From Variovorax paradoxus (lineage in GTDB: Bacteria; Pseudomonadota; Gammaproteobacteria; Burkholderiales; Burkholderiaceae_C): 64,000 nucleotides of DNA. Below the pieces are notes generated by a model. It was not told the DNA's origin and did not search any database. It saw only the letters and a list, made by a program, of their open reading frames with translations. Shown one piece after another: positions 1 to 64,000 of this stretch (its first letter is position 1; each line of letters starts with the position of its first letter). The position numbers were made by a program, and so were the translations under genes. Location of the stretch: NCBI RefSeq assembly GCF_022009635.1, contig NZ_CP091716.1, forward strand, positions 6,690,501 to 6,754,500. Direction: 5' to 3'.

Positions 1-1
1 G

Positions 2-727
2 AGCCTGCGGCACGCGCTGCAGACCAACTTCGAGGGCCGGATGCCGGGCGCCGTGGCCCGGCTGTTCGGCGGCATCGTGGCCTGGCAGATCGACCGCAGC
101 CTCGCGCGCATCGCGCACGACTTCGCGCACGGCGAACCTTCACACGACGGGCGCGGCGGCTGGCGGCTGCCGACACCTGTCGCGGTGGTGGATGCAGCGG
201 CCCATTCACAGGCGGCCACGCCGCGCGTCGCCGCCGTCTACCTGAATCCGCATTTCGAGGAGCCGGCGCTGGCCGAAGGCCTGGAGCAAGGCCTGGCCGA
301 CGCGGGCCTGCCGGCGCATCTGGTCGGCGAAGGCTATGCCCGGCGGCCCCGCTGGCATGCGCGCGACGAGCACTGGATCGAGGCCGCCGCGCGCAGCGCC
401 TTCATCGTCTCCGCGCCGGGCATGGCGGCGCTGTCGATCGCGGCGGTGTACCGCAAGCCGATCCTGCTGCTGCTGACCGACCAGCCCGAGCAGGCGATCA
501 ACGCCGGGCGCGCGGCGCAGCTCGGGCTCGAGCACCGGGTGGTGGTGTGGCGCGGCGACGCGACCAAGTTCGCGCGGGCCGTGGCAACCGCGGCGGGCGA
601 GCTGCTCGCCATGAATGCCGGCAACACCACGGATGCCGCCGAGGGCCGGCAGGCCGCCATCGACCGGCGGCAGCACTGGGTCGCGCTGCTGATGCGCCTT
701 GCCGGCGGCAAACCGGCTACCCCATGA
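2..727 (+). CDS. GT-B-like glycosyltransferase, C-terminal part (5' truncated by window edge)
   Basis: The reading frame is already open at base 2 and runs to TGA at 725-727, so the true start lies upstream of the window. The visible part has a Rossmann-like C-terminal half. A Gly-rich turn (SAPGMAAL, near base 410) is followed by RKPILLLLTDQPEQAINAG, which resembles the sugar-nucleotide-binding region of GT-B enzymes of the MurG/UgtP type (E/Q..NA after a hydrophobic strand). The role is probably transfer of a sugar in surface polysaccharide synthesis, supported by the convergent neighbour, which looks like a capsule-type protein. The two genes overlap tail to tail by 11 bp. The substrate cannot be read from the sequence. 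Confidence 0.6.
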   Translation, partial: SLRHALQTNFEGRMPGAVARLFGGIVAWQIDRSLARIAHDFAHGEPSHDGRGGWRLPTPVAVVDAAAHSQAATPRVAAVYLNPHFEEPALAEGLEQGLADAGLPAHLVGEGYARRPRWHARDEHWIEAAARSAFIVSAPGMAALSIAAVYRKPILLLLTDQPEQAINAGRAAQLGLEHRVVVWRGDATKFARAVATAAGELLAMNAGNTTDAAEGRQAAIDRRQHWVALLMRLAGGKPATP

Positions 728-2390
728 CCCCGCGCGCGGAATCGACCACCGCGCGGAACACCTTCGCCGCCGCGCGCAGCGGATGCATCTCGGCCCACGG
801 CATCGCCGAGGCCTTCGGCGGTGCCGAGATCACACCGCGCCCCATGCGCAGCGACACCTGAAGCCGCCTGATCGTGAATGAGGGCCGGGCCAGCGCCCGG
901 CGCGCCACCGCGCGGCCGGCGTCCGCCACCACGAACTGCAGCACCAGACACTTGCGCGCCGCCGTGGCCTCGATGTCGAACACCAGGGTGCGGCGCCGCG
1001 CGCCCGTCACGCGCTGGGCCGGCAGCACCACGCCGTCGAACATGGCGTGCACGCTCGTGGCCTTGGCGTTGCTGCGGTAGTCCACCCGCACCTCGATGCG
1101 GTGCGGCTGCTGGTGCGACAGCGATTGCGAGGGCGCCAGCGCGGGCAGCGGTATCACCAGGCTGGCCAGCTCGCCCTCGCTGCGCGCGCCCTCGCCGTCG
1201 AAGCCGGCCCAGCCGTGGCTGAGCCAGCCGGTCGCGGGGCTGCCGGGGTGGAACATGTAGGGCCGGTCCATCCGCAGCTCGGCCACGTCGCGCAGGCCCT
1301 GGCTCTTGTCGTCGAAGCCCCAGCGCAGCGCGAAGGCCTGCTCGATGGCGGCGGCCGGCCAGGCCGTGGACCCCGCGGCGGCATCGGCCGCCAGGGGCGA
1401 GAGGTCGCCGCAGGCCTCGGCCATGAAATCCATCGCGCCGAGCCCGGCGCCGATCGGAATCCAGCCCGAGCATGCCGCCGGCAGCTGCGAGCGCGCGTTG
1501 CGGTCCGCATGGATCAGCGCATGGGCGGGCTTGCGGAAATAGCGCGCCTCGGTCAGCACGCTGGACGACAGCGCCGAGGCGAAGTGCACGTTGTTCGCCG
1601 ACAGCAGCGCATAGGTGTTCTCCTGCGTCCACGCGACGTTGGGAATGGCCCGCGCGATCGGCGCGAGGTCGTGCAGCGCGGGCTCGTACGGATGCGGCTT
1701 GATGACCAGCAGGTCGACCCCGCGCGCCAGTTCGCGCAGCGGCGCGATCACGCTGGCCGGATGCATGGTGCGCCCGCCGCCGACCAGCGACAGGTCGACC
1801 AGGCTCTGGCCGAAGAACAACCCCACGCGCAGCCGCGGGTCGAACAGCGAAGCGGCGCCGCGCCTTGCGAAGTAGCCCTTGATCACGCTGGCGTGGTTCC
1901 AGAACAGCTCCTCGTCCACCCGGCGCGCGCGCAGCGCGGCCTCGATGGCGGGGTCGTTGGTGCGGGCGCAGAAGTGCAGGTGCTCGGTGAAGCGGCGCGG
2001 GTCGATCTCGATGTCGAGGTAGCTGGCGCCGCCGCGGTGGATGCAGTGCTGCAGCGCCGGCGTCAGGCCCCAGCCGATCACCAGGCAGCCGGGGTCGAAC
2101 ACCGGCATGCCGTCGCGCCCCGCCAGCGGCGAGAGGTCAGCGATGCAGGCGCGGGCCCAGCCGGCCGGCGTGCAGGGCAGCTCGAGCCGGGCCATGAGGC
2201 GCGCGACGTCGATGCGCCCGCCTTCGGACAGCGGCGCGACCTCGTGCACCGGCAGGCCCAGGCGGCCGAGCGCGGTGTCGAAGAAAGCCCGCAGGAATCG
2301 CCGGTTCGCGACGTGGTAAGTCAGGCCGTTGGCGGCGGAACGAAAAAAATCGTCCGCGAAGACGACGTGGTGGAACCGGCGAGTTTTCAT
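717..2390 (-). CDS. Capsule-type polysaccharide biosynthesis protein with C-terminal beta domain
   Basis: About 557 aa, starting at ATG 2390; an in-frame GTG at 2426 adds 12 residues but has no convincing ribosome site. The N-terminal two thirds resemble KpsC/KpsS-like capsule glycosyltransferases: LLVIKPHPYEP followed by a stretch ending in SSVLTEARYFRKPAHAL, which is the usual phosphate/nucleotide-binding region of that fold. The last 170 residues look like a separate all-beta domain (GWAGFDGEG, then IPLPAL) of a kind often appended to glycosyltransferases. The likely role is cell-surface polysaccharide assembly in the cytoplasm. The convergent upstream gene supports a surface-sugar locus continuing outside the window. 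Family placement is by motif only. Confidence 0.6.
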   Translation of the reverse strand: MKTRRFHHVVFADDFFRSAANGLTYHVANRRFLRAFFDTALGRLGLPVHEVAPLSEGGRIDVARLMARLELPCTPAGWARACIADLSPLAGRDGMPVFDPGCLVIGWGLTPALQHCIHRGGASYLDIEIDPRRFTEHLHFCARTNDPAIEAALRARRVDEELFWNHASVIKGYFARRGAASLFDPRLRVGLFFGQSLVDLSLVGGGRTMHPASVIAPLRELARGVDLLVIKPHPYEPALHDLAPIARAIPNVAWTQENTYALLSANNVHFASALSSSVLTEARYFRKPAHALIHADRNARSQLPAACSGWIPIGAGLGAMDFMAEACGDLSPLAADAAAGSTAWPAAAIEQAFALRWGFDDKSQGLRDVAELRMDRPYMFHPGSPATGWLSHGWAGFDGEGARSEGELASLVIPLPALAPSQSLSHQQPHRIEVRVDYRSNAKATSVHAMFDGVVLPAQRVTGARRRTLVFDIEATAARKCLVLQFVVADAGRAVARRALARPSFTIRRLQVSLRMGRGVISAPPKASAMPWAEMHPLRAAAKVFRAVVDSARGVMG

Positions 2391-2533
2391 CGTTTTTCTG
2401 GGCGGGAGCGGCCTGCCCCTGCACACCGTCCCGCCGACCCTTTCTGGCGATGAGCCAATCTAGGCAGCGACTCTTAGCCAGGAATGAGCACTTCGCGGCA
2501 CGCGCGCAAAGTTGCCGTAAAGGCGCCGGCGGC

Positions 2534-3526
2534 TCAGTCGAGCACCAGGTTCAGGTCGCGAATGAGCGGATGCCAGCGCCCCGACTCGGCCTGCAGCAGC
2601 GCCGCGAACTTGCCGGGGCCGTCGCCCGCGGCCTCGATGCCCAGGTCGGCGAACCGGGCCAGCACCGCCGGGTTGTGGATGGCGCTGGCCACCGCCTGCT
2701 GCAGCCGCGCCACCAGTTCGCTGGGCGTCTTCACCGGCACCACGAGCCCCAGGAGCGTGGCGGCCTCGACGCGCGGCATGCCGAGCTCGGCGAAGGTCGG
2801 CACCGCCGGCAATTGCGCCAGCCGGCGCGGATGCGCCACCGCCAGCGCGCGCAGCTTGCCGCTCTCGATGAAGCGGCGGGCCGCCGCCAGGTCGCACATC
2901 ATGGCCGGCAGCTGGCCGCCGGCCACGTCGGCCAGCGCGGGCGCCGCGCTGCGGTAGGGCACGTGCACCATCTCCAGGCCGGCCTCGCGCTCGAGCAGTT
3001 CCATGGCCAGGTGCTGCGGGCTGCCGGTGCCGGCGGAGGCGAAGCTCACCTTGCCGGGAAAGGCGCGCGCGTCGGCGATGAAGGCGCGGGCGTCTTTCTC
3101 GCCGGTGGACGGGCCGACCAGCAGCACCATCGGCAGCCGGCCCATGAGCGTGACCGGCGCGAAGTCGCGCGCGGGGTTGTAGCTGAGGTTGCGGTAGAGC
3201 GCGGGGTTGAACACCAGCATGCCGTTGTCGGCCGACAGCAGCGTGTAGCCGTCGGCCGGCGCGCGGGCGGCCTCGATGGCGCCCAGCGCGGTGTTGCCGC
3301 CGGCGCGGTTCTCGATGATCACCGGCTGCCCGCTGTCGACCGCCAGTTGGGCGCCCACGGTGCGCGCGACGATGTCGGCGCCGGTGCCGGCCGGGTACGG
3401 CACGATCCAGCGGAAGGGCTTGGCGGGATAAAGAGGCTGCGCCGTCGCGCCCCTGAAACCGACCGACAGGGCGGCTGTGGACAGCAGTTGCAGCAGAAGC
3501 GGTCGGCGGCGGATCATGGGCAGCAT
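2534..3526 (-). CDS. Bug/TctC family tripartite tricarboxylate transporter substrate-binding protein
   Basis: 330 aa with a twin-basic N-terminus (MIRRRP) and a hydrophobic signal ending near ATAQP. The mature part begins YPAKPFRWIVPYPAGTGADI, the signature opening of Bug (Bordetella uptake gene) proteins. NRAGGNTALG, MVHVPYRSAAPALADV and the closing ELVARLQQAV region follow in the expected order. These periplasmic proteins bind small carboxylates or amides for TctAB-type transporters or for signalling. No tctA or tctB gene is nearby, which is usual in Burkholderiales. The ligand is unknown. ATG at 3526 has GGAGA about 9 nt upstream; an ATG 9 bp downstream is an alternative. Confidence 0.9.
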   Translation of the reverse strand: MLPMIRRRPLLLQLLSTAALSVGFRGATAQPLYPAKPFRWIVPYPAGTGADIVARTVGAQLAVDSGQPVIIENRAGGNTALGAIEAARAPADGYTLLSADNGMLVFNPALYRNLSYNPARDFAPVTLMGRLPMVLLVGPSTGEKDARAFIADARAFPGKVSFASAGTGSPQHLAMELLEREAGLEMVHVPYRSAAPALADVAGGQLPAMMCDLAAARRFIESGKLRALAVAHPRRLAQLPAVPTFAELGMPRVEAATLLGLVVPVKTPSELVARLQQAVASAIHNPAVLARFADLGIEAAGDGPGKFAALLQAESGRWHPLIRDLNLVLD

Positions 3527-3602
3527 GGGCGGGCGTCTCCGCCCCCATGTTAGGGCCTGTTCAATCGCGAGACACCGCGGGAGAGGGGCCCGGGGGCGAG
3601 CC

Positions 3603-4817
3603 TCATCCTGCCCTGCTGGTCTTCAGGCCTTGCGCCGCGGCCCAGCCCGCCACGTCCTCGCGCTTGATGGCGGCGGCCATGAGGCCCGGGAACGCATCGG
3701 GCGTGCACGCGAACGAGGGCACCCCCAGCGCGGCCAGCTTGGCGGCCAGGTCGCGGTCGTAGGCCGGCGCGCCTTCGTCGCTGAGCGCCAGCAGCGCGAT
3801 GAACTGCACGCCGGCCTCGACCAGCTCGTTGGCGCGGTGCAGCAGCTTTTCTTCCACGCCGCCTTCGTACAGGTCGGAGATCAGCACGAGGATGGTGTTG
3901 CGCGGCTCGCGGATCAGGCCCTGGCAGTAGCCCACGGCGCCGTTGATGTCGGTGCCGCCGCCCAGCTGCACGCCGAACAGCAGGTCGACCGGGTCCTGCA
4001 GCTGCTCGGTCATGTCGACCACGCTGGTGTCGAACACCACCAGCTTGGTCGCCACCGCCGGCAGGCTGGCCATGACGGCGCCGAAGATGCTCGAATAGAC
4101 CACCGACGCGGCCATGGAGCCGCTCTGGTCGATGCACAGGATCACCTCGCGCTGCGGCTGCCGCGCCTTGCGGCCGTAGCCGACCAGCGACTGCGGCACC
4201 ACCGTGCGGTATTCGGGCTGCCAGTGGCGCAGGTTGGCGCGGATGGTGCGGTTCCAGTCGATCTCCGAATGGCGCGGGCGGCGGTTGCGCTGGCTGCGGT
4301 TGAGCGCGCCGCTCACGGCGCTGCGCATCGGCTCCTCGAGCTTCTTCATGAGCTCGTCGACCACCTTGCGCACCACGGCGCGCGCGGTGTCCTTGGTGCC
4401 GGCCGGAATCACGCTGGCCAGCGCCACGAGGTTGGCCACCAGGTGCACGTCGGGCTGGGCGTTCTCGAGCATCTCGGGTTGCAGCAGCATCTGGCGCAGG
4501 TTGAGCCGCTCCATCGCGTCGCGCTGCATCACCTGCACCACCTGGCTCGGAAAGTACTTGCGGATGTCGCCGAGCCAGCGCGCCACGCTGGGGGCCGAGT
4601 CGCCCCGGCCGCCGCGCTGGCCGCCCTGGCCCAGGCCGCGCCGGCCGTCGGCCTCGTAGAGCGCGGCGAGCGCCATGTCGATCTCGCGCACCCGGCCTTC
4701 CACGGCGCCGCAGCTGGGCGTGGCCTCGCTGCCGAGCACCATGCGCCAGCGCTGCAGGCGGTCGGTGGAGGGCGGCGTCTCGTCCGCGGACGCGGCAACG
4801 GTGTTGGTGGTGTTCAT
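3603..4817 (-). CDS. vWA domain protein of the MoxR/SWIM cluster (YehP-like)
   Basis: 404 aa, starting ATG at 4817 with GGGAG 7 nt upstream. It overlaps the stop of the preceding gene by 4 bp, so translation is probably coupled. The N-terminal 220 residues are helical with a Gly-rich break near 62-72. The von Willebrand A domain follows with a complete MIDAS: D230-x-S232-x-S234, T289 in GGGTDI, and D315 in ISDLYEGG. In MoxR systems the vWA protein is the metal-dependent adaptor that works with the AAA+ ATPase. It closes a seven-gene operon containing MoxR, SWIM, DUF5691 and DUF5682 proteins, and its E. coli counterpart appears to be YehP. The target is unknown. Confidence 0.88.
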   Translation of the reverse strand: MNTTNTVAASADETPPSTDRLQRWRMVLGSEATPSCGAVEGRVREIDMALAALYEADGRRGLGQGGQRGGRGDSAPSVARWLGDIRKYFPSQVVQVMQRDAMERLNLRQMLLQPEMLENAQPDVHLVANLVALASVIPAGTKDTARAVVRKVVDELMKKLEEPMRSAVSGALNRSQRNRRPRHSEIDWNRTIRANLRHWQPEYRTVVPQSLVGYGRKARQPQREVILCIDQSGSMAASVVYSSIFGAVMASLPAVATKLVVFDTSVVDMTEQLQDPVDLLFGVQLGGGTDINGAVGYCQGLIREPRNTILVLISDLYEGGVEEKLLHRANELVEAGVQFIALLALSDEGAPAYDRDLAAKLAALGVPSFACTPDAFPGLMAAAIKREDVAGWAAAQGLKTSRAG

Positions 4818-7171
4818 GCCTTCACTCCCAGCAGTTCCCGCAGCAGCGGCAGCGCGAGCACCGCGCGCGATTCGTCCCAGTCCGCGGCGGCGGTGGCGAC
4901 CGCCGCCGTGCCGCCTGTTCCACCCGTGGCGCCGCGCTTGGCGCGCTCGCCCAGTGCGCGCCGGTCGGCGCCAGAGAAGTCCGCGAAGCTGCGGCGCACC
5001 AGCGGCAGCACCTGCAGGAAGTGTTCTTCGCCCAGCGCCGACAGCCACGCATCGACCAGCGACCACACGGCCTCGTCGTGCAGCAGCACCATCGCGTTGC
5101 GGTTGAGGAAACCTTCGAGCCACGCGGCCGCCTCGGTGGGCGGAGCGCCGACCGAGAGGTTGCGCGCGAGCTGCTGCGAGGCGCCTTCGCTGTCGATCTG
5201 CGCATCGTCGAGCAGCAGCCGGCAGACCACGCCGCGCAGCAGCGGCGCGGCGCTTTCGCCGAACGCAATGGAACGCAGCGCGCCGCGCCATGCGGCGGTG
5301 GTTTCCTCGCCGTCGCGCAGGCGCACCGCGTCGTGCGCGGCGATGAGGCTGGTGCGCAGCGACTCGGCCGCCTCGGCGTCGAGCGCGCCGCATGCAATGG
5401 GCAGGCCGATGGCGCCGCGCACGATCAGGCTGTCGAGCACGTGCGACAGCAGCGCGCTGTCGGTCTGGCGCACGCTGCCGTAGCGGAAAACGTTGGCCAG
5501 CGGCGGCACCGCGCCGATGAGCTGCACCGCGTCGCCGGTGAGCGCGGCGCGGTCTTCGAGCGCGCGGGTCACGGCCTGCACCGCCGCTGGCAGGTCGGCC
5601 AGCAGCACGGTGTCGACCTGCTCGGCCAGCACGCTGAGCGAGCCTTCGCCGGCCAGCTTTTCCATCACGCGCGAGGTGGCGGCATGCGCCACGGTCGCGC
5701 CGAAGCGGCTGGCCTCGATGATGCGCAGCGCGAACTCCGGCTGCCACTGCAGCTGCCACACCTCGTGGAAGGTGCCGCGGCTCGAACGCTGGCCGGCGGT
5801 GGGCGCGCCCCACGGCAGCTCGAGCAGGCGCAGCCGGTGCAGCAGGTGGCTGCGCGCAAGGTCGTTGGGCTGGCGCAGGTCCAGGTCGAGCGTGCGCGCG
5901 GTGGCCTCGGGCTTCAGGCGCAGGCTTTTTTGCTGCTGCTCGATGTCGCGCTGCAGCGGCACGGTCGGCACCTCGGCCGGCACCTGGCCCATGCGGTCGC
6001 CGACGGTCAGGCGCTCGCGGATCAGCGTGAGCGGCGCCTGCTCGCCCATGCAGATCACGCTGCGCACGGCCTCGTCCAGTTCGGGCAGGCCGGGTGCCGG
6101 GCGTTCGCGCAGCGCGGCGAGCGTGTCGGCCAGGCGCGTGGCCTCGATCAGGTGGGCGGAGGAGCAATCGAGGTCGTGTTCGCGCAGGAGCCGCGCCACG
6201 CGCGCGAGCCAGCCGGTGCTGCGGCCCGCCACCTGCTGGCCCTGCTGCCAGAGGTGCTCGTACCAGCCGGGCGAATCGATGCCCGCGCCGTAGCCGCTGG
6301 CGCTGGTGAGGTGGCGGTAGGTCCACGGCACCCAGGTGGCGAGCACCTTGAGCCTGGGCAGGCCCTTGAGCAGCGCGGCGTCGGCCTTGGCGGTGGCCGC
6401 GCCCTGCAGCGCCGGCACGTGCCAGGCGCCGCAGACCACGGCGATGCGCTGGTGGCCGGCCTTGACGGCTTCGCGTATCGATTGCCGCATGAAGGCCTCG
6501 CGCAGTTGCTCGCGCTTCGCGGCGCGCGGGCCGCGGCGGTCTTCGGGCGTTTCGGCGCGCACGGCCGTCATGGCCTCGGCGATGGCGCCGAACAGGTCTT
6601 CGCCGTCGCCGCGCTCCTCGACCATGTGGTTCCACCAGCTCTCGCCGTCGGCATAGCCGGCTGCATGGGCGAGCCAGTCGAAGGGGTCGTCGGGGATCTG
6701 CGGCTGCGCCGCTTCTTCACCGGCTGCGGATTCGGCGGCCGGTGCTTCGTCGTGTTCGTCGTCGCCCAGCGGCTCGCCGGTTTCGGCTTCGGGTGCTTCC
6801 TGAGCCTTGGCGGCCTCGGCTTCGTCGGCCGCGCGCGCGGCCTGCTCGATCGCCATGCGGTGCGACTGCGGCAGGTCGATGAAGCGCACCGGCAGGTTGC
6901 GCGACACGCCCCATTGCAGCGCCTGCCATTCGGGCGAGAACTCGGCGAAGGGATAGAAGGCCGCGAGCCCCGTGTCCTCGCCCGCGTGGATCAGCATCGC
7001 GACCGGCGGGCGCAGGTCGGCATGCGCCATGAAGGACAGCAGGCCTTCGGCGTCTGGCGGCCCTTCGACCAGGATGCAGTCGGGCTGCAGCGACTCGAAG
7101 GCGCGCAGCAGGCTGCGCGCGCAGCCGGGCCCGTGGTGGCGGATGCCGAAGTAGTGCAGCGGAGAGCCCAT
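4814..7171 (-). CDS. DUF5682 family protein (YehM-like)
   Basis: 785 aa and cytoplasmic-looking, with no signal or membrane segments. It opens with YFGIRHHGPGCARS and LVEGPPDAEG, and near residue 240 has VVCGAWHVPAL. The spaced His/Glu elements recall the ChaN/TraB/EreA type of fold, but that relation is my inference. An acidic Ala/Glu-rich linker (about residues 115-165) separates the first segment from the rest. The C-terminal 400 residues are helical and unassigned. The match to DUF5682 rests on the first segment and on gene order: this family sits with MoxR, vWA and SWIM genes in many bacteria, including E. coli yehM. No clear ribosome site precedes ATG 7171, so the start is less certain. 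Confidence 0.82.
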   Translation of the reverse strand: MGSPLHYFGIRHHGPGCARSLLRAFESLQPDCILVEGPPDAEGLLSFMAHADLRPPVAMLIHAGEDTGLAAFYPFAEFSPEWQALQWGVSRNLPVRFIDLPQSHRMAIEQAARAADEAEAAKAQEAPEAETGEPLGDDEHDEAPAAESAAGEEAAQPQIPDDPFDWLAHAAGYADGESWWNHMVEERGDGEDLFGAIAEAMTAVRAETPEDRRGPRAAKREQLREAFMRQSIREAVKAGHQRIAVVCGAWHVPALQGAATAKADAALLKGLPRLKVLATWVPWTYRHLTSASGYGAGIDSPGWYEHLWQQGQQVAGRSTGWLARVARLLREHDLDCSSAHLIEATRLADTLAALRERPAPGLPELDEAVRSVICMGEQAPLTLIRERLTVGDRMGQVPAEVPTVPLQRDIEQQQKSLRLKPEATARTLDLDLRQPNDLARSHLLHRLRLLELPWGAPTAGQRSSRGTFHEVWQLQWQPEFALRIIEASRFGATVAHAATSRVMEKLAGEGSLSVLAEQVDTVLLADLPAAVQAVTRALEDRAALTGDAVQLIGAVPPLANVFRYGSVRQTDSALLSHVLDSLIVRGAIGLPIACGALDAEAAESLRTSLIAAHDAVRLRDGEETTAAWRGALRSIAFGESAAPLLRGVVCRLLLDDAQIDSEGASQQLARNLSVGAPPTEAAAWLEGFLNRNAMVLLHDEAVWSLVDAWLSALGEEHFLQVLPLVRRSFADFSGADRRALGERAKRGATGGTGGTAAVATAAADWDESRAVLALPLLRELLGVKA

Positions 7172-7206
7172 TTTTCAGTGCGTCGGGAAAATGAAGATGC
7201 CGGGGC

Positions 7207-9537
7207 TCAGAGCCCGTAGCGCGCTTCCATGGCCTCGTGCCATTCGGTCGGCTCGCCGGCCGCGCGGGCCAGCTCGGTCCAGCACAGCTGGTGGCCCTTG
7301 CACAGCGCCGCCACGCGCGCCGCGATGGCGCGCGGCGGCACGTTGGCGGGTGCCGTCACTGCAAGGTAGAGGCCGGGAAGGTCGGCTTCGTCGCCGTCTT
7401 CTTCGTCATCGCCGCCTTCCCCGTCTTCGCCTCCCGCGTCGGCATCGCTCACCCGGTAGTTGTCGTTGCTGTACTGCCAGGTGCTCCAGCCCGCCTCGTG
7501 GAGCGCGTCGCGCAGGGCGCTCACGCTTTCCTCGCCCGGGTGCACGCCGTCGATCATGTAGCTCGGGCCGTACGGGCCCTTCTCCAGCACGTGCAACGGC
7601 GCGGTGAAGACGCGGGTGTAGGTGCGCAGTTCTTCCTCGTCCTCGGGCGGCTGCTCGGCCAGCTTGGGCTCGAACACCACCCAGTCGTCCAGGCGCTGGC
7701 CGAGGCCGCGCGGCGAGGGCTGCACGATGCGCGCGGTGGCCGGGCCGGTGCGGCGCGCGAGCACGTCGCGCTCGCGGCCGTTTTCCTCGCAGCGCAGGTA
7801 GACCAGGCCCCAGTCTTCCTCGATGACGGCGTCGTCGGGCTCGCCGGCCTCGAGTTCCATCTCGAGCGCGCGGGCCTGCGCGCGCACGTCGGCCCACAGG
7901 CCTGCCGCGCTGGCGGCGATCAGCAGCTCCCAGCGGCGGCCCGGCTCGGGCGCTTCGTCGGCGGCAAGCACCATGCGGCGCTGCGCCACGGCCGTGTCGA
8001 AGTCCTTCAGTTCCATGGCCGCGTCGGCCCAGAGGCGGCGCGTGGCCGTGGCCTCGGGGTCGTGCGCCAGCACCTGCTCGACCAGCGGGCCGACCTGCGC
8101 GTAGCGCCCTTCCCTGAAGGCGATGCGCGCGCGGTACCACGCGGCCATGGCCGGCTGCGCGGCCTCGATGCGGCGCGCCTGTTCCTCGATGGCGTCCAGG
8201 TCGCCGGCGCTGAAGCACAGGCCGAACCAGTGGTTCTGCAGCGCGACCGATTGCGGCGCCGCCAGCACCATGGCCTGCAGCCGGCTGCGCGCCTCGTCGT
8301 GGCAGCCGTAGTTCGACAGTGCGGAGGCCAGCAGCATCGCCAGCCCCTCGTCGCCGGGCAGCGCCTGGTGCGCCTGTTCCAGCCACTGGATGACGGTCTC
8401 GTTCGACAGGCCCTCGGCCTCGGGCGAGCGCAGCCAGCCGGGCAACTCTTCGGGTGCGCAGGGCGCGGGCCTCGGCACGACGGCGGCGAGCGCCTGCCCG
8501 GCGCGCCGCACCTTGTCGGCGGCGCCGAAGTCCTCGCGCAGCAGCGGCACGTGATGGCCCGCACGCGCCACGGCCTGCGCCGCCAGCCACGGCACCTGCC
8601 GCGCGCCGGCCAGTTCGGCCTGCGCCAGCGCGAGGTCGATCAGCAGGCGGTGGCTGCCGACGGTGTGCAGGTGCTCGATGGTGGTCCGCAGCGCGTGGCC
8701 CAACGCGGGCGTGTTGAGTTCGGGCAATGCGCGCGCGGCGGCCACGGCGGCGCGGCACCACGACACATGGTCGGCCACCTCGATGTCGCCGAATGCCGGC
8801 AGCAGGTCCCAGCCGGCACGTGGATCGCCGGCCAGCGCGAGCGCGCGGCTGCGCTGCAGCAGGCGGGCCGACTGCTCGCGGCGATCGTCCTCGTCGGCTT
8901 CGTCCTCGGAGTCGTCGAGCAGCTTGAGCGCGGTGTGCGGGTCGCCGGCCGCGAGCCATTGCTCGACCTCGGTGGTGACGAACAGCGTGGTCACTTCCTC
9001 GCCAGCGCGGCGCTGCGCGTCGCGCTGGCTCTTCAGGTACAGCACGGCCTCGCGCGGCTGGCCCTGGTCGCCCATGGCATTGGCGCGCTCGATGCTCAGG
9101 CAGCCGAAGCAGCCCCAGCTCGGGTCGATGCGCGCCAGCGTCTCGTCGCAGACCGCGAGGCGCTCGTTGGCCCAGCCGGGCCCGTCGACATTGGCGTAGG
9201 TGGCCACCAGGTCCTGCGTGACGCACACGCTCTGCGGGCAGCCCTGGGTCTTGTCCTGGTGCGCCTGCTCGTAGGCATCGACCACTTCGCCGAGCTGAGA
9301 CTCGCCGTGATGGCGCGCCACGCGCGAGGCGCACAGCCAGTGCTTGAAGTACACGTCGAGCCACGCGATGCCCAGGCCGCGCGCGCTGGCCAGCGCCTCG
9401 GGCACCAGCGCCTCGACCAGCGCATGGTTGCCCTGGAACTGCTGGTGCGGCACGTCGTGAATCAGGTAGGCCAGGCGCTGCTGGCCTTCTTCCTCGAGCC
9501 GGTCCGACAGGTCGTTGACCCAGGCGAAGCTGTCCAT
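7207..9537 (-). CDS. Large tetratricopeptide-repeat protein of the MoxR/Hsp90-like operon
   Basis: 776 aa, helical throughout most of its length. TPR-like helical pairs are clearest in residues 380-560 (for example YGCHDEARSRLQAM and GRYAQVGPLVEQVLAHDP). The C-terminal 200 residues are different: probably mixed alpha/beta, with a very acidic low-complexity loop (Asp/Glu/Gly-rich, encoded near 7385-7440). ATG 9537 is preceded by GAGAGAGGAT. The gene lies 28 bp downstream of an Hsp90-like gene. In eukaryotes TPR proteins are typical Hsp90 co-chaperones, so a partnership with the neighbouring Hsp90-like ATPase is a reasonable inference, not shown here. There is no signal peptide, so it should act in the cytoplasm. 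Function is unknown. Confidence 0.8.
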   Translation of the reverse strand: MDSFAWVNDLSDRLEEEGQQRLAYLIHDVPHQQFQGNHALVEALVPEALASARGLGIAWLDVYFKHWLCASRVARHHGESQLGEVVDAYEQAHQDKTQGCPQSVCVTQDLVATYANVDGPGWANERLAVCDETLARIDPSWGCFGCLSIERANAMGDQGQPREAVLYLKSQRDAQRRAGEEVTTLFVTTEVEQWLAAGDPHTALKLLDDSEDEADEDDRREQSARLLQRSRALALAGDPRAGWDLLPAFGDIEVADHVSWCRAAVAAARALPELNTPALGHALRTTIEHLHTVGSHRLLIDLALAQAELAGARQVPWLAAQAVARAGHHVPLLREDFGAADKVRRAGQALAAVVPRPAPCAPEELPGWLRSPEAEGLSNETVIQWLEQAHQALPGDEGLAMLLASALSNYGCHDEARSRLQAMVLAAPQSVALQNHWFGLCFSAGDLDAIEEQARRIEAAQPAMAAWYRARIAFREGRYAQVGPLVEQVLAHDPEATATRRLWADAAMELKDFDTAVAQRRMVLAADEAPEPGRRWELLIAASAAGLWADVRAQARALEMELEAGEPDDAVIEEDWGLVYLRCEENGRERDVLARRTGPATARIVQPSPRGLGQRLDDWVVFEPKLAEQPPEDEEELRTYTRVFTAPLHVLEKGPYGPSYMIDGVHPGEESVSALRDALHEAGWSTWQYSNDNYRVSDADAGGEDGEGGDDEEDGDEADLPGLYLAVTAPANVPPRAIAARVAALCKGHQLCWTELARAAGEPTEWHEAMEARYGL

Positions 9538-9565
9538 CGTGTTGATCCTCTCTCTTTGGTTTTTT

Positions 9566-11428
9566 CTAGGAGGCCGCGCGCGGCGCGCAGAGCGCGGCCA
9601 CGGCCTGGCTGAAATCGGCCAGCAGCTCGACCAGCGGCGGCTGGCCCTTCAGTTCCTCCCCGCCCGGCGCCATGATGGCCTTGAAGCTGCGCAGCAGCGC
9701 GACCGCATGCGCGGGCACGGCGCGGCCTTCGCGGTGGCTTTGCAGCAGCGCCTGGATGGCCGGGTTGTCGAGGTTCACGTAAAGCCGCGCCGACACGCTC
9801 GCGTCGATGCGCTGGGTGAACGCGCGCGCCAGGCTGAGCGCGGCGCCGGCCATGCGCTTCCGGGCCTCGTCGGTCTCCAGCCGCGCCTTCAACTGCGCCT
9901 CGCGGTCGGGCACGGCGATCAGCGGCAGCTCGGGCGACACGAAGCGCGCGGGCACCACCAGCTCGCCCCATGCGAGGTGTTCGCGCAGCCATGCGAGTTC
10001 GCTCTCGGGCAGGTCTTCGCCGCGGAACATGCGGGCGTTGCCGGCGGCGGTGCCGATCTCGATGAGCTGCACGCCGCGATCGCGCACCCACTGGCGCAGG
10101 AAGCCGGCCACGGCATAGCGGTCGCCGCGCGCCACGGGCACCTGCAGCGCGCGGAACAGCACGTCCTCGAAGCCGCCGCTCTGGCCCAGGCTCAGGTGGA
10201 TGCGGCCTTCGCGCACCAGGCTGCGCACCGGCAGGTCGCCCTGGCTGGTGGGCAGGCGCACGGCGTCGGCCAGCATGGTGAAGAGCTCGTCCTCGCACAG
10301 CGCGGCGCCCAGCAGCGCCTCGTTGTGGCGCGTGAGCAGGCGGCTCCAGGCCGGTGCCTGCGACTGCGAGAGGTCGGCCAGACCGCGGATCAGCGCGTCC
10401 TGGATATGGGCGCGCGTGGCCTGGTAGGCGGCGTCGCGCTGCAGATCTTCGCGGCTGGCGGTGGGCGTGAGCGCGTTCGACTCGATCACGCCGCCGATGA
10501 AGCCGGCCCACACCGGCAGCAGGTCGCGCGCCTCGTCGTCCAGCAGCATGCCGCGCACGTACACGCTCAGGTGGCGGTTGTCGCTGGTGCCGTAGGTGGC
10601 GCCGTCCTGCACCCACAGCAGGCCGCGCGCGTCGCTGTCGCCCTCGGGCTCCACGGGGATCACGCAGATGGGCTCGAAGTGCCGCTCCATGCGCGCCGCG
10701 AAGGCCATGCGCTGGCGCTGCAACACCGCGGGGTGCACCACCACGCCGTCGGCGGCGGCGCGCCACGGCGGCGCGTCGGCATTGACGCATTCGTCGTCGA
10801 ACCACAGCGGCTCGCGCAGCAGCGCGCAGTAGCGCCCCAGCACCTTCTTGAGCACGCCGGCCGAGCACAGGTGGTTGAAGTCGCTGCGCATCGCCAGATG
10901 GATCTCGGTGCCCACGGGCCGTGCGTCGATGGCCTGCACCGCGTAGCGCCGCCCGTCCGACGAGCGGTAGCGCCAGCCTTCGCCGGGCGACTGGAACGAA
11001 GTGCTGTTCACCAGCACCTGCTCGGCCACCACGAAGGCCGAGAGAAAGCCCAGCCCGAACAGGCCGATGAGCTCGTCGCTGCCGTCCTTGTCGGACGCGC
11101 GCAGCTGCCGCGTGTAGCCGTTGCCCAGCGTGGCGAGGTACCGGTGCAGTTCCTGCTCGGTCAGGCCCGAGCCGTTGTCGCGGATGACGAGGGTCTGCGC
11201 CGCCTCGTCGGCCAGCACGTCGATGCGGCCGGCCTCGGTGAACGACGGGTCTTCGAGGCGGCGGCGCGAGATGGAGTCATGCGCGTTCTGGATCAGCTCG
11301 CGGATGGCCACCACCGGCGTGGAATACAGGTGCTTGGCCAGCACGTCGAACAGGCCGTCCAGGTGCACCTGGGTGGTCTGCAGCGCCGGAGTCTGCGGGG
11401 GAAGGTCCGGCGGTGGAAAGTCCGACAT
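9566..11428 (-). CDS. Divergent Hsp90-like GHKL ATPase
   Basis: 620 aa, starting at ATG 11428, 8 bp after the MoxR stop. The N-terminal Bergerat ATP-binding fold is complete: N-box E44-L-I-Q-N48-A-H-D51, G1 box DNGSGL (84-89), G2 box GLFGLGFLSAF (122-132), and GTEIHL near 172. The order and spacing are those of HtpG, but the middle and C-terminal parts have diverged strongly from the true HtpG encoded 5 kb away. Hsp90-family proteins of about this size paired with a TPR gene occur in other bacteria. It is probably an ATP-driven chaperone or conformational switch for the MoxR/vWA/DUF5682 partners. The client is unknown. The presence of a second, clearly distinct Hsp90 gene argues against redundancy. 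Confidence 0.85.
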   Translation of the reverse strand: MSDFPPPDLPPQTPALQTTQVHLDGLFDVLAKHLYSTPVVAIRELIQNAHDSISRRRLEDPSFTEAGRIDVLADEAAQTLVIRDNGSGLTEQELHRYLATLGNGYTRQLRASDKDGSDELIGLFGLGFLSAFVVAEQVLVNSTSFQSPGEGWRYRSSDGRRYAVQAIDARPVGTEIHLAMRSDFNHLCSAGVLKKVLGRYCALLREPLWFDDECVNADAPPWRAAADGVVVHPAVLQRQRMAFAARMERHFEPICVIPVEPEGDSDARGLLWVQDGATYGTSDNRHLSVYVRGMLLDDEARDLLPVWAGFIGGVIESNALTPTASREDLQRDAAYQATRAHIQDALIRGLADLSQSQAPAWSRLLTRHNEALLGAALCEDELFTMLADAVRLPTSQGDLPVRSLVREGRIHLSLGQSGGFEDVLFRALQVPVARGDRYAVAGFLRQWVRDRGVQLIEIGTAAGNARMFRGEDLPESELAWLREHLAWGELVVPARFVSPELPLIAVPDREAQLKARLETDEARKRMAGAALSLARAFTQRIDASVSARLYVNLDNPAIQALLQSHREGRAVPAHAVALLRSFKAIMAPGGEELKGQPPLVELLADFSQAVAALCAPRAAS

Positions 11429-11436
11429 CGGCGCGC

Positions 11437-12516
11437 TCACAGCTGCTCGCGGCAGGCGCGGTACAGGTCCTTCCAGTCGCTGCGTTCCTTCACCACGGTC
11501 TCCAGGTACTCCTTCCACACCACCTGGTCCTGCACCGGGTCCTTGATGACGGCGCCGAGCAGGCCCGACGCCACGTCGGCCGAGCGCAGCACGCCGTCGC
11601 CGAAGTGGCCGGCCAGCGCCATGCCGCTGTTGATGACCGAGATGGCCTCGGCGGTGGAGAGCGTGGAGCTGGGCGACTTGATGCGCGTCTTGCCGTCCTC
11701 GGTCTGGCCGTTGCGCAGCTCGCGGAAGATCTGCACCACGCGGCGCACTTCCTGCAGCGCCGGCGGCTCGGCCGGCAGCGCAAGCGCGCGGCCCAGTTCG
11801 CCCACGCGCTTGACCACGATCTGCACTTCCTCTGCCTCGCTCGACGGCACCGGCAGCACCACGGTGTTGAAGCGGCGCTTGAGCGCGCTCGACAGCTCGT
11901 TCACGCCCTTGTCGCGGTTGTTGGCGGTGGCGATCACCGAGAAGCCGCGTACCGCCTGCACCTCGCTGCCGAGTTCGGGAATGGGCAGCGTCTTTTCGGA
12001 GAGCACGGTGATCAGCGTGTCCTGCACGTCGGCCGGGATGCGGGTGAGTTCCTCGACGCGCGCGATCTTGCCCAGGCGCATGGCGTGCACCAGCGGGCTG
12101 GGCACCAGCGCCTTGTCGGACGGGCCGTGGGCCAGCAGCTCGGCGTAGTTCCAGCCGTAGCGCAGCTGCTCTTCGCTGGTGCCGGCGGTGCCCTGGATCA
12201 GCATGGTGGAGTCGCCGCTCACGGCGGCGGCCAGATGCTCCGACACCCACGACTTGGCCGTGCCCGGCACGCCGTACAGCAGCAGCGCGCGGTCGGTCGC
12301 CAGCGTGGAGACCGCGATTTCCATCAGCCGCGAATTGCCGATGTACTTGGGGCTGACTTCGAAGCCGCTGGCGAGCTTGCCGCCCATCAGGTAGGTGAGC
12401 ACGGCCCAGGGCGAGAGCTTCCAGTTGGCGGGGCGCTGCCGGTCGTCGACCTTCTGTAGCGCATCGAGTTCTTCGGCGAATTGCTGTTCGGCATGCTGGC
12501 GCAGGACATTGCTCAT
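11437..12516 (-). CDS. MoxR-family AAA+ ATPase, YehL-like
   Basis: 359 aa. Walker A is GVPGTAKS (residues 82-89). The Walker B position reads ARVEELTR, with VEE at 154-156 in place of the usual LDE. Sensor 1 is VIATANN (194-200), and the arginine-finger region is LKRRF (212-216). Length and motifs match the YehL branch of MoxR ATPases, which remodel or insert cofactors into partners together with vWA proteins. It starts inside the stop of the DUF5691 gene (4-bp overlap 12513-12516), so the two are translationally coupled. It is followed by the Hsp90-like gene, an arrangement not seen in E. coli, where yehL is directly followed by yehM. Cytoplasmic; substrate unknown. Confidence 0.9.
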   Translation of the reverse strand: MSNVLRQHAEQQFAEELDALQKVDDRQRPANWKLSPWAVLTYLMGGKLASGFEVSPKYIGNSRLMEIAVSTLATDRALLLYGVPGTAKSWVSEHLAAAVSGDSTMLIQGTAGTSEEQLRYGWNYAELLAHGPSDKALVPSPLVHAMRLGKIARVEELTRIPADVQDTLITVLSEKTLPIPELGSEVQAVRGFSVIATANNRDKGVNELSSALKRRFNTVVLPVPSSEAEEVQIVVKRVGELGRALALPAEPPALQEVRRVVQIFRELRNGQTEDGKTRIKSPSSTLSTAEAISVINSGMALAGHFGDGVLRSADVASGLLGAVIKDPVQDQVVWKEYLETVVKERSDWKDLYRACREQL

Positions 12517-14048
12517 GGACGGCCTTGAGATGAAGAAGAAGATGAAAGGGTGAGGAACAGCTGGCGCGCGCGCACGATGCGCGCGGTGTCGGCCAGCGCG
12601 TTGGCGGTGCCGGGTGTTTCTTCGGCGGCGCGCGGCAGGTCGGCCAGCGCGGGCAGCGCCGAGGAATGCAGCAGCGCGGCGGCGCTGGTGAGCACCTGGC
12701 GCAGCATGTAGTCGTTGGCCAGGTCGCCGCGCACCACGCGCATGCGCAGCGCGGCGGCCAGCCTGGCGGACAGCTCGGCCGACGGCGTTTCGCCGGGCGC
12801 GCAGGCCTGGTCGGCAAAGCCCACCACGTCCTGCACGCCGTTGCCTTCGGCGCCGAGTTCAGCGAGCCAGTGGCGCTCGCGCCGCGCGCGCGGCAGCAGC
12901 GCGAGCAACTGGCCGACCCAGGCACGCTGGGCGCGCGGACGATCGAGCATGGCATCGCACCAGTCGTGGTCGGGCGCGGCGACGACGGCGTCGTTCCAGC
13001 CGCGCAGCAGCGCGTCTTTCCAGTCGCCAGCGGCGGCCCAGTCGAGCAGCGCGGCGGGCGTCATGCCGGTGCGCGCGGTCCACCACGACAGCGGTGCCTG
13101 GCGCACGAGCTGGTAGAGCCACCATGCGCGCTCGCCGAGGCCCTCGTGCGTGGGGCGCGCGGGGTCGATGGCGTCGTCCTTCCAGCGCGGGTCGGCGGCT
13201 TCGGGGGCATCGATGCGCCATGCGGCGCCGTCCTGCTTCAGCAGCGGGTCGAGGAAGGCCGCGATGCGCTGCGCGTGCGCGCTCTGCGGCAGGCGCTGCA
13301 GCAGTTCGACTGCCGCCTGGCGGACGTCGCGGGCGCGGTCCTTGAGCTGGGCGTCGATCAGCGTCTCGTCGTCGGGGCCGAGGTTCTCGGCGAGCGCGCC
13401 GAGCAGCGCGGCGCGGTCCTTGGCGGGGAGTTGCTGCAGCTCGGCGGCGAGGCGTTCGCGCGCGCCGGCCGGGTCGCCCTGGCGCTGTTCGCGCAGCACC
13501 GCAACGCGTTGGTCGAGGCTGCCTTCGTCCCAGCGCGTCCGCGCATCGGCCTGCTCGCTGGCGCCGACGGCGTAGCGCCAGTCGTCGTTGCGCGCGGCGA
13601 GCCAGAGGCCGCGTTCGCCGAGCGCGGGCGTCACGACGGGCCGCAGGTCGATGGCGCGGCGGCCGGCGTCGAGCGCCACGGGCAACAGGCTGTTCGGCAG
13701 GCGCAGGCCGGCGGCCGCGAGCGCTGCCAGGCCTTCGTGCTGCAGGCGCAGCGGGCCGCTCGACAGCGCATCGGCAATGGCGGCCTGCAGCGCGGGTTCC
13801 TTGAGTTCGGGGCGTTCGTCGTTGGCGGCGACGGGCGCGTCGGATGGCGGCAGGCTCGGCGCGACGAAGCCCGCGCGCCGGCCGACAGCGACGGCCCCCG
13901 CCATGCGCAGCAACTGGCCCTGTGCCTCGCCGCCTTGCAGCGCTTGCAGCAGTGCGGCGAATTCGCCGGCCATGCCTCCGGCCGGAGGCACGGGCTGGCG
14001 CGAGGTGCCGACGAGCGCAGCCTGCAGCAGTTGGTTCCAGTGGCTCAT
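12513..14048 (-). CDS. DUF5691 domain protein
   Basis: 511 aa, Ala/Leu/Arg-rich and almost entirely helical, with repeated elements such as RDVRQAAVELLQRLP that suggest HEAT-like packing. The N-terminus MSHWNQLLQAALVGTSR and the later RWKDDAIDPARP region are consistent with the DUF5691 family, which occurs in gene clusters with SWIM zinc-finger and MoxR proteins; placement leans on that context. It overlaps the MoxR start by 4 bp and follows the SWIM gene by 61 bp. A Ser-rich tail near residues 500-507 precedes the stop. No catalytic motif is visible, and a scaffold or target-recognition role is only a guess. Cytoplasmic, without signal or membrane segments. Confidence 0.75.
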   Translation of the reverse strand: MSHWNQLLQAALVGTSRQPVPPAGGMAGEFAALLQALQGGEAQGQLLRMAGAVAVGRRAGFVAPSLPPSDAPVAANDERPELKEPALQAAIADALSSGPLRLQHEGLAALAAAGLRLPNSLLPVALDAGRRAIDLRPVVTPALGERGLWLAARNDDWRYAVGASEQADARTRWDEGSLDQRVAVLREQRQGDPAGARERLAAELQQLPAKDRAALLGALAENLGPDDETLIDAQLKDRARDVRQAAVELLQRLPQSAHAQRIAAFLDPLLKQDGAAWRIDAPEAADPRWKDDAIDPARPTHEGLGERAWWLYQLVRQAPLSWWTARTGMTPAALLDWAAAGDWKDALLRGWNDAVVAAPDHDWCDAMLDRPRAQRAWVGQLLALLPRARRERHWLAELGAEGNGVQDVVGFADQACAPGETPSAELSARLAAALRMRVVRGDLANDYMLRQVLTSAAALLHSSALPALADLPRAAEETPGTANALADTARIVRARQLFLTLSSSSSSQGRP

Positions 14049-14109
14049 TCGATGACCTCCGTGCTTCGCACTGCGGTGCGAGCTTGCTTGGGGCGGCCCG
14101 GCGCTGCGC

Positions 14110-15462
14110 TCATATCCGCACTCCCGTCAGCGTCCAGACCGGCGCGCTGCCGACCGCCGCACCCGTCGGCCATGCGGTGAGCGGCGCGAACTGTTCGCCG
14201 TCCCATTCGCCGAACACTCGCAACGGCGCGCCGCCCGAATGGGCCAGCAGTTGCCAGGCTTCCTGCGCGGCGATCTGCATCGGCAGCGCCTGCGGCGCGC
14301 CGCCCAGGCGCAGCCACCAGCGCTCGCCGTCGCGGCTGGGCACGGCGTCGGGCCACACCATCGGCAGCAGCGGCTGCCAGGGGTTGGCGGCGATCTGCCG
14401 CGCCATGCGCTGCCATTCGTCATCGGGCGTGTCATTGGCGGGGGCAGCCGTGGCGGGCGCATCGGACGGCAGCTCGGCCACCAGCGCGCGCTGCGAGGCG
14501 TGGCCCGGATAGAAGCACAGCACCGCCGCGCGTTCGCTGCCGCTGACCCAGCCGGTCTCGAAGCCGCGGCCGCCGTGGGCGTAGTCGAGCAGCAGCGCGC
14601 GGCGCCCGCTCGCGCGGCCTTGCAGCCATACATGGCGCTCGACCAGCCGGGTGTCGCGCTCGTCGATGCACTGGCCCAGCACCAGCCAGTGGTCGCTCAC
14701 GCGTTCGCCCTCGGCGAGCAGCGCCTCGCGGTCCTGCGGCCAGCCGAGCGCGGTGCGCAGGTCGGCCAGCGTGGCAGGCGACAGCGATTCGCGGCGCGGC
14801 ACCGCATCGACGATCAGCTGCAGCCGCCCGAGCCGGTCGAGCAGCCGCGCGGGCCAACCCTCGCCCACGCCGATGAGTTCGGCCGCCTGCGTGATGCGCT
14901 GGCCGAGCCCCGGCGCCTGCGCGTCGACCATGCGCGCGGCCATCGCGCTCCAGGCTTGCTGCTGCTCGCTGCCGAGCGAGGCCAGGCCGCGCTGCGTCTG
15001 GTCGTCGAGCCAGCGCGCCAGTTCCTGCGTGCCGGCCTCGATGCGCTTCCAGCGCTGCGCGTCGCGCTTGGCGGCCGCGGCGGGATCGGGCGCGGCCGGC
15101 GGTTCGGCGGCGCGGGCTTCTTTCTTTTCGGCTTTCTCGCGGCGCGAGGCGAGCCATTCGGCCACCCACGGCGGCGGCTCGCCCTGCGTGAAGCTGGCTT
15201 CGCTCTGCGCGCGCAGCAGCATCAGCGCCAGGCCGTGCTTGCAGGGGAATTTGCGGCTCGGGCAGGAGCAGCGGAACACCGGGCCCGTGAGGTCGACCTG
15301 GGTCTGGTACGGCTTGCTGCCGCTGCCCTGGCATTCGCCCCACACGGCGGTGTCGGAGAACGCGAGCGTGGGCCACTTGGCCGGTGCGAGCAAACCCTTG
15401 GCGGCCTTGGCCGACGCATCGTCGGGGGCGAGCGCCAGGACGGCTTCTGTGCTGAGACTCAT
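14110..15462 (-). CDS. SWIM zinc-finger protein (YehQ-like), first gene of the MoxR operon
   Basis: 450 aa from ATG 15462, chosen because GAGGG lies about 8 nt upstream; the open frame extends 38 codons further but without a usable start signal. The SWIM motif C65-x-C67-x6-C74-x-H76 (FRCSCPSRKFPCKH) is intact, so the protein should bind one zinc. SWIM domains usually bind DNA or proteins. A charged Lys/Glu/Ala linker (about 106-135) joins it to a large C-terminal region containing ALLLDYAHGGRGFETGW. In E. coli a SWIM protein (YehQ) accompanies the MoxR protein YehL. Being promoter-proximal, it is likely the first cistron of the seven-gene operon. Confidence 0.85.
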   Translation of the reverse strand: MSLSTEAVLALAPDDASAKAAKGLLAPAKWPTLAFSDTAVWGECQGSGSKPYQTQVDLTGPVFRCSCPSRKFPCKHGLALMLLRAQSEASFTQGEPPPWVAEWLASRREKAEKKEARAAEPPAAPDPAAAAKRDAQRWKRIEAGTQELARWLDDQTQRGLASLGSEQQQAWSAMAARMVDAQAPGLGQRITQAAELIGVGEGWPARLLDRLGRLQLIVDAVPRRESLSPATLADLRTALGWPQDREALLAEGERVSDHWLVLGQCIDERDTRLVERHVWLQGRASGRRALLLDYAHGGRGFETGWVSGSERAAVLCFYPGHASQRALVAELPSDAPATAAPANDTPDDEWQRMARQIAANPWQPLLPMVWPDAVPSRDGERWWLRLGGAPQALPMQIAAQEAWQLLAHSGGAPLRVFGEWDGEQFAPLTAWPTGAAVGSAPVWTLTGVRI

Positions 15463-15514
15463 CGGGGCACCCTCGCGCCGGTCCGCGGCGCGGATGATTG
15501 AAAAGACGCGGCCA

Positions 15515-16126
15515 TCAGGGCGCGACGGGATTGCCCGGCGTGCCGGCCTCGCGGGCCGAGGCCGCCGCGGCCGCAACGGCCGGCGTGCGGTAGGTCACGT
15601 TCACCGCAGGCTCGGGCGGCGGGCGCGTGATCTTGAAGAGAGGCGGCCTGGCGGGCGCGGCAGGAGCCGTCGGAGCGGCGGCAGCCTGGGCCACGGGCGC
15701 GATCGGCGTGAAAGGCGCGGCAGGCGTCGAATACAGCACGGGAGCGGGCGTACCCGGCGCCGGCGTCACGGTGACCGCGGCCGGAGCCACGGTCGACGCC
15801 GGCACGACGGGCGCCGCGGCGGCCTTCGGGTCATAGAGCACCGCGCCCTTGCTGATCCCCGTGGCCACCGGCCCCACGCCGACACCGATGCCGGTCGAGC
15901 CCGACACCTGGCCGCCGTTGTTCACGGCCACGCCCGCGCCGAGCGGGCCGAAGCCGGTGTTGAGCCCGACCGAGAAATTGCCGTCCTTGGTGGCGCCGAG
16001 CCCCAACGAGAGCCCCGGCACCAGCGGAATGCCGATCTGGTAGTGAGAACAGCCGCCCATCAGGAGCAACAACAGCGCCGCCGGAACGGTGGCCGTTGCT
16101 GCTGCACGGATGCGCGGCCGTGCCAT
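15515..16126 (-). CDS. Gly/Pro/Ala-rich lipoprotein coupled to htpG
   Basis: 203 aa. The N-terminus has two arginines, a hydrophobic core and a lipobox ending LLMGGC, so it should be lipidated and anchored in the envelope. The first half of the mature part is Gly-rich with repeated short strands (GLGATKDGNFSVGLNTGFG), as in small beta proteins. The second half is Pro/Ala-rich and probably disordered. The ATG overlaps the htpG TGA by one base (TGATG), implying coupled translation and possible co-expression on heat shock. I do not recognise a family. A functional link to HtpG, a cytoplasmic protein, is not obvious. Confidence 0.75.
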   Translation of the reverse strand: MARPRIRAAATATVPAALLLLLMGGCSHYQIGIPLVPGLSLGLGATKDGNFSVGLNTGFGPLGAGVAVNNGGQVSGSTGIGVGVGPVATGISKGAVLYDPKAAAAPVVPASTVAPAAVTVTPAPGTPAPVLYSTPAAPFTPIAPVAQAAAAPTAPAAPARPPLFKITRPPPEPAVNVTYRTPAVAAAAASAREAGTPGNPVAP

Positions 16127-18162
16127 CACACCAGCAGCGCGTTGACGCGCCTCACGTAGGCCGCCGGATCGGCCGGCAGGCCGCCTTCGGCCAGCAGGGC
16201 CTGGTCGAACAGGATGTTCGCGAGGTCGTCGAAGTGCGACGAGCCTTCGAGCTTCTTCACCAGCGGATGCTCGGCGTTGACTTCGAGCACCGGCTTGAGC
16301 TCGGGCGCGGGCTGGCCGGCCTGCTTGAGCATGCGCGCGAGCTGCGTGCTCATGCCGCCGTCCTGCACCACGAGGCAGGCGGGCGAATCGACAAGGCGGG
16401 TGGTCACGCGCACGTCTTCGGCCTTGTCCTTGAGCGCTTCCTTGAGCTTTTCGAGCAGCGGCTTGAACGACTCGGCGGCTTCCTCGGCGGCCTTCTTCTC
16501 GGCTTCGTCCTGCAGCTTGCCGAGGTCGACCGCGCCCTTGGCCACGCTCTGCAGCGGGGTGCCGTCGAATTCGTTCAGGTAGTTCAGTGCCCACTCGTCG
16601 ACGCGGTCGGTCATGAGCAGCACCTCGATGCCCTTCTTCTTGAAGACTTCGAGCTGCGGGCTGTTCTTGGCAGCGGCCAGGGTGTCGGCCGTGATGTAGT
16701 AGATCGCGTCCTGGCCTTCCTTCATGCGTGCCTTGTAGTCCGCGAAGCTCACGCTCACCGCGTCGGTGGTGGTCGAGGCGTAGCGCAGCAGCTTGGCGAT
16801 GCGCTCGCGGTTGCCCATGTCCTCGCCCAGGCCTTCTTTCAGCACCGCGCCGAACTCGGCGTAGAACTTGGCGTACTTGCCCGATTCGTCGGCAGCCGCG
16901 GCGGCGGTTTCGGCGGCGGTGGGCGCGTTCTTGTCGACCACGTCGGTCACGGCTTCGGTCGGCTCCGGCGCCGGCACCGATTCGCCCGAGCCCACGTCGA
17001 TCTTGCCTTCGCCGCTTTCAGGGCCGGTCTTCTGCTTCTTCGCCAGGTCTTCGAGCATGCCGAGCACGCGCTTGGTGCTGCCTTCGCGGATCGCCTTCAC
17101 GTCGCGGCTTTCCTGCAGCAGCTCGCGGCTCACGTTCAGCGGCAGGTCGGCCGAGTCGATCACGCCCTTGACGAAGCGCAGGTAGCTGGGCAGCAGCGCC
17201 TCGGCGTCGTCCATGATGAAGACGCGCTTGACGTAGAGCTTGACGCCCGCGCTCTTGTCGCGGTTCCACAGGTCGAACGGGGCCTTGGCGGGGATGTAGA
17301 GCAGCTGCGTGTATTCGGTGCTGCCTTCCACGCGGTTGTGGCTCCAGGCGAGCGGCGCCTCGTAGTCGTGGCTGATGCTCTTGTAGAACTCTTCGTACTG
17401 CTCGGGGGTGATGTCCTTCTTGGGGCGGCTCCACAGGGCGTTGGCCTTGTTGACGGTTTCCCATTCGCCGGTCTTCACCATGTCGCCGGGCTGGTCGTTC
17501 TCGCCTTCCTTCCACTCTTCCTTTTCCATGAGGATGGGCAGGGAGATGTGGTCGGAGTACTTGCCGACGATCTGCTTGAGCTTCCAGGCGTTGAGGTATT
17601 CGTCGGCGTCGTCGCGCAGGTGCAGCGTGATGCTGGTGCCGCGCTCGGCGCGGGTGATGTCGGCCACCTCGAAGTCGCCGGCGCCGCCGCTGACCCAGCG
17701 CACGCCCTGGTCGGCCGGCAGGCCCGCGCGGCGCGATTCGACGCTGATCCTGTCCGCCACGATGAAGCCCGAATAGAAGCCCACGCCGAACTGGCCGATG
17801 AGCTGCGCGTCGGCCTTCTGGTCGCCGCTGAGCTTGCTCATGAAGTCCTTGGTGCCGCTCTTGGCGATGGTGCCGAGGTTGTCGATGGCTTCCTGGCGCG
17901 ACAGGCCGATGCCCTTGTCGGTGATGGTGATGGTGCGCGCGGCCTTGTCGAAGCTCAGGCGCACGTCGAGCTCGGACTGGCCTTCGTACAGCTCGGGGTG
18001 GTCGAGCGCCTCGAAGCGCAGCTTGTCGCATGCGTCCGATGCATTCGAGATCAGCTCGCGCAGGAAGATTTCCTTGTTCGAATAAAGCGCATGCGTGACG
18101 AGGTGCAGCAGTTGCGCGACTTCAGCCTGGAAGGGGAGTTTGGTATTGGAGGAATCAGCCAT
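16126..18162 (-). CDS. htpG: HtpG, bacterial Hsp90 chaperone
   Basis: 678 aa. All Hsp90 ATPase motifs are present: [29 protein letters not shown] and GTSITLHL, then a middle domain with [14 protein letters not shown] and a C-terminal dimerisation region. It is longer than E. coli HtpG (624 aa), mainly because of an inserted acidic, Ala/Pro-rich linker of about 50 residues (Lys/Gly start at [10 protein letters not shown], ending before [10 protein letters not shown]) in the middle domain. A sigma-32 type promoter lies 76-104 bp upstream. It refolds or holds client proteins in the cytoplasm. The downstream lipoprotein overlaps it by one base. Confidence 0.97.
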
Positions 18163-18237
18163 GGAAAAAGAAATATCGGATCCAAAAAATTCTAAGTCGA
18201 TGCGGCGGCCGCAAGGTGACGGCGCGCCGACTTTCTC

Positions 18238-18266
18238 AAATGAGGAGGCCCTTCGACTTCATCAAG
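18238..18266 (-). promoter_or_regulatory. Sigma-32 heat-shock promoter of htpG
   Basis: On the minus strand the sequence reads CTTGATG (18266-18260), 14 nt, CCTCATTT (18245-18238). The sigma-32 consensus is CTTGAAA, 13-15 nt, CCCCATnT, so the -35 matches at 5 of 7 and the -10 differs at one fixed base with ideal spacing. The predicted start, near 18231, leaves a leader of about 70 nt before the htpG ATG at 18162. No other strong promoter is seen there. Heat induction of htpG by RpoH is well established in proteobacteria. Confidence 0.75.
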
Positions 18267-18358
18267 AAGCCGGCGAAATAGAAAGGCTTCATTTTGCGCA
18301 TTGCTGAAGAGCAAAAACCAACGCCGCCCTCTGAGAAAACCCTTCGAGACATGAAAAG

Positions 18359-18388
18359 TTACCATAGATGACATTTCTGAAATATCCT
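18359..18388 (+). promoter_or_regulatory. Probable sigma-70 promoter of the pilin/chaperone operon
   Basis: TTACCA (18359-18364), an 18-nt spacer and TATCCT (18383-18388) lie 56 bp upstream of the first ATG of the surface-structure operon, in a locally AT-richer stretch. Both hexamers are imperfect. The -10 overlaps the left arm of an 8-bp inverted repeat, so access may be controlled by a regulator. Confidence 0.4.
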
Positions 18389-18408
18389 GTTCCTCGATTC
18401 GGAACAGG
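18386..18408. repeat. Perfect 8-bp inverted repeat over the operon start region
   Basis: CCTGTTCC (18386-18393), 7-nt spacer, GGAACAGG (18401-18408). It lies on the predicted -10/+1 of the pilin-like operon and 35 bp before its first gene. It could be an operator for a dimeric regulator or a hairpin at the 5' end of the mRNA. No adjacent regulator gene is present. Confidence 0.6.
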
Positions 18409-18443
18409 GCGGCAACGCCCCGGGAAAACAGGGATGTCGTTTG

Positions 18444-20747
18444 ATGATTCGAGTGACACTGTGGACTGCGGTCGGTCCCGCCGGAGCACGCTGGCGCCCG
18501 ACCTTCGCGCACATGTGGCTCGGATGCGCAGGCGCCATCGCGGGACTGTCGTGCGCGCAGGCCCAGACCGCGCAGCCCGCCGCCCCGGTGAAGAACAACC
18601 CGGCGGCGACGCCAGCCCCCGTCGTGGCTGACGCGCGCATCGAATCCATCGATCGCGCGCAGGCCGAACAGGCGCGGCTGAAGGCGCTCATCGATGCCGC
18701 GCCCAAGGCCTACGAAGACCGCTTCATGAACCCCGACGCGTCCGCTGCCGGCGACGCCGCGCCCGAGGCCGAGCAGCCGCAGGGCTTTCGCGCTTGGCTG
18801 GTGGAAAGCCGCATCGGCTTCGGCGATGCCACCAGCACCGGCTACGGCCGCCAGCGCGCGAGCGAATTCGGCCAGCGCTTCGAGTACCGCCGCGAGACGC
18901 TCAACTACGGCGAATTCGTGCTGCAGGCCGATGCGCGCCACCTGAGCGGCGACAGCTTCCTGAGCGGCGGCGGCATCGGCTCGCTGGGCTATGCGCGCGA
19001 GGCCACCAGCGGACGCTTCACGCTGCGCAACCTGGGCTTTCCGCTGACCACGCGGACCTTCGCCGACACTGCGGTGGGCGACATCTACAGCGAACTCACC
19101 GACGGCCTGTCGCGCAACTACCGTCTCTCGCTGGGCTCGACCACGGTGCGCGGCGCGTCCACGCGCATCTTCAGTTCCGACCTCGACGTGCGCGCGGGTT
19201 TCGGCGAGCGCGGCAACCTCGCGGGCGGGCCTTATCCGGGCTTCGAGAAGAGTCAGGGCACGCTGGGATGGCTCGGCCTCACCAAGCGGCTGGGGGAGCG
19301 GTGGTTCACGTCGTTCCAGATCGACCAGGCCCGCAACATTCCGGCGTACTACTACGACCCGCTCAGCGCGCAGGGCATCGGCCGCAGGGACGTCACGAGC
19401 TGGGCCACGTCGATCGGCTATGGCAGCGAGTTGCTGCGCGACGGCGACATCAAGGGCCGCGCCACGCTGGTGGGCAGCCGGACCAGTTCGTCACTGGTCC
19501 CGCTCGCGCGCACGGACAGCTCGCAAGGGCTCTTCGTGGAAGCCAGCGCGCGCACCGGCGCATACCGTCACGAGCTGGGCGCGTACACGGCCCGGCCCAA
19601 TCTCTACTTCGGCGACTACCCGCTGGCCACCGGCACGCGCGGCGCCTACTGGCGCATCGACCGCAGCGACAGCCGCATGAACTGGGGCGGCGCGCTCGAC
19701 TTCGAGCGCGCGGCGCCCAACGACAGCTTCAACCTCTTCGGCTATCGCCGCGCCAGCGCGAGCGGCAACTTCCAGTACCTGCTGGACCGCAACACCTCGT
19801 TCGGCGGCAGCCTGAACCTGATGCAGATGCGCTACGAAGGCGCGTCGACCGGCGCGGCCTCGCAGGCGCAGAGCCCGGGCAGCCGCTTTCGCAGCGTCTA
19901 CGCGGACGCCTTCTACCAGACGCGTTTCTTCGACTGGCCGCGCAGCCGCTTCAGCCTCTCGGTGCGGCGCAACGAAGCCATCGTGCTCGGCGACGGCACC
20001 GCCACCGGGCAGGAACTGCAGTGGGAGCAGGACTGGATCGGCGGGCGCTTCGAGACCATGCGCCCCGAGCTCACCACCACGCTGGGCTACGCGCGCGACC
20101 AGAGCAGCGGCGTCACCCGCAACTACCCGACCGCCGGCGTGCAGTTCCGCTTCTGGATGGCGGAGGGCTTCAGCGTGACAGGCAACCTGCGCTACACCTC
20201 GCAGCACGGCGGCCTCTACACCAGCCGCGGCCTCTCGGGCTCGATCAGCGCCGAGAAAGACCTGGCGCCCGGCTGGCGCGCGGGCATTGCCGCCAACCTG
20301 AACCAGGCGCGCGCCACCACGGTGCCGGTGGCGCTGAACACGCCCACGCTCTTTCGCACCAACGACAAGACGGTGTACGTCTACCTGCGCTGGGAAGGCT
20401 CCGCCGGCTCGGCCTACCAGACCGCGGGCGCGCGCACCGGCAACGCGGGCGGCGGCAGCGTGACCGGGCGCGTGTTCTACGACGCCAACAACGACGGGCA
20501 GCAGCAGATCGGCGAAGGCGGCGTCGCCAATGTCGAGGTGCTGCTCGACGGCCGCTACCGCGCCGTGACCGACCGCGACGGCCGCTTCGAATTTCCGCTG
20601 GTGACCACGGGGCGCCATCAGCTCACCCTCACGTCCGAGACCGTGCCGCTGCCCTGGGGGCCGGCGCGCGATGCGGGCGCGAGCGTCGATGTTCCGCTGC
20701 GTGGCCAGGCCAGCACCTCGATCCCCGTGATCAAGGTCGGGCAGTGA
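18444..20747 (+). CDS. Outer-membrane beta-barrel protein with C-terminal SdrD-B-like domain (possible non-canonical usher)
   Basis: 767 aa from ATG 18444 (an in-frame TTG at 18441 is alternative). The signal region ends near SCAQAQ. A Pro/Ala linker follows, and from about residue 115 to 675 alternating aromatic and polar strands (WLVESRIGFGDA, FSLSVRRNEAI, YTSQHGGLYTSRG) predict a large outer-membrane barrel. The final 90 residues hold GSVTGRVFYDANNDGQQQIGEGGVANVEVLLDG in outline, the Ca-binding SdrD-B/carboxypeptidase-regulatory type of beta fold with a DANNDG loop. A usher plug or the usual FimD motifs are not apparent. It begins an operon of pilin-like proteins and a PapD-like chaperone, so secretion or anchoring of those subunits is the probable role; this is inferred from context. 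Confidence 0.7.
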   Translation: MIRVTLWTAVGPAGARWRPTFAHMWLGCAGAIAGLSCAQAQTAQPAAPVKNNPAATPAPVVADARIESIDRAQAEQARLKALIDAAPKAYEDRFMNPDASAAGDAAPEAEQPQGFRAWLVESRIGFGDATSTGYGRQRASEFGQRFEYRRETLNYGEFVLQADARHLSGDSFLSGGGIGSLGYAREATSGRFTLRNLGFPLTTRTFADTAVGDIYSELTDGLSRNYRLSLGSTTVRGASTRIFSSDLDVRAGFGERGNLAGGPYPGFEKSQGTLGWLGLTKRLGERWFTSFQIDQARNIPAYYYDPLSAQGIGRRDVTSWATSIGYGSELLRDGDIKGRATLVGSRTSSSLVPLARTDSSQGLFVEASARTGAYRHELGAYTARPNLYFGDYPLATGTRGAYWRIDRSDSRMNWGGALDFERAAPNDSFNLFGYRRASASGNFQYLLDRNTSFGGSLNLMQMRYEGASTGAASQAQSPGSRFRSVYADAFYQTRFFDWPRSRFSLSVRRNEAIVLGDGTATGQELQWEQDWIGGRFETMRPELTTTLGYARDQSSGVTRNYPTAGVQFRFWMAEGFSVTGNLRYTSQHGGLYTSRGLSGSISAEKDLAPGWRAGIAANLNQARATTVPVALNTPTLFRTNDKTVYVYLRWEGSAGSAYQTAGARTGNAGGGSVTGRVFYDANNDGQQQIGEGGVANVEVLLDGRYRAVTDRDGRFEFPLVTTGRHQLTLTSETVPLPWGPARDAGASVDVPLRGQASTSIPVIKVGQ

Positions 20748-20790
20748 CCACTTTTCTTGTTCGTTCCACCGCTAAGCAAAGGAAACCGAG

Positions 20791-21402
20791 ATGAGACAAA
20801 CCCCGAGACTGCTCACCGTGGCCGCCGGCACGGCCCTGGCCCTGGCCGCCGGCGTGGCGCTGGCCGAGAGCCAGTACGGCTACGGCACCGGCACGCCCGC
20901 CGTGACGGCCCAGGCCCACCTCAACCTGAGCGTGACGGTGCCCAAGCTGATCCTGCTGCGGGTGGGCACGCAGACCGGCACCGGCGACACGCTGAGCTGG
21001 ACCGCCCCCATCACCTGGGCCACCGCGCCGACCATCACGGCCGGCAACAACGAGGCCGCCAACTGGGACGGCACCGCGCCCACGCTCGGCACGGTGACCA
21101 ACCCGGCGGCGGTGCCGGTGTCGGCGTGGACCAACAGCTCCGGCGGCGGTTCCCTGACCTACACGGCGGCCGCCTTCGCGCCCACCGGCGGCCCGGCGCT
21201 CGCCAACATCGGCGTGACTTCCGGCGCGGGCCTGGCGCACCCCGGCGGCGCGACGCTGGCGGCCACCAGCAGCGCGGCGAGCACCTTCGTGCCTTCGACC
21301 GTCGCCACCGGCACGTGGACGTTCTCGCTGACGGGCACCGCCCTCACCTGGACGCCGGGCACCTACACGACCACCATCACCTACACCGCGACCAGTGTCT
21401 GA
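20791..21402 (+). CDS. Exported pilin-like protein 1
   Basis: 203 aa with a clear signal peptide ending at GVALAES. The mature part is Thr/Ala/Gly-rich, lacks cysteine and is predicted to be beta. Key elements are LNLSVTVPKLILLRVG, NNEAANWDG, and a closing TWTPGTYTTTITYTAT strand. The same order (hydrophobic strand with ILLRVG or VFFRLG, a NN.AANW.G motif, terminal .G.Y.. strand) is found in the last gene of the operon, so the two are paralogues. The terminal alternating strand is typical of donor-strand or fimbrial subunits. It is probably a structural subunit at the cell surface. It overlaps the next gene by 8 bp. Confidence 0.75.
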   Translation: MRQTPRLLTVAAGTALALAAGVALAESQYGYGTGTPAVTAQAHLNLSVTVPKLILLRVGTQTGTGDTLSWTAPITWATAPTITAGNNEAANWDGTAPTLGTVTNPAAVPVSAWTNSSGGGSLTYTAAAFAPTGGPALANIGVTSGAGLAHPGGATLAATSSAASTFVPSTVATGTWTFSLTGTALTWTPGTYTTTITYTATSV

Positions 21403-21991
21403 GCCGCTGCGCGCGGCGGTGGCGATCGCGCTCCTGGCCGGCCTGGCGCCGCGCGCGGACGCGGTCTTCACCTATGCGCCGACCAGTTCGGCCGCCTACG
21501 GCATCACCCTGCAGGTAGGCTCGGCGGCGGCCATCGACGAGGTGGTGTTCAACGCCACCGGCACCAACGCGGGCCTCGCCACGGGGACCGCCATCGCCGG
21601 CTCGCAGTCGATCACCATCCGCATCAGCCCGGCGCGGCCGGGGCGCCTGCTGCCCGAGAGCCGCCCCGTGACGCTCACCGCCACCGTGCCGGCGGGTCTG
21701 ACCTGCACCACCTCGGCCACCTGCGGCACCAACGTCATTCCCTTCGGCGCGATCAGCTGGGTGTCGACCGACGCGACCAGCCCCGGCCAGGGCGACATAC
21801 AAAGCGGCGCCTTCGCGGCGGGCGGCGTGCAGACGCTCGCCAGCTTCGACGCGGCGACGACGACCGTGCTCATCCTCAACGGCGACACGCGTTTCATGTC
21901 CAACACGCTGACCTTCCAGTACGCCAACACCACGGTGTATCCGGCGGGCAGCTACAGCGGCACGGTGCGCTTCACGGCAACGATGCTGTGA
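21395..21991 (+). CDS. Exported beta-rich protein of the pilin-like operon
   Basis: 198 aa. The signal peptide ends around PRADA. The mature part is Thr/Ser/Ala-rich with two cysteines (LTCTTSATCG) that could form a disulfide, and it finishes with YPAGSYSGTVRFTAT, the same style of C-terminal strand as the flanking pilin-like proteins. Overlaps of 8 bp upstream and 4 bp downstream (GTGA at 21988) indicate a tightly coupled operon. It is probably a minor subunit or tip/adaptor component. I do not recognise a named family. Confidence 0.7.
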   Translation: MSEPLRAAVAIALLAGLAPRADAVFTYAPTSSAAYGITLQVGSAAAIDEVVFNATGTNAGLATGTAIAGSQSITIRISPARPGRLLPESRPVTLTATVPAGLTCTTSATCGTNVIPFGAISWVSTDATSPGQGDIQSGAFAAGGVQTLASFDAATTTVLILNGDTRFMSNTLTFQYANTTVYPAGSYSGTVRFTATML

Positions 21992-22509
21992 CGACCATGA
22001 AGGCCACCGCGACCACGGCCTTGCTGCTGCCCGTGCTGCTGCCCGTGCTGCTGGCCGTGCCCGGCCCCGCCGCGGCGCTGGTCGAACGGCTGGACGACTC
22101 CGCCTCGCCGAGCGCGCAGGTGCGCGCGCAGGACGACAACTCGCCCGTCACCACGCCGGGCGCCAGCGTCTCGCCCTTCGTGCGCATCGACTTCGGGCGG
22201 GTGCACTACCGGCTGGCCACGGCGCGCTACGTGGGGCGGCAGGCGCGCATCTACTACGTGCTGCCCATGGCGGTTCCGGGCCTGCGCTCGCCCGCCGGGC
22301 TGCAGGTGAGCTGGCGCACGAACGGCCTGTTCGCCGCCGGCAGCGGGCGCCCCGGCGACCGGGTGCCGGTGTGGAGCGGACAGGTGCGCGACGCGTGGCT
22401 CAACGAGGCGCTGGACCTCACGTGGCAGGTCGACGTGCGCGAGGTGCGGCTGTCGCGCGGCATGCCGCTGGGCTTCGAGGCTTATTTTGAAATAGAGACA
22501 TTGCCATGA
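21988..22509 (+). CDS. Exported protein of the pilin-like operon, unknown family
   Basis: 173 aa from GTG 21988, overlapping the upstream stop; ATG 21997 is an equally likely start giving MKATATTALLL. A long hydrophobic signal ends near GPAAAL. The mature part has mixed beta character (VHYRLATARYVGRQARIYYVLP and LTWQVDVREVRLSRG). It lacks the C-terminal donor-like strand of its neighbours, so it may be an accessory or assembly protein rather than a subunit. It overlaps the chaperone gene by 4 bp (ATGA at 22506). No catalytic motif is visible. Confidence 0.65.
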   Translation: MTTMKATATTALLLPVLLPVLLAVPGPAAALVERLDDSASPSAQVRAQDDNSPVTTPGASVSPFVRIDFGRVHYRLATARYVGRQARIYYVLPMAVPGLRSPAGLQVSWRTNGLFAAGSGRPGDRVPVWSGQVRDAWLNEALDLTWQVDVREVRLSRGMPLGFEAYFEIETLP

Positions 22510-23333
22510 CACCACCGCATCGGACTTTCGCGCGCGCGCTGCTGGCACTGGCCGCCACGACGGGATGCGCGCTCGCGGCGGCCGCTCCGTTCGAGATCGC
22601 GATCATGCCGTCGCGCTTCGAGCTGTCGGCCAAGAGCGGCGCCCGGCTGGGCCAGTCGCTGGACATCCACAACGTGGGCGTCACCCCGACGGAGGTGTCC
22701 GTGCGCACGCTGGACTGGAGCTACTCGCCCGAGGGCGAGATCGCCTACCTCGACGCGCTGCAGCCCGGCAGTTGCCGCACCTGGGTGCTGCTGGAGCGCA
22801 AGACGGTGAAGGTGCCGGCGCGCGGCAAGGCGGGCTTCCGCTTCCAGATCGAGCCGCCGGCCGACGCGCCGCGCGGCGAGTGCCGCTTCATGCTGGCCAT
22901 CGAGGGCGTGGAGCCGGCCTACCGCGCGGCCATCGGCCAGGGCGGCTCCAGCCTGAGCCTGCCGGTCACCGGGCGCATCGCGGTGGCGGTGTACGTGTTG
23001 CTGAACGGCGCCGAGCCCAAGCTCGCGCTGAATCAGGTCGGCACGCGCGAACTGCAGGGCAGGCGCACGCCCTACGTGACGGTCAGCAACACCGGCGACG
23101 CCCACGGCCGCCTCGACGGCAGCCTGGACGCGACCGACGCCACCGGCAAGCGCTTCGAAATGGTGCCCGACGGCACGCCCGTGATGCCGGGGCAGACCCG
23201 CCTGATCGCGCTGCAGCCCAAGGCGACGGGTGCCACCGACGGGCCGCCGCCCGCACCGGTGTATCCGCTGAAGGCCAGCGGCACGCTCGACTGGGAGAAA
23301 GGCGGCTTCAAGGTGAACGCGGAGTTCCGCTGA
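22506..23333 (+). CDS. PapD-like periplasmic chaperone
   Basis: 275 aa with a signal peptide ending near ALAAAAP. The mature N-terminus FEIAIMPSRFELSAKSGARLGQ, followed by VRTLDWSYSPEG and VKVPARGKAGFRFQIEPP, matches the first Ig-like domain of fimbrial chaperones. Residues 110-125 (APRGECRFMLAIEG) correspond to the later strands, and a second beta domain follows. Such chaperones cap pilus subunits in the periplasm by donating a strand. Its place between exported beta proteins and a pilin-like gene supports that role. The classical conserved Arg/Lys subunit-anchoring pair could not be assigned by eye, so this is a divergent member. Confidence 0.75.
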   Translation: MTPPHRTFARALLALAATTGCALAAAAPFEIAIMPSRFELSAKSGARLGQSLDIHNVGVTPTEVSVRTLDWSYSPEGEIAYLDALQPGSCRTWVLLERKTVKVPARGKAGFRFQIEPPADAPRGECRFMLAIEGVEPAYRAAIGQGGSSLSLPVTGRIAVAVYVLLNGAEPKLALNQVGTRELQGRRTPYVTVSNTGDAHGRLDGSLDATDATGKRFEMVPDGTPVMPGQTRLIALQPKATGATDGPPPAPVYPLKASGTLDWEKGGFKVNAEFR

Positions 23334-23995
23334 TGCGGCGTGGGCACGCCCCCTTCGCGGCCAGTGCCCTGCCATGCGCCGCCGCGCTGGTTGCGGCCGC
23401 CCTCGTCGCCGTTCATGCCCCGCTGCGCGCCGGCACGTCCACCACCACCGGCCTGGGAACGCCGGCCTTCACCGACCTGAAGTTCACCGTGAACATCGAC
23501 AAGTTCGTGTTCTTCCGGCTCGGCGACGGCATCTGGCCGGCCGTGAGCGGCAGCATCAACACGGCCGCGTTCACGCTCGCGCCCACTATCCCCGGCGGGC
23601 CGACCACGCCCGTCGCCGGCAACAACACGGCCGCCAACTGGAATGGCGGCGCGCCGATGCTGGCGGTGTCGCCCGCAGCGGGTGTCTCGCTGCCGGTGGA
23701 GGTGCGCAGCAACGGCGGGCAGATCACCCTGCGCGCCACCGCGAGCACTCCGCTGACCAGCGGCGCCAACACCATCCCGATGTCGGAGATCACCATCGCC
23801 ACCGACGACCCGACGCTGCCGGCACCCGCGATTCCCAACACCGGCACGGGCGGGACGGTGAACGTCACGCCCACGGCCTTCGGCACTCTCGTGACGCAGC
23901 GCGCCGCGAACTGGACCTTCTCGTACGCCAACATCACGAACCGCCCGGCGGGGCTCTACACCGGGCAGGTCACCTTCACGGCCAGCTCGCCCTGA
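23333..23995 (+). CDS. Exported pilin-like protein 2
   Basis: 220 aa; ATG 23333 overlaps the chaperone stop by one base (TGATG). The signal peptide is hydrophobic and ends near PLRAGT. The mature part shares with pilin-like protein 1 a strand ending VFFRLG, the block NNTAANWNGG and a closing strand GLYTGQVTFTAS. It is Thr/Asn/Ala-rich and beta-predicted with no cysteine after the signal. It closes the operon; the next gene has its own ribosome site 131 bp away. It is probably a structural subunit or the counterpart tip protein. Confidence 0.75.
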   Translation: MRRGHAPFAASALPCAAALVAAALVAVHAPLRAGTSTTTGLGTPAFTDLKFTVNIDKFVFFRLGDGIWPAVSGSINTAAFTLAPTIPGGPTTPVAGNNTAANWNGGAPMLAVSPAAGVSLPVEVRSNGGQITLRATASTPLTSGANTIPMSEITIATDDPTLPAPAIPNTGTGGTVNVTPTAFGTLVTQRAANWTFSYANITNRPAGLYTGQVTFTASSP

Positions 23996-24126
23996 CCCCG
24001 CTGAAGCAGCCCGGAACCGGCCGTAAGTCACGCCGAGCGGCCATGCCGCAGGGCCAAGTCAGCTTCCGCTGGGATTGCACGCTAAAGCTGCCGGGTTGCC
24101 CCATTCCAACTCACCAGGAGCTTTGC

Positions 24127-24624
24127 ATGAACAACAAGAATCCCCGGATGCTGTGGATCGCCGCCTGCCTCGGCCTCGCCGCTTTCGCCGCACAGGCGCA
24201 AGTGCCGGCCGACGCGCCGGCCGGCACCACCGTGCAATGCAAGGACGGCAGCTATGCCTCGCCCGACACCAAGGCCGGCGCCTGCCGCGGGCACAAGGGC
24301 ATCAAGACATGGTTCGGAAAGAGCGCCGCAGCGGCGCCTGCTGCCGCAGCGCCGGCCGTGGAGACCCAGTCGGCCGACGTAGGCAAGACCGGCGTCGCGC
24401 CGAGCACCGGCACGGCCACCAAGTCACCCGGCGCGCCCGATCTCACGAAGATGGCGGCCGCGCCCGGCGGCGGTGCCGGCAAGGTGTGGGCCAACGACGA
24501 GACCAAGGTCTACCACTGCATGGGCGACCGCTACTACGGCAAGACCAAGAAGGGTGAGTATCTGAGCGAGGCCGATGCCAAGGCCAAGGGCATGCACGCC
24601 TCCCACAACAAGGCCTGCTCGTAG
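24127..24624 (+). CDS. Exported DUF3761-type protein with second Cys/His motif
   Basis: 165 aa. ATG 24127 is 6 nt after AGGAG. The signal peptide ends at AFAAQAQ. The first domain (VQCKDGSYASP, ACRGHKGIKTWFG; residues about 38-65) matches DUF3761. An Ala/Pro-rich linker follows. The last 45 residues contain KVYHCMGDRYYGKTKKGEYLSEADAKAKG, cited here only in outline: a Y-H-C...R-Y-G-K-T...G-Y...E-A motif that recurs in exported bacterial proteins and resembles small metal-binding modules. It is probably periplasmic. Function is unknown for both modules. Confidence 0.8.
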   Translation: MNNKNPRMLWIAACLGLAAFAAQAQVPADAPAGTTVQCKDGSYASPDTKAGACRGHKGIKTWFGKSAAAAPAAAAPAVETQSADVGKTGVAPSTGTATKSPGAPDLTKMAAAPGGGAGKVWANDETKVYHCMGDRYYGKTKKGEYLSEADAKAKGMHASHNKACS

Positions 24625-24637
24625 CCTGCCCGCGTCA

Positions 24638-25672
24638 TCAGCGCGGCTGGGATTCGACTTCCTTCGTCCAGCGGTCGATCAGCCGCTTGCGCTCGGCAGC
24701 CTTGCCGTATTTCTCGAAGTCGTACTTGATGAGCTTCACGTCGGCCATCGACGGGATGCGCGGATCGGGCTTGAAGGTCTTGTTGGCGGGCGACTGCAGG
24801 CTGCCCGACTTGCCGCCGATGGACTGGCCCGCGGGGCTCATGAGCCAGTCGTAGTAGCGCCTGGCGTTCTCCTTGTTGCGCGCGCCCTTCACCAGCGCGA
24901 TGCCGCCGATCTCGTAGCCGGTGCCCTCGCAGGGCGCGGCGGTCTTGACCGGAAATTTGTCATACCGCCAACGCTCGAAGCCGAAGATGAAGCTCACGCC
25001 GATGGCCACTTCGCCCTTGGCCACGTTGGGCGCCTGCGCCTGGCCGCTGCGGGTGTAGCTGGTCACGTTGCGGTGCAGCTTCTTGAGGTATTCGAAGGCC
25101 TCGTCCTCGCCCATCTGCTGCACAAGGCCCGCGATGATGGTGTAGGCCGTACCGCTGGAGGCGGGGTGCGAGATCTCGATCTCGCCCTTGTATTCGGGCT
25201 TGATCAGGTCGGCCCAGCACTTGGGCTCGTGCAGCTTCTTTTTCTTCAGCAGGTCGGTGTTGAAGCCGAAGCCGATGGCGCTGGTGTAGAAGCCGCCCAC
25301 CATGTTCTGCGACATCGCATATTGGCGCACCGACCAGTCGTACAGGTCGTTGATGTAGGCCGGCCGGTAGGGCTCCAGCAGGCCCTGCTCTGCCGCCTGC
25401 AGGAACGGGTCGCCGGTGCCGCCCCACCAGATATCGGTCTTGGGGTTGGCCGCTTCCGCGCGCAGTTGCGCGCCGATTTCGCCGGTGCCCTTGTGGGCCT
25501 GCAGCACCTTGATGCCGGTCTCGCGCGTGAAGGCCGCGGCGGCCGCCTCGCACCAGCCCGCGTCGGTACTGCACAGCGCGTTGACGGTGCCCTGCGCGGC
25601 GGCGTTCGACGCGCCCAGCAGCGCCGTGCATGCCAAGGCGGCTGCGATGTGTGGAATGGCGAATGGGCGCAT
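24638..25672 (-). CDS. Iron(III)/small-molecule ABC transporter substrate-binding protein
   Basis: 344 aa with a signal peptide ending SNAAAQ. The mature sequence has the type of the AfuA/FbpA-like class: VNALCSTDAGWCEA at the N-terminus, TGIKVLQAHKGTGEI, DIWWGGTGDPFLQAA, then FGFNTDLLKKKK and AGLVQQMGEDEAFEYL. This group binds ferric iron, phosphonates or polyamines in the periplasm. No permease or ATPase gene is adjacent, so transport partners must lie elsewhere. The gene is convergent with the DUF3761 gene (13 bp apart). The ligand cannot be deduced. Confidence 0.85.
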   Translation of the reverse strand: MRPFAIPHIAAALACTALLGASNAAAQGTVNALCSTDAGWCEAAAAAFTRETGIKVLQAHKGTGEIGAQLRAEAANPKTDIWWGGTGDPFLQAAEQGLLEPYRPAYINDLYDWSVRQYAMSQNMVGGFYTSAIGFGFNTDLLKKKKLHEPKCWADLIKPEYKGEIEISHPASSGTAYTIIAGLVQQMGEDEAFEYLKKLHRNVTSYTRSGQAQAPNVAKGEVAIGVSFIFGFERWRYDKFPVKTAAPCEGTGYEIGGIALVKGARNKENARRYYDWLMSPAGQSIGGKSGSLQSPANKTFKPDPRIPSMADVKLIKYDFEKYGKAAERKRLIDRWTKEVESQPR

Positions 25673-25732
25673 GCGGCGTGTCTCCTCGTTGTTCGATGAA
25701 TGGAAGCCGCAGGATAGCGCCCGCGCGGGTCT

Positions 25733-26653
25733 TCAGCGCGCGGCCAGCAGCGGCGGCAGGTGCTCGGCCAGCCAGTCCACCACGACGCGCGTCTTCAGCG
25801 GCAGGTAGCGGCTGCGCGAGCGGATCACGTGCAGCGCGAAGCCGAAGGGCTGCGGCTCGTCGAACACGCGCACCAGCGTGCCGGCCGCCAGCGCATCGGC
25901 GGCGAGCCAGGCCGGCAGGCGCGCCAGGCCCATGCCGCCGATGGCGGCCTCCAGCAGCACCTCGGCGCTGTCGCAGCGCAGGCGCGAGGGCAGCGTCACT
26001 TCGGTCGGCTCCGCAGGGCCGCCTTCGGCCGCGTGGAAGCGCCAGGCCGATACCTGCCCGTCGCGCGCGTAGAGCACCGCCTCGTGCGGCGCGGCGAGTT
26101 CGGCCACGCCGCGCGGATGCCCGCGCTCGGCCAGGTAGGCGGGCGCGGCGCACAACGCCATCCACTGCATGCCGACCGGCCGCGCGACGAGTTCGTCCGT
26201 ATCGGCCAGCTCGCCGCTGCGGATGGCCAGGTCGAGCCCCTCCTCGGCCAGATCCACGCGCCGGTCATTGAACGAGAGTTCGAGCGACAGCTGCGGATGC
26301 CGCCGCGCCAGCGCCAGCAGCAGCGGCCCCACTTTCAGCCGGCCCAGCATCGCCGGCATGCTCAGGCGCACCAGCCCGGAGGCGGTGCTGCGCGCCACGT
26401 CGGCTACGGCCTCGGCCGCCTCCAGCTCGGCCAGCGCGCGGCGGCAGCGCTCGTAGTAGCCGTGGCCTTCCTCGGTGAGGCTCTGGCTGCGCGTGGTGCG
26501 CAGGAAGAGCCGCGTGTTCAGGCGCGCCTCGAGCCGCGCGATGCTCTTGGCCACCGCCGAGCGCGTGACATGCAGGCGCTGCGCGGCCAGCGCGAAGCTG
26601 CCCGCTTCCACCGCCGCGACGAATTCCTCGATGCCCTGAAGACGTTGACCCAT
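25733..26653 (-). CDS. LysR-family transcriptional regulator
   Basis: 306 aa. The N-terminal winged helix-turn-helix is typical (IEEFVAAVEAGSFALAAQRLHVTRSAVAKSIARLE), followed by RLFLRTTRSQSLTEEG and an effector-binding domain of the CrgA-like subclass (RLSMPAMLGR, LAIRSGELADTDELVARPVG). It is divergent from a quinone-reductase-like dehydrogenase across 100 bp of shared upstream DNA, the usual arrangement in which a LysR protein controls its neighbour and itself. The 26654-26753 gap is AT-richer around 26670-26690 and contains ATGGCAT/ATGAAGGCAT near-repeats, but no clear LysR box could be fixed by eye. Confidence 0.93.
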   Translation of the reverse strand: MGQRLQGIEEFVAAVEAGSFALAAQRLHVTRSAVAKSIARLEARLNTRLFLRTTRSQSLTEEGHGYYERCRRALAELEAAEAVADVARSTASGLVRLSMPAMLGRLKVGPLLLALARRHPQLSLELSFNDRRVDLAEEGLDLAIRSGELADTDELVARPVGMQWMALCAAPAYLAERGHPRGVAELAAPHEAVLYARDGQVSAWRFHAAEGGPAEPTEVTLPSRLRCDSAEVLLEAAIGGMGLARLPAWLAADALAAGTLVRVFDEPQPFGFALHVIRSRSRYLPLKTRVVVDWLAEHLPPLLAAR

Positions 26654-26753
26654 TGGAGACTTTCAAGCACCAGTAAAGCGAAAATTATCCGCCACCGGGT
26701 ACATGGCATCGTCAATAGCATGAAGGCATCTTTCTTTTCCCCGGAGTCCTCTC

Positions 26754-27764
26754 ATGCAAGAAACCCGAACGCTGCGGCGCTGGCAACTGCCGAAGCTCGG
26801 CCGCGCGAATCTCGAACAGGCCGAAGCGCCCCTGCCCGCGCCGGGCGCCAACCAGATCCTGGTGCGGGTCGGCGCGGTGGCGCTCAACTACCGCGACCTG
26901 CTGATGGTGCGCGACGGCATGGGCATGCCGCTGGCGCTGCCTTTCACGCCTGGCTCCGACATGGCGGGCACCGTGGTGGCCGCGGGCGAGGGCGTGACGC
27001 GCTTCGCGTCCGGCGACCGCGTGCTCGGCACCTTCTGGGGCGGCTGGATCGACAGCCACTGGCAGGCCGGCGCCACGCTGCTCGGCGGCCCGGGACCGGG
27101 CATGCTGGCCTCGCACGTGTGCATCGACGCGGACTGGGCCGTGACCGCGCCCGCCACGCTGAGCCTGGCCGAGGCCAGCACCCTGCCCTGCGCCGGCCTC
27201 ACCGCCTGGTTCGCGCTGGCCGAGACCGGCGGGCTGCGCGCGGGCGAGACGGTGCTCATCCACGGCACCGGCGGCGTCGCGCTGTTCGGCCTGCAGATCG
27301 CGCGGCTGCATGGCGCGCGGGCCATCGTGGTCACGGGCAGCGAAGACAAGCGCCAGCAGGCGCTCGCGCTCGGTGCATCGCACGTGCTGGCGCGGAGCAG
27401 CGACTGGCCGGCCGAAGTGCGCAGGCTCACGCACGGGCGCGGCGCCGACCATGTGCTCGAGCTCGCGAGCGGACCCAACCTCGACCGCTCGCTGCAGGCG
27501 CTCAGGCAGGGCGGGCGCGTGTCGATCATCGGCATGCTCGAAGGCGAGACCCTGAGCGCGTCGTTCTATGCCATGGTGCTGGGCCGCGCCACGGTGCAGG
27601 GCATCGGCGTGGGCCACCGGCGCGCCCTGGAAGACCTGGTGCGCGCCGTCGACGTGAACGCGCTCAAGCCGGTGATCGCGGCGCGCTACGCGTTCGATGC
27701 ATTGCCCGACGCGCTCGATCACCTCGCGCGCGGACCCTTCGGAAAGATCGTGGTCACGCTCTGA
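26754..27764 (+). CDS. Zinc-independent medium-chain alcohol dehydrogenase / quinone reductase-like
   Basis: 336 aa. The N-terminal GroES-like domain includes ALNYRDLLMVRDGMGM and PFTPGSDMAG; the Rossmann part has LIHGTGGVALFGLQIAR and VVTGSEDKRQQALALGA. Cysteine ligands of catalytic zinc are missing, so it belongs with quinone oxidoreductase or NAD(P)-dependent enone/alcohol reductases. GGAG lies 8 nt before ATG 26754. It is divergently transcribed from the LysR gene at 25733-26653, which probably regulates it in response to its substrate. Cytoplasmic; the substrate is unknown. Confidence 0.9.
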   Translation: MQETRTLRRWQLPKLGRANLEQAEAPLPAPGANQILVRVGAVALNYRDLLMVRDGMGMPLALPFTPGSDMAGTVVAAGEGVTRFASGDRVLGTFWGGWIDSHWQAGATLLGGPGPGMLASHVCIDADWAVTAPATLSLAEASTLPCAGLTAWFALAETGGLRAGETVLIHGTGGVALFGLQIARLHGARAIVVTGSEDKRQQALALGASHVLARSSDWPAEVRRLTHGRGADHVLELASGPNLDRSLQALRQGGRVSIIGMLEGETLSASFYAMVLGRATVQGIGVGHRRALEDLVRAVDVNALKPVIAARYAFDALPDALDHLARGPFGKIVVTL

Positions 27765-27950
27765 AAACGTGAAGGAATGCTCGGTTCGCGAATGCGCGGC
27801 CGACGGTGCGAATGCACAAAGCGGAGGCGAACGTGAACAGGTTCCGCCAGGCCGAAAGACATGCGGCGACAGCGCGTTTGCCGTTCCTAGAATCCGCCCC
27901 GCGCAAAGGCCGGCGGCCGGCGCAAACCCTCAACTTCAGGATGGAGCGTC

Positions 27951-28658
27951 ATGGAACACAGCACCGGCAAGAAATGGGCGGCCGAGTTCATCGGTACTTT
28001 CTGGCTCACGCTCGGAGGCTGCGGCAGCGCAGTGCTCGCGGCGGCCTTTCCAGGTACCGGCATCGGCTTTCACGGGGTCGCGCTGGCCTTCGGCCTCACG
28101 GTGGTGACCGGGGCCTATGCGCTGGGGCCGATCTCGGGCGGACACTTCAATCCTGCGGTGTCCATCGGCCTCGCGGCGGCGGGCCGCTTCAGGGCCTCTC
28201 AACTCGCGGGCTACATCGTGGCGCAAGTGCTCGGCGCCATCGCGGCGGCGGGCGTGCTTTACCTCATCGCCACCGGCAAGCCGGGCGCGGACATCGGCGG
28301 CTTCGCCACCAACGGCTACGGCGAGCACTCGCCAGGCAAGTACGGCATGACCGCGGCGCTCATCACCGAAGTAGTGATGACCGCCGTGTTCCTGATCGTG
28401 ATCCTCGGTGCCACCGCCAAGCGCGCGGCCGGTGGCTTCGCGGGGCTGGCCATCGGCCTGTGCCTCACGCTGATCCACCTGGTGTCGATCCCCGTGACCA
28501 ACACTTCGGTGAACCCCGCACGCAGCACGGGCCCGGCCCTCTTCGGGCCGTCCTATGCGGTGTCGGAACTGTGGTTGTTCTGGGTGGCGCCCATCGCGGG
28601 CGCCATCGTCGGCGCGGTGATCTACCGTGCACTGCTCAGCAGCAGCAACGACGACTGA
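27951..28658 (+). CDS. aqpZ: Aquaporin Z
   Basis: 235 aa with six predicted membrane helices. Both pore motifs are intact: GGHFNPAVS and [10 protein letters not shown]. The N-terminal [20 protein letters not shown] and closing [19 protein letters not shown] match AqpZ rather than glycerol facilitators, which carry a longer second NPA loop (GfNPaRD). It conducts water across the inner membrane. A -10-like TAGAAT sits at 27888-27893; a matching -35 is weak. Ribosome site AGGATGGAG precedes ATG 27951. It is convergent with a small exported protein gene 4 bp away. Confidence 0.95.
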
Positions 28659-28662
28659 TCGC

Positions 28663-29001
28663 TCAGCTGCCGCTGCCCGACTTCACCATCGGCAGCGAAG
28701 TCGATTGACCGATCGGCTCGGTGCCGGTCGGGTGCGACGCCGCATAGGCGCCGGCCTGGATGTCGGACACCGGCATCGTCGAGTTCATCGCGGGCGCGCT
28801 GGTCGACTGGCCAACGGGCTCGGTGCCGGTCGGACGGGCCGCGGCCATCGCGCCGGCCTGGACATCGGGGTTCACGGGCGAGTTCATCTGCAGCGGATGG
28901 AAGTCCGAACCATCGGTGGTTTCGGCCGACGCACCGACAGTGCCCAGCGCCGCGATGGCAGCGAAAGAACCGACGGCGAGAAGCTTGAGGGAAATACGCA
29001 T
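28663..29001 (-). CDS. Small exported protein with internal 23-residue duplication
   Basis: 112 aa from ATG 29001, chosen because AGGAG lies 7 nt upstream. The signal peptide ends near GASAET. The mature part contains two imperfect copies of QAGA.AA..PTGTEP.GQST, in residues 49-65 and 83-99, each followed by a short linker. No cysteines, probably periplasmic and unstructured. It lies downstream of a two-component system in the same orientation, and its upstream DNA shares sequence blocks with the regulator promoter (see 29088-29120), so it may be a target. The family is not one I can name. Confidence 0.7.
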   Translation of the reverse strand: MRISLKLLAVGSFAAIAALGTVGASAETTDGSDFHPLQMNSPVNPDVQAGAMAAARPTGTEPVGQSTSAPAMNSTMPVSDIQAGAYAASHPTGTEPIGQSTSLPMVKSGSGS

Positions 29002-29087
29002 GGTGTGTTCTCCTGAGGGCATGTTGTCTCCGGCCTCGTGCCATCACGCGAACTGCGCGTGGCAGGACCTGAGTGCACTCTAGGCAC

Positions 29088-29120
29088 GCAGACTGATGTG
29101 AAGGTGAGCGAAGAGTTAGG
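29088..29120 (-). promoter_or_regulatory. Possible response-regulator site ahead of the exported repeat protein
   Basis: Minus strand reads CCTAA (29120-29116), TTCACA (29102-29097), TCTGCG (29093-29088). The same three blocks in the same order occur upstream of the response-regulator gene (31377-31353), with the CCTAA to TTCACA spacing longer here by 10 bp, one DNA turn. This suggests a shared regulator, but short matches in GC-rich DNA can be accidental. Confidence 0.3.
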
Positions 29121-29162
29121 TGCGGGTGAGAGTCCGCGCCTATCCGTGGCCTTTGGCACTCA

Positions 29163-30563
29163 TCAGTAGGAAACAGACGCAGGCGAAGGCGGGGACGGCG
29201 GCAGGTGTACGCGCGCCATCAATCCCGGGCCGTCGTCGCGGTTATGCAGTTCGATGCGCAGACCGTGCCGCTCCGCCGCCGTGCGCGCAATGGCCAGCCC
29301 CAGGCCGCTGCCGCCGGCCGCCGCGCCGGGCACGCGGAAGAAGCGGTCGAACACGCGGCCCATCATGGCCTTCGGAATGCCGGGGCCGTTGTCGAGCACG
29401 TCGACCACCGCATGGCCGCCGAACTGATGCAGCTTCACGTCGACCACGCCGCCTTCGGGCGCATAGCGCAGCGCGTTGTCGATCAGGTTGTCGAACACGC
29501 TGCGCAGCTCGGCCGCCGGCGCGAACACCACCGCGGCGATGCTGCCTTCGAAGCCGATGTCCACGCGCCGCGCATCGGCCACCACCATCAGCTGGCTCAC
29601 GCTTTCGCGCAGCAGCACTTCGATGTCGACACACTCGCCCGCGGTGCTGCGTTGCGGTGCGTCCTGCCGCGACAGGTTGAGCAATTGCTCGATCAGGTGC
29701 TGCGCGCGCGTGACGCCGGCTTCGAGCTGATTGAAGCGCTCGGTCGCCTCGCCGGCCGGCACGTGCGCGCGCAGGTTCTCTATCTGCAGGCCGATGGCGG
29801 CCATCGGCGTGCGCAGCTCGTGCGCCGCGTCCTGCACGAAGCGGCGCTGCGTCGCGAAGGCGCTGCGCACGCGGGACAGCAGGTTGTTGAAGGCGCCCAC
29901 CAGCGGTGCGATCTCTTCGGGCACGCGCGCCAGCGACAGCTCGGTGGGGCTGCGCTCGTCCTGCGAGGCCACATCGCGCGCCACCGCGCGCAGCGAGCGC
30001 GAGGCGGCCGACACGATGATCCACAGGATCAGCAGCGCCAGCGGCAGCAGCAGCGTGATCGGCAGGCCCTCGAGCAACGCGCGGCGCAGGGCGCGGCGGC
30101 GGCGGTAGTCCTCGTTCTGCAGCACCTGCACGCGCGGCTGGTCGGCGCGCGGGCCGGGCTCGGCCGTGAACACGCGCCAGCTCGACTGCGCATGCGCGCC
30201 CGTGCTCACGTCGCTGAAGCCCGCACGGGACTGCAGCGGCACCGCGAGCACCGGCCACGAACTGGCGCGCAGCGTGTGGCCGTCGGGGCTCCATATCTGC
30301 ACGATGAAGACGCCGCGCGAGAACGCGGCTTCGCCGTCCATCGGACGCGGGATCTTCAGGGGATCGCTGCCGCCGTACGAATCGGCCACCAGGCGCATCT
30401 GGTCGTCCATCGCGTTGTGCACGAGGTTGCCGTAGGCCACGAAGGAGAACCAGGCGGTCAGCACCGCGGCGCCCAGGTGCAGCGTGATGAGCCACAAGAG
30501 CAGCTGCGTGCGCAGCGAATGCGGCCGCCACCAGCGGCCGCTGCTACGGTCCCCGCCGGTCAT
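29163..30563 (-). CDS. Sensor histidine kinase, QseC/PmrB-like
   Basis: 466 aa. There is a membrane helix at about 18-45, a periplasmic loop of roughly 120 residues, and a second helix near 168-188 (ITLLLPLALLILWIIV). HisKA follows with FVQDAAHELRTPMAAI (H-box His), then an N-box NLIDNALRYAPEGG, G1 DNGPGIP and GSGLGLAIAR. The architecture is that of QseC/TctE/PmrB kinases. It follows its response regulator by 67 bp on the same strand. The stimulus is unknown. The small exported protein downstream could be an output or a modulator. Confidence 0.92.
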   Translation of the reverse strand: MTGGDRSSGRWWRPHSLRTQLLLWLITLHLGAAVLTAWFSFVAYGNLVHNAMDDQMRLVADSYGGSDPLKIPRPMDGEAAFSRGVFIVQIWSPDGHTLRASSWPVLAVPLQSRAGFSDVSTGAHAQSSWRVFTAEPGPRADQPRVQVLQNEDYRRRRALRRALLEGLPITLLLPLALLILWIIVSAASRSLRAVARDVASQDERSPTELSLARVPEEIAPLVGAFNNLLSRVRSAFATQRRFVQDAAHELRTPMAAIGLQIENLRAHVPAGEATERFNQLEAGVTRAQHLIEQLLNLSRQDAPQRSTAGECVDIEVLLRESVSQLMVVADARRVDIGFEGSIAAVVFAPAAELRSVFDNLIDNALRYAPEGGVVDVKLHQFGGHAVVDVLDNGPGIPKAMMGRVFDRFFRVPGAAAGGSGLGLAIARTAAERHGLRIELHNRDDGPGLMARVHLPPSPPSPASVSY

Positions 30564-30630
30564 AAACCAACGGCCCGTTCGCGAAATGCCGCGGCGATAC
30601 GAAGTGCGCGAAGGCTAGGGGCGAGCCTCA

Positions 30631-31287
30631 TCATGCAACCACTCGCCATCCCAGCCCTCGGACATTGCGGATCGCGTCGGCGCCGAGCTTGCGCCGCATG
30701 CCGTGGATCAGCACGTCGATCGCGTTGCTGGTGACTTCCTCGCCCCAGCCGTAGATTCGGTTCTCGAGCTGTTCGCGCGAGAGGATGGCGCCGGGGCGCT
30801 CCAGCAGCGCATGCAGCAGCGCGAACTCGCGCGCGGTGAGCGCCTCGCGCTCGCCGTTGACCAGCACCTCGCGCGTGGTGAGGTCCAGCTGCAGCGTGCC
30901 GCTGCCGACCAGCGAATGCGCCGCACCGTCGCGGCGCCGCACGATGGCGCGCATGCGCGCGAGCAGCTCGCGGAATTCGAAGGGCTTGAGCAGGTAGTCG
31001 TCGGCCCCGAGGTCGAGGCTGTGGATGCGGTCGTCGAGGCCGTCGCGGGCGGTGAGCACCAGCACCGGCGTGGCGTCGCCGCGTTCGCGGGCGCGGCGCA
31101 GCACCTCGGTGCCGTCCTGCTTCGGCAGGCCCAGGTCGAGCAGCACGCAGGTGTAGCCGCCGTCGCCCAGGGCGCTCTGGGCGAGTTCGCCGTCGCGCAC
31201 CCAATCCGCGGACCAGCCCGCACCTTCGAGCGCCTGCTTGAGGCTGCGCCCGATCATTTCGTCATCTTCCACCAGCAGAACGCGCAT
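30631..31287 (-). CDS. OmpR-family response regulator, QseB/PmrA-like
   Basis: 218 aa. The receiver domain has the acidic pair EDDE (8-11), phospho-acceptor Asp in LLDLGLPKQDG (about residue 51), Thr in LTARDG and Lys in LLKPFEF. The C-terminal winged helix carries LTAREFALLHALLERPG and SNAIDVLIHGMRRKLG. Length and motifs fit QseB/TctD/PmrA. It precedes its kinase and has tandem CCTAAG half-sites about 90-100 bp upstream of ATG 31287, typical of autoregulation by this family. Confidence 0.93.
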   Translation of the reverse strand: MRVLLVEDDEMIGRSLKQALEGAGWSADWVRDGELAQSALGDGGYTCVLLDLGLPKQDGTEVLRRARERGDATPVLVLTARDGLDDRIHSLDLGADDYLLKPFEFRELLARMRAIVRRRDGAAHSLVGSGTLQLDLTTREVLVNGEREALTAREFALLHALLERPGAILSREQLENRIYGWGEEVTSNAIDVLIHGMRRKLGADAIRNVRGLGWRVVA

Positions 31288-31352
31288 TGCGGCGACTCCT
31301 CAGGCCGCAAGGTAGCACGCGAACGGGATGATCGGAAGTGCCTGCGCCGTGG

Positions 31353-31390
31353 CGCAGAGTAGGTGTGAATACTTAGGCGCAGCTTAGGCG
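31353..31390 (-). promoter_or_regulatory. PmrA/QseB-type tandem operator ahead of the two-component operon
   Basis: Plus strand shows CTTAGGCG at 31372-31379 and again at 31383-31390, an exact direct repeat with 11-bp period. On the coding strand this is CCTAAG-N5-CCTAAG, the layout of PmrA/QseB boxes (CTTAAG-N5-CTTAAG). TTCACA and TCTGCG follow at 31369-31364 and 31358-31353. The position, 66-103 bp before the regulator start, suits autoregulation. Confidence 0.55.
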
Positions 31391-31429
31391 GCGCATGCAT
31401 CGCGGGGGCAATGGCCTGCCGCCACAGGA

Positions 31430-32551
31430 TCAGGACATGCGAACGGCGTGGCGCTCGCCCTCGCCGCCCGAGGCGAAGGCCAGCAGGTCGAGGGCTTCCT
31501 TCTCCACTGCGGCGCGGTCTGACTTCGACCAGCGTGCGAACGGCTCCAGCAGCACGGTGGCGGCGTTCTTCTTCTCGCGCTCGATCTTCCAGACGCCCGC
31601 CACGAAGCCGTCGAGCAGCACCGTGCCGCGCACGATGCCGTTGGCAGTGAACACGCGGGCGCGGTGTGCCTCGCTCAGCACGCGGCTGCGGTCGGCATGG
31701 GAGAGCAGCAGGTTGTCCCACTCCGCCACGAGACGCGGCGGCGCGGGCGTGTCGGGATCTGGCCGGGGGGCGCGAGGCAGGTCGAAGAGTTCCTGGCCGT
31801 CTTCGCCCGAGAACACGCGCAGCCGGGGCCGCAGGCGCTCGGCCACGGCCTTCCAGCCCGTGAGGCCAGACCATGCGCCGGCATCGGCCAGCGTGGCGGG
31901 CCCGAAGGCGGCCAGGTAGCGCAGCAGCAGGTCGTCGTGCGAGGCCGGGCCGGCATCGACGGCATCCCCGAGCCAGTCGCCAAGAGGCTGCAGCAGCGCG
32001 CTCTGGTGCGAGTTCCAGGTGCCGGCCGGCGGCAGGTGCACCAGCGGCAGGTTGTTGCGGATCAGCCCGGCGAGCGAAGCGGTCTCGCGCCCCTGCCAGC
32101 GCAGGGCCAGGGCCTGCCCGAGTTCGGCGCCGGTGCGTGGCCGCTCTGCGAGGAGCGCGCGCCCCGCCTCGATCACCGCCGCGCGGTCGAGGCCGTCGAG
32201 CGCCTTCTTGTGGTTGCCCAGCAGGCCGCGCTGGTGCACGGGCTCCAGCAGCGGGCGCCATGCCAACGCGTCGCGCGCGCTCATCAGGTGCAGGGTGCCG
32301 CGCAGGGTCGACATGCGCACGATGCGGCGCTTGCGCAGCGCATCGGTGAGCTGCTCTCGCCGGAAGCCTTCAATGCGGCTCCAGAGGCCGATGTAGGGCG
32401 GGTTGGGCGCCTGCGCCTGCAACCCGGCCAGCCGCTCGACGGCCTGCGTCGCCGTCAGGGCGCGCCGCTGCAGCAGCATCTGCCGCGCGAGCGTGGCGCG
32501 GTTCAGCGCGCGCAGGCTCAGAACTTCTCGTGCGGCGCCAGGTATCGCCAT
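31430..32551 (-). CDS. Winged-helix DNA-binding-domain protein (AlkZ/YcaQ-like superfamily)
   Basis: 373 aa from ATG 32551; the start could be a few codons later because the sequence resembling family members begins at LSLRALNRATLARQMLL. Conserved-looking elements include VERLAGLQAQAPNPPYIGLWSRI, STLRGTLHLMSARDALAWRP and RTGAELGQAL, then LVAEWDNLLLSHADRSRVL and GTVLLDGFVAGVW. These are characteristic of the HTH_42 family, which includes the DNA glycosylases AlkZ and YcaQ acting on interstrand crosslinks. The QxQ pair (LQAQAP) needed by AlkZ-like glycosylases is visible. It overlaps the upstream pseudouridine synthase gene by 34 bp. Confidence 0.75.
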   Translation of the reverse strand: MAIPGAAREVLSLRALNRATLARQMLLQRRALTATQAVERLAGLQAQAPNPPYIGLWSRIEGFRREQLTDALRKRRIVRMSTLRGTLHLMSARDALAWRPLLEPVHQRGLLGNHKKALDGLDRAAVIEAGRALLAERPRTGAELGQALALRWQGRETASLAGLIRNNLPLVHLPPAGTWNSHQSALLQPLGDWLGDAVDAGPASHDDLLLRYLAAFGPATLADAGAWSGLTGWKAVAERLRPRLRVFSGEDGQELFDLPRAPRPDPDTPAPPRLVAEWDNLLLSHADRSRVLSEAHRARVFTANGIVRGTVLLDGFVAGVWKIEREKKNAATVLLEPFARWSKSDRAAVEKEALDLLAFASGGEGERHAVRMS

Positions 32552-33351
32552 TGCCCCACCGGCAGGTTGCCCAGCATGACCTTGCCGATGCGCACCCGCT
32601 TCAGGCCCACCACCTTCAGGCCGACCAGTTCGCACATGCGGCGGATCTGCCGCTTCTTGCCTTCGGTGAGCACGAAGCGCAGCTGCTCCGGGTTCTGCCA
32701 CTCGACCCGCGCCGGCTTCAGCGCTTGGCCGTCGAGGCTCAGGCCGTGGCGCAACCTTGCGAGCATGGCGGGCGGGAACACCGCCTGCACGTTGGTGGTG
32801 ACGGGGTCGTCGTCGTCCATGCGCACCAGCTGGCCGGTGGGCGCGGGCTGGCCCAGGCCGTGGTAGGCCACGCGCACCAGGTATTCCTTTTCCATCACCG
32901 AGTCTTCGCCGATGAGCTGGCGCGCGATGCGCCCGTCCTGCGTCATCACCAGCAGGCCGATGGAGTCGATGTCGAGCCGGCCGCACGGCGCGAGGCCGCG
33001 CAGCTGCTGCGGGCTGAAGAAGAAGCGCGCGTTGTCCTCGGCCCAGCGGTTCTGCGGCGTGAACAACACGACCGCCGGATCGTGGCCGTCCTCGGCCTGC
33101 CCGCTCACGTAGCCGATGGGCTTGTTGATGAGGATGGTGACCTGGTTCGCCTGCTGGCCCTTGGCCGCCTTGTCGATCTCGATGCGGTCGGACGGCGTGA
33201 CCTTGACGCCCATCTCGGCCGGCCTGCCGTTGACCTTGACCCAGCCGTTGGCGATCCATTCGTCGGCCTCGCGGCGCGAGCACATTTTCAGTTCGGCCAT
33301 GCGCTTGTTCAGGCGCACGGCATCGGAGGGGGGAGAAGAGGGCTCGGTCAT
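32518..33351 (-). CDS. rRNA pseudouridine synthase, RluF/RsuA family
   Basis: 277 aa. An S4 RNA-binding domain occupies residues 13-60 (RLNKRMAELKMCSRREADEWI, outline). The catalytic domain has PIGYVSGQ and CGRLDIDSIGLLVMTQDG, where the first Asp is the catalytic residue, then EKEYLVRV and GKKRQIRRMCELVGLKV. This is the RsuA/RluB/E/F class that isomerises a uridine in rRNA; the S4 placement and the final region are nearest to RluF. The 3' end overlaps the winged-helix gene by 34 bp. It is divergent from nadM with 83 bp between starts. Confidence 0.92.
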   Translation of the reverse strand: MTEPSSPPSDAVRLNKRMAELKMCSRREADEWIANGWVKVNGRPAEMGVKVTPSDRIEIDKAAKGQQANQVTILINKPIGYVSGQAEDGHDPAVVLFTPQNRWAEDNARFFFSPQQLRGLAPCGRLDIDSIGLLVMTQDGRIARQLIGEDSVMEKEYLVRVAYHGLGQPAPTGQLVRMDDDDPVTTNVQAVFPPAMLARLRHGLSLDGQALKPARVEWQNPEQLRFVLTEGKKRQIRRMCELVGLKVVGLKRVRIGKVMLGNLPVGQWRYLAPHEKF

Positions 33352-33359
33352 CGGAAGGC

Positions 33360-33389
33360 TTGATCAATGTGCGGCACCGATGCTATCCT
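33360..33389 (+). promoter_or_regulatory. Putative promoter of the NAD salvage genes
   Basis: TTGATC (33360-33365), 18-nt spacer, TATCCT (33384-33389), ending 45 bp before the nadM ATG at 33435. The -35 keeps TTGA and the -10 keeps TAT..T. The TTG of the -35 lies just upstream of the divergent pseudouridine synthase start at 33351. No NrtR- or NadQ-like operator was recognisable. Confidence 0.4.
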
Positions 33390-33434
33390 GAACGCAAGCG
33401 CGAGCTGATCGCGCCCTTTTTGGGGGATTCCCAA

Positions 33435-34514
33435 ATGAACACGCAAAACACACGCAAGTACCAGTACGCCATCGTCATCGGGCGCTTCCAGCCCGTTCAT
33501 TTCGGACATCAACGACTCATCGAAGAGGCCTCCCGCGCCGCCGATCGGGTCATCGTGGTGGTCGGCTCCGACCGGCAGCCGCGCAGCGTCAAGAACCCCT
33601 TCACCTTCGACGAACGCGAACGCATGGTGCGCGCCTGCCTTCGCAGCAGCGACCAGATGCGCGTGAGCGTGGTCGGCGTGGGCGACTCGCCCTACAACGA
33701 CCAGATCTGGATCGCGTCGATCCAGTCGGCGGTCGAGCGGCTCATCGCGCAGGACGGCCTGGCGCCCGCCAAGGCCAGGGTGGCGCTGGTGGGCCACCTG
33801 AAGGACGCATCGAGCTACTACCTGAAGATGTTCCCGCACTGGGAGTTCGTCGGGCAGAACAGCGTGGAGAGCCTCAACGCCACCGACGTGCGCAGCCTCT
33901 ACTTCGACCCCGAGAACCGCGGCCAGCTCGCGCGCGCCGACCTGCCCGACGGCACGGCCGCTTTCCTCGACCAGTTCACCCGCACCGCCGACTACGCCGA
34001 GCTCTGCGAAGAACGCGCCTTCCTGGTCGACTACCGCGACAAGTACCGCTACGCGGGCAGCGACTTTCCGCCGATCTACACCACGGTCGACGCCGTCGTG
34101 GTCGAGGCCGGCCACATCCTGCTGGTGCAGCGCAAGTTCCATCCCGGCAAGGGCACCTGGGCGCTGCCCGGCGGCTTCGTCGGCCAGCAGGAGCGGCTGC
34201 AGGAGGCGGCCATCCGCGAGCTGAAGGAAGAAACCCGCCTGAAGGTGCCGGTGCCCGTGCTCAACGGCAGCATGAAGGCCAGCCACGTGTTCGACGCGCC
34301 CGAGCGCTCGCAGCGCGGCCGCACCATCACGCACGGCTTCTTCTTCGAGCTGGCGCACAACCAGTGGACGGGTCTTTCGGACGTGCGCGCCGACGACGAC
34401 GCGGCCGAAGTGCGCTGGGTGCCCATTGCCGAGTTCCTCGACATGCAGGAGCGCATCTACGAAGACCACTTCTTCATCGCGAATCATTTTTTGGGTGGCC
34501 TGGGCAAGAACTGA
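33435..34514 (+). CDS. nadM: Bifunctional nicotinamide-nucleotide adenylyltransferase / Nudix hydrolase
   Basis: 359 aa from ATG 33435 with GGGGGA upstream. Residues 10-180 form the NadM-type nucleotidyltransferase: IGRFQPVHFGHQ ((H/T)xxH motif), VGSDRQPRSVKNPFTFDER, then the C-terminal SxTxxR-like NATDVRSLYF. Residues 205-350 form a Nudix hydrolase with the box GGFVGQQERLQEAAIRELKEE (outline: G..E..REL.EE). This fusion, known from Francisella and Synechocystis, makes NAD from NMN and ATP and hydrolyses ADP-ribose. The next gene, NadV, supplies NMN from nicotinamide, so the two form a complete two-step salvage route. Confidence 0.95.
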   Translation: MNTQNTRKYQYAIVIGRFQPVHFGHQRLIEEASRAADRVIVVVGSDRQPRSVKNPFTFDERERMVRACLRSSDQMRVSVVGVGDSPYNDQIWIASIQSAVERLIAQDGLAPAKARVALVGHLKDASSYYLKMFPHWEFVGQNSVESLNATDVRSLYFDPENRGQLARADLPDGTAAFLDQFTRTADYAELCEERAFLVDYRDKYRYAGSDFPPIYTTVDAVVVEAGHILLVQRKFHPGKGTWALPGGFVGQQERLQEAAIRELKEETRLKVPVPVLNGSMKASHVFDAPERSQRGRTITHGFFFELAHNQWTGLSDVRADDDAAEVRWVPIAEFLDMQERIYEDHFFIANHFLGGLGKN

Positions 34515-34539
34515 ACGCCCCGGCCTTGTCAGCAAGAAC

Positions 34540-34558
34540 GGCCCCGGTTGACGGGGCC
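34540..34558. repeat. GC hairpin between nadM and nadV
   Basis: GGCCCCG, 5-nt loop GTTGA, CGGGGCC: a perfect 7-bp stem lying between the nadM stop and the nadV ribosome site (AAAGGAG, 34564-34570). No U-run follows, so it is not an obvious intrinsic terminator. It may stabilise the mRNA or tune expression of nadV relative to nadM. Confidence 0.5.
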
Positions 34559-34578
34559 AACGTGAAAGGAGCTTTCAC

Positions 34579-36024
34579 ATGAACCGCAATCTCACCTCCT
34601 CGCCCCTGGGCAACAACCTGCTGCTGCGTACCGACTCCTACAAGGTGTCGCACTGGATGCAGTACCCGCCCGGCACGCAGACGGTGTACAGCTACATCGA
34701 GTCGCGCGGCGGCATCTTCAGCCACTCGCTGTTCTTCGGGCTGCAGGCTTACCTTCGCGAATACCTGCAGACGCCGGTGACGCGCGACGACGTGGAAGAG
34801 GCCGCCCTGCTCATGGCCGCGCACGGCGAGCCCTTCAACCGCGAAGGCTGGCTGCGCCTCATCGAGAAGCACGGCGGGTTGATGCCGGTGCGCATCCGCG
34901 CCGTGCCCGAGGGCAGCGTGACGCCGGTGCACAACGTGCTCGCGACCATCGAGAACACCGACCCCGAGTTCTTCTGGGTCACGAGCTTTCTCGAAACCGA
35001 GCTGCTGCGCGCCATCTGGTACCCCACCACGGTGGCCACGCTGTCGGCGGCCGCGCGCACCACGCTGCTGCGTTACCTGGAAGCGACCTGCGACGACCCG
35101 CAAGGGCAGATCGCCTTCAGGCTGCACGACTTCGGCGCGCGGGGCGTGTCGAGTCTCGAGTCAGCCGCGCTTGGCGGCATGGCCCACCTGGTGAATTTCA
35201 TGGGCACCGACACGCTCGCCGCGCTGGTGGCGGCACGCCGGTACTACGACTGCGACGTGGCGGGCTTCTCGATTCCCGCCGCCGAGCACAGCACCATCAC
35301 GGGCTGGGGCCGCGAGCACGAGGCGGATGCGTACGGGAACATGGTCGAGCAGTTCGGCAAGCCCGGCGCCACATTCGCGGTGGTGAGCGACAGCTACGAC
35401 ATCTTCAATGCCTGCGCGCGCATCTGGGGCGAGGAGCTGAAGGCGAAGGTGGTGGCCTCGGGCGCGACGCTGGTGGTGCGGCCGGACTCGGGCGACCCGG
35501 CTGAAACCACGCTGAAGGTGGCGCAGATCCTGGCCGACCGCTTCGGCACCACGACCAACGCCAAGGGCTTTCGGGTGCTGAACAACGTGCGCATCATCCA
35601 GGGCGACGGCGTGAATCTCGATTCGCTGCGGCTGTGCCTGTCGAACTTCTTCCACAACGGTTTTTCGACGGAGAACATTTCCTTCGGCATGGGCGGCGGT
35701 CTGCTGCAGCAGGTCAATCGCGACACGATGCAGTGGGCGATGAAGTGTTCGGCCATGCAGGTGAACGGCGAGTGGCGCGATGTCTACAAGTCGCCCGTGG
35801 GAGACGTGGGCAAGGCTTCGAAGAAGGGGCGTCTTGCATTGGTGCGCAATGCGAACGGCATCGAGAGCACCGTGCGTGAAGAGACACTGGCGGCGGGCCA
35901 GGCCGATCTGCTGCAGACGGTGTTCGAGAACGGGCGCATTGTGGAGAGCACGACTTTCGATGCTGTTCGCGCGCGTGCTGCCGCGGGGGTGAATCAGTTC
36001 ATCACTTCGCGGGCGCCGCTGTAG
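34579..36024 (+). CDS. nadV: Nicotinamide phosphoribosyltransferase
   Basis: 481 aa, the usual NAMPT length. Motifs: LRTDSYKVSHWMQYP at the N-terminus, IESRGG, FRLHDFGARG, FSIPAAEHSTI, SDSYDIFNACARIWG and VVRPDSGDP, which bind PRPP and nicotinamide, and ISFGMGGGLLQQVNRDT near the C-terminus. It converts nicotinamide and PRPP to NMN in the cytoplasm. AAAGGAG sits 9 nt before ATG 34579. It follows nadM by 64 bp and is probably cotranscribed with it, giving NAD salvage without deamidation. Confidence 0.96.
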   Translation: MNRNLTSSPLGNNLLLRTDSYKVSHWMQYPPGTQTVYSYIESRGGIFSHSLFFGLQAYLREYLQTPVTRDDVEEAALLMAAHGEPFNREGWLRLIEKHGGLMPVRIRAVPEGSVTPVHNVLATIENTDPEFFWVTSFLETELLRAIWYPTTVATLSAAARTTLLRYLEATCDDPQGQIAFRLHDFGARGVSSLESAALGGMAHLVNFMGTDTLAALVAARRYYDCDVAGFSIPAAEHSTITGWGREHEADAYGNMVEQFGKPGATFAVVSDSYDIFNACARIWGEELKAKVVASGATLVVRPDSGDPAETTLKVAQILADRFGTTTNAKGFRVLNNVRIIQGDGVNLDSLRLCLSNFFHNGFSTENISFGMGGGLLQQVNRDTMQWAMKCSAMQVNGEWRDVYKSPVGDVGKASKKGRLALVRNANGIESTVREETLAAGQADLLQTVFENGRIVESTTFDAVRARAAAGVNQFITSRAPL

Positions 36025-36097
36025 GCTTTGTCGGGTCAGGCGTTTCGGGAGGGAGTGCAACAAGGCATCGCCATAATCCGCGCAACTCCCGGATTTC

Positions 36098-37243
36098 ATG
36101 ACCAAACTCCTGATCCTCAGCGTGAGCGCCGGCAACGGCCACGTGCGTGCAGCACAGGCGCTTGCCGCCACCGCCCAGACCCTCGCCCCGCCCTGCACGG
36201 CGGTCCACATCGATGCGATGGCCCACGTGGCCGGGGGCTTTCGCAAGGTCTACACCGACTGGTACATCCAGCTCGTGAACCGGGCGCCCGAGCTCTGGTC
36301 GTACCTGCACCAGCGCACCGACACCACGCCCCACCACGCGCCCTCGCAGCGCCTGCGCCGCGGCATCGAGCGGCTGAGCACCGGCGCGCTGGTGAAGGAA
36401 ATCCGCCGCGAGCAACCCGACGCCGTCATCTGCACGCACTTTTTGCCTGCCGAGCTGCTGATGCGCGAGCGCAACCGGGGCCGCATCGACTACCCCGTGT
36501 GGCTCCAGATCACCGACTACGACCTGCACAACATGTGGCTGGTGCCGGGCATGACCGGCTACCTCGCTGCCACCGAGGAAGTGGCGTTCCGCCTGCGGGC
36601 GCGCGGCATTCCGGCGGACCGCATCCATGTCACCGGCATTCCCGTGATGCCGGCATTCTCCGAGCCCGATGCTCCGGCGCTCGCGCGCGACGCCTGCGCG
36701 GCGGAGCTGGGCCTCGATCCGTCGCGGCCGGTACTGTTGATGGCCTCGGGCGGCGCGGGCGTGGGCGACCTGCCGAGCATGGTCGAGCGCGTGCTCGGCC
36801 TCGGCGGGGAAGGCAACTTCCAGGTGATCGCCGTCGCGGGCCGCAACGTGGAGGCCTACGGCAAGCTCGAGGCGCTGGCCAGGCGCCACCCGGGCCGCGT
36901 GGTCGCCATCGGCTTCACCAACGAAATGCACAAGATGATGGCCGCGTCCGACCTCGTCGTCACCAAGCCGGGCGGGCTCACCGTGTCGGAGTGCCTGGCG
37001 CTGGGCAAGCCGATGCTGCTGATATCGCCCATTCCCGGGCAGGAAGAACACAACGCCGGCTTCCTCATGGAAGAAGGCGCCGCATGGCTGGCCTACGACG
37101 CCATCGGCCTCGACTACAAGGTCGCGCGCCTGATGGCCGACACCGCCAAGCTCGCGAACATGGCCGCCCGCAGCCGCGCGCTGGGCAAGCCGCGGGCGGC
37201 GCGCGCGGTGCTGCAGCACGTGCTGTCGGATCGCGCCGCATGA
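36098..37243 (+). CDS. MGDG synthase/MurG-type glycosyltransferase (glycolipid type)
   Basis: 381 aa. The N-terminus LLILSVSAGNGHVRAAQAL is the MGDG-synthase-family signature. FRKVYTDWYIQLVNRAPELW and DYPVWLQITDYDLHNMWL follow, then a GT28 C-terminal domain with MASGGAGVG, TNEMHKMMAASDLVVTKPGGLTVSECLALGKP and GQEEHNAGFL. This GT-B family transfers a sugar to diacylglycerol or similar lipids at the inner face of the membrane. It overlaps the next gene by 4 bp, and that one overlaps a phosphatase gene by 4 bp, so the three form one translational unit. The acceptor is inferred from family only. Confidence 0.85.
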   Translation: MTKLLILSVSAGNGHVRAAQALAATAQTLAPPCTAVHIDAMAHVAGGFRKVYTDWYIQLVNRAPELWSYLHQRTDTTPHHAPSQRLRRGIERLSTGALVKEIRREQPDAVICTHFLPAELLMRERNRGRIDYPVWLQITDYDLHNMWLVPGMTGYLAATEEVAFRLRARGIPADRIHVTGIPVMPAFSEPDAPALARDACAAELGLDPSRPVLLMASGGAGVGDLPSMVERVLGLGGEGNFQVIAVAGRNVEAYGKLEALARRHPGRVVAIGFTNEMHKMMAASDLVVTKPGGLTVSECLALGKPMLLISPIPGQEEHNAGFLMEEGAAWLAYDAIGLDYKVARLMADTAKLANMAARSRALGKPRAARAVLQHVLSDRAA

Positions 37244-37734
37244 ACCGCGACACTGAAAAGACCGGCGTGGGCCGCACGCTCGGCTATCTCGTCTGGGTGG
37301 CCGTCATGGCCTTCTTCTTCGCCAATGCCGAAATCCAGATCGAAGGCGGCGCCGGCTGGGCCACGTCGCTGCCGACCTGGCGCATCGAGAACAGCATCTG
37401 GCTCGACATCTTCTGGGGCGGCCGCGCGATGACGGGCTACCACGCATGGGTGTTCACCTTCATGGCGCTGGTGTTCTTCTCGCCGCTGGCCTTCAACGGC
37501 CGCTGGACGTGGCGCGACGTCGGGCTCGCGGTGGCGGGGCTGATCGTGTTCTGGGTCTGCGAGGACTTTCTGTGGTTCATCATCAACCCGGCCTTCGGCT
37601 GGGCGCGCTTCAACCCGACCGACGCGTTCTGGCACAAGCACTGGCTGTGGGGCGCGCCGGTCGACTACTGGGGCGGCCTCGCGGTGGCGCTGCTGATCCT
37701 CACGGTGCGCCACTGGAAGAAGCGCAAGCCATGA
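37240..37734 (+). CDS. Small integral membrane protein in glycosyltransferase/phosphatase operon
   Basis: 164 aa with four likely membrane helices: residues 12-28 (GYLVWVAVMAFFFANA), 68-86, 92-112 and 143-158, ending in a basic tail HWKKRKP. Tryptophan and aromatic residues are abundant between helices (WLDIFWGG, FWHKHWLWGAPVDYWGG). No family is recognised. Overlaps of 4 bp on both sides mean it is made together with the glycosyltransferase and the phosphatase, so it may be a membrane partner in lipid modification or transport. Confidence 0.75.
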   Translation: MNRDTEKTGVGRTLGYLVWVAVMAFFFANAEIQIEGGAGWATSLPTWRIENSIWLDIFWGGRAMTGYHAWVFTFMALVFFSPLAFNGRWTWRDVGLAVAGLIVFWVCEDFLWFIINPAFGWARFNPTDAFWHKHWLWGAPVDYWGGLAVALLILTVRHWKKRKP

Positions 37735-38267
37735 CGATCGCCTCCGACGCACGCCCCGGCCACTGGGCCGACCCGCTCGACGAGCTGCGCGTCGAGAACC
37801 TGCACCGCATCACGCCCACGCTGTACCGCAGCGCGCAGCCCCGTCGCGCCAACATGGCGGCGCTGCAGTCGCTGGGCATCCGCACCGTGGTGAGCCTGCG
37901 CTCGTTCAACGACGACAAGAAAGTGTTCGCCGGCTCCGGCGTGCGGCTGGTGCGGGTGCCGATCAACACCTGGTCCATCGACGACGCCAAGGTGCTGCGC
38001 GCGCTGCTCGCCATCCGCGAGGCGGAAAAGCAGGGCCCGGTGCTGATCCACTGCATGCACGGCGCCGACCGCACGGGCGTGATCGCGGCGGTGTACCGCA
38101 TGGCCGTGCAGGACTGGGACAAGGACAGCGCCCGCCACGAAATGCTGCGCGGCGGCTACGGCTACCACACGCTGTGGCGCAACATCCCGCGCTACATCGA
38201 GCGCCTCGACCCCGCCCGGATGCGCCATGCGCTGGCGCATGCCCCCGTGATTCCCGTGGTGTCCTGA
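37731..38267 (+). CDS. Dual-specificity/tyrosine phosphatase-like protein
   Basis: 178 aa. The signature loop is HCMHGADRTG with C108 and R114, the CX5R active site of cysteine phosphatases. The upstream YRSAQPRRANMAALQSLGIRTVVSLR block is that of bacterial and mitochondrial DSP/PTPMT1-like enzymes, and SIDDAKV could supply the general acid (D84 or D85). No signal peptide. It is the last of three overlapping genes behind a glycolipid-type glycosyltransferase and a membrane protein. Because PTPMT1 relatives act on phosphatidylglycerophosphate, a lipid substrate is plausible, but a protein or inositol phosphate cannot be excluded. Confidence 0.85.
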   Translation: MTIASDARPGHWADPLDELRVENLHRITPTLYRSAQPRRANMAALQSLGIRTVVSLRSFNDDKKVFAGSGVRLVRVPINTWSIDDAKVLRALLAIREAEKQGPVLIHCMHGADRTGVIAAVYRMAVQDWDKDSARHEMLRGGYGYHTLWRNIPRYIERLDPARMRHALAHAPVIPVVS

Positions 38268-38353
38268 AGGCGCCAGCGGCTTCCAGACCCCGCTCCTATA
38301 CTGGCCGCCCCGTGGCCGACGGCCATCTGCGAAGCTTCACGAAGGGCTCTTCC

Positions 38354-39490
38354 ATGGCACTGCAAATCCGCTCCCTCATTCGCTCGAACGGCGAGCTCGA
38401 ACTCTCGCTGCACGACGACCCCATTCCCGAACCGCAGGCCCACGAAGTGGTGATCCGCGTCGAGGCCTCCCCTCTCAATCCGTCGGACCTCGGCCTGCTG
38501 TTCGGCGCGGCCGACATGAGCACCGCCAAGGCCTCCGGCACCGCCGAGCGGCCCGTGGTCACGGCCACCGTGCCCGAACGCGCCCGCCCCGCCATGGCCG
38601 CGCGGCTCGACCAGTCGATGCCGGTCGGCAACGAAGGCGCGGGCGTGGTGGTGAAGGCAGGATCGTCGCCCGCCGCGCAAGCGCTGCTGGGCAAGACCGT
38701 GGCCGCCATCGGCGGCGCGATGTATTCGCAGTACCGCGCCGTACCCGTCGCGATGTGCCTCGAACTGCCGCCCGGCACCACCGCGGCCGAAGGCGCATCG
38801 TGCTTCGTCAACCCGCTCACCTCGCTCGGCATGGTCGAGACCATGCGCAGGGAAGGCCACAAGGCGCTGGTGCACACGGCGGCGGCGTCCAACCTGGGCC
38901 AGATGCTCAACAAGATCTGCCAGAAGGACGGTATCGCGCTCGTCAATATCGTGCGCAAGCAGGAGCAGGAAGACCTGCTGCGCGGACTGGGCGCGAAGTA
39001 TGTGTGCAACGCGACCTCGCCCACCTTCCTCGAAGACCTGACGCAGGCACTGGTCGAGACCGGCGCCACGCTGGCCTTCGACGCCACCGGGGGCGGCAAG
39101 CTCGCGGGGCAGATCCTCGGCTGCATGGAAGCGGCGCTGAACCGCACCGCCAAGGAATACAGCCGCTACGGCTCGACCACCCACAAGCAGGTCTACATCT
39201 ACGGCGGCCTGGACCGCGGCCCGACCGAGTTCGTGCGCAACTTCGGCATGGCCTGGGGCATGGGCGGCTGGCTGCTGTTCCCGTTCCTGCAGAAGCTGGG
39301 CGACGAAGGCACGCAACGCCTGAAGGCCCGCGTCGTGGCGGAGCTGAAGACCACCTTCGCCAGCAAGTACACGCGCGAGGTGTCGCTGGTCGAGGCGCTG
39401 CAGCTCGATGCGATCGGGGTGTACGGGAAGCAGGCGACGGGGGAGAAGTTCTTGCTGAATCCGAACAAGGGCGCGACCGCTCCCCAGTAG
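38354..39490 (+). CDS. Zinc-free medium-chain dehydrogenase/reductase
   Basis: 378 aa from ATG 38354, with AAGGG about 7 nt upstream and a -10-like TATACT at 38297-38302. The GroES-like part has VEASPLNPSDLGLLFG and GNEGAGVVVKAG. The nucleotide-binding part has ALVHTAAASNLGQMLNKICQ and LVNIVRKQEQ in place of a plain GxGxxG. Catalytic zinc ligands are absent. A loop at residues 55-78 (AERPVVTATVPERARPAM) is longer than in most quinone reductases. A cytoplasmic NAD(P)H-dependent oxidoreductase of unknown substrate. It is transcribed alone; a GC hairpin lies just after it. Confidence 0.85.
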   Translation: MALQIRSLIRSNGELELSLHDDPIPEPQAHEVVIRVEASPLNPSDLGLLFGAADMSTAKASGTAERPVVTATVPERARPAMAARLDQSMPVGNEGAGVVVKAGSSPAAQALLGKTVAAIGGAMYSQYRAVPVAMCLELPPGTTAAEGASCFVNPLTSLGMVETMRREGHKALVHTAAASNLGQMLNKICQKDGIALVNIVRKQEQEDLLRGLGAKYVCNATSPTFLEDLTQALVETGATLAFDATGGGKLAGQILGCMEAALNRTAKEYSRYGSTTHKQVYIYGGLDRGPTEFVRNFGMAWGMGGWLLFPFLQKLGDEGTQRLKARVVAELKTTFASKYTREVSLVEALQLDAIGVYGKQATGEKFLLNPNKGATAPQ

Positions 39491-39514
39491 TCCCGCACGC
39501 CGCCGGGGCCCGAT

Positions 39515-39541
39515 CCTGACGCGGCCGAGCGCTGCGTCAGG
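39515..39541. terminator. Stem-loop after the dehydrogenase gene, weak terminator candidate
   Basis: CCTGACGC (39515-39522), an 11-nt loop and GCGTCAGG (39534-39541) form a perfect 8-bp stem 25 bp after the stop. There is no U-run on either strand, so intrinsic termination would be inefficient. It may instead protect the mRNA end. Confidence 0.35.
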
Positions 39542-39679
39542 GCAACGCCGCTCAGAAACGCTCAGTTTCAATTTCGCCTTCAGCTCTAACCTGACTGGCC
39601 GCCACTCGCTCCCGCTACACGGCGGCGCGCAGTGCATCGAGCCAACGCAGCAGGTGAAGAAGGACACCCGAAAAAGAGC

Positions 39680-41032
39680 ATGACGAACATCATTTCATCG
39701 GCATCGCCGCGACGTCTCGCGGCGTGGCCCACCCCCATCACCCGCGCGGTGGGCATCGCTGTCCTTGCCGGCCTCGCAGCCTGCGGCGGCGGAGGTGGCG
39801 GCGGATCGCCGGGCTACTTCTTCCCGGCGGCCACGCCCCCTTCGTCGCCCGCGCCTTCGGTCACGCCCGAGCCGGCTGCGCCAACGAGCTTTCATATTTC
39901 CGGCACGGTGTCCGGACTGGAAAGCGGACAGCAAGTGACATTGCTCAACAACGGCGGCGACGCCCTCGAACTGAACGCCAACGGTGCATTCGCCTTCCCG
40001 ACCGCCGTGACCGGGGGCTATGCCGTCACCGTCAATCAGCAGAACAGATGGATGGTCTGCACCGTGAGCAACGGCGACGGCTCGGCAAGCGCCGACGTGA
40101 CCAACGTGAGCGTCGTCTGCGGTACGGGCGCAGCGGAAGTCAGCACCCTTCAGACGGCTGCGTTCGCGGGCCCCGTGGGCGCCGCCTTCGACGCCGCCGG
40201 CAATCTCTATGTCACCGAATGGAATGGTGGTCTTCGCAAGATCGCGGCGGACGGAACCGTCACCACGCTGGCCTCGGCGCTCGACAATCCGTTCGGGGTC
40301 GCCGTCGGAAGCGACGGCAACGTGTATGTCGCCAGCAGCGGACAGCACAAGGTGCTGAAGATTTCGCAGGCCGGCGTGGTGACGACACTGGCGGGCAGCG
40401 GTGCCCAGTCGTCGAACGACGGTATTGGAACCGCGGCCACCTTCTTCGGTCCCCGCGGCCTCGCGATCGACAGCGCCGGCAATCTGTATGTGGCCGAGTC
40501 CGAAGGCAACAAGATCCGCAAGATCGATCCGGCGGGCGTGGTCACGACCCTGGCAGGCGGCAACAACGCCGGATTCGTGGACGGCACGGGCTCGGCGGCG
40601 AGATTCAGCAGCCCGGCGCACATGACCCTGGATGCCGACGGCAACATCTACGTCGTGGACGGGCTCAACAGCAGGGTCCGCAAGATCACGCAGACAGGCG
40701 AGGTCACCACGCTGGCCGGCAACGGGACCAGGACGTCTGCCGATGGCATCGGTGCCGCGGCCAGCTTCAACTACCCGTACGGCATCGGGATCGACAGCAA
40801 GGGCTATTGCTATGTTGTCGAAACCGCCGGCAACAGGGTGCGGCGCATCTCGCCGTCTGGCGTGGTCACGACCCTTGCGGGCAGCGACACCAGAGGGGCG
40901 AGCGACGGCATCGGAGCGGCGGCGCAATTCAGTGCCCCGGCCGGCCTCGCACTCGACAAGAACGGCGATCTCTTCATTGCCGAAGAAGGGAGCGGAAAGA
41001 TCCGCAAGCTCGTGCCCGCGCCCGCGCACTGA
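39680..41032 (+). CDS. NHL-repeat lipoprotein
   Basis: 450 aa from ATG 39680; an ATG at 39632 in frame is less likely. A lipobox LAGLAAC is followed by a Gly run and a Pro/Ser linker, so it is a lipoprotein with a flexible tether. Residues 75-150 form a beta domain (FHISGTVSGLESGQQVTLLNNGG). From about 165 to the end five NHL-type repeats follow, each with a GNLYVAE-like strand, a RKI core and GVVTTLAGS, building a beta-propeller. These proteins sit in the envelope and bind partners or ligands; no enzymatic residue is evident. It ends at a strong bidirectional terminator. Confidence 0.85.
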   Translation: MTNIISSASPRRLAAWPTPITRAVGIAVLAGLAACGGGGGGGSPGYFFPAATPPSSPAPSVTPEPAAPTSFHISGTVSGLESGQQVTLLNNGGDALELNANGAFAFPTAVTGGYAVTVNQQNRWMVCTVSNGDGSASADVTNVSVVCGTGAAEVSTLQTAAFAGPVGAAFDAAGNLYVTEWNGGLRKIAADGTVTTLASALDNPFGVAVGSDGNVYVASSGQHKVLKISQAGVVTTLAGSGAQSSNDGIGTAATFFGPRGLAIDSAGNLYVAESEGNKIRKIDPAGVVTTLAGGNNAGFVDGTGSAARFSSPAHMTLDADGNIYVVDGLNSRVRKITQTGEVTTLAGNGTRTSADGIGAAASFNYPYGIGIDSKGYCYVVETAGNRVRRISPSGVVTTLAGSDTRGASDGIGAAAQFSAPAGLALDKNGDLFIAEEGSGKIRKLVPAPAH

Positions 41033-41047
41033 GTTGCACGACGCGAG

Positions 41048-41073
41048 AAAAAAGGCGGCCCGCGAGGGCCGCC
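41048..41073. terminator. Bidirectional terminator between NHL lipoprotein and FAD monooxygenase
   Basis: GGCGGCCC (41054-41061), GCGA tetraloop, GGGCCGCC (41066-41073). On the minus strand the stem is followed directly by six U (complement of 41048-41053), a textbook intrinsic terminator for the monooxygenase gene. On the plus strand it is followed by TCTTC, weaker, serving the NHL gene. Confidence 0.85.
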
Positions 41074-41086
41074 TCTTCATGGCCGG

Positions 41087-42268
41087 TCAACTCTTCGCGA
41101 GCCCGGCCGTTTCGCTCGCAGGTGCCGCCACAGCCCCGAACAGCAATGCAGCGCCATCGTTCGACTGCCTGATCGCTTCGCGCGCGAAGTCGCGCATCGC
41201 CGCTTCGTAGTCCGCGACCGCCGCCAGCACCGGCGTTCCTTTTATCGCCGCAGTTCCGAGCCTCTCCGCAAGCATCGCCGCATCGTGCAGCGCCGTATTC
41301 GCGCCAAGCCCGCCCGCCGGGCTCATGACGTGGATCGCGTCGCCGAGCACAGTCACGCCGTCGCTGGTCCATGCGGGCGGCGCGTTCATCGTGCGGATCG
41401 GCAGCATGGCGACGTCCGACGGCTCGGCTCCTTCGAAGAGCGCGCGGAAGCCCGGGTGCCAGCCGGCGGTGTGCGACAGCACCGTGGCATGGGCGTGGCC
41501 GCGCGGGTCCGACGCGGGGTTCAGCCGGTCGTTCGGCCCGATCACCCCCCAGTACAGATAGTCGCCCAGCGGCTGCCTGAACTTCATCGGATCGACGATG
41601 ACCGCGAAACGGTCGGCGAACGCGACCGATGTCCTGGCGAGGAACAGCGGCGCGATCTGAGCGGCGGTGGCGGCCGTGAACAGGGTCTTGCCGTAGATGC
41701 AGGTCGAGCCGGTGTCGACCGGCGCCACGCCGGGCAAACGCAGCGCTCGCAGCGTGGAGTTCACGCCGTCGGCGGCCACGAGCACATCGGCCTCGGCCGT
41801 GCTGCCGTCATCGAACTTCGCGCGCCACGCATTGCCGCTTTCGTTGCGCTCGTAGCCAGTGAACCCGCGGCCGAGATGCACGTGCGCCTCGATGCCGCGC
41901 AGCAGCACCTTGCGCATCGCCAGCCGGTCAGCATTGAGATCTTCGACACGCCCGACGGGCGCATCGTCGCCGCCGGCGCGCTGCCACGAGGCGACCCATC
42001 TGTCGCTGACCGGTTCGAGGTCCGGGCCGATGAGGTTCACGCCGTCCACGGGAATCGCGCAGCTGTCGCGGAACAGCGCGTTCAGCGCGGGCGGCAGGCA
42101 GGCCTCGATGGCCTGCTGGCCGGTCTGGTCGATCTTGATGCGGAATCCCTGCGGGCGGCTGTCCGGGGCGGTGTCGCGCTCGTAGACGTCGAAGGAAATG
42201 CCGCGGCGCTGAAGGCCCTGGGCAAGGCACAGACCGCCGAGGCCCGCGCCGATGATGACTATGTGCAA
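41087..42268 (-). CDS. FAD-dependent monooxygenase
   Basis: 393 aa. The dinucleotide-binding motif GAGLGGL begins at residue 7, followed by a typical ERD acidic end of strand 2. The FAD-ribityl motif is LGDAIHVMSPAGGLGANTALHDA, with D-G motif VLVAADGVNSTLR near residue 165. This is the flavin aromatic hydroxylase class (PHBH/salicylate hydroxylase type, TetX-like subgroup), which uses NAD(P)H and oxygen. The substrate is not deducible. The gene stands alone, ended by a strong terminator, and is upstream-adjacent to nothing of related function. Confidence 0.9.
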   Translation of the reverse strand: MHIVIIGAGLGGLCLAQGLQRRGISFDVYERDTAPDSRPQGFRIKIDQTGQQAIEACLPPALNALFRDSCAIPVDGVNLIGPDLEPVSDRWVASWQRAGGDDAPVGRVEDLNADRLAMRKVLLRGIEAHVHLGRGFTGYERNESGNAWRAKFDDGSTAEADVLVAADGVNSTLRALRLPGVAPVDTGSTCIYGKTLFTAATAAQIAPLFLARTSVAFADRFAVIVDPMKFRQPLGDYLYWGVIGPNDRLNPASDPRGHAHATVLSHTAGWHPGFRALFEGAEPSDVAMLPIRTMNAPPAWTSDGVTVLGDAIHVMSPAGGLGANTALHDAAMLAERLGTAAIKGTPVLAAVADYEAAMRDFAREAIRQSNDGAALLFGAVAAPASETAGLAKS

Positions 42269-42393
42269 GTCTGCGCTCCTGTAGTTGAGGTCCGGACATT
42301 CGGACAGGAGGAGTGTTTGCCGGGTGGGGCCGAAGGCGGTAACGCCATCTGGACCAAAAACAGTGAATTCTGGCCACTCAGGCTATGACGTTG

Positions 42394-43098
42394 CTAAACC
42401 ACCAGCCGATACCCCACCGCCGTCTCAGTCAACAGATGCCGCGGCTGCGCGGGGTCGGCCTCGAGCTTCTGCCGCAGGTGCCCCATGTAGATGCGCAGGT
42501 AGTGGCTCTGGTCGGTGTACGACGGCCCCCACACCTCGCGCAGCAGTTGCCGCTGCGTGAGCACGCGGCCTGCGTTCGCGACCAGCACCGACAGGAGCCG
42601 GTACTCGGTGGGCGTCAGGTGCACCTCGGCGCCTGCGCGCCGCACCAGCCGCGCCGCGCGATCGAACTCGATCTCGCCGAAGCGGAACAGCGCCTCGGCC
42701 GGCTCGTCGTTGCCGCCACCACCGCCCGCGGCGCGCGGGCGCCTGAGGTTGGCCCGCACGCGCGCCAGCAGCTCGCCGGTGCCGAAGGGCTTGGTCAGGT
42801 AGTCGTCGGCGCCGGCATCGAGCGCGGCGATCTTGTCGGCCTCGTCGGTGCGCGCCGACAGCACGATGATCGGCACCGCCGACCAGCCGCGCACGTCGCG
42901 GATCAGCGAAACGCCGTCGCCGTCGGGCAGGCCGAGGTCGAGCACCAGCAGGTCGGGCTGGCGCGTGCCGGCCGCCGCCAAGCCGTCGCGCAAGGTGCCG
43001 GCTTCGTGCACCAGCCAGCCCTCGGCCTCGAGCGCGCCGCGCACGAACCGGCGGATCTGCGGCTCGTCTTCGATCACGATGGCGGTGGGGGCTGGCAT
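42394..43098 (-). CDS. kdpE: KdpE response regulator
   Basis: 234 aa from ATG 43098; earlier in-frame ATGs lie within kdpD. The receiver has EDEPQI, phospho-Asp in LVLDLGLPDGDGV (about residue 52), Thr/Ser in LSARTDEADK and Lys in YLTKPFGTGELLAR. The OmpR-type winged helix ends with SHYLRIYMGHLRQKLE, characteristic of KdpE. A Gly-rich linker (GGGGG) follows the receiver. It is 4 bp downstream of kdpD. Phosphorylated KdpE activates kdpFABC; a T-rich site matching its known target lies at 51215-51240. Confidence 0.96.
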   Translation of the reverse strand: MPAPTAIVIEDEPQIRRFVRGALEAEGWLVHEAGTLRDGLAAAGTRQPDLLVLDLGLPDGDGVSLIRDVRGWSAVPIIVLSARTDEADKIAALDAGADDYLTKPFGTGELLARVRANLRRPRAAGGGGGNDEPAEALFRFGEIEFDRAARLVRRAGAEVHLTPTEYRLLSVLVANAGRVLTQRQLLREVWGPSYTDQSHYLRIYMGHLRQKLEADPAQPRHLLTETAVGYRLVV

Positions 43099-43102
43099 GG
43101 CT

Positions 43103-45856
43103 TCAGAGTTGTGCTTCGGCGGGTTCTGGGGGGTCGCGACGCGGCAGGGTGACCGTGAATTCTGCACCGCCGTCGCGCGCGTTGCCTGCCGTGATCTCAC
43201 CGCCGTGCGCACTCACCACCGCCTTGCAGATCGCCAGGCCCAGGCCCACGCCCGGCGTGGCCGACTCGACCTCGCCGCGCGTGAACTTGTCGAACAGCTT
43301 CTGCTCGTGGCCGAGCAATGCGGCGGGCAGGCCGGGCCCGTGATCGCGCACCGTGAGCACCAGCGTGCCGGGCTCGGCCCGCGCGCCGACCTCGATGGGC
43401 GGCGCGCCGTACTTGGTGGCGTTTTCCAGCAGGTTGACGAGCACGCGCTCGATCAGCACCGCGTCGAACTCGACCAGCGGCAGCTCGGCGTCGAGTGCGG
43501 TGCGCACGACAGTGTTTCCCAGCGAGGTGCGCGCCGCGCGGATGGCCGAGCCCACCACCTCTTCCACCGACTGCCAGTCGCGCCGCAGGTTGACCGCGCC
43601 GCCGGCGATGCCGCTTTCGAGCCGCGCCATGTCCAGCAGGTTGTTGACCAGCGCATGCAGCTCGTGCGCCTGCGCGACGATGGCGCGCGCGGCGTTGTCG
43701 TGCTCCTCGGGCGGCAGGGTCTGCAGCGACTCGGCCAGGGCGATCAGCGCGGTGAGCGGCGTGCGCACGTCGTGCGAGATGGCGCCGAGCAGCGCGTTGC
43801 GCAGCCGCTCCGATTCCATCTCTACCACCGCCTGCTGCGCCACCTCGACGTAGTGCACCCGCTCCAGCGCAATCGCGATCTGCCGCGCCAGCGTGTCGAG
43901 CTGCTGCGCCTGCTCGGGAATGAGCAGCCAGCGCGGCTGCGCGGGCGACAGCGCCAGCACGCCGCGCACGCGCATCGGCGCGCGCAGCGGCACGTAGTGC
44001 CAGGGCTGCGCGGCCAGCGTGGCGGTCGCAAGGCCCGCCGGCTGGCCGTGGCGGAAGGCCCAGTCGGCCACCTGCGGATCGAAGCCCTCGGGCGCATGGG
44101 CCGGCAGCACGAGCTGGTCGGCCGCGTCGGTCACCAGCACCAGCGCATGGCCGCCGAAGTGCCCCTGCACCGCTGCCGTGCCGAGCGCGACCACCTGCGA
44201 ACTCTCGAGCGCGGCGGACAGCTCCCGCGTCAGCTCGAACAGCGAGCGCGCGCGCCGCTCGCGGCTGGTCGACACGCCGGCCGCGAAGCGCAGACCGGCC
44301 GTGAGCTGCCCCACCAGCAGGCCGACGCCCAGCATGATCGCGAAGGTCAGCACGTACTGCACGTCGCTGACCGCGAAGGACATGCGCGGCGGCACGAAGA
44401 AATAGTCGAAGGCCGCCACGTTGAGCAGCGCCGCCAGCGCCGAAGGCCCGCGCCCGAAACGCATCGCCACGCCCACCACGCCGAGCAGGAACAGCATGAC
44501 GATGTTCGACAGCTCCAGCACGCCTGCCAGCGGCGTGCAGATCAGCGTCAGCGCGACGCTGGTGGCGGTGGCCCAGGCATAGCCCGGCCAGTAGGTCGGC
44601 GCCTTCTCGTGGTCGTCGCTGTCGATGCGCGCGCCCTCCAGCGGCGCGCGCGACAGCCGGCGCGAACTGTCGGCGGGCGCGACTTCCATGATGTCGAGCG
44701 CGGGCGCGCGCTGTGCCAGCGCACGCGACAACGGCGGCGACGCGGCCGCCGGCCACCAGCGGCGCCAGCCCGTGGCCGGCTCCGGGCGCCCGATGACCAG
44801 CGTGGCGCAATTGAGCCGCCTTGCCTGTTCGGCGAGCTGCTCGGCCACGTCGGAGCCGGTGAGCACCGCCGTGGCGGCGCCCAGTTCTTCCGCCAGCTTG
44901 AGCACCGCGAGGATGCGGTCGCGCTCGGCGGCGGCCAGCCTCTGCAGCCGGGGTGTCTCCACATACACCGCATGCCAGCGCACGTTGAGCTGGCCCGCCA
45001 GGCGCGCGGCGGTGCGCACCGTCTGCGCCGCGCCTTCGTGCGGGCCGACGCAGGCGAGGATCGCGCCCGATGTGTTCCAGGCCTGCAGCCCGCGCCCCTT
45101 TCCGTTCCCGCCGGCGCCCGGCCCCGACTGCTCCACGCGCCAGCCGCGCACGTCGTCTTCCACGTGCTCGGCGGTGCGCCGCAGCGCGATCTCGCGCAGC
45201 GCGATGAGGTTGCCCTTGCGAAAGAAGTTCTGCGCCGCGCGCTCGGCCTGCTGCGGCAGGTAGACCTTGCCGGCCGCGAGCCGCGCCGTGAGTTCGTCGG
45301 GCGTGACGTCGACCAGCACCACTTCGTCGGCCTCGTCGAGCACGGTGTCGGGCACGGTCTCGTGCACCCGCACGCCGGTGATGGCACCGACTGTGCCGTT
45401 CAGGCTTTCCAGGTGCTGCACGTTGAGCGCCGACCACACCTCGATGCCGGCGGCCAGCAGCTCCTGCACATCCTGCCAGCGCTTGGCATGGCGCGAGCCG
45501 GGGGCGTTGGTGTGGGCCAGTTCGTCGACCAGCAGCACGGCGGGCTTGCGGGCCAGCGCGGCGTCGAGGTCGAACTCGGCGAGGGTGCGCCCGCGGTAGG
45601 CCAGCTCGCGCAGCGGCAGCGCCTCGAGGCCGGCGAGCAGCGCGGCGGTTTCGCTGCGGCCGTGGGTCTCGACCACGCCGATCAGCACGTCGCGCCCGGC
45701 GGCGCGTTCGCGCTGCGCGGCGCTGAGCATGGCCCAGGTCTTGCCGACGCCCGCGCTGGCGCCGAAGTAGATGCGCAGCTTGCCGCGCTGCGCGCGCGCC
45801 TCGTCGCTGCGCAGTTGCGCGAGCAGGGCGTCGGGGTCGGGGCGGTCGTCGAGCAT
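43103..45856 (-). CDS. kdpD: KdpD sensor histidine kinase
   Basis: 917 aa, close to E. coli KdpD (894). The N-terminal KdpD domain has Walker A GASAGVGKT (32-40) and LLVDELAHTNAPGSRH. A UspA-like domain follows (ILACVGPHEGAAQTVR), then four membrane helices near 430-520, a GAF-like region, HisKA with GAISHDVRTPLTALI, and HATPase with NLLENATKYG, DHGPGLP and GVGLGLAICK. It senses potassium limitation or osmotic stress at the inner membrane and phosphorylates KdpE. In this operon it is separated from kdpC by two extra small genes. Confidence 0.97.
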   Translation of the reverse strand: MLDDRPDPDALLAQLRSDEARAQRGKLRIYFGASAGVGKTWAMLSAAQRERAAGRDVLIGVVETHGRSETAALLAGLEALPLRELAYRGRTLAEFDLDAALARKPAVLLVDELAHTNAPGSRHAKRWQDVQELLAAGIEVWSALNVQHLESLNGTVGAITGVRVHETVPDTVLDEADEVVLVDVTPDELTARLAAGKVYLPQQAERAAQNFFRKGNLIALREIALRRTAEHVEDDVRGWRVEQSGPGAGGNGKGRGLQAWNTSGAILACVGPHEGAAQTVRTAARLAGQLNVRWHAVYVETPRLQRLAAAERDRILAVLKLAEELGAATAVLTGSDVAEQLAEQARRLNCATLVIGRPEPATGWRRWWPAAASPPLSRALAQRAPALDIMEVAPADSSRRLSRAPLEGARIDSDDHEKAPTYWPGYAWATATSVALTLICTPLAGVLELSNIVMLFLLGVVGVAMRFGRGPSALAALLNVAAFDYFFVPPRMSFAVSDVQYVLTFAIMLGVGLLVGQLTAGLRFAAGVSTSRERRARSLFELTRELSAALESSQVVALGTAAVQGHFGGHALVLVTDAADQLVLPAHAPEGFDPQVADWAFRHGQPAGLATATLAAQPWHYVPLRAPMRVRGVLALSPAQPRWLLIPEQAQQLDTLARQIAIALERVHYVEVAQQAVVEMESERLRNALLGAISHDVRTPLTALIALAESLQTLPPEEHDNAARAIVAQAHELHALVNNLLDMARLESGIAGGAVNLRRDWQSVEEVVGSAIRAARTSLGNTVVRTALDAELPLVEFDAVLIERVLVNLLENATKYGAPPIEVGARAEPGTLVLTVRDHGPGLPAALLGHEQKLFDKFTRGEVESATPGVGLGLAICKAVVSAHGGEITAGNARDGGAEFTVTLPRRDPPEPAEAQL

Positions 45857-45870
45857 GGGTGCCGTGCAGG

Positions 45871-46002
45871 TTATCGCATCGGAGGGTCCTTGCGGCGGTC
45901 GGTGCGGCGCCGCGCGGTGCGCGAGAGCACCCACCACGCAAAGCCGAGCGGCACGAACAGCGCCGCCATCGCCAGCAGGGCCAGAAGCAGGTCAGTGACC
46001 AT
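45871..46002 (-). CDS. 43-aa single-span membrane protein between kdpC and kdpD
   Basis: ATG 46002 lies inside the last codons of the upstream Cys-rich gene (11-bp overlap) and TAA is at 45873-45871, 14 bp before kdpD. The product begins MVTDLLLALLAMAALFVPLG, has one hydrophobic helix (about residues 4-27, ending in WWVL), then a strongly basic tail rich in Arg with TDRRKDPP. The size and layout recall KdpF-like peptides that sit at the edge of transporter complexes. There is no good Shine-Dalgarno, so translation is probably by coupling. No homologue is known to me. Confidence 0.5.
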   Translation of the reverse strand: MVTDLLLALLAMAALFVPLGFAWWVLSRTARRRTDRRKDPPMR

Positions 46003-46366
46003 GGCCGAGGCCGCAGCGCGCGAGGTGGTCGCGCCAGCTCACGAGCCGGCCGATCTCGCCCGAAGGCACGCATTCGATCAGGCGATGCAGCACGTCCGCG
46101 TAGCTGCCGATCGGCAGGCGGATCATCAGGCGCACGCAGGGCGCATCGCTTTCCTGCGTGCTGCAGGCGTGCAGCAGCGGCTCGCAGCGCACCACACCCG
46201 CGTCGGGGCAGCCGGCCACACTGCGGCGCACGCGCAGGGCGTCGGCGCAGCAGACGGTGACGTCGAGCACGTAGTACGGGCTTGTGCCCTGCTTGCTGTT
46301 CGGCTTGCTCATGGGTGCGTGCGTTCGCGGCACGCCGGGGTGTTCTCGGTAGGCGGCATAGGCCAT
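45992..46366 (-). CDS. Cys-rich, possibly ACT-like protein of the kdp operon
   Basis: 124 aa from ATG 46366 (GAGGAG 9-10 nt upstream); ATG 46312 is an alternative that removes 18 residues. A beta-alpha-beta-beta-alpha-like order can be followed (YYVLDVTVCCADALRVRRSVAG, then VRLMIRLPIGSYADVLHRLIE), which is the shape of ferredoxin-like ACT regulatory domains; this fold call is my inference. It has seven cysteines, including a CC pair. It lies 13 bp downstream of kdpC and overlaps a tiny membrane protein gene before kdpD, so it is embedded in the potassium operon and may modulate KdpD or the transporter. Confidence 0.6.
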   Translation of the reverse strand: MAYAAYREHPGVPRTHAPMSKPNSKQGTSPYYVLDVTVCCADALRVRRSVAGCPDAGVVRCEPLLHACSTQESDAPCVRLMIRLPIGSYADVLHRLIECVPSGEIGRLVSWRDHLARCGLGHGH

Positions 46367-46379
46367 GGTCTGTTTCTCC

Positions 46380-46991
46380 TCAACGGGACGTCGAAGGACT
46401 GAAGGAACCTGCGAAGGCATCGAGCGCGATGTTCAGCGCGAGCACATTGACGCGCGACTCGCCCAGGAAGCCCCACTTGGGCCCTTCGGTGTTGTCGGCG
46501 ATCAGCGTGTTGATGCGGTCGAGAGGAATGCCGCGCACGCGTGCGACACGGGCCGCCTGGTAGCGCGCGGCGGCCGGGCTGATGTCGGGGTCGAGCCCGC
46601 TGGCCGACGCGGTGACCAGGTCCACCGGCACCGGCGCGGTGTTGCCAGGGTCGGCCGCGCGCAGCGCCTCGACGCGCGCCTTCACGGCATCGGTCAGCGC
46701 CGGATTCAGCGGCCCCTGGTTGGAACCGCCGGAGGCCACGCCGTTGTACGGCTGCGGCGAGGTGGCCGACGGGCGGCCCCAGAAGTGCTTCGGGTCGCTG
46801 AAGTTCTGGCCGATGAGCCTGGAGCCCACCGTGGTGCCGTCGAGCACGATCAGGCTGCCATCGGCCTGCGCCGGGAACACCGCCTTGGCGGCGCCGGTGA
46901 CGGCCATCGGGTAGATCAGGCCGGTGAGCGCGCTCAGCAGCACGAAGAGCACGAGCGCGGGGCGGGCAATGTTGCCGCTGTTGTTGTTCAT
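46380..46991 (-). CDS. kdpC: KdpC, potassium-transporting ATPase C subunit
   Basis: 203 aa from ATG 46991 with GAGGAG upstream. One N-terminal membrane helix ([18 protein letters not shown]), then the characteristic GSRLIGQNF and FWGRPSAT blocks and the C-terminal [22 protein letters not shown], with [10 protein letters not shown] at the end. KdpC is a periplasmic-side subunit that raises ATP affinity of the KdpB pump. It is 13 bp after kdpB. Confidence 0.97.
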
Positions 46992-47004
46992 GATGAAGAA
47001 CTCC

Positions 47005-49107
47005 TCAGACGAGATGGACGACGACAAGAAGCCAGTCGATCAGCTTGATGCCGATGAAGGGAACCAGCAGGCCGCCCAGGCCGTAGATGGCCAGGTTGCG
47101 GCGCAGCAGCGACGCGGCGCCCACGGGCCGGTAGCGCACGCCCTTGAGTGCCAGCGGAATCAGGAACACGATGACCAGTGCGTTGAAGATCACCGCGCTC
47201 AGGATGGCCGACGACGGGCTCGCCAGGCGCATCACGTTCAGCGCGCCCAGCTGCGGATAGGTCGACACGAAGATCGCCGGGATGATGGCGAAGTACTTCG
47301 CCACGTCGTTCGCGATCGAGAAGGTGGTGAGCGAGCCGCGCGTCATGAGCAGCGCCTTGCCGGTCTCCACCACTTCCAGCAGCTTGGTCGGGTTGGAGTC
47401 CAGGTCGACCATGTTGCCGGCCTCCTTGGCGGCCTGCGTGCCGCTGCCCATGGCCACGGCCACGTCGGCCTGCGCGAGCGCGGGAGCGTCGTTGGTGCCG
47501 TCGCCGGTCATGGCCACCAGGCGGCCTTCGGACTGGTACTGGCGGATGAGCGCCAGCTTGTCCTCGGGCGTGGCCTCGGCCAGGAAGTCGTCCACGCCGG
47601 CCTCGGCGGCAATGGCGGCGGCGGTGAGCTTGTTGTCGCCGGTGATCATCACCGTCTTGATGCCCATGCGGCGCAGTTCGGCGAAGCGCTCCTTGATGTC
47701 GGTCTTGACGATGTCCTTGAGCTCGACCACGCCGAGCACGCGGTTGCCTTCGGCCACGGCCAGCGGCGTGCTGCCGCGGCGCGCGGTTTCCTCGGCCGCG
47801 CGCAGCACTTCGGGCGCCATGCTGCCGCCCAGCGCCTCCACGTGGCGGCGCACCGCCTCGACGGAGCCCTTGCGCAGCAGCACGTCGTCGGCGTCCAGGC
47901 TGTTGGGCGCGGCCGGCAGGTCGACGCCGCTCATGCGGGTCTGCGCGGTGAAGGGCACGAAGCGCGCGCCTTCCACGGCGGTGGTGTCCAGCCCGTCGCG
48001 GCGGGCCAGTTCGACGATGCTGCGGCCTTCGGGCGTCTCGTCGGCCAGCGAAGCGAACATCGCGGCGCGCGCAAGGCGGGCCTTCGGAATGCCGGGCGCC
48101 GGCAGGAACGAAGTTGCCTGGCGGTTGCCGTGCGTGATGGTGCCGGTCTTGTCCAGCAGCAGCACGTCGACGTCGCCGGCCGCTTCCACCGCGCGGCCCG
48201 AGGTGGCGATCACGTTGGCCTGCATCATGCGGCTCATGCCGGCCACGCCCACGGCCGACAGCAGCCCGCCGATGGTGGTCGGGATCAGGCACACCAACAG
48301 CGCCACCAGCGCGGTGAGCGACACCACGGTGCCGGCGCCGGCGGCTTCCACGCTGAAGATCGAGAACGGCAGCAGCGTGACCGTGACCATCAGGAACACG
48401 ATGGTCAGCGCCACCAGCAGGATGGTCAGCGCGATCTCGTTGGGCGTCTTCTGGCGCTTGGCGGCCTCGACCATGCCGATCATGCGGTCGAGGAAAGACT
48501 CGCCCGGGTTCACGGAAATACGCACCACCAGCCAGTCGGACAGCACGCGGGTGCCGCCGGTCACGGCCGAGAAGTCGCCGCCCGATTCGCGTACCACCGG
48601 TGCCGATTCGCCGGTGATGGCGCTTTCGTCGACCGAGGCCACGCCTTCGATCACCTCGCCGTCGAGCGGAATGACGTCGCCGGTCTCGACCAGCACCACG
48701 TCGCCCTTGCGCAGGTTGGGAGCCTGCTCCGGCAGCCACTGCGCGCCGTGGTGCGGCTCGTGCAGCTTCTTGGCCCAGGTGTCCTTGCGCAGGCCGCGCA
48801 GCGAGGCGGCCTGCGCCTTGCTGCGGCCTTCGGCCAGGGCTTCGGCGAAGTTGGCGAACAGCACGGTGAACCACAGCCAGATGGTCACGGCCAGCACGAA
48901 GGCGGGCTTCATGCCGGTGTCGCCCGGGAAGCTCAGCGCATGCACCCAGAGCACCGTCGTCAGGATGCTCCCGATGTACACGATGAACATCACCGGGTTG
49001 CGCCACTGGGTGCGCGGGTTGAGCTTGGCGAAGGCGGCCCACAGCGCGGGCTTGACCAGCGCCGCGTCGAACAGCGAAAGAGATGTCTTGGTATTGGCAG
49101 TAGTCAT
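47005..49107 (-). CDS. kdpB: KdpB, P-type ATPase subunit
   Basis: 700 aa. P-type ATPase motifs in order: TGESAPV actuator loop (about 163), phosphorylation motif DKTGT (about 311), KGSVEAV nucleotide region, MITGDN, and hinge [16 protein letters not shown]. Membrane helices flank these (positions about 35-95, 220-280 and 590-690). It hydrolyses ATP and drives potassium through KdpA. Translation starts at ATG 49107, 13 bp after kdpA. Confidence 0.98.
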
Positions 49108-49120
49108 GTTGCGCTCCTTC

Positions 49121-50920
49121 TCATTTCCAGAGCACGAGGTGTTCGACGATGGGCCCCAGGGCCAATGCCGGCACGTAGTTGAGCAGGCCGACCAGCAGCA
49201 CCGTGCCGATCAGCAAAGAGACGAACAGCGGGCCGTGCGTGGGCAGCGTGCCGCTGGTGACGGGCAGGCGCTTCTTGGCGGCCAGCGCACCGGCCACGGC
49301 CAGCACCGGCACGATCATCGCGAAGCGGCCGAGCCACATGGCCAGCGCGAGCAGGCCGTTGTAGAAGGGCGTGTTGGCCGACAGGCCCGCGAAGGCGCTG
49401 CCGTTGTTGTTGGCGGCCGAGGTCAGCGCGTACAGGATTTCGGAGAAGCCGTGCGCGCCGGGGTTGGCGATGCCGGCCTTGCCGGCGCCCGCGATCACCG
49501 CCACCGCCGTGCCCGCCAGCACCAGGACCGGCGTGACCAGGATGGCGATGGAAATCAGCTTCATCTCGCGCACCTCGATCTTCTTGCCGAGGTACTCGGG
49601 CGTGCGCCCGATCATCAGCCCGGCAATGAACACCGCGAGCATCGCGAAGATCAGCATGCCGTAAAGGCCCGAGCCCACGCCGCCGAAAACCACTTCGCCC
49701 AGTTGCATCAGCACCATCGGCACCATGCCGCCCAGCGGGGTGAGCGAGTCGTGCATGGCGTTCACCGCGCCGCAGGAAGCGGCTGTGGTCACGGCCGCGA
49801 ACAGCGACGAGGCGTCGATGCCGAATCGCAGCTCCTTGCCTTCCATGTTGCCGCCGGCCTGCAGCGCGCTCGACACCTGGTCCACGCCCAGCGAGGTGAA
49901 CAGCGGGTTGCCGGCCTGCTCGGCGGGCGTGATGACCATCACGGCGATGACGAACATGATCGTCATCGCGGCCAGCACGGCCCAGCCCTGGCGCATGTCG
50001 CCGACCACATGGCCGAAGGTGAAGCACAGCGCGGCCGGGATCAGGAAGATCGCGATCATCTGCAGCAGGTTCACCAACGCCGTCGGGTTCTCGTAGGGAT
50101 GCGCCGAGTTGGCGTTGAAGAAGCCGCCGCCGTTGGTGCCGAGCATCTTGATGGCTTCCTGCGAAGCCACCGGGCCCATGGCCAGCGTTTGCGTCTTGGT
50201 GGTGGCGTCTTCCATCACCGGCTGGCCCTTCTCGTCCTTCAGCGGCTGGCCGTCGGCGCCGTTCTTCGGCTGCTGGAACGCGGTGGTCTCCAGCGTGCTC
50301 ACCTCCTTGTAGGCATCGAAGTTCTGGATCACGCCCTGGCCCGCGAAGATCATCGCGAGCACGAAGGAGACCGGCACCAGCACCCACAGCGTGATGCGCG
50401 TGACGTCGGCCCAGAAGTTGCCCACCAGCCCCTTGCCATCGCCGCGCCGCGCGAAGCCGCGCACCAGCGCGAAGGCCACCGCGATGCCGGTCGCGGCGGA
50501 CAGGAAGTTCTGCACCGTGAGCCCGAGCATCTGCGTCAGGTAGCTCATGGTCGATTCGCCGGCGTAGCCCTGCCAGTTGGTGTTGGCCACGAAGCTCACC
50601 GCGGTGTTGAAGGCCGAGTCGGGCGACACCGCGGTCATGCCCGCGGGGTTCAGCGGCAGCCAGCCCTGCACGCGCTGCAGCGCGTAGAGAAAGATCGCGC
50701 CCACGGCGTTGAAGGCCAGCAGCGCGAGCGCATATCGCAGCCAGTGCATCGACTGCTCCGGCTTCGTGCCCGCGAGCTTGTAGAGCGGCGCCTCGACGCG
50801 CTGCATCCAGCGCGGCACGCGCTCGTTGCACAGCGCGGCAAGGAACTTGCCGACAGGCCAGGCCAGCACCAGCAGCGCGGCCATGAAAAGGGCCAGCAGG
50901 CCCCAGGCGGAGGAGGTCAT
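49121..50920 (-). CDS. kdpA: KdpA, potassium channel-like subunit
   Basis: 599 aa, with about ten membrane helices. The four selectivity-filter segments are visible: [10 protein letters not shown] (about 111), [16 protein letters not shown] (about 256), [10 protein letters not shown] (about 374) and [13 protein letters not shown] (about 500). A periplasmic loop near 215-240 carries a Lys/Asp/Gly-rich insertion ([13 protein letters not shown]). KdpA binds and translocates potassium. GGAGG is 9 nt before ATG 50920, directly after kdpF. Confidence 0.97.
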
Positions 50921-50921
50921 T

Positions 50922-51020
50922 TCAGAATTCCTCCGCGCAGATCAGCGCGAACACGAGGTAGGCGAAGAGCACCACGGCAATCAGCGCGCCGAAGCCATAA
51001 AGAACTTCGAGGCTGATCAT
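50922..51020 (-). CDS. kdpF: KdpF, small stabilising subunit
   Basis: 32 aa: a single hydrophobic helix ([20 protein letters not shown]) with short polar ends, the expected size and shape of KdpF, which stabilises the KdpABC complex. ATG 51020 overlaps the stop of an upstream 40-aa gene by 4 bp (51017-51020); the stop is 1 bp from the kdpA start. Confidence 0.9.
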
Positions 51021-51139
51021 GACGGCGCTCCGTCGGTCTTGTTCGATGGTTTCGGTGCGTCGAGCCTGTTCAGCCCGACCACCATGGCCCCCACCACGGC
51101 CCACAGCGCCAGCAAGGCGCCCATCCAGACGATGTCCAT
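51017..51139 (-). CDS. 40-aa membrane protein, first cistron of the kdp operon
   Basis: ATG 51139 has an excellent ribosome site, AGGAG 6 nt upstream. The product MDIVWMGALLALWAVVGAMV continues with a polar, Lys/Asp tail (RLDAPKPSNKTDG). It has one membrane helix, residues 3-23. The stop overlaps the kdpF start (ATGA), so it is coupled to kdpF. Small ORFs at this position are, as far as I recall, present in other betaproteobacterial and pseudomonad kdp operons but lack a function. A role as a second KdpF-like peptide is plausible. Confidence 0.75.
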   Translation of the reverse strand: MDIVWMGALLALWAVVGAMVVGLNRLDAPKPSNKTDGAPS

Positions 51140-51214
51140 GCATCACTCCTGCAAACGAGAAAAGATGGGCTTCAGTCTCGGCAGTCGTGCGTCAAAACGG
51201 GGGAAAGAGTGAAT

Positions 51215-51240
51215 GGGCGGGCGTAAAGAAAGCGTAAAAA
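51215..51240 (-). promoter_or_regulatory. KdpE-binding site upstream of the kdp operon
   Basis: The minus strand reads TTTTTACGC TTTCTTTACGC CCGCCC in sequence. It closely parallels the E. coli kdpFABC KdpE site (TTTTTATACTTTTTTTACACCCCGCCCG is the known target, matching most positions). On the plus strand it shows as GCGTAAA at 51221 and 51232, an 11-bp direct repeat expected for an OmpR-family dimer. It lies 76-101 bp upstream of the first start codon. Confidence 0.8.
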
Positions 51241-51269
51241 CGCGGTGAGGTCCAGTGCGCCGCGACGGC

Positions 51270-51707
51270 TCAGTACTTGAAGCCCGGGATCGGCACCGGA
51301 TTGCAGTCCGGCGCATCCGTCGGGTTCAGCTGGACAACGGCATAGTTTCCATTCGATCGGACATATGCCGCTGGGTAGGCATGCGAGCTGGTGTGAACCG
51401 GCAAACCGTCATGAAGGCTGCGCAGGGCGCGGGTGGCGACCTCGGCCCGATGCCTCGCGAGTTCCTTGCCGCCCTGCGTCACCCCAACAGCCACGCCTTC
51501 CACATCTGCATCTTGATACCGGAACCAGCCCCGGGCTTCAGCGAGCCAGTTCGCCAATCGCGCAATCTGCTTCGATTCAAGTTGTGCGGAGCCCTCGGGA
51601 AACTCCAGCGTGATCTGAATCACGCGCGAGCACGCCTGAGCACTGCCGCCACAAGCCAGCAGCAGCGCCAAAACCAGCGCTGTCGGCCTAGTCTCCGTAG
51701 AGCACAT
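51270..51707 (-). CDS. Exported protein, candidate immunity partner of the PAAR effector
   Basis: 145 aa from ATG 51707, overlapping the PAAR gene end by 20 bp. A hydrophobic signal contains LLLAC (possible lipobox at C19) and ends at SAQAC. Residues 33-105 (LEFPEGSAQLESKQIARLANWLAE and KELARHRAEVATRALRSL) look like a degenerate OmpA-like peptidoglycan-binding fold. Envelope location and tight linkage downstream of a toxin-like gene are what is expected of an immunity protein against a periplasmic effector. The assignment is contextual; a structural or co-effector role is possible. Confidence 0.6.
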   Translation of the reverse strand: MCSTETRPTALVLALLLACGGSAQACSRVIQITLEFPEGSAQLESKQIARLANWLAEARGWFRYQDADVEGVAVGVTQGGKELARHRAEVATRALRSLHDGLPVHTSSHAYPAAYVRSNGNYAVVQLNPTDAPDCNPVPIPGFKY

Positions 51708-52674
51708 AACCCGTGATGCTGTCCGCATTGGCCCGCGCTTCGCTTGGCCGCGAGGCCAGGCCCAGGCTGTGTCGCATGTGGCCGACCGTGTCGTTCGAAG
51801 AAAAGGTGTCATCGAAATGAGTCACTTCGTGGATGAGCGTGCTGAGCTGGGAATCGGTCGAGTAGGCGACGCGGGGAATGCTACAGAACTCAAGGGCAAT
51901 GCCGATGGTGTGCGTCTTGACGTCAGGCTTGCAGACTTCGGCGACGAGGCCCACCTTGTTGCCAGACGGCGTGCATCCGACATTCCGCATGAGCTGCTCC
52001 GAATAGCGCACGAAGTTGTCGCAAGAGAGGCGCTTCAGGACATGGACGCAGCCTGCAAGGCCTGATTGCAGGTACTGCCGTAGCGGTTCATCGCTTGCGC
52101 CGAACCATGTGGCAACGCGCTGCTGCTCAGGCCTGCCCCACCTTCCCAGATCCTTCAGTCGCACACCGATCAATTCGATCGCCTGATTGCGCAGCCCCAT
52201 CACAAGCGTGCAGAACTCCTTGTTCGTCATGTTCGGACAGATGTTCTCCGTCTGCTCGGCCTCCGGCGGATGCTCCACGAGGTCATCGACCAGTTTCTTG
52301 CTCGCGGCAACAGTCGTCGTATCGCCAACGAACCAACCCGGCAGCGCGGCGAAGCTCGAATTGAAATCGCCCACGGCACCAGCCAACGCGTCATCGCAGG
52401 TCGGCGCGTGCCGCAACCTGGAAACCAGCGGAGGCGGAACCGGGCAGTGGCAAACCACCACATCCCCTTCAAGCGCGATCTCGACGCCGTGAAACCATCC
52501 CCGGCGAGGTCCGCCGGCCTTGGCGATGATTCCGACGCTGTTGCAGCCTTCGCAATAGGCGCGCCCGCCGATCAGCGCGAGGCGATGCCCGAAGACGTCC
52601 GACATGGGGCCGCCATAAGGCAATACCGCTCCGCCTTGCGCGGGCGGATCGCCCACGACGAGTTTTCGCATCAT
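51688..52674 (-). CDS. PAAR-domain protein with HExxH metallopeptidase tail, candidate T6SS effector
   Basis: 328 aa from ATG 52674, chosen because GGAGAG lies 7 nt upstream; an ATG at 52719 extends it by 15 residues but lacks a ribosome site. Residues 1-85 are a PAAR domain (KLVVGDPPAQGG, LALIGGRAYCEGC, GVEIALEGDVVVCHC), the tip that caps VgrG spikes. The C-terminal third contains H282-E-V-T-H286 and, 30 residues on, ARANADSITGYVLYG. This resembles the aspzincin (M35-like) arrangement of HExxH followed by a NAD-containing helix. Eleven cysteines are present, unusual for a cytoplasmic protein. It probably damages target-cell envelope proteins. No other T6SS gene is in the window. Confidence 0.78.
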   Translation of the reverse strand: MMRKLVVGDPPAQGGAVLPYGGPMSDVFGHRLALIGGRAYCEGCNSVGIIAKAGGPRRGWFHGVEIALEGDVVVCHCPVPPPLVSRLRHAPTCDDALAGAVGDFNSSFAALPGWFVGDTTTVAASKKLVDDLVEHPPEAEQTENICPNMTNKEFCTLVMGLRNQAIELIGVRLKDLGRWGRPEQQRVATWFGASDEPLRQYLQSGLAGCVHVLKRLSCDNFVRYSEQLMRNVGCTPSGNKVGLVAEVCKPDVKTHTIGIALEFCSIPRVAYSTDSQLSTLIHEVTHFDDTFSSNDTVGHMRHSLGLASRPSEARANADSITGYVLYGD

Positions 52675-52897
52675 CCCGAAGCTCTCCAGAGTGAGGATGG
52701 CGACTTGTACGTGGGCCATGTGATGCCAGTGCTAACCGCCGAAATGGACATCGGCGGAGCGACGAATTCTTCACGCCCCGTGCCGGTTTCCGCAGCGGCA
52801 AGACACCGAAAGCCAATGCGGCGCTGTCACAACCAGACCGCCCGCCGCGTCTTCAGGTCTGCGGGACTTCCCCCGCGCCATTCCTGGAGAACCCGAC

Positions 52898-53011
52898 ATG
52901 CACAGCAGCAGAAGCCTCGCCCGAATAGCCCCTGTCTATGACGGCCATTGCCACGCCTTCATCGACAGGCGGCGGGCCCCGTCAAATAATCAAAGCACAT
53001 TCTTTGATTAA
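52898..53011 (+). CDS. Possible 37-aa leader ORF upstream of the RND operon
   Basis: ATG 52898 follows GGAGA by 7 nt, and the frame runs to TAA at 53009-53011. The peptide starts MHSSRSLARIAPVYDGHCHA and ends NNQSTFFD. The last codons overlap the inverted repeat at 52987-53010 and the stop is 14 bp from the adaptor start. It could be a regulatory leader peptide or a chance ORF. Codon third positions are GC-rich up to the AT-rich tail, so composition gives no decision. Confidence 0.25.
   Translation: MHSSRSLARIAPVYDGHCHAFIDRRRAPSNNQSTFFD
52987..53010. promoter_or_regulatory. 9-bp inverted repeat, probable operator of the RND operon
   Basis: TAATCAAAG (52987-52995), 6-nt spacer, CTTTGATTA (53002-53010), perfect. 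Its 24-bp span and its place 15 bp before the adaptor ATG fit a TetR- or MarR-type operator that would block transcription of the efflux genes. No regulator gene of these families is adjacent. Confidence 0.65.
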
Positions 53012-53025
53012 TAATGGACGTCGTC

Positions 53026-54135
53026 ATGAACAAGCAATCAAGGGTCTGGCTGGGTGCCAGCCTTGCGACATTGGTACTGGGGGGTGCCGGCTTCGGGCTC
53101 GCCATGAAGCTCAGGCCGGCGCATGCGGAGGGCGGCGGCATGCCGCCGGCAAAGGTGGCGGTGGCCACCGCGCAGAAGACGCAGGTGGCGCGCTTTCTCA
53201 GCGGCATCGGCACGCTGGAGGCCAACCGGCAGGTGGAGGTGCCGGCCGAGGTGGAGGGCCGGGTCGCGAAGATCCTCTTCACGCCGGGCGGCGAAGTGCG
53301 CGCGGGGCAGTTGCTGGTGCAGCTCAATGACGCACCCGAGCAGGGCGACATGGAGCGCCTGACGGCCCAGCGCGCCAATGCGAAGGCGCTGCTGGAACGC
53401 ACGCGCCGGCTGCTGCCGCAGCAGGCCGCCACGCAGGAGCAGCTCGAACAGGCACAGGCCGCCTTCGACCAGGCCAGCGGCGACCTGCGGCGCGCACAGG
53501 CCGTGCTCGAGCAGAAGCGCATCAAGGCGCCGTTCGACGGCGTGCTCGGCATCCGCCGCGTCAACCTCGGCCAGTTCGTGCGGGCCGGCGACGCGCTGGT
53601 GTCGCTCACCGACAGCCGCACGCTGTTCGCCAACCTCACGCTGCCCGAAACCGCCCTGCCCGTGCTCAAGCGCAACCAGCAGGTGGCGCTTTCGGTCGAT
53701 GCGTATCCGGGCCGGGTGTTCCAGGGCCGGCTGAGCACCATCGAGCCGCAGATCGGCAGCGACACGCGCACCGTGCGGCTGCAGGCCACCATCGACAACG
53801 CCGACGGCGCCCTCACGCCGGGCATGTTCGTCAACGGCAAGGTCGCGCTGCCGGCGCGGCCCGACGCCATCACGGTGCCCGAGACCGCCATCACCTACAG
53901 CACGCATGGCGACTCGGTCTTCGTGGTGCGCCCCGCCGAGAAGGGCGACGGCTTCACCGCGCAGCAGGTGTTCGTGAAGGCCGGCGAGCGGCAGGACGGG
54001 CTGGTCGTGATCGAGAACGGCCTGGCGCCCGGCGATAAGGTCGTCACCTCCGGCCAGTTGCGCCTGTACACCGGCGCGGCCGTGATGCCCACGGCCAAGG
54101 ACACGCTGGCCCTCGCGCAGGAAGCCAGGCCATGA
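53026..54135 (+). CDS. RND efflux periplasmic adaptor (membrane fusion protein)
   Basis: 369 aa from ATG 53026 (an ATG at 53014 adds four residues). An N-terminal membrane anchor precedes VAVATAQKTQVARFLSGIGTLEA. The lipoyl halves VEGRVAKILFTPGGEVRAGQLLVQL and APFDGVLGIRRVNLGQFVRAGDAL flank a coiled-coil hairpin of about 60 residues rich in Gln/Ala/Arg. A beta-barrel and membrane-proximal domain follow. It links the inner-membrane pump to the outer-membrane channel. It overlaps the pump gene by 4 bp. Confidence 0.93.
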   Translation: MNKQSRVWLGASLATLVLGGAGFGLAMKLRPAHAEGGGMPPAKVAVATAQKTQVARFLSGIGTLEANRQVEVPAEVEGRVAKILFTPGGEVRAGQLLVQLNDAPEQGDMERLTAQRANAKALLERTRRLLPQQAATQEQLEQAQAAFDQASGDLRRAQAVLEQKRIKAPFDGVLGIRRVNLGQFVRAGDALVSLTDSRTLFANLTLPETALPVLKRNQQVALSVDAYPGRVFQGRLSTIEPQIGSDTRTVRLQATIDNADGALTPGMFVNGKVALPARPDAITVPETAITYSTHGDSVFVVRPAEKGDGFTAQQVFVKAGERQDGLVVIENGLAPGDKVVTSGQLRLYTGAAVMPTAKDTLALAQEARP

Positions 54136-57100
54136 AGTTCACCGACCTCTTCGTGCGCCGGCCCGTGCTGGCGCTGGTGGTGAGCACGCTCATCCTGCTG
54201 CTGGGCGCGCGCGCGCTGGGCGACCTGCCGGTGCGGCAATACCCGCTGACCGAGAGCACCACGCTCACCATCACCACGCAGTACCCCGGCGCTTCGCCGG
54301 AACTGATGCAGGGCTTCGTCACGCAGCCGATCGCGCAGGCGGTGGCAACCATCGAGAACGTCGACTACCTGTCTTCGTCTTCCACGCTGGGCCGCAGCGT
54401 GATCAGCGTGCGCATGAAGCTCAACGCCGACGCCAACCAGGCGCTCACCCAGGCCATGGCGCAGATCAGCCAGGTGAAGTACCGGCTGCCGGCCGAAGCC
54501 TTCGACCCGGTGATCCTCAAGTCGTCGGGCGAGGCCACGGCCGTGGCCTACGTGGGCTTTTCGAGCAAGACGATGCCCATGCCGGCGCTCACCGATTACC
54601 TTTCGCGCGTGGTGCAGCCGCAGTTCGCGTCGATCACCGGCGTCTCCGGCGTCGAGGTGTCGGGCGGGCAGACACTGGCGATGCGCGTGTGGCTCGACCC
54701 CAACCGCATGGCCGCGCGCGGCATCTCGGCCGGCGAGCTGGCTGACGCGCTGCGCCAGAACAACGTGCAGGCCGCGCCCGGGCAGGTGAAGGGCCTGTAC
54801 GTGGTGTCGAACATCCGCGTGAACACCGACCTGGTGAACGTGGCCGAGTTCCGCGACATGGTGGTCAAGCGTGACGGCGACGCCATCGTGCGCCTGGGCG
54901 ACGTGGCCACGGTAGAACTCGGAGCCGCCAGCGCCGACAGCAGCGCCACCATGGACGGCGTGCCCGCCATCTACCTCGGCCTGCAGGCCGCGCCCAACGG
55001 CAACCCGCTGGTGATCGTCAAGCGCATCCGCGAACTGCTGCCCGGCATCAAGCAGAACCTGCCGCCGGGCGTGGAGGTGCAACTGCCCTTCGAGCTGGCG
55101 CGCTTCATCGAGGCATCGATCGACGAGGTGCAGAAGACGCTGCTCGAAGCCATCGCCATCGTGGTGATCGTGATCTTCCTGTGCCTAGGTTCGGTCCGCG
55201 CGGTGCTGATTCCGGTGGTGACCATTCCGCTGTCGATGCTGGGCGCCGCCGCGCTGATGCTGCTGTTCGGCTTCAGCATCAACCTGCTGACCCTGCTGGC
55301 GATGGTGCTGGCCATCGGGCTGGTGGTGGACGACGCCATCGTGGTGGTGGAGAACGTGCACCGCCACATCGAGGAAGGCAAGTCGCGCGTGCAGGCCGCG
55401 CTGATCGGCGCGCGCGAAGTGGCCGGCCCGGTGATCGCCATGACGCTCACGCTGGCAGCGGTGTACGCGCCCATCGGGCTCATGGGCGGGCTCACCGGTT
55501 CGCTCTTCAAGGAATTCGCCTTCACGCTGGCGGGCGCGGTGGTGGTGTCGGGCGTGATCGCGCTCACGCTGTCGCCGGTGATGAGCTCTTTCCTGCTGCC
55601 GCAGGACACCACGGGCAGCCGCATGGCGCGCGCGGCCGAGGCGTTCTTCCACAAGCTCGCCACCGGCTACGGCCGGCTGCTCGACGTGTCGCTGCACCAC
55701 CGCTGGGTGACCGGCGTGTTCGCGGCGCTGGTGCTGGCGAGCCTTCCCTTTCTCTACAACTCGGCGCAGCGCGAGCTGGCCCCGGGCGAGGACCAGGCCA
55801 TGGTGCTCACGGCCATCAAGTCGCCGCAGCACGCCAACATCGACTACGTCGAGAAGTTCGGCAAGAAGTGGGACGAGGTGTTCGCCGCGCTGCCCGAGAA
55901 CACCGGCCGCTGGCTCATCAACGGCTCGGACGGCGTGTCGAACAGCATCGGCGGCGTGCAGCTTTCGGACTGGAAGGACCGCAAGCGCAACGCCGACCAG
56001 ATCCAGGGCGACACGCAGGGCCGCATGAACGACGTGGAAGGCAGCAGCGTCTTCGCGTTCCAGCTGCCCTCGCTGCCGGGCTCGACCGGCGGGCTGCCGG
56101 TGCAGATGGTGATCCGCAGCGCGGCCGACCACCGCACCGTGTTCGAGGCCATGGAGGCGCTGAAGAAGTCGGCGCGCGACAGCGGCAAGTTCATCGTGGT
56201 CGACAGCGACCTGGAGTTCAACAACCCCACGGTGGAGATCCGCGTGGACCGCGCCAAGGCCAACAGCCTGGGCGTGACGATGAAGTCCATCGGCGACACG
56301 CTGGCGGTGCTGGTGGGCGAGAACTACGTCAACCGCTTCGGCATGGACGGCCGCTCCTACGACGTGATTCCGCAGTCGCCGCGCGAGCAGCGGCTGACGG
56401 CCGAGGCGCTCTCGCGCTATTTCGTGAAGAGCGCGAGCGGCCAGCCCGTGCCGCTGGCCAACCTGGTGCAGCTGTCGACCAGCGTGGGCCCCAACAAGCT
56501 CACGCAGTTCAACCAGCTCAACGCCTCCACCTTCCAGGCGATTCCGGCGCCGGGCGTGACCATGGGCGACGCGGTGGCCTTCCTGAGCGAAGAGGCGAAG
56601 AAGCTGCCGGCCGGCTTCAGCTACGACTGGCAGTCGGACGCGCGGCAGTTCACGCAGGAGGGCTCGGCGCTGGTGATGGCCTTCGTGTTCGCCATCGTCG
56701 TCATCTACCTGGTGCTGGCGGCGCAGTACGAGAGCCTGCGCGACCCGCTGATCATCCTGATCAGCGTGCCGATGTCGATCTGCGGCGCGCTGGTGCCGCT
56801 GGCGCTGGGCTTCGGCACCATCAACATCTACACGCAGATCGGGCTGGTGACGCTGATCGGGCTCATCAGCAAGCACGGCATCCTGATGGTGGAGTTCGCC
56901 AACGAGATCCAGATGAACAAGGGCCTGGACCGGCGCGCATCGATCGAGGAAGCGGCGCGCATCCGGCTGCGCCCGATCCTGATGACCACGGCCGCGATGG
57001 TGGTGGGCCTGGTGCCGCTGCTGTTCGCGAGCGGCGCGGGCGCCAACAGCCGATTCAGCATCGGGCTGGTGATCGTGGTCGGCATGCTGGTGGGCACGCT

Positions 57101-57212
57101 GTTCACGCTGTTCGTGCTGCCCACCATGTACACGCTGCTGGCGCGCGACCACCGCGCCGCGGGCCGCTCGCAGCGCGCGGCCGAACTCGAAGCACTGGCC
57201 GAAGGAGCATGA
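54132..57212 (+). CDS. RND efflux pump, HAE1 (hydrophobic/amphiphilic) family
   Basis: 1026 aa. Two halves each have one plus five membrane helices and a large periplasmic loop. TM4 carries the proton-relay aspartates in AIGLVVDDAIVVVENVHRHI (D-D pair), and TM10 carries the lysine in LIGLISKHGILMVEFANE. N-terminus KFTDLFVRRPVLALV is typical of MexK/MdtB-like HAE1 pumps rather than heavy-metal pumps. It exports drugs or organic compounds using the proton gradient. Start ATG 54132 overlaps the adaptor stop; its stop overlaps the outer-membrane factor start. Confidence 0.95.
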   Translation: MKFTDLFVRRPVLALVVSTLILLLGARALGDLPVRQYPLTESTTLTITTQYPGASPELMQGFVTQPIAQAVATIENVDYLSSSSTLGRSVISVRMKLNADANQALTQAMAQISQVKYRLPAEAFDPVILKSSGEATAVAYVGFSSKTMPMPALTDYLSRVVQPQFASITGVSGVEVSGGQTLAMRVWLDPNRMAARGISAGELADALRQNNVQAAPGQVKGLYVVSNIRVNTDLVNVAEFRDMVVKRDGDAIVRLGDVATVELGAASADSSATMDGVPAIYLGLQAAPNGNPLVIVKRIRELLPGIKQNLPPGVEVQLPFELARFIEASIDEVQKTLLEAIAIVVIVIFLCLGSVRAVLIPVVTIPLSMLGAAALMLLFGFSINLLTLLAMVLAIGLVVDDAIVVVENVHRHIEEGKSRVQAALIGAREVAGPVIAMTLTLAAVYAPIGLMGGLTGSLFKEFAFTLAGAVVVSGVIALTLSPVMSSFLLPQDTTGSRMARAAEAFFHKLATGYGRLLDVSLHHRWVTGVFAALVLASLPFLYNSAQRELAPGEDQAMVLTAIKSPQHANIDYVEKFGKKWDEVFAALPENTGRWLINGSDGVSNSIGGVQLSDWKDRKRNADQIQGDTQGRMNDVEGSSVFAFQLPSLPGSTGGLPVQMVIRSAADHRTVFEAMEALKKSARDSGKFIVVDSDLEFNNPTVEIRVDRAKANSLGVTMKSIGDTLAVLVGENYVNRFGMDGRSYDVIPQSPREQRLTAEALSRYFVKSASGQPVPLANLVQLSTSVGPNKLTQFNQLNASTFQAIPAPGVTMGDAVAFLSEEAKKLPAGFSYDWQSDARQFTQEGSALVMAFVFAIVVIYLVLAAQYESLRDPLIILISVPMSICGALVPLALGFGTINIYTQIGLVTLIGLISKHGILMVEFANEIQMNKGLDRRASIEEAARIRLRPILMTTAAMVVGLVPLLFASGAGANSRFSIGLVIVVGMLVGTLFTLFVLPTMYTLLARDHRAAGRSQRAAELEALAEGA

Positions 57213-58648
57213 CCATGAGCCGACTCTTTTCATACGCCGCGCCCTTCGCGTTGAGCCTGCTGGTGCTGGCCGGTTGCGCGGTCGGGCCGAAGTACACCGC
57301 GCCCTCGGACGCACCCGTCGCCATTTCGGCGCCCGAGCGCTCGCTGTTCGCCGGCGACGCGGTGCAGCGCGACTGGTGGCGCCAGCTCGACGATCCGCAG
57401 CTCGATGCGCTGATCGACCGCGCGCTGGCCGAAAACCACGAGATCCGCATCGCGCAGGCCCGGCTGCTCGAAGCCCGCGCCACGCAGACGGAGGCGGAGC
57501 TCGACCGGCTGCCGGTGGTCACGGCCAGCGCGAGCAAGACGCGCGGCATCGCGCAGGGCAACGACGGCCTGCAGCCCGACGTGCGTTCGCTGTCGCAGAG
57601 CAGCCGCGCGGGCTTCGATGCCTCGTGGGAAATCGACCTGTTCGGCCGCCTGAAGCGGCTCGACGAGGCGGCCACCGCGCGCGCCGAGGCCAGCGCGGCC
57701 GACCTGGAGCAGGTGCGCATCGTGGCCGTGGCCGAGCTGGCACGCAACTACTACGAGATGCGCGGCGCCGAGCAGCGCATTGCCGTGACGCGCCGCACGC
57801 TCGACAGCCTGCGCCAAAGCCTGCGCGTGACCGAGGCGCAGGTGCGGACCGGCCGCGGCCTCGAAGGCGACCTGGCGAGCGCGCAAGCCAACCTGGCGAC
57901 CACCGAGAGCCAGCTGCCCGCACTGGAGACAGCGCGCCGCCAATCGGCCTATCGTGTCGCGGTGCTGGCCGGCCTGCGCCCCGCCGAGCTGGAACCGATG
58001 CTGCGGCCCCAGCCGCTGCGCGTGCTCGACAAGCGCCTGCCCATCGGCGACATGGCCGACCTGCTGCGCCGCCGCCCCGACGTGCTGCGCGCCGAGCGCG
58101 GCCTCGCGGCCAGCACGGCGGACGTGGGCGCGGTCACGGCCGAGCTGTATCCGCGCTTCGACATCGGCGGCTTCCTGGGCTTCATCGCCCTGCGCGGCTC
58201 CGACCTGGGAAGCTCTTCGAGCCGGGCCTTCAGTGTGACGCCGGGCGTGAGCTGGCCCGCCCTGCGGCTGGGCTCGGTGAAGGCCCGTGTGCGCGGCGCG
58301 GAAGCCCGTGCCCAGGGCGACCGCGCGCTCTACGAGCAGACCGTACTGCGCGCCATCGAGGACGTCGAAGGCGCCCTCACGGGCTATGGCCAGAACCAGC
58401 TGCGGCTGCAGCGGCTGGTGGAAGCATCGGCGCGCAGCGGCCGCGCCGCCGAACTGGCCGAGGTGCGCTACCGCGAAGGGGCCGCGCCCTACCTGAGCGT
58501 GCTCGACGCGCAGCGCACCCTGCTGCGCGCGCAGGATGCCGTGGCGGAGGCCGAGACCGCTTCGTACACCAGCCTCGTCGCGCTCTACAAGGCGCTGGGC
58601 GGCGGCTGGCAAGCACCTGCCGCGGCAGGGGGAGTGCCAACCACCTGA
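57209..58648 (+). CDS. NodT-family outer-membrane efflux lipoprotein
   Basis: 479 aa; ATG 57209 overlaps the pump stop (ATGA) and ATG 57215 is an alternative. The lipobox is LVLAGC, followed by AVGPKYTAPSDAP, the usual NodT opening. Motifs RDWWRQLDDPQLDALIDRAL, FDASWEIDLFGRLKRLDEAA and VGAVTAELYPRFDIGGFLG are characteristic of the TolC-like channel. Coiled-coil helices occupy 200-250 and 400-450. It trimerises as the outer-membrane exit duct of this pump. Confidence 0.94.
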   Translation: MTMSRLFSYAAPFALSLLVLAGCAVGPKYTAPSDAPVAISAPERSLFAGDAVQRDWWRQLDDPQLDALIDRALAENHEIRIAQARLLEARATQTEAELDRLPVVTASASKTRGIAQGNDGLQPDVRSLSQSSRAGFDASWEIDLFGRLKRLDEAATARAEASAADLEQVRIVAVAELARNYYEMRGAEQRIAVTRRTLDSLRQSLRVTEAQVRTGRGLEGDLASAQANLATTESQLPALETARRQSAYRVAVLAGLRPAELEPMLRPQPLRVLDKRLPIGDMADLLRRRPDVLRAERGLAASTADVGAVTAELYPRFDIGGFLGFIALRGSDLGSSSSRAFSVTPGVSWPALRLGSVKARVRGAEARAQGDRALYEQTVLRAIEDVEGALTGYGQNQLRLQRLVEASARSGRAAELAEVRYREGAAPYLSVLDAQRTLLRAQDAVAEAETASYTSLVALYKALGGGWQAPAAAGGVPTT

Positions 58649-58683
58649 CAATGGGCCCGTTTTCCTCCACGACTGAACTCGCC

Positions 58684-59379
58684 ATGTCCGCCCCAGATGT
58701 CGCCAAGCCCACCTGGATGCCGCACCAGCCGGCAGACCGCATCCTCTCGACGCTGAAGACCCGCGGCGCGCTCGGCATTCCCGACATCGCCAAGGTGCTG
58801 AACGTCACGGTGGAGGCGGTGCGCCAGCAGATGGCCAAGCTGGAGGCCGACGGGCTGGTCGACGCCGAGAGCCGCTCCGGCGGCCGCGGCCGGCCCACGC
58901 AGATCTGGCGGCTCACCGGGGAGGGCCACAAGCGCTTTCCCGACACGCATGCCGAGATGACGGTGCAGATGATCAGCGCCGTCATCAGCGTGTTCGGCGA
59001 AAAGGGCATGGACCAGCTCATCACCGCGCGCGAGGCCACCATGCGCGCCAACTACACCCAGGCCATGCGCGGCGCGCGCAGCCTGAAGACGCGGCTCGAG
59101 CGGCTCGCGGAAATCCGCAGCCGCGAAGGCTACATGGCCGAGTTCCGGCCCGAAGACGAAGAAGGCCAGGGCAACGGCTGGCTCTTCATAGAGAACCATT
59201 GCCCCATCTGCACGGCGGCGCAGGCCTGCAGCGGCTTCTGCCGCAGCGAGCTGCAGCTCTTCGACGAAGTGCTGGGCCCCGACGTGACCGTGAGCCGCGT
59301 CGAGCATGTGCTCGCGGGCGCGCGGCGCTGCGCCTACCGGGTCGTGCCCAAGCCGGGTGCGTTGCCGGCCGGCGAATGA
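58684..59379 (+). CDS. SufR/ArsR-like winged-helix regulator with Cys cluster
   Basis: 231 aa from ATG 58684; ATG 58651 is an in-frame alternative and neither has a strong ribosome site. A winged helix-turn-helix covers about residues 16-78 ([20 protein letters not shown], wing at GRGRPTQIW). The C-terminal domain has C173-P-I-C176, C182, C186 and C216 in [16 protein letters not shown] and GARRCAY, resembling the SufR-type iron-sulfur-binding region. Such regulators sense iron-sulfur or redox status. It lies directly upstream of sodB by 40 bp, so control of superoxide dismutase by iron or oxidative state is likely. Confidence 0.8.
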
Positions 59380-59419
59380 ATCCGTTTTTCTTTTTTCAAC
59401 AACCACAAAGGTAATCACG

Positions 59420-60001
59420 ATGGAACACAAGCTCCCACCCCTGCCCTACGCCCTGGACGCGCTGGCACCCGAGTACTCGCAAGAAACGCTGGAGTACCAC
59501 TACGGCAAGCACCACAACGCCTACGTGGTGAACCTCAACAACCTGCAAAAGGGCACCGAATTCGAAGCGATGACGCTCGAAGAGATCGTCAAGAAATCCA
59601 GCGGCGGCATCTACAACAACGCCGCGCAGATCTGGAACCACACCTTCTTCTGGAACTGCATGAAGCCCCAGGGCGGCGGCGCACCCAGCGGCGCGCTGGC
59701 CAAGGCCATCGAAGCCAAGTGGGGCAGCTACGACGCCTTCAAGGAAGCCTTCGTGAAGTCGGCCGTGGGCAACTTCGGCTCGGGCTGGACCTGGCTGGTG
59801 AAGAAGGCCGACGGTTCGGTGGACATCGTGAACACCGGCGCCGCCGGCACGCCGCTGACGACCGCGGACACCGCGCTGCTGACCGTGGACGTCTGGGAAC
59901 ACGCCTACTACATCGACTACCGCAACCTGCGTCCGAAGTTCGTCGAGACCTTCCTGGCCAAGCTGGCCAACTGGGACTTCGCCGAAAAGAACTTCGGCTG
60001 A
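59420..60001 (+). CDS. sodB: Iron superoxide dismutase
   Basis: 193 aa. Metal ligands: H27 (EYHYGKHH), H74 (QIWNHTFFW) and the [13 protein letters not shown]sp/His pair (about 157 and 161). The segment [10 protein letters not shown] and [10 protein letters not shown] are typical of Fe-type enzymes. It converts superoxide to peroxide and oxygen in the cytoplasm. AAAGG is about 9 nt before ATG 59420. The preceding SufR-like regulator may control it. A bidirectional hairpin follows the stop. Confidence 0.96.
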
Positions 60002-60029
60002 AAAAACACCGGCTGGCCGCTCAGCCGTT
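60001..60029. terminator. Bidirectional terminator between sodB and the VOC gene
   Basis: CGGCTG (60010-60015) and CAGCCG (60022-60027) form a 6-bp stem with 6-nt loop. Six A at 60001-60006 give a U-run on the minus strand after the VOC gene stem. The stem includes the last codons of the VOC gene. Termination of sodB on the plus strand is less certain. Confidence 0.5.
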
Positions 60030-60398
60030 GATGAGGTTCAGGATGTTCCCGTCGGGGTCCTTGAACCACGCGACCTTCATGTCGCCCATGACGTGGAGGT
60101 CGCCTTCGAGTTTCGTGTCGGGCATGTCGTAGTGCTCGAAACGCACGCCCTTGGCCTTGAGCGCGGCCACGAGGCGCCCGATGTCGTCGCCCACCTGCCA
60201 GGTCACGGCCGTAGCCTGGTTGGTGCCAGCGAACGACGAGCGGTACACGTTGATGCGCGTGCCGCCGCTGCGGTAGACGATCACTTCCTCGCCTTCCGCG
60301 TCGACCTGCGCGAGGCCCAGCGTGCCTTCGTAGAAGCGGCGGGCCACGGCGAGGTCCTTGACCGCGAGGTTGGCCACGGCGTCGATGTTTCCGAGCAT
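60021..60398 (-). CDS. VOC (glyoxalase/bleomycin resistance) family protein
   Basis: 125 aa, one VOC domain of paired beta-alpha-beta-beta-beta units: AVANLAVKDLAVARRFYEGTLGL, VIVYRSGGTRINVYRSS, then VAWFKDPDGNILNL at the end. This is the standard opening and closing of small VOC proteins, which bind a metal and act as glyoxalases, dioxygenases or binding proteins. GGAGA lies 6 nt before ATG 60398. The substrate is unknown. Confidence 0.9.
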   Translation of the reverse strand: MLGNIDAVANLAVKDLAVARRFYEGTLGLAQVDAEGEEVIVYRSGGTRINVYRSSFAGTNQATAVTWQVGDDIGRLVAALKAKGVRFEHYDMPDTKLEGDLHVMGDMKVAWFKDPDGNILNLING

Positions 60399-60599
60399 GG
60401 GTGTCTCCTTTTTCGAAAATACTCAACCAGGCGGTGCAGTATTTGCCTCGCCCCGCCCCCTGTCAAGCCAGCGCGAGCCGATACGGGCCCCATCGCGAAT
60501 CGCGAAAACCCCGGCGCACCGCTTCCGGCACACTGCACCCTCGGTGCAGTGAAGACAACGCGACTGCAACCCCGACACGCTCCCCACAAAGAGACAACC

Positions 60600-61589
60600 A
60601 TGATCCGCAGACACCTCGGCACGCTGGCCATCGCGCTCGCACTCCCGCTGGCCTTCACGGCCCCCCTCGCCCACGCGCAGAACGCGGCGGCCTACCCCGC
60701 CAAGCCCGTGCGCATGATCGTGCCCTTCCCGCCCGGCGGCGGCACCGACATCCTGGCGCGCCTGGTCGCGCAGAAGCTCACCGAGGTGAACCACTGGACC
60801 GTGGTGCCCGACAACCGCGCCGGCGCCGGCGGCACCATCGGCATCGCCGAGGCCGCGCGCGCCGCGCCCACGGGCTACGACATCGTGATGGGCCAGAAGG
60901 ACAACATGGTCGTCGCGCCCTGGCTCTACAAGAACCTGAGCTACAACCCGGTGAAGGACCTCACGGCCGTGGCCCACGTGGCCTACACGCCGGTGGTGAT
61001 CGTCACGCAGGCCAACTCCAAGTTCAAGACGCTCGACGACGTGGTCAAGGCCGCGCGCGCCGCGCCCGACACCATCACCTACGGCTCGCCCGGCAACGGC
61101 ACCACCATCCACCTGGCCGGCGAGATCTTCAACGGCGCGGCCAAGATCAAGATGCGCCACGTGCCCTACAAGGGCTCCAACGCGGCCATGATGGACGTGC
61201 TGGCGGGCAACGTCGACCTGATGGTGTCGTCGGTGCCTTCGGCCATGGCGCAGATCAAGGCCGGCAAGCTGCGGCCGCTGGCGGTCACCTCGGCCAAGCG
61301 CAGCACCTCGCTGCCCGACACGCCCACCGTGGCCGAGCTGGGCTACAAGGACTTCGACGTGAGCACCTGGTATGGCCTGTTCGTGCCGGCCGGCACGCCC
61401 AAGGAAGTGGTGGCCACGCTCAATGCCGAAGTCAACAAGCTGCTGGCCACGCCTGAAATGAACGCGGCCATCATCGCCCAAGGGGCAGAGCCGCAGAGCA
61501 TGACGCCCGAGCAGTTCGGCAAGCTGCTGAAGACCGACTACGAGAAGTGGAAGAGCATCGTGCAAGCCTCGGGCGCGACAATCGAATAA
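60600..61589 (+). CDS. Bug/TctC family substrate-binding protein
   Basis: 329 aa with signal peptide ending PLAHAQN. The mature N-terminus YPAKPVRMIVPFPPGGGTDI, then NRAGAGGTIG, MRHVPYKGSNAAMMDVLAG and WYGLFVPAGTPKE are diagnostic of the Bug family. Paralogous to the protein at 2534-3526 but clearly distinct in sequence. Periplasmic ligand binding; no TctA/TctB gene nearby. The AAGAGA ribosome site is 5 nt before ATG 60600. Confidence 0.92.
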   Translation: MIRRHLGTLAIALALPLAFTAPLAHAQNAAAYPAKPVRMIVPFPPGGGTDILARLVAQKLTEVNHWTVVPDNRAGAGGTIGIAEAARAAPTGYDIVMGQKDNMVVAPWLYKNLSYNPVKDLTAVAHVAYTPVVIVTQANSKFKTLDDVVKAARAAPDTITYGSPGNGTTIHLAGEIFNGAAKIKMRHVPYKGSNAAMMDVLAGNVDLMVSSVPSAMAQIKAGKLRPLAVTSAKRSTSLPDTPTVAELGYKDFDVSTWYGLFVPAGTPKEVVATLNAEVNKLLATPEMNAAIIAQGAEPQSMTPEQFGKLLKTDYEKWKSIVQASGATIE

Positions 61590-61649
61590 GCCTGCGCACC
61601 GCAGAATGGTGTCTCCAGAACAAGCCGCAACGACGGCATGGAGACACCG

Positions 61650-62660
61650 ATGGTTCCTTCCCTTTCCCTGAAGACGGCCGCTCTCGCGGCGGCTGTAGCC
61701 CTCGTGCAGGGCTGCGCGCAGACACCGGCCGCGCAGAAGCCTTCAGACGCGACCGTCGCCGCCCACGTCGCGGCGGCCACGCAGGCCGCGGGCTCCGACC
61801 TGGGGCCGCTGCTTTCGCTGTGCAAGCCCGCCCCCGCCACGCGCCCGCCGCAGGAAGAGCTCGACAAGGGCCTCCCCCTGCTCATCAACAAGCCCGCGCC
61901 GCCGCCCGCCAAGGCCTTCGACAACCTGTACTTCGTGGGTGCCGACTGGGTCAGCGCCTGGGCCGTGAAGACCTCGGACGGCATCATCCTCATCGATGCG
62001 CTCAACAACCAGGTGGAAGCCGCCGCGCTCATCGAGGGTGGCATGCGCAAGCTGGGCCTGGACCCGGCGCAGATCAAGTACGTGATCGTCACGCACGGCC
62101 ACGGCGACCACTATGGCGGCGCGCCCTACCTCGCGCAGAAGTACCGCGCGCGGGTCGTCATGAGCGATCTCGACTGGCGCATGACCGAGACGAAGCTGGA
62201 GTTCGCCACGCCGATCTGGGGCGCGCCGCCCAAGCGCGACATCTCGGTGAAGGACGGCGACCGCGTCACCCTGGGCGACACCACCGTCACGCTGTACCTC
62301 ACGCCGGGCCACACCATGGGCACGCTCTCGCCGGTGTTCGACGTGAGCGAGAACGGCAGGAAGCACCGCGCCATGCTCTGGGGCGGCACGGGCTTCAACT
62401 TCGGCAAGGACGTGCCGCGGCTGGACAGCTACATCGCGTCCACGAAGCGCATGGACTCGCTGGTGAAGGCGCAGAACATCGACGTGATGCTGTCGAACCA
62501 CTCGAACGTCGACAGCTCGCAAGCCAAGATGGCGGCGCTGCGCCAGCAGCCGGCGGGCGCGGCGAACCCCTTCGTGATGGGCACGCCGACGGTGGAGCGG
62601 GCGCTGAGCGTGATGGGGGAGTGCGCGCAGGCGCAGCGGGACAGGTTTGCGATGCAGTGA
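61650..62660 (+). CDS. Metallo-beta-lactamase-fold lipoprotein (subclass B3-like)
   Basis: 336 aa from ATG 61650, which has GGAGA 5 nt upstream; ATG 61638 is an alternative without such a site. The signal ends in a lipobox-like LVQGC at C22. The metal site motif VTHGHGDH gives H149, H151, D153 and H154; further histidines are in TPGHTMGTLS and SNHSNVD. YFVGADWVSAWAVKTSDGIILIDAL is the typical B3 opening. Members include beta-lactamases and other exported hydrolases; activity on beta-lactams cannot be told from sequence. It would be envelope-anchored. Confidence 0.85.
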   Translation: MVPSLSLKTAALAAAVALVQGCAQTPAAQKPSDATVAAHVAAATQAAGSDLGPLLSLCKPAPATRPPQEELDKGLPLLINKPAPPPAKAFDNLYFVGADWVSAWAVKTSDGIILIDALNNQVEAAALIEGGMRKLGLDPAQIKYVIVTHGHGDHYGGAPYLAQKYRARVVMSDLDWRMTETKLEFATPIWGAPPKRDISVKDGDRVTLGDTTVTLYLTPGHTMGTLSPVFDVSENGRKHRAMLWGGTGFNFGKDVPRLDSYIASTKRMDSLVKAQNIDVMLSNHSNVDSSQAKMAALRQQPAGAANPFVMGTPTVERALSVMGECAQAQRDRFAMQ

Positions 62661-62676
62661 GCACGGCCGCATTGCT

Positions 62677-62697
62677 CCTTCCCCCTCTGGGGGAAGG
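62677..62697. repeat. Intergenic hairpin A (REP-like)
   Basis: CCTTCCCCC (62677-62685), TCT loop, GGGGGAAGG (62689-62697), perfect 9-bp stem followed by TTGGGATGGGGGC. It is related to hairpin B 68 bp later, differing in one stem position. Placed 17 bp after a stop codon, it may end transcription or be a repetitive extragenic element. Confidence 0.7.
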
Positions 62698-62764
62698 TTG
62701 GGATGGGGGCAGTCGGCATCAAACAGGCTGACTGCAATCGATACGCCGCCGTGCCCCCCCCCTG

Positions 62765-62785
62765 CCCTCCCCCAGCGGGGGAGGG
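62765..62785. repeat. Intergenic hairpin B (REP-like)
   Basis: CCCTCCCCC (62765-62773), AGC loop, GGGGGAGGG (62777-62785), a perfect 9-bp stem. It is flanked upstream by a run of eight C (62754-62761) and lies 16 bp past the end of the minus-strand gene at 62801. With hairpin A it forms an inverted pair, a common layout of REP/BIME-type repeats in GC-rich genomes. Confidence 0.7.
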
Positions 62786-62800
62786 AGAAATACCGGGGAC

Positions 62801-63058
62801 TCAGTCCGGCACGAACTTGCTGTTGAAGATGGCCACGTCCCCCGCATCCTCGAACGTCGCCACCTGCCCCATCTTCCCGTCGCTCATCCTGCAGGCCGAG
62901 AACAGGCTGTAGCGCCCCTTGAAGTAGAACTCGTCCATCACGATCAGCGCGTACGGGTACGGCACGAAGACCTGGTGCTCGAAGACGATGCGGTGCACGT
63001 TCCTCGGCGAGGGGAAGAGCTTGTATTCGAGGGTGTCGATCGACTTGGCGGTGGCCAT
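62801..63058 (-). CDS. Small conserved-looking cytoplasmic protein, unknown
   Basis: 85 aa from ATG 63058. The sequence is mixed alpha/beta and rich in aromatic residues (TLEYKLFPSPRNVHRIVFEHQ, YPYALIVMDEFYFKGRYSLFS). No signal peptide, membrane segment or known motif. It lies 19 bp downstream of an SDR gene on the same strand, so it is probably cotranscribed with it. I do not recognise a family. Confidence 0.65.
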   Translation of the reverse strand: MATAKSIDTLEYKLFPSPRNVHRIVFEHQVFVPYPYALIVMDEFYFKGRYSLFSACRMSDGKMGQVATFEDAGDVAIFNSKFVPD

Positions 63059-63077
63059 GGCTTGGGTGTCCCTGGTT

Positions 63078-63842
63078 TCAGGCCGGATCGCGCACATCGG
63101 CCACGGGCTTGGCGCCGAAGTCTTCGCGCGCCAGGTAGCCCAGCACCTTCGTGGCGGCGGCGGCCGGGCTGTCGAGCATGCCTTCGTTCTTCATCTTCTC
63201 GAAGCGCGTGCGGTCCGGGAACTTGTCGGCCGAGGCGCCGCGCAGCTGCACCTGCATGTCGGTGTCGATCACGCCGGGCGCGAGCGAGACGATGCGCGCG
63301 CCGTTCGGCGCATTCGCTTCCTCGAGCGCCACGGCGCGCGAGAAGTGGTCCATGCCCGCCTTGGCCGCGCAGTAGGGCGCCTGGCTGCCCATCGCGTTGC
63401 GGCCCAGGCCCGACGAGATGTTGAGCACCTTGCGCGTGCCGCGCCATTCGCGCGTCGCGCCCAGGAACGCGGCCGTGATCAGCATCGGCGCTTCCAGGCC
63501 GATGCGCAGCGCCAGCGACAGCTCGGCTTCCACGGCGCGCGACAGCGGCGCGGGGTTGCCGACGGTGCCGGCGTTGTTGATGAGCGTGACGCTGTCGAAG
63601 CGCTGCGCATCGACGGTCTTGAGCCATGCCGACACGCGCTCCGACGCGGCCACGGGGTCGGACAGGTCCTGCTCCCATTGCACGAGTTCGGCGCCGGCGG
63701 CCTTGGCGGCTTCGGCCAGCTCGGGCGACTGCTTGCGCGAAATGCCGAGCACCGTGTGGCCGGCCTGCAGCAGCTGTTCGGCCATGGCGCGGCCCAGGCC
63801 ACGGGAGGCGCCGGTGATGAGGGTGAGGTGAGAGATGGACAT
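63078..63842 (-). CDS. Short-chain dehydrogenase/reductase
   Basis: 254 aa. The Rossmann motif TGASRGLGRAMAE begins at residue 10, NNAGT follows near 90, and the catalytic Ser and YCAAK tyrosine/lysine are in NISSG (about 143) and APYCAAKAG (about 156-160). SLAPGVIDTDMQ matches the SDR substrate loop, and the size is typical. It uses NAD(P)H in the cytoplasm; sepiapterin-reductase-like members have this GASRGLG start. The substrate is unknown. Confidence 0.93.
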   Translation of the reverse strand: MSISHLTLITGASRGLGRAMAEQLLQAGHTVLGISRKQSPELAEAAKAAGAELVQWEQDLSDPVAASERVSAWLKTVDAQRFDSVTLINNAGTVGNPAPLSRAVEAELSLALRIGLEAPMLITAAFLGATREWRGTRKVLNISSGLGRNAMGSQAPYCAAKAGMDHFSRAVALEEANAPNGARIVSLAPGVIDTDMQVQLRGASADKFPDRTRFEKMKNEGMLDSPAAAATKVLGYLAREDFGAKPVADVRDPA

Positions 63843-63937
63843 GGGGATTGGGGTGGAGACAGAAAGTAAGCCGCAAGCTTAGGCGATGCGCGAAAGTCTG
63901 GCAGGCCCGCAGCTGACACAAAGCCGCCGCACCTCGT

Positions 63938-64000
63938 TCAATGGCGCGCCAGCAAATCGTCCTCGTCGATGGACATTTTTCCCCATCGATCACAAAATGT
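63938..64000 (-). CDS. Possible C-terminus of a gene entering from beyond the window
   Basis: On the minus strand the frame is open from the window edge to TGA at 63940-63938. It encodes TFCDRWGKMSIDEDDLLARH, the last 20 residues of a longer product if real. The acidic C-terminal end and same orientation as the SDR gene 95 bp on suggest an upstream gene, but 21 codons are too few for a firm call. Confidence 0.35.
   Translation of the reverse strand, partial: TFCDRWGKMSIDEDDLLARH

What the first reader, a model, noticed from the sequence alone, without database searches (positions are those of the whole stretch)
3603..15462. Expanded YehL-type MoxR/vWA/SWIM operon that has taken in an Hsp90-like ATPase and a TPR protein
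Seven same-strand genes with overlaps or gaps mostly under 65 bp: SWIM, DUF5691, MoxR, Hsp90-like, TPR, DUF5682, vWA. E. coli keeps a related set (yehL, M, P, Q) without an Hsp90 or TPR gene. Two ATP-driven remodellers (AAA+ and GHKL) plus a zinc-finger and a metal-dependent vWA adaptor suggest one large regulated machine, perhaps a conflict or stress system. No function is known for the set.
Basis: partly seen in the sequence, partly recalled or inferred. Interest (0 to 1): 0.82.

Follow-up and report, generated by a model that had tools for sequence, protein, structure and literature searches.

The report
Hsp90-TPR pair inside a MoxR operon
In a Variovorax-like bacterium, two genes that elsewhere travel as a pair on their own (a divergent Hsp90 chaperone and a repeat-protein partner) sit inside a five-gene operon for a different ATP-driven remodelling machine, which hints that the two machines may share a job that is still unknown.

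Summary
In detail: seven co-directional genes (minus strand, 15462-3603) encode SWIM, DUF5691, MoxR AAA+, Hsp90-like, TPR, DUF5682 and vWA proteins, with gaps of at most 61 bp. Comparison shows two modules. Module A (SWIM-DUF5691-MoxR-DUF5682-vWA) is a sister of E. coli yehL-M-P-Q and lies beside htpG in 17 of 18 long-type operons of the genus. Module B (Hsp90-like + TPR) is an independent pair: TPR follows in 79 of 80 fetched loci, and only 2 of the 80 also hold module A. The pair sits between MoxR and DUF5682 in 4 of 18 such operons in the genus and 4 of 20 in the family sample; the others lack it there. The inserted Hsp90s form one clade and are under purifying selection. So 'taken in' is supported, 'one machine' is plausible but unproven, and a conflict role has little support. 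Best guess, inferred: a NorQD-like MoxR/vWA maturation machine that recruited an Hsp90-TPR pair for its client. The TPR protein has four near-invariant cysteines; DUF5682 may be a Tiki/TraB-type hydrolase (weak, mixed evidence).

The parts
14110..15462 (-). SWIM zinc-finger protein, 450 aa (first gene; module A)
   Evidence: Pfam SWIM 24.3 bits over cut-off; C65, C67, C74, H76 at 97% or more in 23 rows
12513..14048 (-). DUF5691 protein, 511 aa (module A)
   Evidence: Pfam DUF5691 398.6 bits
11437..12516 (-). MoxR-type AAA+ ATPase, 359 aa (module A)
   Evidence: Pfam AAA_5 127.8 bits; Walker A GVPGTAKS and a conserved E155-E156 (24 rows)
9566..11428 (-). Divergent Hsp90-like ATPase, 620 aa (module B, inserted)
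   Evidence: Pfam HSP90 and HATPase_c_3 over cut-off; aligns to E. coli HtpG over profile positions 17-361; E44, N48, D84, R326, Q330 kept in 97% or more of 83 rows
7207..9537 (-). TPR protein, 776 aa (module B, inserted), with C100, C105, C143, C146
   Evidence: Pfam TPR_19; the four cysteines invariant in 58 rows and 97% or more in 82 rows; AlphaFold2 pLDDT 93.8
4814..7171 (-). DUF5682 protein, 785 aa (module A)
   Evidence: Pfam DUF5682 887 bits; two GxxH motifs, G9-H12 and G248-H251
3603..4817 (-). CoxE-type vWA protein, 404 aa (last gene; module A)
   Evidence: Pfam VWA_CoxE 175.6 bits; DQSGS, GGTD and D315 kept in 22 rows
7172..11436 (-). Inserted segment (Hsp90-like and TPR genes with their short spacers) between the MoxR stop and the DUF5682 start
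   Evidence: Absent in 14 of 18 long-type operons of the genus, where MoxR and DUF5682 are 25-168 bp apart

Best explanation
A composite operon. Shown by sequence comparison: a five-gene MoxR/vWA module (SWIM-DUF5691-MoxR-DUF5682-vWA) holds, between MoxR and DUF5682, an Hsp90-like/TPR pair that elsewhere stands alone; the pair lies in one run of tightly spaced genes and has been kept under purifying selection. Inferred: MoxR forms a ring and vWA is its adaptor, as in NorQ/NorD, remodelling a client that may need a metal; DUF5682 is that client or a hydrolase acting with it; SWIM and DUF5691 recognise partners; the Hsp90-like ATPase with its TPR partner holds or folds the same client before or after MoxR/vWA acts. 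My odds: about 0.9 for the composite history, about 0.35 for a NorQD-like maturation role, about 0.25 for a physical hand-over between the modules.
For: TPR follows the Hsp90-like gene in 79 of 80 fetched loci, with module A in only 2 of 80. In the family sample 4 of 20 long-type operons are occupied and 16 are not, always at the same place; in the genus 4 of 18 and 14. Junctions lie between the MoxR stop and the DUF5682 start. The Hsp90-like proteins of occupied operons form one clade apart from 22 free-standing ones (100/100). In the genus the occupied operons form one clade (100/100, one change), and the pair has dS 0.12-0.29 to the window (core genes 0.07-0.39) and dN/dS 0.07-0.29. Spacers on either side of the pair are 8 and 35 bp, leaving little room for its own promoter. 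Precedent: NorQ/NorD (PMC9976466, PMC13036017, abstracts) and the proposed role of RavA-ViaA (PMC3893208, passages).
Against: No physical or functional link between the modules was tested. In the 299-genome phylum sample the Hsp90-like protein (4 genomes) and DUF5682 (13) overlap only in the own genome. Most long-type operons do without the pair. Nothing identifies a client, and no metal target lies in the operon. Module A homologues in E. coli have no function that I found.
Confidence: 0.55

Rival explanations
1. Transcriptional hitchhiking: the Hsp90-like/TPR pair landed in an expressed operon and serves its own clients; there is no functional link with MoxR/vWA/DUF5682.
For: The pair stands alone in 78 of 80 fetched loci; 14 of 18 long-type operons of the genus work without it; no overlap beyond the own genome in the phylum sample.
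Against: The same slot is used in three genera; the inserted proteins share one origin; in the family sample the pair was found only in this operon (4 of 4); both genes are under purifying selection.
Confidence: 0.3
2. A conflict (anti-phage or stress-death) system, with MoxR/vWA as the NTP-dependent core and the other genes as sensor and effector.
For: Patchy distribution; MoxR-vWA modules are the core of described conflict systems (PMC7159879, passages; PMC10910872, passages); DUF5691, TPR and DUF5682 evolve faster than MoxR.
Against: PADLOC gives only generic ATPase hits. All 17 genus operons whose flank could be read lie beside htpG. MoxR scores under the bpMoxR cut-off (21.3 of 27). The main text of PMC7159879 has no occurrence of SWIM, HSP90 or Yeh. 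Few mobile records: over 80% or more of the protein, Hsp90-like in 6 of 72,556 plasmids and 2 of 50,697 phage records, DUF5682 in 19 plasmids and 0 phage records.
Confidence: 0.12
3. The seven-gene form is old in this group, and the five-gene operons have lost the pair.
For: Occupied operons are not one clade on the module A tree of the family (3 changes; one-clade test p-AU 1.4e-41), while their Hsp90-like proteins are one clade; one gain with several losses gives that pattern.
Against: The three long-type operons read from other families lack the pair (L148, L159, L160). In the genus the occupied form is one well-supported clade among empty ones, though the root there is weak. By my count a single gain needs three losses (four events) against three gains.
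Confidence: 0.1

Closest known systems
E. coli yehL-yehM-yehP-yehQ (YehL subfamily of MoxR ATPases)
   Same: MoxR, DUF5682, vWA (CoxE type) and SWIM genes in one run; MoxR 40%, DUF5682 29%, vWA 37% identity
   Different: Different gene order, no DUF5691, yehI (DUF4132) upstream, YehQ without BLASTP similarity to the window SWIM protein at E 1e-3, no Hsp90-like/TPR pair
Free-standing Hsp90-like/TPR pair of Xanthomonas, Stenotrophomonas, Pseudomonas, some E. coli and others (PA1068-PA1069 in P. aeruginosa; this mapping is recalled from the neighbouring bra genes)
   Same: Hsp90-like protein (mostly 52-59% identity to the window) directly followed by the TPR gene (79 of 80 loci); same catalytic residues and cysteines
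   Different: Not next to MoxR/vWA; the operon copies form a separate clade
HtpG / Hsp90
   Same: N-terminal ATPase and middle domains; aligns to E. coli HtpG over positions 17-361, E 9.4e-47
   Different: Below the curated HtpG cut-off (193 of 371 bits); the genome has its own htpG next door; no alignment past about position 363 in the best stretches of the 60 PDB sequences shown
NorQ/NorD and RavA/ViaA MoxR-vWA chaperones
   Same: MoxR ATPase with a vWA partner, Walker A and MIDAS residues kept
   Different: Different subfamily by name (PMC3893208, passages); extra SWIM, DUF5691 and DUF5682 genes; no known client
Eukaryotic Hsp90 with TPR co-chaperones (Hop and others)
   Same: An Hsp90-type ATPase paired with a TPR protein
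   Different: No MEEVD tail on the Hsp90-like protein; the TPR protein is a long superhelix closest to MalT domain III and APC/C or Rap proteins. An abstract states that bacteria lack a Hop orthologue (PMC7688965, search listing)

Membership tests
YehL-type MoxR/vWA operon | MoxR ATPase closest to YehL among the E. coli set, with Walker A | tested here: met
   40% identity over 350 residues to YehL; GVPGTAKS. RavA was not compared
YehL-type MoxR/vWA operon | Linked DUF5682, CoxE-type vWA and SWIM genes | tested here: met
   All over Pfam cut-offs
YehL-type MoxR/vWA operon | YehI (DUF4132) gene in the locus, as in K-12 and 16 of 17 short-type loci | tested here: not met
   0 of 22 long-type loci by tblastn at E 1e-3; so filed as a sister type, not as yehL-M-P-Q itself
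Hsp90 superfamily | GHKL ATPase residues and the catalytic arginine loop of the middle domain (roles recalled) | tested here: met
   E44, N48, D84, R326, Q330 at 97% or more in 83 rows; HSP90 and HATPase_c_3 over cut-off
Hsp90 superfamily | C-terminal dimerisation domain | tested here: inconclusive
   PDB alignments end near 363, but NCBIfam PRK14083 (HSP90 family) aligns to residues 21-575; not modelled
HtpG (NCBIfam PRK05218) and HSP90 family protein PRK14083 | Score over the curated cut-off | tested here: not met
   193 of 371 and 267.8 of 455 bits
Eukaryotic-type Hsp90/TPR co-chaperone pair | C-terminal MEEVD motif on Hsp90 | tested here: not met
   Window protein ends in CAPRAAS; none in the consensus of 18 relatives
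vWA-MoxR ternary conflict systems | MoxR domain of those systems (Pfam bpMoxR) | tested here: not met
   21.3 bits, cut-off 27; the other subsystems of that paper were not tested by profile
Tiki/TraB/ChaN superfamily (for DUF5682) | Two GxxH motifs (hallmark recalled) | tested here: met
   Both in 22 of 22 long-type loci and YehM; second in 17 of 17 and first in 7 of 17 short-type loci
Tiki/TraB/ChaN superfamily (for DUF5682) | Profile or fold similarity | tested here: inconclusive

The most novel reading that the evidence does not exclude
Bacteria have a dedicated Hsp90-plus-TPR co-chaperone machine, distinct from HtpG and conserved as a two-gene unit across phyla. In this lineage it has been wired into a MoxR/vWA remodeller, so that one client passes between an Hsp90 cycle, an AAA+ ring and a DUF5682 metal hydrolase.
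Probability: 0.2. Interest if true: 0.82.

Novelty: new variant of a known kind. Interest (0 to 1): 0.52.

Why it matters
The operon links two uncharacterised ATP-driven systems that both have relatives in well-studied bacteria: yehL-M-P-Q in E. coli K-12 and the Hsp90-like/TPR pair in Pseudomonas, Xanthomonas and some E. coli. The more general point is the pair: a divergent bacterial Hsp90 that in the loci seen here almost always has a TPR gene directly behind it, although an abstract states that bacteria lack an orthologue of the TPR co-chaperone Hop (PMC7688965, search listing). Whether a bacterial Hsp90 works with a TPR partner is directly testable. The natural with/without contrast inside one genus (4 and 14 operons) makes the functional link to MoxR/vWA testable too.

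Tried and rejected
Defence reading: PADLOC gave only generic ATPase-domain hits (IetA for MoxR; TmtA and a type II REase for the Hsp90-like protein). Plasmids: 304 records match the Hsp90-like protein, 6 over at least 80%; 36 match DUF5682, 19 over at least 80%. Phage records: 19 match the Hsp90-like protein, 2 over at least 80%, the best being a Salmonella record filed there; 1 matches DUF5682, 78% covered. Judged unlikely, not excluded.

Third partner of the free-standing pair: clustering ORFs of 25 loci (23 free-standing, 2 with module A) found no family in more than 4 loci, apart from the pair and frames that overlap it.

Co-occurrence in trans: of 29 hand-picked genomes with an Hsp90-like hit, 16 match DUF5682 and 15 pass the cut-off; without the two linked operons that is 13 of 27. 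Two of the 29 (G589, G845) have only 37-42% identical Hsp90-like hits. In the phylum sample, where the same handles recur, the overlap is the own genome only. Not used as evidence. The genome searches for the Hsp90-like protein used E 1e-100, so more distant homologues are not counted.

DUF5682 as a Tiki/TraB hydrolase: hhalign failed (probability 0.1-1.1%; unrelated controls 0.1-0.4%). A TraB alignment did not find 7w5z by sequence in the PDB. Tetrahymena complex IV has a TraB-family subunit (PMC10060162, passage), but that chain E of 7W5Z is this subunit is not verified. No PDB sequence matches DUF5682 at E 1. Kept as a lead.

TPR fold: matches are TPR superhelices in general.

Heat-shock induction: in PMC4957987 (passages) PA1069 falls (log2 -1.98) and htpG rises (2.83); PA1069 as the TPR gene is recalled. 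PA1069 also stands in a pull-down list of PMC13411936 (passage); not followed up. The PA1068 of PMC9995270 is a strain name.

Promoters: 0 sigma-70-like sites in 3300-18600 against 0.3 expected, so uninformative.

Own error: L130 was labelled occupied because the Hsp90-like query matched its htpG; one search repeats the tree with the right label (and without L141, L148, L159, L160), and one search is not used.

Literature: searches. No paper of the held library has the words DUF5682 or DUF5691. I saw no title or abstract start in these listings that describes this operon or the pair; most papers were seen as listings only.
Full report
OBSERVATION. The seven genes are real and correctly placed. 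In order of transcription on the minus strand: SWIM 15462-14110, DUF5691 14048-12513, MoxR 12516-11437, Hsp90-like 11428-9566, TPR 9537-7207, DUF5682 7171-4814, vWA 4817-3603. Spacing is 61 bp, 4-bp overlap, 8, 28 and 35 bp, 4-bp overlap. The genome has 7.95 Mb in 2 contigs. The genus is most likely Variovorax: a genome marked 'same genus' has a contig of the same length (141,955 bases) as that of Variovorax sp. OK212, and the closest named DUF5682 proteins are from Variovorax.

CATALYTIC STATE. Key residues are kept at 97% or more in the fetched relatives. Hsp90-like (83 rows): E44, N48, D84, the glycine-rich lid and S325-R326-E327 with Q330. MoxR (24 rows): Walker A and E155-E156. vWA (22 rows): DQSGS, GGTD and D315. 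SWIM (23 rows): C65, C67, C74, H76. TPR (82 rows): C100, C105, C143, C146. The roles of these residues are recalled. The Hsp90-like protein aligns to E. coli HtpG over positions 17-361 (E 9.4e-47) but is below the curated cut-offs for HtpG (193 of 371 bits) and PRK14083 (267.8 of 455): a divergent Hsp90, not an HtpG.

MODULE B IS A SELF-STANDING PAIR. A genome-contig scan with 18 Hsp90-like proteins confirmed 303 places; the best 80 were returned. In 79 of 80 the TPR gene follows (estimated gap -4 to 176 bp, median 25); in the other, L038, the contig ends 24 bases after the match. Only L016 (Variovorax sp. OK212) and L017 (Diaphorobacter caeni) also hold MoxR, vWA, SWIM, DUF5691 and DUF5682; 69 of the 80 loci are longer than 20 kb. 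The 80 lean towards Xanthomonas and Stenotrophomonas but include Actinomycetota, a Myxococcota genome and a Chloroflexi MAG. No third family recurs in more than 4 of 25 diverse loci. In E. coli 245 of 5426 genomes hold the pair over at least 80%, all on chromosomes; in the one inspected it lies between fdhD and yiiG.

MODULE A IS A SISTER OF YEH. DUF5682 loci fall into two score classes: long type (about 820-890 bits in this family) and short type (mostly about 250-390). E. coli YehM scores 331. Of 17 short-type loci 16 have a YehI homologue; of 22 long-type loci none has. Of 19 long-type loci fetched from the family, 17 show SWIM, DUF5691, MoxR, DUF5682 and vWA in that order, as does the window; L135 has no vWA match and L141 is a 5.8-kb contig.

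OCCUPIED AND EMPTY SITES. Family sample, 299 genomes: the Hsp90-like protein in 4, DUF5682 in 33, long type in 20. All 4 Hsp90-like genes lie in a long-type operon between MoxR and DUF5682; 16 of 20 lack the pair. Genus, 101 genomes: the Hsp90-like protein in 4, DUF5682 in 42, long type in 18. Again all 4 lie in that operon, and 14 lack the pair, with 25-168 bp between MoxR and DUF5682. htpG lies upstream in 17 of 18; the contig of the other (L262) starts inside DUF5691. The empty sites gave no tblastn match to the pair at E 1e-3, and junctions place the pair between the MoxR stop and the DUF5682 start. Because empty operons also have htpG as neighbour, its nearness to the Hsp90-like gene looks coincidental.

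HISTORY. In the genus the four occupied operons form one clade on five module A genes (100/100, one change; 17 of the 18 operons used). dS between the window and the other occupied operons is 0.12-0.29 for the pair and 0.07-0.39 for module A genes; dN/dS of the pair is 0.07-0.29. Across the family the five occupied rows of a 20-row tree are not one clade (3 changes; p-AU 1.4e-41), yet their Hsp90-like proteins are (100/100, stem 0.57, 37 rows with 22 free-standing loci). That clade also holds P0002, P0003 and P0005-P0008, whose neighbourhoods I do not know. One capture of the pair by this operon type, then spread between operons or several losses, fits; the data do not decide between the two.

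HOW IT PROBABLY WORKS. NorQ forms a hexamer whose pore takes a finger of the NorD vWA domain, and its activity remodels NorD for metal insertion into the target (PMC9976466, PMC13036017, abstracts). RavA-ViaA is proposed to mature complex I (PMC3893208, passages). By analogy MoxR and vWA remodel a client here, with SWIM and DUF5691 as recognition subunits and DUF5682 as client or enzyme; the captured pair would add a holding or folding step. Beyond gene identity and conserved residues this paragraph is inference. The link between the modules rests on gene spacing, a shared slot, retention and purifying selection. Against it stand the lone pair in 78 of 80 loci, the majority of operons without it, and the lack of overlap in the phylum sample.

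VERDICT. Observation confirmed; 'taken in' right; the Yeh comparison refined; conflict role weak; function open. A new variant of a known kind. The wider interest lies in the Hsp90-TPR pair and in a natural with/without contrast inside one genus.

Noticed in passing
window 16126-18162 and 15515-16093 (-): A true htpG and a small ORF starting like a lipoprotein (no Pfam match) lie directly upstream on the same strand; htpG is there in 17 of 18 long-type operons of the genus, with or without the pair.
   Followed up: partly
window 7207-9537 (TPR protein): Four near-invariant cysteines, C100, C105, C143 and C146, in 58 and 82 aligned relatives: a possible metal or redox site.
   Followed up: partly
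window 4814-7171 (DUF5682): Two GxxH motifs and a possible Tiki/TraB-like N-terminal domain, on weak and mixed evidence.
   Followed up: partly
L149-L158, L161-L163, L165-L168: A second, short type of DUF5682 operon, closer to E. coli yehI-L-M-P-Q, occurs in the same families and sometimes the same genome (G171, G503, G579).
   Followed up: partly
L265 and L266: 168 bp lie between MoxR and DUF5682, with nearly the same palindrome-rich spacer in both; elsewhere in the genus the empty site is 25-41 bp.
   Followed up: no
L141 (G306): An 836-bp gap between MoxR and DUF5682 without a match to any of the window proteins.
   Followed up: no
window 18441-20747 (+): A divergently oriented 768-aa ORF upstream of htpG with an SdrD_B-like stretch just under the Pfam cut-off (28.9 of 29.7 bits).
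   Followed up: no
L044, L170 (E. coli): The Hsp90-like/TPR pair is a sporadic chromosomal pair in 245 of 5426 E. coli genomes, between fdhD and yiiG in the one inspected.
   Followed up: partly
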